Shown: piece by piece, positions 1-33,321 of the stretch
How positions within the stretch are numbered: the first letter of the stretch is position 1
Layout: each line of letters opens with the position of its first letter
Assembly (NCBI GenBank): GCA_023511795.1
Contig: JAIMAU010000022.1
Location: 1-33,321, forward strand
Direction: 5' to 3'
Length of the DNA stretch: 33,321 nt
From: Armatimonadota bacterium
GTDB taxonomy: Bacteria > Armatimonadota > UBA5829 > DTJY01
Program-made: the position numbers and the translations under genes
Notes under the pieces: model-generated
The model's database searches: none
Seen by the model: only the letters and a program-made list of their open reading frames with translations
Told to the model about the DNA's origin: nothing

Positions 1-2
1 CA

Positions 3-113
3 ATTGGAGAAATAAAAAAAAGAATAAAAATTCCTCTTGTTGCAGATATACATTTTAATTATAAATTAGCACTTGAAGCAATAAAACAAGGTGTTGATGG
101 ATTAAGAATAAAA
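3..113 (+). CDS. ispG: ispG (gcpE) internal fragment, probably foreign contig end
   Basis: Frame 3 is open from the first bases and reads a classical internal piece of 4-hydroxy-3-methylbut-2-enyl diphosphate synthase (MEP isoprenoid pathway). It includes [15 protein letters not shown] followed by GVDGLRIK. In the family this stretch continues as RINPGN, but here the similarity stops after the Lys codon at 111-113 and the frame runs into the tail of the opposite-strand gene. The codons are extremely AT-rich (runs of ATA, AAA, TTA), unlike any other gene in the window. I therefore read it as a short piece of another genome or locus joined to this contig. It has no start, no stop and no catalytic residues. 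The family identification is firm for such a short piece. The artefact explanation is inference. Confidence 0.7.
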
Positions 114-1762
114 CTACCATCTATATTCAACCTCGCCATACCTTTCTCATTTGCAAAGTTGAGCTTTTCAATTGGGGCTAGTAACGTGAGCTTGTCGAAA
201 CCTGCGTCAATCTTTTGAACATAGCCTGATATTGAGAAGGTTTTTCCACTAAAGAAGAGGGACTGCCTTCTAATGCTGTTGTTGTCATCTCCTAATGTTA
301 ATAGTTGTAAACTAGCGGATGTGGAGCCAAATTCGGTTGTCGCGCGGATATTCCGCCGCCAAATACCAACTTCACGCGCGGCATGCTGTCTGTCCTCATT
401 GGTAACGTTTGCTTGGGTGGCGCCTGGTTCGAACTCCTGTCTTATCTTGAGGGCAATCATTGTTTTATCTTCTTCGGAGATGTCGCCAATTCGAGTGAAG
501 GTCGAATCTGTTTTGCTATCGGTGGCTGAAAGTGAAAATCTTTTAAGTGCAAAGTTAAGCGTGCTAAGTCTGAAGTCGCCATTGTTCCCAGAAATTTTGG
601 TCATTGCAATGGTGTTCCATGCTGAATTTGAAGGCAAACCATTCATTGGTGCGAAGCTAAGTGCGAAATTAGACCGTTTCAAGCCTTTTTCTCTTGCCCA
701 CTGGTCTCTTTCAGCTTCAGCTAGATCTTTAAACCGTGTAAACTTTTCGCCTATTTCCTGTATGCTACCAGCAACTTTGACAGTTGGCGATGTAAAAGAT
801 ATTGATTGCTTGATAATGCTATCTTGTGAATCATCGATGCGATTCCAAGCAAAGTTAGTTGAGCTGTTGTTATTTAGGGCATAGTCTGCTTGGAATCCTA
901 GTCGCTTTAACCCTTTTTCTTTTTCAAGCCTGTTTAGTAATTCATCTGGAGCGGCATGCTGCTGACGAAGTGCAGTGAAACCAGCGAAGTCTGCTCCTAC
1001 TTCTTGATACATCGGTTTTATTGTGAGGCGTCCTAATTTCCAGTTCGAATTGTGAAGAAGTAGTTTGTCCGATTTTGGCTTCTGAGCTGGAGAGTCGCTT
1101 TGATTTTTGCCTAGTAGGTTAAGTGATATCCTGCCCGAATTTTTTGCGGACGAGAAGTAGAGCATATTTGACATAGAACTCTGGTTGCCTAGCTTCGTTT
1201 CAATGTTTAGTCCACATGTAAGCAAATCGAAAGCATTTGTTGTCGTTCCACTTGCGCCAGCTTGATATGCGTAGAACACATTCATGTTCGAATTTGAGCC
1301 AAGGTTTAATCGAAAGCCTGGAGAACCAAGCAAGGCGCGGTTCTTATCGGCGCTTTCCGAATACCGATAGGTTATACGAACTATCTGATATGTTTTTATG
1401 GGCTCCGCAAATGCTATTGTTCCACTAGTGGTGTCGAGATAATAATCTCGATTTCTAGCTTTTAGGTTGCCGTCTACAGTGACTGTTTCGCTGTTAGGAA
1501 TTATTCCGCAGTGGCTAAGCACGTAGCCTGCCCTTGTCCCATTACCCTTGATTGCATCAGAGGCGAGGATTCCACGCTCGTTAGGTATGCCTGTTGATGG
1601 TATGCTTGGTCCAGGTTCGGTTATTCCAGCTAACGAACGCTGAAAACTCAGCAGCGTGGAATCAGTTGCGCTGTTGAGTTGAGATGCTCCTCCGGGTGCC
1701 GCGACTGAAAGAAAGACAAAAGCTGAGAGGCATCCGGCCAATATGAACTTTGCCGCTTTCAC
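59..1762 (-). CDS. Secreted beta-rich repeat protein, probably outer-membrane; 3' end lost at junction
   Basis: I do not recognise a named family. The frame starts with GTG (1760-1762) behind GAGGTGAT and opens with a signal peptide (basic MKAAK, hydrophobic core, cut near residue 26). Residues about 90-134 look like the small beta domain often placed in front of barrels in cell-surface proteins (TVDG, then RDYYLD, then SGTIAF and a final YRY). The rest is rich in Asn, Ser and alternating hydrophobics, and carries an imperfect repeat. An F-x-x-F/L helix-like segment occurs near residues 255, 337, 418 and 518, followed by EKGLKR-like motifs at 282, 358, 464 and 539. Residues after about 548 come from antisense of the ispG fragment, so the native C-terminus is missing. 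It lies 64 bp downstream of the anti-sigma gene and is probably co-transcribed. An envelope role is inference. Confidence 0.72.
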
Positions 1763-1774
1763 AAGACATCACCT

Positions 1775-1798
1775 CGCTTTGGCATTGATTGCCAAGCG
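1775..1798 (-). promoter_or_regulatory. Short hairpin directly before the repeat-protein ribosome site
   Basis: On the minus strand CGCTTGGCA pairs with TGCCAAAGCG around a 5 nt loop, with one bulged base. Its 3' foot touches the GAGGTGAT ribosome-binding site of the GTG-started gene. It could stabilise the mRNA or modulate translation. There is no U-run, so it is not a terminator. Confidence 0.35.
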
Positions 1799-1826
1799 CA
1801 GGTGGCCCTCCGGATTATAGCTAGTT

Positions 1827-2705
1827 CTAGAACCGGAAGCCTACCAGCGTTACAGAGTGCTTTTTGTTGTCTATAGGATCAAGCTTTATATTTACTGGTT
1901 GCTTGTTTTTAGCTGCAAGTTTCTTACGTAATTGTTCGATTGCCAAGGGATCCTCTTGTACAACCAGCTTTGGTGGGGCGATTTTTGGTTCTTTCACCTC
2001 CTCTTGAATCTCAGGTTGTTCGGCTACCACTGTTGCGCCAGAGCTTCCTTCGGTGGCTTCGTTTGGCGTCTGCGCAGCTTCTGAGGATGGAGTAGCCTGC
2101 TCTTCCTGAATAGCCACTGCTTCATCAAGTTTTTCGGCCATTGGTTGTTCTGTAACCTTGCGCTCTTTGCCTGATTTAACGTGAGTTTTGCGTGCAATAG
2201 TAGCAACACGCCTTGGCTGTTTAAACTTCGGCATGGAGGCAATTATCTTTGGCTTACCGACAGGCTGTTTAGCATTAGTGCTCGGAGTAGGTTGTTTAGC
2301 GGAGATTTTAACTGGGGTATGGCGCTTTTCTGAAATTGAGACGATGTGTTGCTGGGGTCGATTTCCACCAAATTGGGAAAATAGAATTCCAACTAGAAGA
2401 GCAGCTACAGCAAAACCTGCAGTTGCAAGGCGGGCATACTGAGGAGCGGTCGTAATTTTAGTCCGGAGCCTCTCCAGAATTCCGCGTTTTTGAATTGTTA
2501 CAGCTTCTATGCGCTCAAGCAGTCCGGCTGGCGGTTCAACTTCTGCGCTTGCTTGAAGCAGTTTGGCCATGCGTCGGAGAACTTCCATCTCCTGGGCACA
2601 TGAAGAGCACTCTGCCAGATGCTTTTCTATGAATTGAGCATCGTCTTCGCATGCCTCTCCATCTAGGTAGTCGGGCAACATTGGACGCACTTTCTCACAG
2701 CTCAT
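1827..2705 (-). CDS. Zinc-finger anti-sigma factor (ZAS / zf-HC2 family)
   Basis: The N-terminus carries the anti-sigma zinc motif: Cys3, His29, Cys33 and Cys36, in the HLAECSSC context. One membrane helix follows at about residues 91-111 (ARLATAGFAVAALLVGILF). The remaining roughly 180 residues are an extracytoplasmic, Lys/Pro/Glu/Gln-rich low-complexity linker ending in a short hydrophobic tail. Such proteins hold an ECF sigma factor at the membrane through the N-terminal domain. Usually the sigma gene lies immediately upstream in the same operon. Here the upstream gene is divergent and no sigma factor is present in the window, so its partner is unknown. The start is well supported by AAAGGAGGT seven bases before ATG. 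The downstream repeat protein may be part of the same envelope regulon. Confidence 0.85.
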   Translation of the reverse strand: MSCEKVRPMLPDYLDGEACEDDAQFIEKHLAECSSCAQEMEVLRRMAKLLQASAEVEPPAGLLERIEAVTIQKRGILERLRTKITTAPQYARLATAGFAVAALLVGILFSQFGGNRPQQHIVSISEKRHTPVKISAKQPTPSTNAKQPVGKPKIIASMPKFKQPRRVATIARKTHVKSGKERKVTEQPMAEKLDEAVAIQEEQATPSSEAAQTPNEATEGSSGATVVAEQPEIQEEVKEPKIAPPKLVVQEDPLAIEQLRKKLAAKNKQPVNIKLDPIDNKKHSVTLVGFRF

Positions 2706-2759
2706 TTAAATACCTCCTTTGTTAAACGATGTATCAGTTCTTCAAACACAAAAGAGAGA

Positions 2760-2838
2760 CAAAAGTTACAAGAAAATTTCGTATGAAAATAACTGGTTTT
2801 ACGTAAGAGGAAAAGCATAGGATGGTGCGTAACTTTTG
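2760..2838. repeat. Inverted pair CAAAAGTTAC / GTAACTTTTG in divergent intergenic region
   Basis: Ten-base arms at 2760-2769 and 2829-2838 are perfect inverted copies separated by 59 bp, between the anti-sigma gene and the URO-D gene. Read on the minus strand, the inner copy gives GTAAC followed by T-rich sequence, which resembles the -35 element of many ECF promoters. A convincing -10 could not be assigned. It may be a regulator site or an ECF promoter element for the anti-sigma operon. Confidence 0.35.
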
Positions 2839-2866
2839 AATGGAACAGCAAATAAGAGGCAAAATT

Positions 2867-3865
2867 ATGACGAGCAGGGAAAGGGTTAAACGCTGTATTA
2901 ACTACGAGAATCCAGACAGGTGTCCAATGAGTTTGCCTCCTCCCTATCCTAATGACTTCTGCAGTGTTGGAATCACACCAGATCCTGAATGGAAGCCATG
3001 GCGAACGTGGAATTTAGAAGGCGCTAAGCAATGGGAAGATGAGTGGCATAACGTTTGGAAATGTTTGCCAAATACTACCCGAGGCAAGGTGATTGAGGGT
3101 GTTATAAAGGATTGGTCGGAGGTGGAGACGTATCAAATGCCGCGCCTTGACCTTCCTCTTCGTTATGTGAAAGCGCGTGAAATATTTGCGGCAAACCCTG
3201 ATAAATACCATCTTGGGCATCTAAATGGTTTTCCATTTGCAATTATGCGGTATATGCGCAAAATTGAAGTTTTTCTTGCAGATGTGCTCCTCTATCCCGA
3301 AGAGGTTAACGCGCTTCAAAGAAGAGTGGTTGATCTATTGAAACGCTGCATGGATCAATGGGCGACTACGGATTGCGATGGAGTAATGTTTGCTGAGGAT
3401 TGGGGTACTCAAGAACGACTGCTGGTATCGCCTAAGCTGTGGCATGAAATGTTCGAATGGGGTTTTCGGGAACTTGTTGGGCACGCAAATGCGCTCGGTT
3501 TGGATGTGTGGATGCATTCATGTGGCTATATAAAAGATATAATTCCTAGTCTTGTGGATATGGGAATTAAAGTTCTCCAGCTCGACCAGCCAACACTATC
3601 TGGGCTTGATTTCCTTGCGGAAGTATGTCATGGCAAGACGGCGATTTGGTCGCCTGTAGATATTCAGCGTGATCTTCCGACAGGCGATGAAAACTATATC
3701 CGAGCTCGGGCTCGCGAATTGATTGATAAACTTGGCAGTCGGGGTGGAGGCTTTATATGCGGATTCTATGGTGATGTAAAATCATTAGGTGTCAAGCCAG
3801 AATGGCAAATGTGGGCTTGCGATGAGTTCGCAAAATATGCTTCTATACCTCGAGACCGCCAATAA
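2867..3865 (+). CDS. Uroporphyrinogen decarboxylase (URO-D) family protein, methyltransferase-like
   Basis: The N-terminal TSRERVKRCINYENPDRCP is the typical opening of the URO-D-like family that includes MtaA/CmuA corrinoid methyltransferases. A WMHSCGYI segment supplies His and Cys, and a later GGGFICGFYGD supplies a second Cys. This matches the H-x-C...C zinc site of methylcobamide:CoM-type methyltransferases rather than the heme enzyme. I chose the ATG at 2867 because AGAGG lies just before it and the family starts there; an in-frame ATG lies at 2840. No heme genes and no corrinoid protein are adjacent, so the methyl donor is unknown. The last 23 bp overlap the end of the convergent nagA gene. 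A second member of this family begins at the right edge of the window. Confidence 0.8.
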   Translation: MTSRERVKRCINYENPDRCPMSLPPPYPNDFCSVGITPDPEWKPWRTWNLEGAKQWEDEWHNVWKCLPNTTRGKVIEGVIKDWSEVETYQMPRLDLPLRYVKAREIFAANPDKYHLGHLNGFPFAIMRYMRKIEVFLADVLLYPEEVNALQRRVVDLLKRCMDQWATTDCDGVMFAEDWGTQERLLVSPKLWHEMFEWGFRELVGHANALGLDVWMHSCGYIKDIIPSLVDMGIKVLQLDQPTLSGLDFLAEVCHGKTAIWSPVDIQRDLPTGDENYIRARARELIDKLGSRGGGFICGFYGDVKSLGVKPEWQMWACDEFAKYASIPRDRQ

Positions 3866-5000
3866 ATACTCGCTTTACTTCCAGATTCTTATCCATTACG
3901 ACGAAATCTGCGGCAAGCCCCTCTTCAATCATGCCTCTTTCTGAGGCTATACCGATGGATTCTGCTGGCGTGAGGGACGCCATCTCTACCGCCGCTCTTA
4001 GGCCTACATGTTCAGTTGCATTTCGAACTGCTTGGTCGAGCGTTACTGTGCTTCCTGCGATTGTGCCATCCGTTAGTTCTGCTCGTCCTGATTTTACAAA
4101 AACAATCTGTCCGCCAAGATCATATTCTCCATCTTGGAGGCCTGCTGCTCTCATCGCATCTGAAACAAGGATTACGCGGCCAGGTCCCTTTGCCTTTACG
4201 AGTAATTTTGCTGCACCTGGGTGAACATGAATATTGTCCCAGATTAGCTCGCCAAATATCCTATCGTTAACCATAACACCACCTACAACTCCTGGCTCAC
4301 GATGATGAAGCCCTTTCATTCCATTAAAGGTATGAGTTGCATTGGTAACACCCATGGCTGCAGCTTTCATTACTTGCTCGTACGTTGCGCCAGAATGACC
4401 GACGGATACCCTAATGCCCTTTTTAATAAGATATTCAATCACTTCTTCGGCGCCAGACACTTCGGGAGCAATTGTGACGACACGAATGTAAGCGAGATAA
4501 TCGCCTAGGAATTGCTCAAATTCCTTTACACTTGGAGGTCGTATGTTTTCAGGTGGTTGGGCGCCTTTGTATTCGATGTTCAGAAAAGGTCCTTCGATAT
4601 GTGCACCCAAAACTCTGGCACCAGGCACTCCACGGTCAACTGCTTCTTTTATGGCGGCCATTGCACGAACAATTGTAGGCCAAGGCGAAGTTACAATCGT
4701 TGGAAGGAACGAAGTCACGCCGTGGCGAGCTAGGTGTGTCGAAATTGAAGAAATCGCTTCGTATGTTCCGTCAGCAACATCAAATCCTGCGCCACCATGG
4801 ACATGAATATCAATAAAGCCCGGGGCAACCATCTCGTCGGATGCATCAATGCACGAGCGGTCGGTTGGCTTCTCAGCTCCCAATTGAAGAGCTGAAATAA
4901 TGCCGTCATTAACCTCGATAAGAACGTTTTGCATCTCCTGTGTTGGGGTAATTAGCCACCCACAAAACATACGCCAGCTCGTAGTCTTTGATGCATTCAT
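3843..5000 (-). CDS. nagA: N-acetylglucosamine-6-phosphate deacetylase
   Basis: This amidohydrolase-fold enzyme converts GlcNAc-6-phosphate to glucosamine-6-phosphate in amino-sugar or peptidoglycan recycling. Visible signatures, in order, are the metal-binding DIHVHGG, the HIEGPF glutamate, the histidines in VSVGHS and THTFNGM, and the catalytic aspartate in LVSDAMR. GMKGLHHREPG is also typical of NagA. Length (about 385 aa) is normal for the family. The start at 5000 is supported by AGGAG eight bases upstream; an earlier in-frame ATG at 5030 lacks a ribosome site. It follows the MBL hydrolase gene after 92 bp and may be the last gene of the recJ operon. No nagB or transporter is nearby. The stop overlaps the convergent URO-D gene. 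Confidence 0.93.
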   Translation of the reverse strand: MNASKTTSWRMFCGWLITPTQEMQNVLIEVNDGIISALQLGAEKPTDRSCIDASDEMVAPGFIDIHVHGGAGFDVADGTYEAISSISTHLARHGVTSFLPTIVTSPWPTIVRAMAAIKEAVDRGVPGARVLGAHIEGPFLNIEYKGAQPPENIRPPSVKEFEQFLGDYLAYIRVVTIAPEVSGAEEVIEYLIKKGIRVSVGHSGATYEQVMKAAAMGVTNATHTFNGMKGLHHREPGVVGGVMVNDRIFGELIWDNIHVHPGAAKLLVKAKGPGRVILVSDAMRAAGLQDGEYDLGGQIVFVKSGRAELTDGTIAGSTVTLDQAVRNATEHVGLRAAVEMASLTPAESIGIASERGMIEEGLAADFVVMDKNLEVKRVFIGGLEV

Positions 5001-5092
5001 TTCGTATTTCTCCTGTCTTTGATTATGCAAGTTTGAATTTCAATTCTGATGTTAGTCTTTTTGTATCGAAGCATGGCTTTTCTATCGAAAAG

Positions 5093-5725
5093 CTAAATCC
5101 ACGGATTGTGAGCGCGTTCATTACCAATGGTGGTTTCAGGACCATGGCCTGGATAAACCTTCGTATCGTCGTTAAGCAATAAGAGCAGCTCATGAATGGA
5201 TGCCATCAACTGTTCGAATGAGCAGCCGGGAAAATCACATCTTCCAATACTTCCAGCAAAAAGCGTATCGCCTGTAAATATTATATCGTCGGTATGTAAA
5301 CAAATGCCTCCAGGTGAGTGCCCTGGTGTGTGGATTACTTTCAAAGGATATCTTCCAATAAAAATTTCATCTCCATCTTTAAGAAGACGGTCGGCTGGTG
5401 GACTAACAATATTATCTAGCCCAACTAAAGCTGACAAATTTTTATAAGCATCTGTTAGTGCTGGAGCATCGGCCTCGTGAATCAAGATGGGACAGCCGAA
5501 TTTTGCCTTTACTGACCCATTGCCACCAATGTGGTCACCATGAGAATGAGTATTAACTATGCCGATAACATTGAGCCCATCCTTTTCAATGGTTGCAATG
5601 ACTTCTCTGTTTTCCTCTGCAGGGTCTATTATGAGGGCTTGCTTACTGGACTGGTCTGATACAAGGTAGCAGTTTGTATCAAACAATCCCAAGATAAATC
5701 TTTTCACCTGAAGGCGCTCGGTCAT
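5093..5725 (-). CDS. MBL-fold metallohydrolase (glyoxalase II-like)
   Basis: A complete metallo-beta-lactamase fold of 210 residues. The first metal motif THSHGDH is at residues 59-65 (His60, His62, Asp64, His65). It is followed by HTPGHSPGG, FTGDTLF and YPGHGPET, supplying the remaining His and bridging Asp ligands. The GRCDFPG stretch after the metal Asp is typical of the small bacterial hydroxyacylglutathione-hydrolase-like group. The enzyme would be cytoplasmic, hydrolysing thioesters or a related substrate; the natural substrate cannot be read from sequence. Its ATG overlaps the TAA of the upstream TPR gene by one base, implying translational coupling. A short hairpin (GCTTTTC-GATA-GAAAAGC on the minus strand) abuts its stop codon but lacks a U-run. 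Confidence 0.87.
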   Translation of the reverse strand: MTERLQVKRFILGLFDTNCYLVSDQSSKQALIIDPAEENREVIATIEKDGLNVIGIVNTHSHGDHIGGNGSVKAKFGCPILIHEADAPALTDAYKNLSALVGLDNIVSPPADRLLKDGDEIFIGRYPLKVIHTPGHSPGGICLHTDDIIFTGDTLFAGSIGRCDFPGCSFEQLMASIHELLLLLNDDTKVYPGHGPETTIGNERAHNPWI

Positions 5726-6579
5726 TACCAGCGCCCTCCTTCGACAAATTTGCGCGCGCGCTCTAGAAATTCTAAGTCGTATGGATGTAGATCGCCTGCA
5801 TCCTGGCAGATACTGAAGGCTTCTTCTTCGCGGCCAAGGTTATAATATACAGCACCCAGTAGATATTTGTATGCTGGCCTTTCTGGATTAAGTTGGATTG
5901 CTCTTTTTAAGGCGATGACTGCTTCTTCGAGCAGTCCTACGCGCGCACAGAGGATTGCAAGCCTGACCACATAATAATCATCGCCGGGAGTCATTTCGAC
6001 AGCGCGGGCCATTTCCGGGAGGGCTTCATCTATATGGCCTGAATCGGCATAAGCGGCTGCAAGCTCAAAACGGTAGAATCCATCGTCAGGGCAAATCAGT
6101 ACTGCCTCTTCTAGCTGTCCTATGGCCTCCTTATATTGGCCAGTTTTCATAAGTGCCCCACTTAGTTTGTAGCGGTAGAAGGCATTTCTTGGGTCTAGTT
6201 TTATGGCGCGCTCGTATTCTTGTATGGCAGCGTGCCATTTCCCATATCTGGTGTAAATTTCAGCAAGACTAAAGTGCGGCTCGGGGCGATTTGGGTCCTT
6301 TTTCACTGCGCGCTTGTATTGGTCAACCGCCTTAACGGATAGCTCAGCGTAAGCATATGCATCGCCCAGATCTGTGCGGTGGAAGGCGTCGTTTTCAATC
6401 CGTGCGGCTTTTTTATATCGAGTAATCGCTTGATGAAGATAGCCCTTTGATATATGTGAATCAGCCAAGCGCTTATTTCCATCGGCAGTTTTAGGTTCGC
6501 GCTCGGGCGTTAATTCTTCTTGGTCGACTTCCCTGCGTTTTGCACCCATATCGAGTTGAAAAAAATCCTCTAGGCGCAT
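5725..6579 (-). CDS. Tetratricopeptide-repeat protein
   Basis: About seven consecutive 34-residue TPR units fill residues 35-275, with the usual A-x-x-x-Y/L...A-I-x-x-Y-x-x-A-x-x-x-x-P pattern (for example YGKWHAAIQEYERAIKLDP). The first about 30 residues are charged and probably disordered. There is no signal peptide or membrane segment, so it is probably a cytoplasmic scaffold. It sits between dtd (54 bp upstream) and the MBL hydrolase (one-base stop/start overlap). Its start ATG follows GAGGAG. The partner is unknown. Position in an operon with rel, recJ and dtd hints at a stress or translation-quality link, but this is only inference. Confidence 0.85.
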   Translation of the reverse strand: MRLEDFFQLDMGAKRREVDQEELTPEREPKTADGNKRLADSHISKGYLHQAITRYKKAARIENDAFHRTDLGDAYAYAELSVKAVDQYKRAVKKDPNRPEPHFSLAEIYTRYGKWHAAIQEYERAIKLDPRNAFYRYKLSGALMKTGQYKEAIGQLEEAVLICPDDGFYRFELAAAYADSGHIDEALPEMARAVEMTPGDDYYVVRLAILCARVGLLEEAVIALKRAIQLNPERPAYKYLLGAVYYNLGREEEAFSICQDAGDLHPYDLEFLERARKFVEGGRW

Positions 6580-6633
6580 TTCTTCACTCCTCTATCATTG
6601 TTCACAATTTAAAAGGCATATAGAAGAATATCA

Positions 6634-7080
6634 CTAATGGTCTTCCGTGTCCAGGAGAAGAGTGACTGGGCCATCATTTTTAATAGTTACCAGCATTTTC
6701 GCTCCGAAGACTCCGGTTTCAACTGGAACCCCAAGGGATTGAAGCTTTTCGACATATTCTTGGTATAAGCTATCAGCTTTTTCGGGCGGAGCAGCATTTG
6801 TAAAGCTAGGTCTTCTTCCCTTTTTTGCATCGCCATAGAGTGTGAATTGTGATACAACAAGGGCGCTACCACCAACGTCAAGCAGAGATAAATTCATTTT
6901 TCCTTCGCCGTCTTCAAAGATTCTGAGATTGGCGGTTTTCTCAGCTAACCAATAGGCGTCCTCAGACGTGTCATTTATACCGACGCCTAAGAGCACTGCT
7001 ACTCCATGGCCAATTTTTCCGACAGTCCTATTATTAATTTTGACCGATGCCGATTTTACCCGCTGTATTACCGCTCTCAT
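6634..7080 (-). CDS. dtd: D-aminoacyl-tRNA deacylase
   Basis: A full-length (148 aa) DTD that frees tRNA from wrongly attached D-amino acids or glycine. Family hallmarks are the N-terminal MRAVIQRV, the SQFTLYGD motif and KKGRRPSF, and the C-terminal NDGPVT motif whose Gly-cisPro gates substrate chirality across the dimer. The start codon overlaps the rel stop as ATGA, four bases shared, the arrangement found in many bacteria where dtd follows rel. Cytoplasmic. Expression is likely coupled to rel translation. Confidence 0.96.
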
Positions 7081-9299
7081 GAATGCTCTCTACCTGTAAT
7101 GCTGACCCGGCGAACCTCAAGAATATCGCCCAATGTGGCAACGCTATTAATTAATCTGTTCAGGTGGTCAAGGTCATTCACTTCCACAATTAGATCAAAG
7201 TATGCAGTTTTGTCTGGTCGCGATGCAATCTTCGCAGATGAGATGTTTGTTTTAGATTCGCTAAATATCGCCGATATGTCGTTTAACAAGCCCACGCGAT
7301 CAAGTGCTTTGATGAAAAGCCCGGCTTGGAAACGCTCGCCATCTCCATGCGTCCATTCTACTTCTACCATCCTATCGGGTTCCTTTTCGTAATAAATCGC
7401 TATGTTTGGGCAGGATTTCCTGTGCAGTGCTACGCCCCTACCCCGCGTTACGTATCCGACGATTTCGTCACCAGGAATTGGTGCACAACATTTCGCTCGT
7501 CTTATTGCAACACCATCTACCCCTCCTGCAACTATCCCTAATTTTGCCTCAAGAGGGGGACGCTTTCCTGAGACACTTAGTCTTGGAGCCGGCTGTTGTG
7601 TTGCTGTTAACTTATGGATAATGGTCAGAGCCGCAATATGCCCATTGCCAATTGCAGCAAACAAGTCATCTTCGGATTGAAATTTCAGAGATGCTAGTAT
7701 TTTCTGCAGGTTTTCAGGTTTTAGAAAATCGTCAGGATTCAAACCCTGGCGTTCAATTTCTTTTTCAAGAATTTCTCGGCCTTTTGCTACGTTCTCCGCA
7801 TGATAAAGTTTGCGATAAAAGGCCTTGATGCGATTTCGCGCAGTAGATGTCCGTACAAAGTTGAGCCAGTCTCGGCTTGGAACGGCGTTGCTTCTCGATA
7901 TAATTTCAACTATGTCGCCGTTGTTGAATTTGTAATTCAGCGGAACAATTCGTCCGTTAACCTTCGCGCCAACGCAATGATTGCCAAGGTCGCTGTGAAT
8001 CCGGTATGCAAAATCCACTGGCGTTGACCCAGCTGGCAGGTCAATTACGTCGCCTTTGGGCGTAAAAACGAAAACCTGGTCTGAAAAAAGATCTTCGGTT
8101 ACAGAGCGGAGGAACTCATCAGCATCTTTTGAGTCGGCTTGCCACTCGAAGAATTGTTGACGTAGCCAAGAAAGCTTTCTTTCGAACTCATCGGCTGGTT
8201 TTCCGCCTTCTTTATATTGCCAGTGCGCAGCGATTCCAAATTCCGCTGTTTTGTGCATTTCTTTTGTTCGTATTTGTATTTCGAGTGGTTCGCCTTTTGG
8301 CCCAATGACTTTTGTATGAAGAGATTGGTACATGTTTGATTTTGGCTTGCTAATATAGTCATAAAACTTTTCTGGAATTGGCATCCATTGATCATGCACA
8401 ATGCCCAAAACCTGATAGCACTCGGGAACAGTGTCCACAATTATTCGAATTGCTGTCAGGTCATAGATATCTCTGAAATCGATTTCTTGAGACGCCATTT
8501 TTTGGTGTATGCTGTATAGGTGCTTTGGTCGACCTTGAATCTCTGCTTTCAGCCCTTCTCTTTCCAGCCGTGCTCTTATGGTTTCAATCACATTGTTTAG
8601 TTCTTGTTCGCGTTCACGTCTGGTTTTCGATACTTTCTCAACGATATCGGCGTAAGCTTTGGGTTCGGCATATTTGAAGGCGAGATCCTCTAATTGCCAT
8701 TTAATTTGCCATATTCCAAGTCTGTGTGCCAGGGGCGCAAATATTTGTAGGGTTTCGTTGGCTACTTTAAGACGCCGTTCCTCAGGAAGCGCAGACAAGG
8801 TACGCATATTATGGAGACGGTCGGCAAGCTTGATTACCATGACACGGAAATCATGTGCCATGGCAAGAAAGATTTTACGAAGATTTTCAGCGCTCCTTCT
8901 AACTTCCGAGTGGCGTTTTTTTCCTGATTCACCTTCGGTGCTTCGTGGTTCAAAATCTGCTAGCTTGAGCTTTGTAACGCCATCAACAAGCTGGGCTATT
9001 TCTTTGCCAAACTTTTTTTCTATTTCTTCGCGGGTGATATGCCCATCTTCGATGACGTCGTGTAGCAAAGCTGCAGCAATGCTTTTCGCATCCATTTCGA
9101 GCTCCGAAAGGATTGCTGCTGTTGCTACGGGATGGTTAATATATGGTTCCCCAGAGAGACGAAATTGGCCCTCATGAGCTTTTTCGGCAAAAGCATAGGC
9201 TTTACCAACCAGCTCTATATCTTGCTGAGAAGCATATTTTTTCATTTTCTCAACAATGCTTTGTATTGCCGGCGGACACATTGTCTGGTTGGAAGTCAT
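7077..9299 (-). CDS. rel: Bifunctional (p)ppGpp synthetase/hydrolase (Rel/SpoT)
   Basis: The 740-residue protein has the full long-RSH layout. The N-terminal HD hydrolase (NHPVAT at 55-60, HDVIED at 80-85) looks intact. It is followed by the synthetase domain ([29 protein letters not shown]), a TGS domain ([22 protein letters not shown]), a zinc-finger/helical part ([14 protein letters not shown]...HRKSC) and a C-terminal ACT domain. With both catalytic halves carrying recognisable motifs it should make and degrade (p)ppGpp at the ribosome during starvation. It lies 12 bp after recJ and overlaps dtd by four bases. No sign of damage. Confidence 0.97.
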
Positions 9300-9311
9300 T
9301 TTCTTAGGCCT

Positions 9312-11078
9312 TTATGTAGATTTAGATGGTTTCGCATCTTTGAGAACAAGTTGAACGACTTTGAAGCCTGCGTATTCATTTATTTGAACATTATAGCACA
9401 AATCCACTGTAGCTCCAATTTCAAACAATTGCTCGCTTTCTCCCCATCCGAAAGCAATGCATTCTATTTGTTTTGTTTTTTGTGTGGCTAGTTTGAGTTT
9501 TAAATGGTTGCCATTTCCTCCCAGTCGGGTTTTGCTGATAACTCTTACGTCACGGCTCGCAAAAACGGGTTCACGATTGCCGTAGCCGAATGGTTCTAGG
9601 AGCTGGAGTTCTGTGGCAAGGTCATATGTTATTTCATCTATTTCTAGTTCGGCATCCACTTCTATCTGAGGAATAAGGTCTGATTGAGTGAGTATATGGT
9701 CGGCAACTTCATTTATTGCTTCATCAAAGTCAGAGAGTTTTTCTGCCATTATTGATAGGCCTGCAGCCTTTGCATGGCCGCCGCAGCGCTCAAGAAGTTC
9801 GCTGCATTGCATAAGAGCCTTAAAAAGATGAAAAGAGTCTATACTTCGCGCAGAACCAACGCCTTTGTTATTGGCTTCGTCAATGGCTATCAGTACCGCG
9901 GGCCTATGAAAAAGATCAACAATTTTACTTGCAACTACTCCGATTATTCCCGGATGCCATCTTTGCGACGATAGAACTAAAACCTTAGCTTTTTCATCAA
10001 GACAGCGGCCAGTTATCTGCTCTATTGCCTCCAGGGTTATGCGTTCTTGTTCTCTTTGGCGTTCTCGATTTTGCAATTCGAGCATTTCAGCAAGCTTTTC
10101 AGCTTCTGCTTCTTCTTTTGTGAGCAGAAGATTGAGAGCAAGTGAAGCGTCGTCCAAGCGTCCTGCTGCGTTTAGTCTAGGGCATAATATATAGCTAAGC
10201 ATGTGGCTTGTTATTGGTTTTCCGTGAACGCCAGCAACTTTTAAAAGCGCCTGGATTCCAGGTTTTCCCGATCTTGGAATTTCAGTAATTCCGCACTTTG
10301 TGAGCACGCGGTTTTCACCAACAAGAGGTACGATATCAGCTACTGTACCAATTGCTACAAGATCAACAAATCTGCGTCGAAATGCCTCTGTATCATAACC
10401 ACGACCCTTCACAAGTGCCTCTGCAAATTTAAATGCAACTCCAACACCTGCCAGGTCTTTGAATGGATACTGGCAATCACGCTTTCGAGGGTTTATGAGA
10501 GCCAGAGGTTCGGCAATTTTGGGGCCTGGTTCGTGGTGATCTGTAACTATTACATCTATCCCGAGGCGTTTTGCGTATTCTATCTCGTCGATGGCCGAAG
10601 TTCCGCAGTCTACGGTGATTATAAGGTTAGCACCTCGACGAGCTGCTTCTTCTATCCCTGACTGTCTGATGTCGTAACCTTCACGCTGTCTATGAGGAAT
10701 ATACCAACTCACATCTGCACGCAAAGCCCTAAGTACACGGACGAGAAGTGCGGTACTTGTGATTCCGTCAACATCATAGTCTCCATGGACCATGATTTTT
10801 TCACCTGCGTCTAGGGCCTTTATTGTTCTGGCAACTGCGCGGTCGATTCCATCTAAAAGGCTAGGGTCGTGAAGGTTATCCATGCTGGGGTTTAAAAACT
10901 CGCGGGCTTCTCTAGGGGTTCGAATGCCCCTGTTTAATAAAACGCGGCATACTATTCGTGAGGCTGGGACTTGATTGCAGAATTCTTCTTCGATGGCGAG
11001 ATCTGGCTGGATAATCTTCCAATCTTTTGATTTTTTAGCTTTATTGCCAATCATAAAACTTATCTCACACTTTTTCAT
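9312..11078 (-). CDS. recJ: Single-stranded-DNA-specific exonuclease RecJ
   Basis: A DHH/DHHA1 phosphoesterase that degrades single-stranded DNA 5' to 3' in recombination and mismatch repair. Visible metal motifs are HGDYDVDG (residues 98-105), DCGT (157-160) and DHH (180-182). The C-terminal GGHAKAAG motif marks DHHA1 and an OB-like end follows. Length 588 aa is typical. Two starts are possible. ATG at 11078 would leave about 5 nt of leader behind the mapped promoter. ATG at 11054 has a weak GAGA-type ribosome site. It heads the recJ-rel-dtd-TPR-MBL(-nagA) operon. Confidence 0.96.
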   Translation of the reverse strand: MKKCEISFMIGNKAKKSKDWKIIQPDLAIEEEFCNQVPASRIVCRVLLNRGIRTPREAREFLNPSMDNLHDPSLLDGIDRAVARTIKALDAGEKIMVHGDYDVDGITSTALLVRVLRALRADVSWYIPHRQREGYDIRQSGIEEAARRGANLIITVDCGTSAIDEIEYAKRLGIDVIVTDHHEPGPKIAEPLALINPRKRDCQYPFKDLAGVGVAFKFAEALVKGRGYDTEAFRRRFVDLVAIGTVADIVPLVGENRVLTKCGITEIPRSGKPGIQALLKVAGVHGKPITSHMLSYILCPRLNAAGRLDDASLALNLLLTKEEAEAEKLAEMLELQNRERQREQERITLEAIEQITGRCLDEKAKVLVLSSQRWHPGIIGVVASKIVDLFHRPAVLIAIDEANNKGVGSARSIDSFHLFKALMQCSELLERCGGHAKAAGLSIMAEKLSDFDEAINEVADHILTQSDLIPQIEVDAELEIDEITYDLATELQLLEPFGYGNREPVFASRDVRVISKTRLGGNGNHLKLKLATQKTKQIECIAFGWGESEQLFEIGATVDLCYNVQINEYAGFKVVQLVLKDAKPSKST

Positions 11079-11090
11079 TCAACAGAAAAC

Positions 11091-11119
11091 ATCATAGCAT
11101 GCTGGTTTACGTGAAACAA
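11091..11119 (-). promoter_or_regulatory. Sigma70-type promoter of the recJ operon
   Basis: On the minus strand TTGTTT (11114-11119) and TATGAT (11091-11096) are spaced by exactly 17 bp. The predicted transcript starts near 11083, about 5 nt before the first possible recJ ATG. It lies between the secDF terminator and recJ, making recJ the first gene of a separate unit. Confidence 0.65.
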
Positions 11120-11137
11120 CCGATATTCTAGCAAAAA

Positions 11138-11179
11138 TAAAATTAAAAAGCCTACAGATTTTAGAGAAATCTGTAGGCT
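11138..11179 (-). terminator. Rho-independent terminator of secDF
   Basis: A perfect 13 bp stem, AGCCTACAGATTT (11149-11161) with AAATCTGTAGGCT (11167-11179), encloses a 5 nt loop. On the minus strand it is followed by TTTTTAATTTTATTTTT. It begins 26 bp after the secDF stop. Confidence 0.93.
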
Positions 11180-11205
11180 GGAGTTTGTCCTATTTAGAGC
11201 TGAAG

Positions 11206-13701
11206 TTAGAACCTTCTCTTACGCTTTTTGGTTTTCGTTTTGGTTGCAGTCTGAGCCTTGCGCACCGGACTGACTGTAGCCGCTTCTTCATGACCTTCGC
11301 CTTCGGTTTGTTCGGCAAGAGGTTTCAGGTCGAGTGGCTTTGTTGCAGCGCGAGGTTCTTCAGAAGGGACGCCACTAAGAGGCTGCTTGCTTGCAATTCT
11401 CTGCCACAGGACGAGAAGTTGACTTGCATTAAAGATGGAGGAATAGGTACCTGTTATTATACCAATCAATAGTGCCACGTTGAAGTGCTTTAAGCTCGGA
11501 TTGGAGGCACCAAACAATAATAAAGCTATGAGAGTCAACACAACCGTCAATGATGTATTAATTGATCTGGCGAAAGATTGTAGTATGCTCCTATTAACGA
11601 GCGAGTCGAATGTTTCCCCTTTCGAGCGGTGGCGTAGATTCTCGCGGATACGGTCAAATATGACGATTGTGTCATGGTTTGAGAATCCAATGACTGTTAG
11701 CAATGCCGTCACAAATAGGCTATCAATCTCCCAATGGAAGAAGTGGCCAAATATTGCAAAGAGGCCCACTATAACACCTACGTCATGCAAAAGAGCAATG
11801 ACTGCGCATATTCCAAATCGGAATCCGTATGCTAATCCCCCAATGGCAAATCGTGCAGAAAGGTATAGGACAATGCCAAGAGAGGCCAATATTATTGCCT
11901 TGAAGGCGTTCGCAGTTAATTCGCGGCTAATAGTTGGGCCGACTCGCTCGGTTGCGAGTAGTTCAAATTCGCCAACTCTTTCTTTCAGTCCTTTTTGAAG
12001 TGTACGGAATTCTTCCTCGGAGACGTTTTTAGTTCGGATAAAGAATTCCTTTGGATCTTCTTTGGATTTCTGGACCATGCTTCCTCTGAGGCCTAGGTCA
12101 CTGAGTGCTGCCTCAACAGATGCTCGTTCTACTGGCTGCTTAAACTCAAGTTGCATGAGGCTACCACCGGTGAAGTCAATACCTGGCTTCAGCCCGTGCA
12201 TGCCGAAGATGAAGAATAATCCCGGCAGAATTACTGCAGCGCTTATGGCATACCAAGTCCACATCCGTCCAACAACATCTACTTGCCGACCTGTCTGTCC
12301 TGTCACCCACTGTCTTCTCACACCAAACCATGCAGGATGTTGCGCAAATCCGGTGTTTACGATAAGGTGAAGAATTGTTCGCGTAACTACTATTGCGGTG
12401 AACATACTAACAATTACACCGAGGCTAAGGACAATGGCGAATCCTCTGATTGGTCCAGTGCCAAGCCATCCAAGTATTAGACAGGTAATTAGCGTACAGA
12501 CGTTGGAGTCGAAAATGGAGGTGAATGCTCTTGCAAATCCGGCGTCAATTGCCGCGCGAAGCGTTTTTCCGCTTCGTAACTCTTCTTTCAATCGCTCAAA
12601 AATAAGGATATTAGCATCCACGGCCATACCTATTGATATGATGTATGCCGCGATGCCAGGCAGTGTGAGCGTTACAGGTATTATTTTGAACAGTGCAAGA
12701 GTGAGGACTGCATATATTCCAAGTGCAATATCTGCAATTACTCCTGGCAATAAATAGTAGCCGAACATAAAGAGAACGACTAGGCCGAGACCTATGATTC
12801 CTGCAAGTATGCTTCTATCTACAGAATCTTGACCTAGCGTTGCCTCTACCCTTTGGTGCTGCACTATTTCAAGAGGGACAGGTAATGCGCCAGCATTCAA
12901 GAATTCAGCAAGACGTGTGGCTTCCTGAATAGTTCGGAAGCCGCCTTCAATGGTAGCTTTTCCATCAAGAATAGGTACCTTAACGATTGGCGCACTCAAA
13001 ATCTGGTCGTTCAAGACTATTGCCAAGTACTCGCCTACATTACGCCGCGTAAAATCGGCGAACAACTTCCTGCCTTCTCTATCAAACTCGATGGCTACGT
13101 AAACTTCAAATGGAGGCTGAGCCATCTTGTTTGCTTGGGCATTAGGCTTGAGGTTAGCACCAGTGACGATGACTGGGGATTCTGCAAGTACTTTTTCTAC
13201 TGGTACATTCTTTCCGTCGTGGTCCGTAAAGACATACTTGTCATTTCCCTGATCGTCTTGCTCAATCGTCATTTGGTATTTTCCACGGTGGCGCTTGTCT
13301 TGCACCCATCGCAGGTGGCGAAATTCAAGCCTTGCCGTTGACTTAAGTTGTTCTATGGCTTGGTCTACGTTTGGAATGTCGGGAATTTCAACGACCACCT
13401 GATCAATACCCTTAGGCTGAATCAGGGGTTCGGATACGCCGAAAGCATCAACGCGGTTGCGAATGACACGCACTATGCCATTTAGGTGCTTATAACTCCA
13501 TTTTTCACCTTTAGGTAGCTTATCAGTTTCTGCGCGGAGTACGACACGTACTCCACCTGCAAGGTCTAAGCCTTTCTTTAAATGCCAAGGTTTAGTAATT
13601 TGCTTGCCGTTTTCCGTTACTGTCACATGTTGCTTTCCAAGAATGAAAGCAGATGCTGCAACCAATACAATAACAAGAGCAAGGATATGTTTATGTCTCA
13701 A
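11206..13701 (-). CDS. secDF: SecD-SecF fused protein-export subunit
   Basis: One 831-residue chain carries both halves of the proton-driven Sec accessory complex. The SecD half has the N-terminal membrane helix, GLDLAGGVRVVL, a large periplasmic P1-type region, then a helix bundle with DANILIFERLKEELRSG. The SecF half begins with a new membrane helix and GLKPGIDFTGGS at about residue 510, and contains VIFDRIRENLR. About twelve membrane helices are expected. The C-terminal tail is cytoplasmic and strongly basic (KTKTKKRKRRF). The start is TTG at 13701 behind GGGAGG (12 nt away), preceded by a near-perfect promoter and followed by a clean terminator, so it is probably transcribed alone as well as from tgt. 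yajC, the usual neighbour, is absent here. Confidence 0.96.
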   Translation of the reverse strand: MRHKHILALVIVLVAASAFILGKQHVTVTENGKQITKPWHLKKGLDLAGGVRVVLRAETDKLPKGEKWSYKHLNGIVRVIRNRVDAFGVSEPLIQPKGIDQVVVEIPDIPNVDQAIEQLKSTARLEFRHLRWVQDKRHRGKYQMTIEQDDQGNDKYVFTDHDGKNVPVEKVLAESPVIVTGANLKPNAQANKMAQPPFEVYVAIEFDREGRKLFADFTRRNVGEYLAIVLNDQILSAPIVKVPILDGKATIEGGFRTIQEATRLAEFLNAGALPVPLEIVQHQRVEATLGQDSVDRSILAGIIGLGLVVLFMFGYYLLPGVIADIALGIYAVLTLALFKIIPVTLTLPGIAAYIISIGMAVDANILIFERLKEELRSGKTLRAAIDAGFARAFTSIFDSNVCTLITCLILGWLGTGPIRGFAIVLSLGVIVSMFTAIVVTRTILHLIVNTGFAQHPAWFGVRRQWVTGQTGRQVDVVGRMWTWYAISAAVILPGLFFIFGMHGLKPGIDFTGGSLMQLEFKQPVERASVEAALSDLGLRGSMVQKSKEDPKEFFIRTKNVSEEEFRTLQKGLKERVGEFELLATERVGPTISRELTANAFKAIILASLGIVLYLSARFAIGGLAYGFRFGICAVIALLHDVGVIVGLFAIFGHFFHWEIDSLFVTALLTVIGFSNHDTIVIFDRIRENLRHRSKGETFDSLVNRSILQSFARSINTSLTVVLTLIALLLFGASNPSLKHFNVALLIGIITGTYSSIFNASQLLVLWQRIASKQPLSGVPSEEPRAATKPLDLKPLAEQTEGEGHEEAATVSPVRKAQTATKTKTKKRKRRF

Positions 13702-13789
13702 TTTTTCTGTAATCCTCCCTAAGTCACCTTATGGCGCTTTTTGGGGCGCGGGTCTATTAATCATTCGAACCGGGCCATATAACAGGGCA

Positions 13790-13818
13790 ATTATACAGAT
13801 GTGCCGAGATATTGTCAA
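13790..13818 (-). promoter_or_regulatory. Perfect-consensus sigma70 promoter of secDF
   Basis: On the minus strand TTGACA (13813-13818), a 17 bp spacer and TATAAT (13790-13795) match the housekeeping consensus at all twelve positions. The transcript would carry a leader of about 80 nt before the TTG start at 13701. Confidence 0.88.
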
Positions 13819-13851
13819 ATAAAATGATTTTACTTCTTAATTCTTGAAAAA

Positions 13852-14514
13852 TCATAGGTCAATTCCATTAATCACAAGCTTAAACTTACAGCCTAGCACG
13901 TCTGCCGCTCTCCGACACATAACCATTCTAAGCACAAAAATTTCGAAGTATTCAGTTACGCTGATTGATGTTGTATCTACCGTTAATTCTAGGCTAATAA
14001 TTTTGTTTTCTGAATCAACTCGCAAGTATGACTTTTGTACAGCATGGTTTACCCTGTCGTGAATATCGAATGTCTGAGGATTTGGATTTTGCACACGAGA
14101 AAAGTGTACATCGGACTTGTCGCCAATGATTACAGCTGCGGTGACTTTGTTTATCGGAAATCCATTATCTTCCTCATGATTGCCAATTGCTCCCATGATA
14201 ACCGCAATTTCTGCCGGTGGCATTTTGAGGGAATTAAGGATGCTTTCTGCTAGAACTGCTCCCGTTTCTTGGTGATTCTCGCGGTTAATAACATTTCCAA
14301 TATCGTGGAGATAACCAGCTATTGCGGCTAGTTCTGCTTCGCGTGAGCCATTACCAAGCTGACGAATTATACCTCGTGATACACCTGCAACGATGCCAGC
14401 GTGCCGAAAACCATGTTCGGTATAACCTATTGCTGCCATTTGCTCGTTTGCCTTCTCTATATAGGTTCTAACACGCGAGTCACGCTTTACGTCCCGCAGG
14501 CAAATTTGCCCCAT
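13852..14514 (-). CDS. HD-domain phosphohydrolase
   Basis: A 220-residue protein with a well-formed HD domain: His34 and His38 (EHGFRHAG), His70-Asp71 (YLHDIGN), His81, then NHEEDNG and GDKSDVHF, which provide the later metal ligands. Members cleave phosphoester bonds in nucleotides or nucleotide messengers; the substrate here is not evident. A roughly 75-residue C-terminal extension (after the HD core) is not recognised. It begins three bases after the tgt stop, so it is translated with tgt, and sits between tgt and secDF where yajC is often found. No signal peptide or membrane helix. Confidence 0.82.
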   Translation of the reverse strand: MGQICLRDVKRDSRVRTYIEKANEQMAAIGYTEHGFRHAGIVAGVSRGIIRQLGNGSREAELAAIAGYLHDIGNVINRENHQETGAVLAESILNSLKMPPAEIAVIMGAIGNHEEDNGFPINKVTAAVIIGDKSDVHFSRVQNPNPQTFDIHDRVNHAVQKSYLRVDSENKIISLELTVDTTSISVTEYFEIFVLRMVMCRRAADVLGCKFKLVINGIDL

Positions 14515-14517
14515 GTA

Positions 14518-15688
<1,171 letters not shown>

Positions 15689-15818
15689 ATCTTTATGTGT
15701 TGAGAGTGTATCTTGAAATAGTTCCCCATAGAATCAGGTATCTCATGCAGGCGAATGAGCAATTCAAGCATGGAACAATCCAAATGCGAGGCAATTAATT
15801 TGCGATCCTCCCCACCAG

Positions 15819-15901
15819 CGGATGGGAATGGGGCCGGGGGTTGTTTCCTCCTCCGCGCCGGATAAGCGCCGTTCCATTCGGCTCCCGGTCCCACCCTACC
15901 G
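15819..15901. other. GC-rich imperfect hairpin of unknown identity
   Basis: Within an AT-rich intergenic stretch, about 80 bases are strikingly GC-rich. An 11 bp stem pairs 15830-15840 with 15882-15892 (with G-T wobbles). It is extended outward by GGG/CCC and CGG/CCG pairs across small loops. The internal part holds a GCGC/GCGC mini-hairpin (15855-15858 with 15866-15869) and an alternative GAATGG/CCATTC pairing. There is no T-run on either side. It could be a structured RNA, a relic of a small mobile element, or an mRNA-end structure. I could not match it to a known RNA class. Confidence 0.4.
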
Positions 15902-16054
15902 TTATTATTATGTTCGGCATCTGTTGTTTATTCACAAACTTTGAACAAGGCCACGTAAATCCCAATCTAGAATAACAAAATGCTGTCATGATTTAAAGGC
16001 GTTTCGAGTAGCCATATTAATGCCCAGAATTTATACTAGTTTTTTGTTAGATGC

Positions 16055-16083
16055 TTGACAATTCTTTGGTGGCATGATATCTT
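16055..16083 (+). promoter_or_regulatory. Sigma70 promoter driving a short non-coding transcript
   Basis: TTGACA (16055-16060), a 17 bp spacer and TATCTT (16078-16083). No open frame follows before a terminator about 150 bp downstream. Confidence 0.72.
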
Positions 16084-16089
16084 ATATTT

Positions 16090-16243
16090 GAAATAACTAA
16101 ATGAGCAGGTGAGCAATTCGTTGTAACCTGACGTCTTCATCCATAGAAGTACATTGTACTCACCGGTTAATTAATACCTGCACTTGTTATTTGTCAACCT
16201 CCCTTATCAGAAAGCCGCCGGATTTACTCGGCGGTTTCTTTAT
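16090..16243 (+). ncRNA. Candidate small RNA of about 150 nt, 6S-like rod shape
   Basis: The interval is bounded by a strong promoter and an intrinsic terminator and has no usable open frame. It folds into a rod. AAATAAC (16091-16097) pairs with GTTATTT (16186-16192). After an asymmetric loop, GCAGGT (16105-16110) pairs with ACCTGC (16176-16181). A wide bubble follows, then TAACC (16124-16128) with GGTTA (16165-16169). Small hairpins (AGTAC-ATT-GTACT, CTTC...GAAG) cap it. A closing stem, large internal bubble and terminal stem is the layout of 6S RNA, but I see no diagnostic sequence. Another regulatory RNA is equally possible. The transcript existence is well supported; its class is inference. 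Confidence 0.55.
16212..16243 (+). terminator. Rho-independent terminator of the small RNA
   Basis: CCGCCG (16215-16220) pairs with CGGCGG (16229-16234) around an 8 nt loop. The stem is extended by A-T and G-T pairs and followed by TTTCTTTATT. Confidence 0.88.
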
Positions 16244-16280
16244 TCTGAACGCATATTACCCTATTTGCACATTAGAATGT

Positions 16281-16308
16281 TTGAAACTTTGATTTTTAAG
16301 GGTAGTAT
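16281..16308 (+). promoter_or_regulatory. Putative promoter of the KGG stress-protein gene
   Basis: TTGAAA (16281-16286), a 16 bp spacer and TAGTAT (16303-16308), followed by a leader of about 48 nt to the ATG at 16363. Confidence 0.5.
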
Positions 16309-16362
16309 TATGAAAAGTTGCTTGGTTATATGGCGTTAATGAAGCGCAGAGGGGTGGGATTG

Positions 16363-16548
16363 ATGGCTTCTTCCAAGCGTGGCTTTGCCTCGATGGATCC
16401 AGAGAAACAAAGGGAAATTGCTAGCAAAGGTGGCAAGGCTGCACATGCGAAGGGCACTGCCCATGAATGGACCAGCCATGAAGCTAGGCAAGCTGGACGC
16501 AAGGGTGGACTTATGAGCCATGGTGGCGGGCGTAAGAGTAGCAAATAG
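16363..16548 (+). CDS. KGG-repeat general stress protein
   Basis: A 61-residue, very hydrophilic, Lys/Gly/Ala/Arg-rich protein with two copies of the KGG motif (EIASKGGKAAHAKG and EARQAGRKGG), as in Bacillus GsiB, enterobacterial YciG and plant LEA-5 proteins. Such proteins are linked to desiccation, osmotic or general stress; no enzymatic activity is known. The family alignment starts at MASSKRGFASMD, and AGAGGGGTGGG lies just upstream, so I chose the ATG at 16363 over earlier in-frame starts at 16330 and 16339. It ends 11 bp from the convergent feoB stop. Confidence 0.87.
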   Translation: MASSKRGFASMDPEKQREIASKGGKAAHAKGTAHEWTSHEARQAGRKGGLMSHGGGRKSSK

Positions 16549-16559
16549 TCCGCAAATAT

Positions 16560-18407
16560 TTACATCATAGTTGATGCCACGAGCCCACCGATAAGGAAGG
16601 AAGCAACGAATGTTCCAAGCCAGATTGCCACCGCCTCGCCCCATCCTCGCTCCTTAAAGAGAATCATCATTGAGGCAACGCAGGGAACAAATAGAGTCAT
16701 CACGATAAGCGATACCAAGGTTTGATTATTAGTGAGGGGCATTGATGCAAACCCAGCAGCTCCAAGGTCACGCCTAATCATTCCCATAACTATGGCATTT
16801 GCCGCCTCTTTTGGTAGCCCCAACCAGGCAACTGTTAATGGTTCGAGTAGGCGTTGCCATATTTTAAGCAATTTCGTTGCTTCCAATACTCCGACAAGAC
16901 CCGAACCAATTAGAAACCAAGGGTATGCTTCCAGCAAAAAATGAACTATGCGAATCCATGTTTTTCTTATTAAGTTTTCAATCTTTGGAAGTCTCACTGG
17001 TGGAAGGTCTATGATAAGTGGCGACGATTTTCCAGGTAAAAAGTGGTTGAGGATTGTCCCTACTGCAACAAAGCATGCGCCAATTACCATAATGTACACT
17101 AGCGTGTGAATTAATCCAATCCTAGCGGCTAGCATAGCTATAACGCCAAGCTGAGCTGAACAAGGAATTGTGAAATTTAGGATTGAGGTTGCAATTGTTT
17201 TTTCACGCGTTGTTCCAAGAAGTCGGGTGGTAATCGTTGCCATTGTAATGCAACCAAATCCCAGGATAATTGGAATTATTGCGCGGCCATTTAGTCCAAT
17301 CCAATTGAGCAATCGGTCAGTTAGCGCCGCCAATCTTGGTAAGTATCCGGTGTCTTCAAGGAATGATAGAACGATATAAAACCCAGCGACCAATGGCAGA
17401 AGTAGACCAACCAAATAGGTTATACCTGTTGTCAATATTCCAAAACGTCCAACAAGAATAATCCACGCTGGTGAATTAGCAGGTAAAACATAGCTAATAA
17501 TCTTTCTGATGGCAGGTTCCCAATATCCCTGCATTACAGTTTTCTCTGTAAATCCGACGAGCTTTTGTGCAATTAGGACACCTATTAACTGGTAAACAAG
17601 AAATAAAACAATCATTAAAATTGGAATACCCGTTAAGGGGTTCAGCATTAATCTGCCAAGAACATGGGTAAATCTACGGCTGGGTCCGGTTTCACTAACC
17701 ACCTGGTCGGCGATATCATTTGCACGAGCCCGTCTCCGAAGGTAAACATCTTCTCGGAGTGAACCTGGTGATAAGCCATGGCGGCTGGATATTACCTCGT
17801 CGCCCTCTAATATTAACACCGCTTCTCGCTGAGAACAGTTTAGTTTTCCAGCATGCTTCTGTACAAAAGGATCAGATTTTCCGACACACGCCTTATCTAT
17901 AGATAGGCGAATTTTGTCGAGCCCTACATGTCTAGTTGCAATTGTCGGAATTACGGGAACGCCAAGGAGTTTAGACATTTTTTCTGTATCAATTTTTATG
18001 CCTTGTTCCTTTACCTCATCCATAAAGTTCAAGGCAACAATCATTGGGATGCCCATATCAGCAAGCTGCAGAGTGAGGAATAGGTCTCTTTCTAGATGAA
18101 GGGCATTGACGATGTTTATAACGATGTCAGCCTGAAGGATAATATCACGCGCAGTTCGCTCTTCATCATTCCATGAGGAGACGCTATAAATACCAGGAGT
18201 GTCAATAATAAGGTTGTTTCCAGAGCGGCCAGTATAGATTTCGATTGTAGTGCCTGGGTAATTTGAGACTTCAGCATACACGCCTGTGAGATAAGCAAAG
18301 AAAACCGATTTTCCTACATTTGGATTGCCGACAAGAGCAATTTTTCGCGTTGTGGCTTCTATTCGAGCCCAAGGTGGCATTCTTTGCCGATGTCGCGGTT
18401 TTCTCAC
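16560..18407 (-). CDS. feoB: Ferrous iron transporter FeoB
   Basis: A 615-residue GTP-gated Fe(II) importer of the inner membrane. The N-terminal G-protein domain shows G1 GNPNVGKS (27-34), the G2 TT of YPGTTIE (51-57), G3 DTPG (69-72) and G4 NFMD (127-130). A helical spacer follows, then the membrane domain with both cysteine-containing Gate motifs (FTIPCSAQLG and FVPCVASMM). It is shorter than the roughly 770-residue E. coli protein, mainly at the C-terminus; the family core is present. The start is GTG (18405-18407), sharing one base with the feoA TAG. It is transcribed with fur and feoA and is presumably repressed by Fur when iron is plentiful. Confidence 0.95.
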   Translation of the reverse strand: MRKPRHRQRMPPWARIEATTRKIALVGNPNVGKSVFFAYLTGVYAEVSNYPGTTIEIYTGRSGNNLIIDTPGIYSVSSWNDEERTARDIILQADIVINIVNALHLERDLFLTLQLADMGIPMIVALNFMDEVKEQGIKIDTEKMSKLLGVPVIPTIATRHVGLDKIRLSIDKACVGKSDPFVQKHAGKLNCSQREAVLILEGDEVISSRHGLSPGSLREDVYLRRRARANDIADQVVSETGPSRRFTHVLGRLMLNPLTGIPILMIVLFLVYQLIGVLIAQKLVGFTEKTVMQGYWEPAIRKIISYVLPANSPAWIILVGRFGILTTGITYLVGLLLPLVAGFYIVLSFLEDTGYLPRLAALTDRLLNWIGLNGRAIIPIILGFGCITMATITTRLLGTTREKTIATSILNFTIPCSAQLGVIAMLAARIGLIHTLVYIMVIGACFVAVGTILNHFLPGKSSPLIIDLPPVRLPKIENLIRKTWIRIVHFLLEAYPWFLIGSGLVGVLEATKLLKIWQRLLEPLTVAWLGLPKEAANAIVMGMIRRDLGAAGFASMPLTNNQTLVSLIVMTLFVPCVASMMILFKERGWGEAVAIWLGTFVASFLIGGLVASTMM

Positions 18408-18616
18408 TACCTCACCTCTATTTGTCGAGCAAGGTCTCTGCCAATTGCAATTTCTTGACGTCTCGACTTCAAAACTACCGGTCCAAACGGGATTTTTTCA
18501 ATGCATACTACGCGGCTTCCCTCGGCAATCCCCAGCCTAATGAGTTGTGAACGTACGGCATTGGGAACCGAGATAATCTGTACTTCCGAACCAGTTGTTG
18601 CTTGATCAAGGGTCAT
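18407..18616 (-). CDS. feoA: FeoA, SH3-like partner of FeoB
   Basis: A 69-residue FeoA-domain protein (IRLGIAEGSRVVCIEKIPFGPVVLKSRRQEIAIGRDLARQIEV is the family core, given here as the region spanning the last two-thirds). It supports Fe(II) uptake by FeoB at the cytoplasmic face. ATG at 18616 is preferred because AAGGA lies eight bases before it. An in-frame ATG at 18643 would overlap fur. Stop TAG shares one base with the feoB GTG, giving tight coupling. Confidence 0.93.
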   Translation of the reverse strand: MTLDQATTGSEVQIISVPNAVRSQLIRLGIAEGSRVVCIEKIPFGPVVLKSRRQEIAIGRDLARQIEVR

Positions 18617-18627
18617 ATTTAATTCCT

Positions 18628-19059
18628 TTACGAATTCGCGCATTCAGAACATAGGCCCATAATTCGAAGTTCATGAGTATGCGCTTTGAACGAATATTGC
18701 TCACAAATTTTCTGCTGAAGCTCTTCTATCGTGTTGTCATTAAACTCGAAAGTTCGCCCACAAGCTGTGCAAATCAAATGGTCATGATGACCATGGCCAA
18801 GAACGTGCTCGTAATGCCCATGTCTTTCGCCAAAATCGACCTCCCTAAGTAAACCGCTATTGACGAGAAGAGGAAGTGTGCGATATACACTTGCACGTGA
18901 GACGCGTTTTCCACGTTTTCGAAGACCAGAAACAATATCATCTGCTTCAAAATGCTGATGGTTTCTGAAAACTTCTTCGAGGATTAGCTTGCGTTCGCGG
19001 GTTGTCTTCATTCCCTCTTCTCTTAGGAAATGTCTGAATTTTGCTTCTTCGTCGGTCAT
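18628..19059 (-). CDS. fur: Fur-family metal-dependent repressor
   Basis: A 143-residue Fur-type regulator. The N-terminal winged helix includes TRERKLILEEVF and the recognition helix RVSRASVYRTLPLLVNSGLL. The dimerisation half has the His-rich metal segment GHGHHDHLIC and two C-x2-C zinc pairs (CTAC and CSEC). The ATG at 19059 is chosen because GGAG lies six bases upstream and the family begins there. A longer frame to 19110 would run through the operator. It heads the fur-feoA-feoB operon and its promoter is overlapped by a long palindrome with a Fur-type core, so autoregulation is likely. Fur versus PerR or Zur cannot be decided from motifs alone, but the feoAB linkage favours iron. Confidence 0.92.
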   Translation of the reverse strand: MTDEEAKFRHFLREEGMKTTRERKLILEEVFRNHQHFEADDIVSGLRKRGKRVSRASVYRTLPLLVNSGLLREVDFGERHGHYEHVLGHGHHDHLICTACGRTFEFNDNTIEELQQKICEQYSFKAHTHELRIMGLCSECANS

Positions 19060-19069
19060 TTTTATCTCC

Positions 19070-19104
19070 AAATTGCAATTGAGACTCAGTCTCAATTGCA
19101 ATTT
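19070..19104. promoter_or_regulatory. 35 bp perfect palindrome with Fur-box core
   Basis: Arms AAATTGCAATTGAGACT (19070-19086) and AGTCTCAATTGCAATTT (19088-19104) are perfect inverted copies around a single C. The core TGAGACT-C-AGTCTCA has the 7-1-7 shape of Fur boxes. It overlaps the fur -10 box and the transcription start, the expected place for a repressor. The TTGCAAT outer arms are longer than the usual 19 bp Fur box. Confidence 0.82.
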
Positions 19105-19130
19105 TACCATTATTTTTCATGGTTCGTCAA
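19101..19130 (-). promoter_or_regulatory. Sigma70 promoter of fur-feoA-feoB
   Basis: On the minus strand TTGACG (19125-19130), an 18 bp spacer and TAAAAT (19101-19106). The -10 overlaps the outer edge of the palindromic operator. Confidence 0.65.
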
Positions 19131-19423
19131 TATTTATTTTGCTAAGCCGTTTTATTATTACAATTTAAAGCAAAATTAACGGTTTCTTACCCCATTTTTA
19201 ATCCACCGCTGCTAATCTATTTTACTGGAAAAAAGGGGCGAGTAACGCAAGTTTGTAAGGCTGGTCGCTTGTGGAGCGGTCTTTCATTGCGAAACTCACT
19301 TCATGTGTGATAAAATTTTGAACGACCATATTCGGAGGCATGGGGAACAAAAATTAGAGATGCAATTGTAGACAAATCCCTTGCGTGCTTATTGTTTTTG
19401 AAACGTAGAAAGGAAAGATCGCA
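19131..19423. other. Divergent intergenic region fur / hydrogenase operon
   Basis: No open frame or known RNA is visible. It contains a plausible promoter for the hydrogenase genes (listed separately) and, just before the first gene, the ribosome site GAAAGGAAAG. I looked for a Rex-type operator and a second Fur box and found neither in convincing form. Confidence 0.5.
19287..19316 (+). promoter_or_regulatory. Putative promoter of the hydrogenase operon
   Basis: TTGCGA (19287-19292), an 18 bp spacer and TAAAAT (19311-19316). The leader would be about 100 nt long before the ATG at 19424. Confidence 0.45.
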
Positions 19424-19792
19424 ATGAAGTCTCTTGATGAGCTACATAGAATTCGAGAAAAGGCCCAGCAAGATTTAAGAATTCGAGATAGCAAGCAGAG
19501 AGCAAAAGTTATAGTTGCTATGGGGACTTGCGGCATTGCAGCTGGCGCGAAAAGCGTATTAAATGCAATTTTGGACGAACTAGACAAGCGCGGAATCAAA
19601 GATGTATTGGTTGTCCAGGCTGGTTGCAAAGGCTTATGTTCGCAGGAACCATTAGTTGATGTTTTTAGAGCCGGCGAGCCGGGAGTTACTTATGGCTACG
19701 TAACTCCTGAAAGAGCGCGAACGATTGTTAGTCAGCACCTCGTAAATGGTAACATCGTCGGTGAATGGGTAGTCACAACGACCGAAGCCTAG
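19424..19792 (+). CDS. HndB-like thioredoxin-fold [2Fe-2S] subunit of hydrogenase
   Basis: A 122-residue protein with a charged N-terminal helix and a thioredoxin-like ferredoxin domain: VAMGTCGIAAGA (Cys36) and VQAGCKGLCSQEP (Cys68, Cys72), then a PERARTIV tail. It resembles HndB, an accessory iron-sulfur subunit of NAD(P)-linked [FeFe]-hydrogenases such as HndABCD. Only three cysteines are present, one fewer than in NuoE-type domains, so either a non-Cys ligand completes the cluster or the cluster is absent. It is the first gene of the hydrogenase operon, 36 bp before the NuoE-like gene, and is preceded by AAAGGAAAG. It presumably passes electrons between the diaphorase subunit and HydA. 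Confidence 0.82.
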   Translation: MKSLDELHRIREKAQQDLRIRDSKQRAKVIVAMGTCGIAAGAKSVLNAILDELDKRGIKDVLVVQAGCKGLCSQEPLVDVFRAGEPGVTYGYVTPERARTIVSQHLVNGNIVGEWVVTTTEA

Positions 19793-19828
19793 CAGTTGCT
19801 GGGGAAACATTCCTATGGAGGTGTTAAT

Positions 19829-20332
19829 TTGAAATCTACGCAAAAGTCTGCAGAGCGCTTTTCCCACGTAAACCTTGAAGATGTGAAGAGCATCGTCGCA
19901 AAGCACGATGCATTTAGAGGCAATCTACTGCCAATACTTCACGAAGTCCAGGCAAAATATGGCTATTTGCCAGAAAGTGCATTAGAAATAATTGCCGATG
20001 AACTTTGCATTCCTGTAAGCGAGGTATATGGTACGGCGACATTCTATACGTTGTTTTCCATAGTACCTAAAGGCACGCATGTAATCAGGGTATGCAATAG
20101 CGCTCCGTGCCATATTGGAGGGTCAAAAGCCATACTTTCGGCAATCAAGGATGAGCTTGATATTGAACCAGGAGAGGTGACAGAGGATGGTCATTTTTCC
20201 CTCGAACTAACAAGCTGTCTCGGTGTCTGTGGTGTTGGCCCAGTTATTATGATTGATGATGATGTTTACGGCAACCTGACACCTGAGAAGATACCGGAGA
20301 TCCTTGCAAGATACAGGCAGGAGGAAAGCTAA
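19829..20332 (+). CDS. hydC: NuoE-like [2Fe-2S] subunit of electron-bifurcating hydrogenase
   Basis: A 167-residue NuoE/HydC/HndA homologue with a helical N-terminal part (PILHEVQAKYGYLPESAL) and a thioredoxin-like ferredoxin domain. Its four cysteines are in VCNSAPCHIGG and SCLGVCGVGP. The start is TTG at 19829, chosen because GGAGGTG (19817-19823) sits at ideal distance; upstream in-frame codons lack one. The stop directly abuts the ATG of the NuoF-like gene. Cytoplasmic partner of HydB and HydA; it carries electrons from or to the NADH-binding subunit. Confidence 0.92.
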   Translation: MKSTQKSAERFSHVNLEDVKSIVAKHDAFRGNLLPILHEVQAKYGYLPESALEIIADELCIPVSEVYGTATFYTLFSIVPKGTHVIRVCNSAPCHIGGSKAILSAIKDELDIEPGEVTEDGHFSLELTSCLGVCGVGPVIMIDDDVYGNLTPEKIPEILARYRQEES

Positions 20333-21961
20333 ATGCCATTCTACAGATCGCATATTTTAATTTGCAATGCTACTCCATGTGTACTTAAAGGAAGTAGAGC
20401 AGTTGAGGCTGCTCTCAAAGAGGAAATACGCTTAAACGGATTGGAAGACGAAATCCGCGTTGTAGAAACAGGTTGCCTCGGCATATCTGAGTGCGGACCA
20501 GTAATAGTCATCTATCCTGAGGGCACAATCTATTGCAATTTGACTCCTCAGGATGCAGGGGAAATAGTTAGGGAGCACCTTCTGAACGGCCGAATTGTTA
20601 AGAGATTGCTTTATCGCGCTCCAGAGTTGGTTAAGAAAGCCTTTAAAGCACCAGAGATACCCTTTGTAGCACGTCAGCAAAGGATAGTTCTTCGAAATGC
20701 TGGCGTTATAAACCCTGAATCAATTGAGGAATATATCGCAAATAATGGCTATGAGGCACTAGGCAAGGCGCTCACCTCAATGTCGCCCGAAAATGTCATA
20801 GAAGAAGTAAAGAAATCAAATCTTAGAGGCCGTGGGGGCGCGGCGTTTCCCACAGGAATCAAGTGGGAGGCAACGAGGAATGCAACCGGTCAGCCGAAGA
20901 CCGTAATCTGCAATGCAGATGAGGGCGAGCCCGGAAACTTCAAAGACCGGCTAATAATGGAAGGCGACCCTCATAGCATAATTGAAGCGATGATAATTGC
21001 TGGATATGCTGTTGGTGCTAACAAAGGCTATATTTATGTGAGAGGCGAGTACAAGCAATCTATTGAAAAATTGAACAAGGCTATTGAAGATGCGAAACAA
21101 ATGAACCTTCTTGGCGAAAACATCTTAAATAGCGGTTTCAATTTCGATATCGAAGTTTTCAAGGGTGCCGGCGCTTATGTTTGTGGAGAGGAAACAGCGC
21201 TCATTGAGTCGCTCGAAGGGCGGAGAGGTGAATCAATGGTAAAGCCACCTTATCCGCCGACCCAAGGACTTTGGGGAGCGCCTACGGTTATAAATAACGT
21301 TGAGACATTAGCCAATATACCTCAAATTATCTTAAATGGTGCCGATTGGTTTAACAGTATTGGCACGGAAAGAAGCAAAGGTACAAAGATATTCGCGCCG
21401 TGTGGCGATGTTCTCCAGCCTGGCGTCATCGAAGTTCCGTTTGGAACTACTATGCGAGAAATTCTTTACGAGATGGCTGGTGGAACTAAGTCTGGCAAGG
21501 ACATCAAGGCTGTTTTAATTGGTGGGCCGTCAGGCATTTGTGTTGGTAAAGAGAGTCTCGACAGGCGTTTTGCATATGAAGATCTTCCTCCGGGTGCGGG
21601 CGCTCTTATTGTAATAGATGAAGACAAGTGCATTGTTGACCTTGTACACAACTGCCTAGAGTTTTTCGTTCATGAATCGTGTGGGCAGTGCATACCATGC
21701 CGCGAAGGCACGAAGCGAATGCTTGAAATTGCGAGCAATTGGATTAATGGTGAGGGAAAGCCTGGGGATGTAGAACTAATGCAAGAGCTTGCGAATAACC
21801 TAGCTGTTTCATCTAGGTGTGGGCTTGGCCAGTTCGCGGGAACGGCATTCGCAACTAGCTATAAATTGTTTAGCGATGAGTATCTTGCCCATGTAGCTGA
21901 CCGAGAATGTCCAACCGGCGTATGCACAATGGGCAACGGAAAGGATGGAAAAGATGGGTAA
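20333..21961 (+). CDS. hydB: NuoF-like NADH-binding flavoprotein subunit (HydB/HndC)
   Basis: A 542-residue diaphorase subunit. Residues 1-95 form a thioredoxin-like [2Fe-2S] domain with Cys11, Cys16, Cys48 and Cys54. Residues about 150-445 are the FMN/NADH-binding core, with LRGRGGAAFPTGIKWE and GAGAYVCGEETALIESLEG. The [4Fe-4S] motif Cys450-x2-Cys453-x2-Cys456-x39-Cys496 follows. A further CPTGVC lies near the end. The two-cluster ferredoxin extension found at the C-terminus of Thermotoga HydB is absent, so it is closer to HndC. In the trimeric enzyme NADH and reduced ferredoxin are oxidised together to make H2. It overlaps the hydA frame by a few bases. Confidence 0.94.
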   Translation: MPFYRSHILICNATPCVLKGSRAVEAALKEEIRLNGLEDEIRVVETGCLGISECGPVIVIYPEGTIYCNLTPQDAGEIVREHLLNGRIVKRLLYRAPELVKKAFKAPEIPFVARQQRIVLRNAGVINPESIEEYIANNGYEALGKALTSMSPENVIEEVKKSNLRGRGGAAFPTGIKWEATRNATGQPKTVICNADEGEPGNFKDRLIMEGDPHSIIEAMIIAGYAVGANKGYIYVRGEYKQSIEKLNKAIEDAKQMNLLGENILNSGFNFDIEVFKGAGAYVCGEETALIESLEGRRGESMVKPPYPPTQGLWGAPTVINNVETLANIPQIILNGADWFNSIGTERSKGTKIFAPCGDVLQPGVIEVPFGTTMREILYEMAGGTKSGKDIKAVLIGGPSGICVGKESLDRRFAYEDLPPGAGALIVIDEDKCIVDLVHNCLEFFVHESCGQCIPCREGTKRMLEIASNWINGEGKPGDVELMQELANNLAVSSRCGLGQFAGTAFATSYKLFSDEYLAHVADRECPTGVCTMGNGKDGKDG

Positions 21962-23729
21962 GAAAATAAACATGACAATCAATGGCCAAAAGGTTGTGGC
22001 TGAAGAAGGAATGACTATTCTTCAAGCGGCGCAACAAGCGGGTATCTATATTCCTACTCTTTGCTATCATCCAGATTTAAGCGTAGAAGGTGTATGTAGA
22101 ATCTGCGTTGTGGAAATAGAAGGCCAAAGGTTATTGTGCCCGTCGTGTGCATATCCAGTATCCGATGGTTTGAATGTCAACACACACTCTCCAAAAGTTC
22201 GAGAAGCGCGGCGCATGATAGTAGAACTTTTGCTAGCGAACCATCCGCAGGAATGCCTTACTTGTTCGGCAAACCAGAAATGTGAACTCCAGAAGTTTGC
22301 GAAAGAACTAGGAATTCAGGAGGTTCGTTTCCAAGGCGAGCGCCATAACCACAAAAAAGACGAATCAAATCCTTCGATAATTAGGAATCCTGAAAAGTGC
22401 ATTCTCTGCAAGAGATGTGTTCGGGTATGCCATGAAATCCAAACTGTTGGCGCCCTTTTTGCCCACAACCGCGGCTGGCATACTGAAATTGGTCCTCCTT
22501 TCAATAAAGAACTAGCAGAGGTCGTTTGTGTTTATTGTGGTCAGTGCATTGACCGATGTCCAACCGGTGCACTGAAGGCCAAGGATCCGGCCCATGAAAT
22601 TTGGCAAGCCATTGATGATCCTAATAAGTTTGTGATTGTGCAGGTTGCGCCGGCTGTTCGGGCAACAATTGGTGAAGAGTTCGGCATGCCGCCTGGTAGC
22701 TTGGTCACTGGCAAAATGGTAACAGCACTGCGCATGCTTGGATACGACAAGGTATTTGATACGGACTTTGCAGCTGACCTAACAATAATGGAGGAAGGCC
22801 ATGAATTAATCCAGCGGTTGAAGAAAGGCGGAACTCTGCCAATGATTACCTCTTGTAGCCCAGGCTGGATTAAGTTCATTGAACATTTCTATCCCGATCA
22901 GCTACCACATCTTTCAACATGCAAATCGCCCCAGCAAATGTTTGGTGCGATAGCAAAGACATATTATGCACAAAAGATAGGCATCGATCCTGCAAAAATG
23001 GTTGTGGTTTCAATAATGCCTTGTACTGCAAAGAAATTTGAGGCTGAAAGGCCCGAGATGCATGCGAGTGGGTATAAAGACGTTGACTATGTGCTGACAA
23101 CTCGTGAAGCAGCTGGAATGATCAAGGAGGCAGGTATAGATCTTCCAAACTTGCCTGATAGTGAGTTTGACGCACCTTTGGGTATATCTACTGGCGCCGG
23201 AGTAATTTTTGGAGCAACAGGAGGTGTTATGGAGGCGGCGCTGAGAACTGCATATGAAGTCATCACCGGCAAACCGTTGGAAAATATTGAAATTACGGCC
23301 GTTCGCGGAATGGAAGGTGTGCGAGAGGCAACGGTTGATATAGATGGGGTTAAAGTCAAGGCTGCAGTAGCGCACGGCCTAGGGAATGCTAGAAAGCTAC
23401 TTGAACAAATAAAAGAGGGCAAATCGGACCATCAGTTCATAGAAATAATGGCGTGTCCTGGTGGTTGCCTTGGCGGTGGCGGTCAGCCATTCCCGACATC
23501 GCCTGAGATACGGAAAGCTCGGGCAGAGGCAATTTATCTTGCAGACCGCTTAATGCCGATTAGGAAATCTCATGAGAACCCGGCAATTATCGAGCTATAC
23601 GAGACATTCCTTAAAGAGCCCTTAGGTGAAATGTCGCACAAGCTTCTGCATACTCACTATACTCGAAGGGACAAAAAGTTAGCACCTAAGAGTAAAGAAT
23701 CTAAGCAGCAGTTAACTCATTCAACATAG
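21954..23729 (+). CDS. hydA: [FeFe]-hydrogenase catalytic subunit, multi-cluster, bifurcating type
   Basis: Numbering from the ATG at 21954. The N-terminal [2Fe-2S] domain has Cys37, Cys48, Cys51 and Cys65. It is followed by the His-ligated [4Fe-4S] motif (His97, Cys101, Cys104, Cys110) and two ferredoxin clusters (149-159 and 192-202). The H-cluster domain has TSCSPGW (Cys301), MPCTAKKFE (Cys357) and ACPGGCLGGGGQP (Cys501, Cys505). All four H-cluster cysteines are present; Ser replaces the second Cys of the classical TSCCP proton-relay motif. At about 591 aa it lacks the extra C-terminal [2Fe-2S] of Thermotoga HydA. ATG at 21954 fits AAGG nine bases upstream; ATGs at 21945 and 21972 are alternatives. 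Cytoplasmic, assembled by HydG and HydE downstream. Confidence 0.95.
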   Translation: MGKKINMTINGQKVVAEEGMTILQAAQQAGIYIPTLCYHPDLSVEGVCRICVVEIEGQRLLCPSCAYPVSDGLNVNTHSPKVREARRMIVELLLANHPQECLTCSANQKCELQKFAKELGIQEVRFQGERHNHKKDESNPSIIRNPEKCILCKRCVRVCHEIQTVGALFAHNRGWHTEIGPPFNKELAEVVCVYCGQCIDRCPTGALKAKDPAHEIWQAIDDPNKFVIVQVAPAVRATIGEEFGMPPGSLVTGKMVTALRMLGYDKVFDTDFAADLTIMEEGHELIQRLKKGGTLPMITSCSPGWIKFIEHFYPDQLPHLSTCKSPQQMFGAIAKTYYAQKIGIDPAKMVVVSIMPCTAKKFEAERPEMHASGYKDVDYVLTTREAAGMIKEAGIDLPNLPDSEFDAPLGISTGAGVIFGATGGVMEAALRTAYEVITGKPLENIEITAVRGMEGVREATVDIDGVKVKAAVAHGLGNARKLLEQIKEGKSDHQFIEIMACPGGCLGGGGQPFPTSPEIRKARAEAIYLADRLMPIRKSHENPAIIELYETFLKEPLGEMSHKLLHTHYTRRDKKLAPKSKESKQQLTHST

Positions 23730-23773
23730 CAAAGCGTTTTTTCTGCAGAAGAGGTCAAATTAAATAACTCAAA

Positions 23774-23932
23774 ATGAGCAAAGCCTTGGCAGTGATGTTT
23801 GATGGGCGCTTTGGTGATAAGCTGAGGCTTTGCTCACCAAAGAATTCATATTTTAATAAGCTAGAAATTTCATGCTCCGGATGCCAGCGATTTCAAAACA
23901 AAGTATTCTCGCCGGGTAAAAGATATGCTTGA
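23774..23932 (+). CDS. Possible 52-residue Cys-containing small protein before hydG
   Basis: An open frame between hydA and hydG would encode a basic peptide with three cysteines, including CSGCQRF, and MFDGRFGDKLRLC near the start. Its TGA overlaps the hydG start by eight bases, a typical coupling distance, and it fills most of the gap. Against it: no good ribosome site (AGAGG lies 22 bases away), and its 5' part coincides with a long inverted repeat that could be an RNA element. I do not recognise a family. It could be a genuine small maturation or regulatory peptide, or chance. Confidence 0.3.
   Translation: MSKALAVMFDGRFGDKLRLCSPKNSYFNKLEISCSGCQRFQNKVFSPGKRYA
23775..23836 (+). repeat. 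12 bp perfect inverted repeat in the hydA-hydG gap
   Basis: TGAGCAAAGCCT (23775-23786) and AGGCTTTGCTCA (23825-23836) pair perfectly around 38 nt. There is no T-run behind it, so it is not an intrinsic terminator. It may be an mRNA processing or stabilising structure between the structural and maturation genes, or a regulatory leader of hydG. Confidence 0.6.
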
Positions 23933-25313
23933 AGTAATCGAAAGAAATAAAATAGAGGAAATCCTCAAAGACTCTGCAAGGCCATCGAGACTCGAAATTG
24001 AGTCAATATTGGACAAAGCTCGTGCATTGAAGGGTCTTTCTTTATTGGAACTTGCCAGGCTGCTTGCACTTGAAGACCTAGACCTCTTGGAGCAAGTTTT
24101 TTTAGCAGCGAGAGAAGTAAAGGAGAAAGTATACGGCAAACGGCTTGTATTTTTTGCACCGCTTTATGTTTCAAATTACTGCGCGAATAACTGTTTGTAC
24201 TGTGGGTTCAGAAGGGACAATAAGGATCTTGAGCGGCGATGCCTTACGGTTGACGAAGTTCGTGAGGAAGTCAAAATTCTCCTGGCGGAAGGTCATAAGA
24301 GATTACTCCTTGTATTTGGAGAGCACCCTCATTACTCGGGAATAGACTACATGGAGGAAGTCATATCTGCTGTATATAGTGTTCATACTCCTGATGGAGA
24401 AATTCGCCGGGTAAATGTAAACAGTGCGCCACTTACCGTAGAAGATTTTCGCCGCTTGAAAGCATGTGGAATTGGCACATATCAATTATTTCAAGAAACA
24501 TACCACCCGAGCATTTACAAATACGTTCACCCATCTGGTCCCAAAGCCAATTATGAGTGGAGGCTTACGGCCATTAACAGGGCTTTTGAAGCGGGGATTG
24601 ACGACGTAGGCATTGGCGTTCTCTTTGGACTTTATGATTACAAATATGAATGCGTTGCAATGCTAGCTCACATACAGAATTTAGAAGAAAATTTTGGAAT
24701 CGGGCCGCACACAATTTCAGTACCACGACTTGAACCCGCACTTAATGCTCCTCTTGCAGCCAAGCCGCCCTACCCTGTTACTGACTTCGAATTTCGGAAA
24801 ATAATCGCTTCCATAAGACTAGCAGTCCCATATACTGGAATTATTCTTACTACCAGAGAACGGCCCGAATTTCGTGATGAACTCTTCGCGTTAGGGGTAT
24901 CGCAAATTAGCGCTGGGTCTGTAACTTCTCCTGGTGGATACAAGCGGCGACAAAAACATGCTCCAGAGGCTGAGCAATTCGAAATAGGAGATACTAGATC
25001 GCTTGAGGAGCTTGTGGCAACAATAATTAAAAAAGGCTATATTCCGAGCTTTTGCACCGCATGCTATCGACTAAAGCGAACTGGCGATAGGTTTATGTCT
25101 TTGGCAAAAACGGGCAATATTGGACAAATGTGCCTGCCGAACGCAATCTTATCTTTTGAAGAATACATACTTGATCATGCTACCCCTTTTACTCGTGCTG
25201 CAGGTCAAAAAGTTGTAGACAAATCGCTCGAAGAGTTACCGGCAGAGATGCGCACGCGGACACGACGACTCCTTGAAGAACTTCGCTCAGGGAAACGTGA
25301 TCTTTACGTATAA
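23925..25313 (+). CDS. hydG: [FeFe]-hydrogenase maturase HydG
   Basis: A radical-SAM tyrosine lyase that cleaves tyrosine to supply CO and CN- as an Fe(CO)2(CN) synthon for the H-cluster. The radical-SAM cysteines are Cys86-x3-Cys90-x2-Cys93 (YCANNCLYCGF). The C-terminal auxiliary-cluster motif Cys377-x2-Cys380-x22-Cys403 is the HydG hallmark that separates it from ThiH. Length 462 aa is normal. It follows hydA by 195 bp and precedes hydE by 23 bp. Confidence 0.96.
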   Translation: MLEVIERNKIEEILKDSARPSRLEIESILDKARALKGLSLLELARLLALEDLDLLEQVFLAAREVKEKVYGKRLVFFAPLYVSNYCANNCLYCGFRRDNKDLERRCLTVDEVREEVKILLAEGHKRLLLVFGEHPHYSGIDYMEEVISAVYSVHTPDGEIRRVNVNSAPLTVEDFRRLKACGIGTYQLFQETYHPSIYKYVHPSGPKANYEWRLTAINRAFEAGIDDVGIGVLFGLYDYKYECVAMLAHIQNLEENFGIGPHTISVPRLEPALNAPLAAKPPYPVTDFEFRKIIASIRLAVPYTGIILTTRERPEFRDELFALGVSQISAGSVTSPGGYKRRQKHAPEAEQFEIGDTRSLEELVATIIKKGYIPSFCTACYRLKRTGDRFMSLAKTGNIGQMCLPNAILSFEEYILDHATPFTRAAGQKVVDKSLEELPAEMRTRTRRLLEELRSGKRDLYV

Positions 25314-25336
25314 GGCCACTTTGTTAGCTCGAAGCT

Positions 25337-26377
25337 ATGGATTCCCTATTTGAAAAAGCTATTGAAACTGGCAATCTAAGCAGAGAAGAGATTATCAGCC
25401 TCTTATCGCTTGATGAAAAGGAAAGTATAGCTCGCCTTTTGGCAGTTGCTGATCAGGTGCGGAAAGAAGAGTGTGGCGATGATGTCCATATTCGAGGATT
25501 GATAGAATTCTCGAACATTTGCATAAGGAATTGCTTGTACTGCGGACTGAGGCGAGAAAATAACAAAGTCAGAAGATATCGCATGAGCATAGACGAAGTT
25601 GTTGAGGCCGCAGTTAAGGTTGGAAAATATGGCGTTGGTACTGTAGTTCTCCAATCCGGTGAGGACCCCTGGTTCACGGCCGAACGAATGGCTGAAATTA
25701 TTCAAAAAATCAAATCCAAGGTGGTTTGCGCTGTTACCCTCTGCATTGGCGAGCGTTCATCGGAGGACTACCGGATAATGAGAGAAGCCGGCGCAGATAG
25801 GTTCCTTCTTCGACACGAAACAGCGAATCCGGAGTTATATAGGCGGCTTCATCCCGATATGTCTTTTGTGAATAGATTGTGTTGTTTGAATAATCTGCGC
25901 GAGCACGGCTATCAGGTTGGCGCTGGAAACATAGTTGGTTTGCCAGGTCAGTCTGTGGCCGACCTAGCAGATGATGCGCTCTTCGTGAAAGAATTGGATG
26001 CAGATATGGTTGGAATTGGCCCTTTTATTCCCCACCCCAACACACCACTAGCCAACTATCCTAGCGGGAGCCTTGATATGAGCCTAAAAATGGTTGCTGT
26101 TGTGCGAATCGTAACGCGAAATGCTCTTATACCTGCAACCACAGCAGTGGGAACAGTCGACCCATTTGGACGAGAAAAAGCTCTAATGGCTGGCGCAAAC
26201 GTTGTTATGCCAAACTTCACTCCACTCGAGTACCGCGTTCACTATGAGATCTATCCTGCTAAGAAGTGCATTACCGAAGATCCACAGCATTCTTTGGCGG
26301 ATATACGTGCTAGGATTGAGTCAATTGGCAGAAGGGTGGCTACTGGACCAGGGCATTCACCAAAGAAGAGACTTTAA
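25337..26377 (+). CDS. hydE: [FeFe]-hydrogenase maturase HydE
   Basis: A radical-SAM TIM-barrel enzyme acting on the HydG-derived iron complex during assembly of the dithiomethylamine-bridged diiron site. Cys62-x3-Cys66-x2-Cys69 (ICIRNCLYCGL) binds the SAM cluster. TVVLQSGEDPWF, RHETANPELY and GNIVGLPGQSV are typical of HydE and related BioB-like proteins. Full length at 346 aa. The ribosome site before the ATG is weak; close spacing to hydG suggests coupled expression. The stop overlaps that of the convergent DUF72 gene. HydF, the third maturase, is not in the window. Confidence 0.95.
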   Translation: MDSLFEKAIETGNLSREEIISLLSLDEKESIARLLAVADQVRKEECGDDVHIRGLIEFSNICIRNCLYCGLRRENNKVRRYRMSIDEVVEAAVKVGKYGVGTVVLQSGEDPWFTAERMAEIIQKIKSKVVCAVTLCIGERSSEDYRIMREAGADRFLLRHETANPELYRRLHPDMSFVNRLCCLNNLREHGYQVGAGNIVGLPGQSVADLADDALFVKELDADMVGIGPFIPHPNTPLANYPSGSLDMSLKMVAVVRIVTRNALIPATTAVGTVDPFGREKALMAGANVVMPNFTPLEYRVHYEIYPAKKCITEDPQHSLADIRARIESIGRRVATGPGHSPKKRL

Positions 26378-27099
26378 AACCCAACTAGTTCTTTGAGTCT
26401 TTTTGCGTTTTGTACCGCAAAGCCTTTATAGTCATTATTAAAGTATACATAGACGTCCACATTCTCAAGCATTCCTTTTACTTGTTCAGCCCACCATTCA
26501 AGCATTGGTTCTTCATAGTTGCCTTCGGTTTCAATGCCGCCGCTATGCATGCGAATATAGGCGAAAGGTGCTGTCGCTTTGATAATCCGTGGCAAACCAG
26601 GGGCACTCATAATGCAATAACCTACAGAATACTCTTTCAACAAATTAAAAACTTCATCTATTTGCCAAGTAGGATTGCGGAATTCCATCACGTGTCGGAG
26701 GTCATTAGGGAGTAATTCAAGGAAGCTCTGAAGTCTTCCCAAATCTATTTTAAAACTTGGCGGAAGCTGGTACAAAATTGGGCCTAGCTTTTCACCCAAT
26801 CCACGTGCATTGTTAATTATTCTTTCCAGTGGTTCTTTAGGATCTCTTAGTCTTTTTTGATGAGTTAAGTACCTGCTTGCCTTGACTGCAAAAGTAAAAC
26901 CATCTGGTGATTCGTTTCGCCATTTTTCGAAAGTCTCGCGCTCCGGTAGACGGTAAAACGAAAAATTAATTTCTACTGTATCGAAATATTGGGCATAAAA
27001 CTCAAGCCATTTCTTACTAGGCAAGCCTTTCGGATAGAAAACGTCCACCCAGTGGTTATAATTCCATCCTGATGTGCCAATATATGCCCGATTCTTCAT
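26374..27099 (-). CDS. DUF72 family protein
   Basis: A 241-residue TIM-barrel-like protein of the DUF72 (YecE) family: IGTSGWNYNHW at the start, VEINFSFYRLP, FTFAVKASRYLTH and VMEFRNPTW. The biochemical function of the family is unresolved. A ribosome site AAGGTGA precedes the ATG. It lies 19 bp downstream of the nitrilase-family gene on the same strand and is probably in one transcript with it. The last four bases overlap the convergent hydE stop. Confidence 0.9.
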   Translation of the reverse strand: MKNRAYIGTSGWNYNHWVDVFYPKGLPSKKWLEFYAQYFDTVEINFSFYRLPERETFEKWRNESPDGFTFAVKASRYLTHQKRLRDPKEPLERIINNARGLGEKLGPILYQLPPSFKIDLGRLQSFLELLPNDLRHVMEFRNPTWQIDEVFNLLKEYSVGYCIMSAPGLPRIIKATAPFAYIRMHSGGIETEGNYEEPMLEWWAEQVKGMLENVDVYVYFNNDYKGFAVQNAKRLKELVGF

Positions 27100-27118
27100 A
27101 GTGTCACCTTAAACCAAT

Positions 27119-27913
27119 TTAAACCATGCATATTGGCGTATATAGCTCAGGGCGGCGACCTTCACGTGGCATTTTAGGTTCAAGCTGAATTTTTGCGCGA
27201 ACTATCTCTTCTTCCGTTCCACCCCTTGCAATAATATTGCCATTTGGGTCAAGAATCATGCTATTGCCAATGCAAATAAGATTATTGTCTTTGCCAATTT
27301 TATTTGCCCATATGACATAACATCTCCCGAATTTTGAATTGGCTGTTAGAACGATTTCCCATGACCGCATTGTATCTTCAATCTTGTCTGGGCTAGAGAG
27401 ACCTACACTTGGCATTAACACGATTTGTGCGCCTTTTAGGTCAAGGACTCTTATGCTTTCGATGTGGAAAGCGTCATAGCAAACTAGGATTCCAATTCGC
27501 CCTAGACTTGTTTCAAATACAGAAAGCTCATTTCCAGGTGAAAACCCTGCTTCAAGGTCAGCTTGAAATAAGTGAACCTTTCTGTGTTTTCCAACAATAT
27601 TTCCATCAGCACCAATCAGCACTGCTGTGTTATAAATCTTTTCACCTTCACGTTCGGCGAGACCGAAACATATCCACGCATTTCTCGTAACCGCTATCTG
27701 GGATATAATCGTTGTTAGAGGTCCAGGGACAGGTTCTGCAAAACGCTTCATATCTTTGCCAAGCCAATAGCCTGTAAAAGAAATTTCCGGCAGCACAACT
27801 AAATCAGCTAAATGGGCTGCTTTGTCAAGCAAGTGAATTGCCTTATCTGTATTGTGGGTTTTATCGTACATTTCCGTGGCGTACTGTACCGCAGCTACAT
27901 GTATAGGAAACAT
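27119..27913 (-). CDS. Carbon-nitrogen hydrolase (nitrilase superfamily)
   Basis: A 264-residue amidohydrolase with the complete Glu-Lys-Cys triad: Glu43 (LPEISFTGY), Lys112 (GKHRKVHLF) and Cys145 (ILVCYDAFHIES). Substrates in this superfamily include omega-amides, carbamoyl amides and nitriles; the specific one is not evident. Start ATG is supported by GGAGG eight bases before it. No signal peptide, so it should be cytoplasmic. It is followed by the DUF72 gene. Confidence 0.9.
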   Translation of the reverse strand: MFPIHVAAVQYATEMYDKTHNTDKAIHLLDKAAHLADLVVLPEISFTGYWLGKDMKRFAEPVPGPLTTIISQIAVTRNAWICFGLAEREGEKIYNTAVLIGADGNIVGKHRKVHLFQADLEAGFSPGNELSVFETSLGRIGILVCYDAFHIESIRVLDLKGAQIVLMPSVGLSSPDKIEDTMRSWEIVLTANSKFGRCYVIWANKIGKDNNLICIGNSMILDPNGNIIARGGTEEEIVRAKIQLEPKMPREGRRPELYTPICMV

Positions 27914-28096
27914 CTCTTCAAACCTCCGGGATTAGTCGCTGTAGACAAATGGATGCTATTATCGCTTTTACTCAGACCACCATTATCCTTAAACACTATA
28001 TCTCTTGCTTAAAATTTTCCCAATCAGAAATTAGGAAAAAAATTATTTTGACGAATGTTTAAGTTTTTCAAAGTAGGGTATTTATTTTGTGTACCC
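27914..28096. other. AT-rich intergenic stretch upstream of structured RNA
   Basis: Contains the nitrilase-gene ribosome site at its left end and otherwise no gene. A TTGACG occurs at 28048-28053, but no matching -10 box at normal spacing was found, so a promoter for the structured RNA is not established. If the downstream element is an omega-type RNA, the bases just before it would hold the guide segment. Confidence 0.4.
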
Positions 28097-28363
28097 GAAA
28101 GTGCCCCCGGTACTTTGAGTTTTGCCAGGCTAGACCACGAGCCTTGCAGTTTGAACCTGGCTGGAAACGGCTCAGGAACTGACTGCAAGGTTGTCCGTAG
28201 GGAACCCTAACCTCCGTATGGAGGAAACTCCATACGGGGTGGTAAGGAGACCGAAGGGCACGTCGTGATACGAAAGCGCCGCCGCCTGCCTACGCGATAG
28301 CATCAAGAGGCAAGGAGCGTCGCGTAAGTTAAACGGCGACTGTGCTAAGGCCTGGCATTTTTT
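28097..28363 (+). ncRNA. Large structured RNA, HEARO / omega-RNA-like, without nuclease gene
   Basis: This GC-rich block stands out from AT-rich flanks and folds extensively. The closing stem TGCCAGGC (28123-28130) pairs with GCCTGGCA (28350-28357), directly followed by TTTTTT. Inside are CCTTGCAG/CTGCAAGG (28142-28149, 28183-28190) with a GAAA-capped inner hairpin (28156-28176); a 12 bp GAAA-capped stem (28211-28239); and TACGCGA/TCGCGTA (28291-28297, 28320-28326). GTGCCC (28101-28106) can pair with GGGCAC (28256-28261), crossing the closing stem as a pseudoknot, or join a 5' hairpin. Size, pseudoknot and motifs such as GAACTGACTGCAAGG and GACCGAAGGGCAC recall HEARO RNAs, the guide scaffolds of IsrB/IscB. 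That match is from memory. No IsrB/IscB or TnpA gene is adjacent, so this would be an orphan copy. Confidence 0.6.
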
Positions 28364-28375
28364 ATCTATAAAAAG

Positions 28376-28385
28376 CAAGCGCTTG
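28376..28385. promoter_or_regulatory. Palindrome CAAGCGCTTG, LacI-type operator shape
   Basis: A perfect 10 bp palindrome with the central AAGCGCTT common in LacI-family operators, about 40 bp upstream of the -35 box of the EamA-gene promoter and just past the structured RNA. It could be a regulator site or a terminal palindrome of the RNA-bearing element. No LacI-type regulator is in the window. Confidence 0.35.
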
Positions 28386-28423
28386 TTATTAAATGTTAAC
28401 ACCTCCCAAATCATAAAGTTGCA

Positions 28424-28452
28424 TTGACACCGTCTTCTTACCTACCTAGAAT
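28424..28452 (+). promoter_or_regulatory. Sigma70 promoter of the EamA-family gene
   Basis: TTGACA (28424-28429), a 17 bp spacer and TAGAAT (28447-28452), with a leader of about 27 nt containing GGAGGAGAAGG before the ATG at 28486. Confidence 0.8.
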
Positions 28453-28485
28453 TTTCTATGTTTCCTTTTTGGAGGAGAAGGTGAG

Positions 28486-28926
28486 ATGAAGGTCTTTTGG
28501 CTTGCAATGCTTACCGCAATTCTTTGGGGTATAACGCCTGTACTTGATAAGCTGGGTTTGGAAAAAGCAACACCACATGCCGCTTTAACTATTAGGACTA
28601 TTGTAATAGCCATTGGATTAATGGTGTTCTTGGGTGCTTCAGGTAGTTGGAGCGAACTAATTACAATTGATAGGCGTTCTGTAATGTATATAATCCTTGG
28701 TGCACTTGCGGCAGGACTGATTGGCCAGCTGGTGTATTATTACGCTTTAAAAGCTGGTGAAGCCGCATGGGTTGTGCCTATAGCGGCTACTTATCCGCTT
28801 GTAACTGCCGCTGTGGCTGTCGTCTTTCTCAAAGAACCTGTTACACCCGGTAAAATCCTTGGCGCTGTGCTAATTGTGCTCGGTATTCTGGTGATAAGGC
28901 TGGACCAAGTATTATGGCCAAGGTAG
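28486..28926 (+). CDS. Single-domain EamA/DMT-superfamily transporter
   Basis: A 146-residue, very hydrophobic protein with about five membrane helices, matching one EamA domain. The N-terminal WLAMLTAILWGITPVLDKLGL and the C-terminal VPIAATYPLVTAAVAVVFLKE...LGAVLIVLGILVI are typical. Full-length DMT exporters have two such domains, so this half-size form probably works as a dimer, as in the short EamA group. Substrate unknown. Strong promoter and ribosome site. It stands alone: the next gene (29033) is on the other strand. Confidence 0.87.
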   Translation: MKVFWLAMLTAILWGITPVLDKLGLEKATPHAALTIRTIVIAIGLMVFLGASGSWSELITIDRRSVMYIILGALAAGLIGQLVYYYALKAGEAAWVVPIAATYPLVTAAVAVVFLKEPVTPGKILGAVLIVLGILVIRLDQVLWPR

Positions 28927-29032
28927 GTGCAATTATTGTCAGAAAGTGCCGTGTTTTATTACATTAAGCTTAGGGCGACCACGGATGGCGGCTAGTGCTC
29001 ATAATTCGCTATTATCAGCAGTGATATGATGA

Positions 29033-30058
29033 TTAAATTGATTCACATCTAGCCAATTCCAATGCTTTCAAAGATGCCTTAAGTGCTTGGAGGCCGTCAT
29101 AACCCGAAGGCAAATCAATCAACTGTTCCTGTGTAATGCTCTTGGCGAATAGGGAGTACATCTTGTCGAAAGCCTTTGCAGGTGAAGTAATTGTCTTGCG
29201 GAAGCATTCATTTTTGCTGTAAAGGCTAAACTCTCGCCTGTTTTCCTGGCCCTCAATGCTACACTGTAGATTTGCATAGCTTATCAAACCTTCTGTTCCT
29301 ATTAAGTCATGCCGCAGATTAGCTTCGTGCGCAGGGGTATTATGTGTATACGCCCAACCCTGCTCAATTATAAACAATACGCCATTTTCCATTTTACCTG
29401 TAGCTATCACATGGTCGGGGTTTGGGTAATCCTCTATATGTGTGCCTATGGCATGAATTTCGGCAAACTCTGATTTGCTAAACCATCGGCAAAGGTCGAA
29501 GTGGTGGATTCCACAGTCAACGATTGGGCCCAATCCAACGGTTATCAACATTCTATAGCGGTCTTTCCCTGCCCACCGGCCACCCATCCAATTTCCAATT
29601 CCTCGAATTACTTTTAGCTCACCAATTGCACCTTGGTCAAGCAGTGCTTTCATCTGCGGCATCGGTTCTGTGTGGCGTAGCTCGAAATTGATGGCAAATA
29701 GGCGTTTAGCTTTTTCCATCGCTTTAATCATTTCTTCAGCAAGCTCAACGCTTTGTGCGATTGGCTTTTCGCATAAGACATGCTTGCCTGCTTCTGCGGC
29801 ATCCAATACTACAGGATGATGCTGGTCGAGGGGAACAGCAACTCCGACGGCGTCAATATCGTCACGCGCAAGAAGGTCTCGATAATCGGTATATATAGCC
29901 GCAACTTTGTACTTTTCAGCTAGTTCCTCAAGTCTTGCTTGATTTAGGTCAGAGAGTGCAACAAGTTCGATTTCTTCGCAATTTGATATCGCTGGTATAT
30001 GTCCATAGCAGGCTACAGTCCCACATCCAATCATTCCAATCCTAACTTTTTCTGCCAT
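29033..30058 (-). CDS. Gfo/Idh/MocA-family NAD(P)-dependent oxidoreductase
   Basis: A 341-residue sugar- or inositol-dehydrogenase-like protein. The Rossmann fold opens with RIGMIGCGTVACYGHIPAI. The EKP motif (HVLCEKPIAQS) provides the catalytic lysine, and a C-terminal alpha/beta domain contains GPIVDCGIHHFDLCRWF. Start ATG at 30058 is set by GGAGG six bases upstream. It lies 45 bp downstream of the PHP gene, probably in the same transcript. The substrate is probably a sugar or cyclitol; not determinable here. Confidence 0.9.
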   Translation of the reverse strand: MAEKVRIGMIGCGTVACYGHIPAISNCEEIELVALSDLNQARLEELAEKYKVAAIYTDYRDLLARDDIDAVGVAVPLDQHHPVVLDAAEAGKHVLCEKPIAQSVELAEEMIKAMEKAKRLFAINFELRHTEPMPQMKALLDQGAIGELKVIRGIGNWMGGRWAGKDRYRMLITVGLGPIVDCGIHHFDLCRWFSKSEFAEIHAIGTHIEDYPNPDHVIATGKMENGVLFIIEQGWAYTHNTPAHEANLRHDLIGTEGLISYANLQCSIEGQENRREFSLYSKNECFRKTITSPAKAFDKMYSLFAKSITQEQLIDLPSGYDGLQALKASLKALELARCESI

Positions 30059-30103
30059 AAAGGCCTCCAAAACCCAGCTTATTTTAAAACCCAGAGTTAT
30101 AAG

Positions 30104-30907
30104 TTACTTCAATTTACAAAAGTTTCTTCGTATGATTCGAAACTCTAAGTCTTTCTTAGTATAGCCAACCTCTCGGAGGAGTGCATGTGCCTTATCAAAG
30201 TCTCTAACTAATTCGAAAGGTGAATGCGCATCTGCCGTTACAACAACCGAAATACCTCGATTGATGCAACCTTTTAGAATTGAAAGCGATGGGTATTGTT
30301 CCTTGCATGGTCTGTGCCAACCAGAAGTATTTAATTCGACAACCATTTCCGAATCGGCAATTGCGTCCAATGTCGCCGAAATCTCCTTGCTAAGGTCGAC
30401 CGAAGCATGGTGTCCAAATTTCTTTGTTAGGTCGAGATGCCCGGCAATGTCAAATAAACCGCTTTCCGCCATTTTTCTAACGCTTTTCCAATAGCCACGT
30501 ATTATTTCATTTCTCTGTTCTTGATTTAGGGTATCCCACTTTTCAGCGGCTTCGTCAATTGGGAAGTCGCCAAAAAAGTGAACCGACCCTATTGCATAGT
30601 CGAAAGGATATTTGGCAAGTACATTGCGGATGACATCTTCCGTTTCAGGGAAATAGTCCATCTCGATGCCCAGGCGGACGGTTAGGTTGCCGGTTGCTTT
30701 TTTTGCGGCTGTTTGCACTTCTTCGACATAGACTTCAAGCATATTTGGAGGGATGCTCCAGGTAATTAGAGAATTGTTTGGATGTATAACACAATGGTCA
30801 GATATTCCTAGCTCGTCTAGTCCCAACTTGCTTGCCCAAAGGACAAAGTCGGCTATCTCACCTTCTCCATCGCTCCAACGTGAGTGTGTATGATATGATG
30901 TTCGCAT
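30104..30907 (-). CDS. PHP-domain phosphoesterase (histidinol-phosphatase-like)
   Basis: A 267-residue PHP-fold protein with all metal motifs in order: YHTHSRWSDGEG, GISDHCV, GIEMDYFPE, GSVHFFGD, AGHLDL, VELNTSG and VTADAHSP. This is the layout of the HisK/HisJ type of histidinol phosphatase, but related proteins hydrolyse other phosphate esters, and no his genes are near. There is no clear ribosome site before the ATG and the spacer upstream is AT-rich. Followed by the Gfo/Idh gene. Confidence 0.87.
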   Translation of the reverse strand: MRTSYHTHSRWSDGEGEIADFVLWASKLGLDELGISDHCVIHPNNSLITWSIPPNMLEVYVEEVQTAAKKATGNLTVRLGIEMDYFPETEDVIRNVLAKYPFDYAIGSVHFFGDFPIDEAAEKWDTLNQEQRNEIIRGYWKSVRKMAESGLFDIAGHLDLTKKFGHHASVDLSKEISATLDAIADSEMVVELNTSGWHRPCKEQYPSLSILKGCINRGISVVVTADAHSPFELVRDFDKAHALLREVGYTKKDLEFRIIRRNFCKLK

Positions 30908-31012
30908 GTCTATTAGTTTAACATATTGATGAAGTCTTCAGCAAACAGTTGCATTTAGCCTAAAATGGTGATACGCCATTATTGAATGTTAATTGGATGT
31001 TGGGAGGTTTAA

Positions 31013-33001
31013 TTGGACAGGCGCTTGTTTAGATTCTTTTTCTTTCTTGGAGTATTTATGTTTGGGGGGTTAATGATGGCTGGCAAGACATCTGCTGTGC
31101 CTAAAGCTGATTTTTATGTTTCCACATGTGGGAGTGATTTGTGGTCAGGGACTCTTCCTGCGCCAAATGCGATGTACACCGATGGGCCATTTGCTTCAAT
31201 TGAGCGCGCCCAAAAAGCCGCTCGGATACTTAGGAAGAGGGACCCGAAATGCTCAGTTAAGATAATAATTCGGGGCGGCACTTACTGGTTAGATAAACCT
31301 CTTGTTTTCAAACCAGAAGATTCTAATACAATATATGCCGCTTATCCTGGCGAAAAGCCGGTGTTGAGTGGAGGAAGGCAGATTACTGGTTGGAAGAAGG
31401 CGAAGGAAAAATTATGGAAAGTTGAATTAGCGGAAGTTAAGGCGGGTAGATGGTCTTTCAGGGACTTATATGTTAATGGCGAGCGACGTAGACGTCCTCG
31501 ACTTCCTAGAGAGGGTTTCTTTCACATCGAAAAGCCCATCTCGCCTGAGGTGAAGGATGCATTTATTTACCCCGAGGGGAGTATTAGGCCATGGAAGAAC
31601 TTAGACGACGTTGAGGTCATTGTTTTTAACGCTTGGGACGAGCTTAGGTTACGGATTGCTAGTATAAATGAGCAGACGCGAACAGTTAATTTTACAGGTT
31701 CAAACAATTGGCCCTTTGGTGCATGGGGACAAGGTTCTAATCGCTTTTATATAGAGAATGTTTACGAAGCTTTGGACGAGCCTGGCGAATGGTATCTTGA
31801 TCAAAAGGAGGGAATACTTTATTACTATCCGCTTCCTGGCGAGAGTATGTCGAAGGTTAAGGTTATTGCCCCTATTCTCGAGGAGCTTGTGATAATTGAC
31901 GGCGATGTTGAAAATCAGAAATGGGTTAATAATTTAGTCTTTCGTGGATTAAGCTTTCAATATACAGGATGGCACTTGCCAGCGCAAGGGCATATCCCTA
32001 TCCAGGCGGAGTATTCTGTTGGCGTGGTTCTAGTAGCAAATGGCGCACAATCATGCGAGATACTCGACTGTGAGTTTACCCATTTAGGCAAATATGCCAT
32101 CCATTTTGGTAGCGGTTGCAAGAACAATAAAGTCGCTGATTGCCATATCTATGATATGGGTGCAGGCGGGATAAAGATAGGTTTGCCAACCAACAACTTA
32201 AAGGATTCGCAGAAAACAGAAAATAATGTGATATTGAACAACCACATCCACGACTTGGGTAAAACATACCTTTGTGCGGTTGGCATTTGGATTGGTGGTA
32301 GTGGAAACAATCGCATTGCCTATAATCACATACATGACTTAAACTACTCAGGCATATCTGTTGGTTGGACCTGGGGTTATGGTCCAAGCCTTGCGGTCGG
32401 AAATGTTATAGAACACAACCATATACATGATCTTGGCAAGGGCCTCCTAAGTGATATGGGTGGTATATATACGCTAGGAGTTTCTCCAGGGACTGTACTT
32501 CGGAATAACCTTATTCATGATGTTGTCTCCTATAGCTATGGCGGGTGGGGAATTTATTTCGACGAAGGAAGCACCGGCATTATTGCAGAGTGCAACATAG
32601 TTTACGATTGCAAGAGCGCTGGGTTTCATCAGCACTATGGTAGAGAGAATATTGTTCGAAATAACATTTTTGCGTTTGGAAAAGAAGCACAAATTCAGCG
32701 CACCCGGGCGGAGGGACACATCTCCTTTATTTTTGAGAATAACATTGTCTATTGGACGGAGGGCAATTTATTTGCCGGCAACATGAAAGATGGAAGTATC
32801 CAATTTGATAAGAACATTTATTGGAATGCAAGTGGGAAACCGGTTGAATTCCCCAAAGACTGGAAGGAACGTGGTTTGGATGTGCATTCCATTATCGCTG
32901 ACCCACTGTTCATGAATCCCGAAAAACACGATTTTCGACTTAAAAAGGAGTCACCTGCATTCGCCCTTGGTTTCAAGGAGATAAAAGACGCTGGAGATTA
33001 A
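31013..33001 (+). CDS. Secreted right-handed parallel beta-helix protein
   Basis: A 662-residue exported protein starting at TTG (31013), with GGGAGG six bases before it. A signal peptide ends near residue 28 (hydrophobic FRFFFFLGVFMFGGLMMAG). The DFYVS...GSDLWSGT...DGPFASIERAQ opening is typical of large secreted beta-helix proteins that act on or bind polysaccharides. From about residue 310 to 600 there are beta-helix coils with a recurrent N-H-I-H-D-L motif (for example NNHIHDLGK, YNHIHDLNY, HNHIHDLGK, NNLIHDVV). This resembles polysaccharide lyase or glycoside hydrolase folds. Catalytic residues cannot be assigned. Compositionally like the rest of the window. Confidence 0.87.
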   Translation: MDRRLFRFFFFLGVFMFGGLMMAGKTSAVPKADFYVSTCGSDLWSGTLPAPNAMYTDGPFASIERAQKAARILRKRDPKCSVKIIIRGGTYWLDKPLVFKPEDSNTIYAAYPGEKPVLSGGRQITGWKKAKEKLWKVELAEVKAGRWSFRDLYVNGERRRRPRLPREGFFHIEKPISPEVKDAFIYPEGSIRPWKNLDDVEVIVFNAWDELRLRIASINEQTRTVNFTGSNNWPFGAWGQGSNRFYIENVYEALDEPGEWYLDQKEGILYYYPLPGESMSKVKVIAPILEELVIIDGDVENQKWVNNLVFRGLSFQYTGWHLPAQGHIPIQAEYSVGVVLVANGAQSCEILDCEFTHLGKYAIHFGSGCKNNKVADCHIYDMGAGGIKIGLPTNNLKDSQKTENNVILNNHIHDLGKTYLCAVGIWIGGSGNNRIAYNHIHDLNYSGISVGWTWGYGPSLAVGNVIEHNHIHDLGKGLLSDMGGIYTLGVSPGTVLRNNLIHDVVSYSYGGWGIYFDEGSTGIIAECNIVYDCKSAGFHQHYGRENIVRNNIFAFGKEAQIQRTRAEGHISFIFENNIVYWTEGNLFAGNMKDGSIQFDKNIYWNASGKPVEFPKDWKERGLDVHSIIADPLFMNPEKHDFRLKKESPAFALGFKEIKDAGD

Positions 33002-33156
33002 ACTGAACTGGCCTTGATGATTCGGAAGAATTGTCCAAAGTTGATTGAAAATATAATTCACGGTACGTTTTCGACTAATGATAATTTATCTTTCTGACTT
33101 TGACAAGCAGGGTTGTAAAGAGAAAACACAGGCCTTAACTAAGGCGGTACTTACTA

Positions 33157-33321
33157 ATGACGGGTCTAGAACGCTTTTTAGGTATAATGGAATATCAACC
33201 AGTTGACAGGGTGCCAAACCACGAACTTGGCGTTTGGCCTCAGACGATTGAGAGATGGCAGTCCGAGGGCATGCCAAGAGATGAGCTGAAGTTTGACTGG
33301 TTTGCAGGCGAGCCGTATTTT
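33157..33321 (+). CDS. URO-D family protein, N-terminal fragment cut by window end
   Basis: The last 55 codons start with MTGLERFLGIMEYQPVDRVPNHELGVW, the characteristic N-terminus of URO-D-like methyltransferase-family proteins. It runs open to the end of the window, so domain content and zinc ligands cannot be judged. It is a paralogue in family, not in close sequence, of the gene at 2867. AGGCGG lies about ten bases upstream of the ATG. It is separated from the beta-helix gene by 155 bp in which I see a possible -10 (TATAAT at 33052-33057) but no well-spaced -35. Confidence 0.8.
   Translation, partial: MTGLERFLGIMEYQPVDRVPNHELGVWPQTIERWQSEGMPRDELKFDWFAGEPYF

Follow-up and report, generated by a model that had tools for sequence, protein, structure and literature searches.

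Does the gap between tgt and a small stress gene of an Armatimonadota bacterium hold a gene for a small RNA and, if so, is its product 6S RNA? We analysed a window of 33,321 nucleotides (the whole stretch of DNA considered here) from an assembly of 3.09 Mb in 35 contigs. The interval in question, 16055–16243, lies between tgt (14518–15648, minus strand; PF01702) and a plus-strand gene for a KGG stress-repeat protein, beyond which lie feoB, which is convergent, and then fur. A sequence-only reading had proposed that it encodes an unannotated small RNA, from promoter to terminator, folded as a rod with a central bubble as in 6S RNA; the RNA would be either 6S or, failing that, a novel one beside a stress gene. 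In the open-licence literature on Armatimonadetes/Armatimonadota, we found no study of 6S RNA, of Hfq or small RNAs, or of SigB-type promoters; the available portion of PMC8978632 names 6S RNA solely in the title of a reference. The features of the locus are as follows.

16055–16083, plus strand: promoter, with TTGACA (16055–16060), a 17-nt spacer and an extended −10, TGA-TATCTT (−10 at 16078–16083); 10 of 12 consensus positions, TG present
16090–16243, plus strand: predicted small RNA of ~154 nt, inferred from promoter and terminator
16091–16192, plus strand: multibranch body, with a closing helix of 16091–16097 and 16186–16192 (AAATAAC/GTTATTT), present in the best fold of each genome compared
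16193–16207, plus strand: unpaired C-rich segment GUCAACCUCCCUUAU, the proposed seed, complementary to strong Shine-Dalgarno sequences
16212–16237, plus strand: intrinsic terminator stem-loop (CCGCCG/CGGCGG), with a T-rich tail to 16243
16279–16304, plus strand: SigB-type promoter (GTTTGA...GGGTA) of the KGG gene, 3′ of the RNA terminator; boundary evidence, outside the RNA
16363–16548, plus strand: KGG stress-repeat protein (PF10685), 61 aa

The start of the predicted RNA was placed about 7 nt past the −10 and its end at the T-run. Both signals named by the sequence-only reading are present, the TTGACA-N17-TATCTT promoter having an extended −10 TG besides its consensus matches and the CCGCCG/CGGCGG stem being followed by its T-rich tail. 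Taken singly, such sites are not unusual: in 14500–17800, promoter-like sites number 11 where shuffles average 7.0 (s.d. 2.9), and terminator-like sites number 2 where they average 3.3 (s.d. 1.9). Scanning for the two as a pair (a promoter of at least 10/12 with an extended −10, then a GC-rich terminator 60–260 nt on) found it once in the window, both strands included, and not at all in 30 shuffles of the whole window or 1000 shuffles of 15649–16362. Because these criteria were chosen after the site was seen, the shuffles make it look somewhat rarer than it is. As a pair, the promoter and terminator exceed chance expectation.

A stretch of a second genome of the same genus (G001) aligns to positions 8861–24859 of the window with 94.5% identity. 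As a proxy for neutral sites we took the fourfold sites in ten coding sequences nearby, of which 287 of 1885 differ (15.2%). Alignment of the homologous intergenic region, suggested earlier as a check, revealed an RNA body (16084–16208) conserved beyond this rate, with 3 substitutions in 125 nt (P = 2.3e-6, by a binomial that assumes site independence). Other parts of the aligned 16 kb, most of it coding, are as well conserved: of its 15875 windows of 125 nt, 2230 (14%) have three differences or fewer. The −35 (0/6 changes) and the extended −10 (16075–16083; 0/9) are invariant, the conservation of such short elements not being significant on its own (P 0.23 and 0.37), and the spacer (16061–16077) has 4 changes in 17. 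The terminator region has 5 substitutions in 34 nt plus indels, and in G001 it retains a perfect 7-bp GC stem with a longer T-run. Such a combination, in which the hexamers and the body are kept while the spacer drifts and the terminator changes in sequence but still folds, is, as judged from this alignment, the pattern of a noncoding transcription unit. For two genomes of one genus, the comparison points to selection on the RNA beyond neutral drift.

The earlier claim that the body has no open frame holds in that no conserved coding frame was found. Frames of at least 20 aa touching the interval number two on the plus strand (51 aa, 16184–16339, and 33 aa, 16191–16292), both of which extend beyond the terminator and differ in G001, and one on the minus strand (34 aa, 16036–16140), which in G001 keeps its start but has changed residues and a stop elsewhere (42 aa). 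The locus thus combines its own promoter, an intrinsic terminator and the lack of a conserved coding frame, which as sequence features mark an independent small-RNA gene, and we consider it likely, though not certain, that 16055–16243 holds such a gene. The alternative offered earlier, a new small RNA beside a stress gene, is backed by the pairing of promoter and terminator, by conservation measured against fourfold sites and by the KGG neighbour (PF10685).

The other part of the proposal, that the RNA is 6S, failed. A search of the whole window with 4227 Rfam families brought none to its threshold, and the 6S model had no match within 15900–16400 even up to E = 10. Weak scores of other families in that region (TUG1_1, AaHKsRNA41 twice and RUF1; E 1.8 to 8.8) were taken as chance. 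The genome's only match to canonical 6S RNA (RF00013) is on another contig (G000:C2:143182-143376), at 90.5 bits against a gathering score of 46.4. Across the 31 genomes searched, this one included, 26 have a 6S match at E <= 0.001 and 25 have one above the cut-off. The candidate RNA shares a similar length and an intergenic location with 6S RNA but differs from it in the absence of a covariance-model match, with the true 6S encoded elsewhere; it is not canonical 6S RNA.

Nor does folding support the predicted rod. The full transcript folds with z = −1.84 (8 of 200 shuffles as low), which is largely due to the terminator because the body alone is average: without the terminator, it reaches −17.9 kcal/mol, and 443 of 1000 dinucleotide shuffles are as low. 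The genome's real 6S RNA, folded as a control, gave z = −3.17. A 6S rod of closing stem, central bubble and apical stem was not found; instead, competing multibranch folds were predicted, with 11 structures within 0.5 kcal/mol of the best. The steadiest part is the 7-bp closing helix, with pair probabilities of 0.61–0.80 in both genomes, where an A-to-G change at 16096 in G001 retains the pair as G-U. The interior has several near-equal folds, and in G001 a second A-to-G substitution (16151) shifts the preference to a different one. Positions 16193–16207 are identical in sequence in both genomes and unpaired in the MFE, centroid and MEA folds of each, each base having a paired probability of 0.18 or less. 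Position 16208, immediately after, is changed in G001, where it enters the terminator stem.

The KGG gene most likely starts at the ATG at 16363, a longer frame from 16339 being unsupported because its ATG is ATA in G001. The motif GTTT-N14..18-GGGTA lies no more than 200 nt upstream of the conserved KGG start at 15 of 16 KGG loci of the class, where shuffles lead one to expect 0.08; the lone locus without it (in G009) is itself a weak match (E = 1.6e-4). Because the motif had first been spotted at seven of these loci (those of G002, G003 and five other class genomes), the pattern was not chosen blind; the remaining loci confirm it. It also stands before KGG genes in class genomes where our search did not find the RNA. 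According to the part of PMC9847131 available, the B. subtilis SigB consensus is GTTTAA-N15(+/-2)-GGGTAT, and gsiB is among the genes with a near-consensus site. The genome encodes a sigma factor of the SigB/F/G type (G000:C8:87708-88379; 289.5 bits, cut-off 234.35); among 14 control genomes, 1 had a match above the cut-off. These findings suggest that this Armatimonadota class has a stress regulon of SigB-like type. The KGG gene is probably under stress-sigma control and the small RNA under a housekeeping-type promoter, making two units rather than a leader and its gene.

We also observed a GC-rich conserved intergenic element at 15732–15922, with 1 change in 176 nt (15747–15922) against the 15.2% fourfold rate. 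A copy occurs in G003, of the same family (L044, about 1433–1600, matching window positions 15732–15900), directly upstream of the KGG gene, with E = 2.2e-6 by blastn and 7.0e-36 by a model that was built including this copy. The element is confident in 3 of 28 class genomes and weak in five others (E 0.02 to 0.1) and in G025 (E 0.004). The source alignment (A7) of model R2 has unequal ends. The element has no Rfam match, its weak scores (E 0.12 to 2.5, for two animal microRNA families and D12-methyl RNA) being far below the cut-offs, and its consensus folds on the two strands have similar scores (−39.0 and −42.0 kcal/mol). It is possibly another structured RNA. Elsewhere in the window, a near-consensus promoter, TTGACA-N18-TATACT, lies on the minus strand at 15659–15688, just upstream of tgt, and genes at 19424–26377 resemble, by eye, a putative multi-subunit [FeFe]-hydrogenase cluster with HydE/HydG-like radical-SAM maturases.

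The small RNA itself has a narrow distribution. At E <= 0.01, a covariance model built from the two sequences found only those two, of one genus: 2 of 28 class genomes and, under stricter filters, 2 of 291 phylum genomes. Outside the genus, blastn of the body against the 28 class genomes gave only matches of 14–26 bases (best E 0.036), taken as chance. The model also gave six weak matches in the class (E 0.013 to 2.6), one of which (L156, in G001) is the same locus on the opposite strand. Three were inspected and judged to be chance: L153 falls on the end of a response-regulator gene and on an unrelated terminator, L154 lies antisense within a long open frame, and L157, which is from the window's own genome, is flanked by two prepilin-like genes and shows no terminator by eye. 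The other two of the six are L155 (G006) and L158 (G022). A 22-mer of the body had 0 exact matches among named genome contigs, a collection that may omit the window's own genome and very near ones. Viral contigs gave 0 matches for two patterns, and phages and plasmids likewise gave none, near genomes possibly having been left out. In G003, only 108 nt separate the conserved element from the KGG start, compared with 466 nt in the window, and the small RNA is therefore absent from that place. The simpler reading is that the genus gained the RNA; it may also have been lost elsewhere.

What might such an RNA do? Our main reading, to which we give a probability of about 0.5, is that the locus is a stand-alone gene with a housekeeping-type extended −10 promoter and an intrinsic terminator, whose ~154-nt RNA is most likely trans-acting. 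Transcription would begin at the promoter at 16055 and end at the terminator, and the 7-bp helix would close the body and hold its ends. The unpaired CAACCUCCCUUAU segment before the terminator would then pair with G-rich ribosome-binding sites and cover Shine-Dalgarno sequences, so that translation of target mRNAs would be blocked or their decay changed. That the C-rich segment works in this manner on ribosome-binding sites is a tentative proposal, which we hold less firmly than the existence of the gene itself. Hfq, which is encoded (G000:C1:408248-408439; PF17209, 100.6 bits), would be the probable partner. The sequence supports the gene structure, a conserved body, its closing helix, the unpaired segment and the presence of hfq; transcription, Hfq binding, trans action and any target are inferred.

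No target stood out in our searches. With up to one mismatch, AAGGGAGGTTGA occurs at 16 sites in the genome, one of them the RNA locus itself, compared with 18 for a reversed-pattern control; by eye, three of the 16 are at plausible ribosome-binding sites, and some others precede short frames. Duplex energies with the 26 gene starts of the window were no better than with shuffled starts (z from −1.6 to +1.05). The KGG start had the lowest raw energies (−32.4 kcal/mol for the whole RNA, −14.3 with the C-rich segment), yet its z was −0.43.

RoxS of B. subtilis and RsaE of S. aureus are one kind of RNA. By features alone, the candidate can be likened to them: each has its own promoter and an intrinsic terminator, is short and carries an unpaired C-rich segment suited to G-rich sites. 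The candidate matches no Rfam family and belongs to an Armatimonadota lineage. It has one C-rich segment, whereas the available part of PMC5419742 describes four C-rich regions in RoxS, and C-rich regions as used there for mRNA pairing.

Several other explanations of the locus were weighed. The order of promoter, RNA, terminator and KGG gene on one strand, together with the several near-equal folds of the body, would suit a 5′ leader or attenuator, in which transcription from 16055 stops at the terminator or reads through it in response to a signal, as in riboswitches and other terminator-controlled leaders with a same-strand gene downstream. Here, however, the downstream gene has its own SigB-type promoter beyond the terminator (16279–16304), kept where the RNA was not found, and for this reason the RNA is probably not a KGG leader. 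We saw no clear antiterminator either, the longest ungapped pairing of the body with the terminator arms being 5 bp (5′ arm) and 6 bp (3′ arm), G-U pairs included, and the terminator has changed in G001 without matching changes in the body; a leader is accordingly improbable in our view. Far more remote is the possibility that the genome has a second 6S-like RNA here, one that has diverged and binds RNA polymerase. B. subtilis has two 6S RNAs in one organism, and the candidate resembles 6S in length and in having a closing helix with an open interior, but the lack of any 6S score here up to E = 10, the strong single match elsewhere in the genome and a body as stable as its shuffles, set against the real 6S control, all speak the other way. 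Just as far-fetched is a small protein encoded within the interval: the minus-strand frame does overlap it, but neither the end of that frame nor its residues are conserved, and the conserved block reaches past the frame's start, to 16207.

Two further explanations accept the transcript and dispute its role. It may bind a protein, as a decoy or sponge (of CsrA type, or titrating Hfq), or another small RNA, rather than the ribosome-binding sites of mRNAs; with Hfq encoded and no mRNA target standing out, this deserves more credit than a leader, but we think it unlikely, because the body has by eye no repeated protein-binding motif and a role in pairing would suit the conserved C-rich segment better. 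It may instead be a promoter–terminator pair with a functionless product, transcriptional noise or a relic, as its confinement to one genus and the empty target search would allow. Conservation of the body well beyond fourfold sites argues against this, and we rate it as slightly less probable even than the leader. A stand-alone gene for a trans-acting RNA is the reading that we prefer.

That reading can be carried further, on a more doubtful footing than the pairing mechanism itself. The locus may encode a lineage-specific, Hfq-assisted RNA that was gained in one genus between an older element and a SigB-controlled gene, and that would repress many mRNAs through one anti-Shine-Dalgarno-like segment. 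The analysis adds a well-delimited, testable candidate small-RNA gene to a phylum for which we found no small-RNA study in the open-licence literature, and shows that calling this locus 6S RNA, tempting as it is, would be a mistake. A class-wide SigB-type promoter before a stress gene makes the general stress response of the lineage directly testable. If the fuller proposal is true, the RNA would offer a first worked-out case of post-transcriptional control in Armatimonadota.
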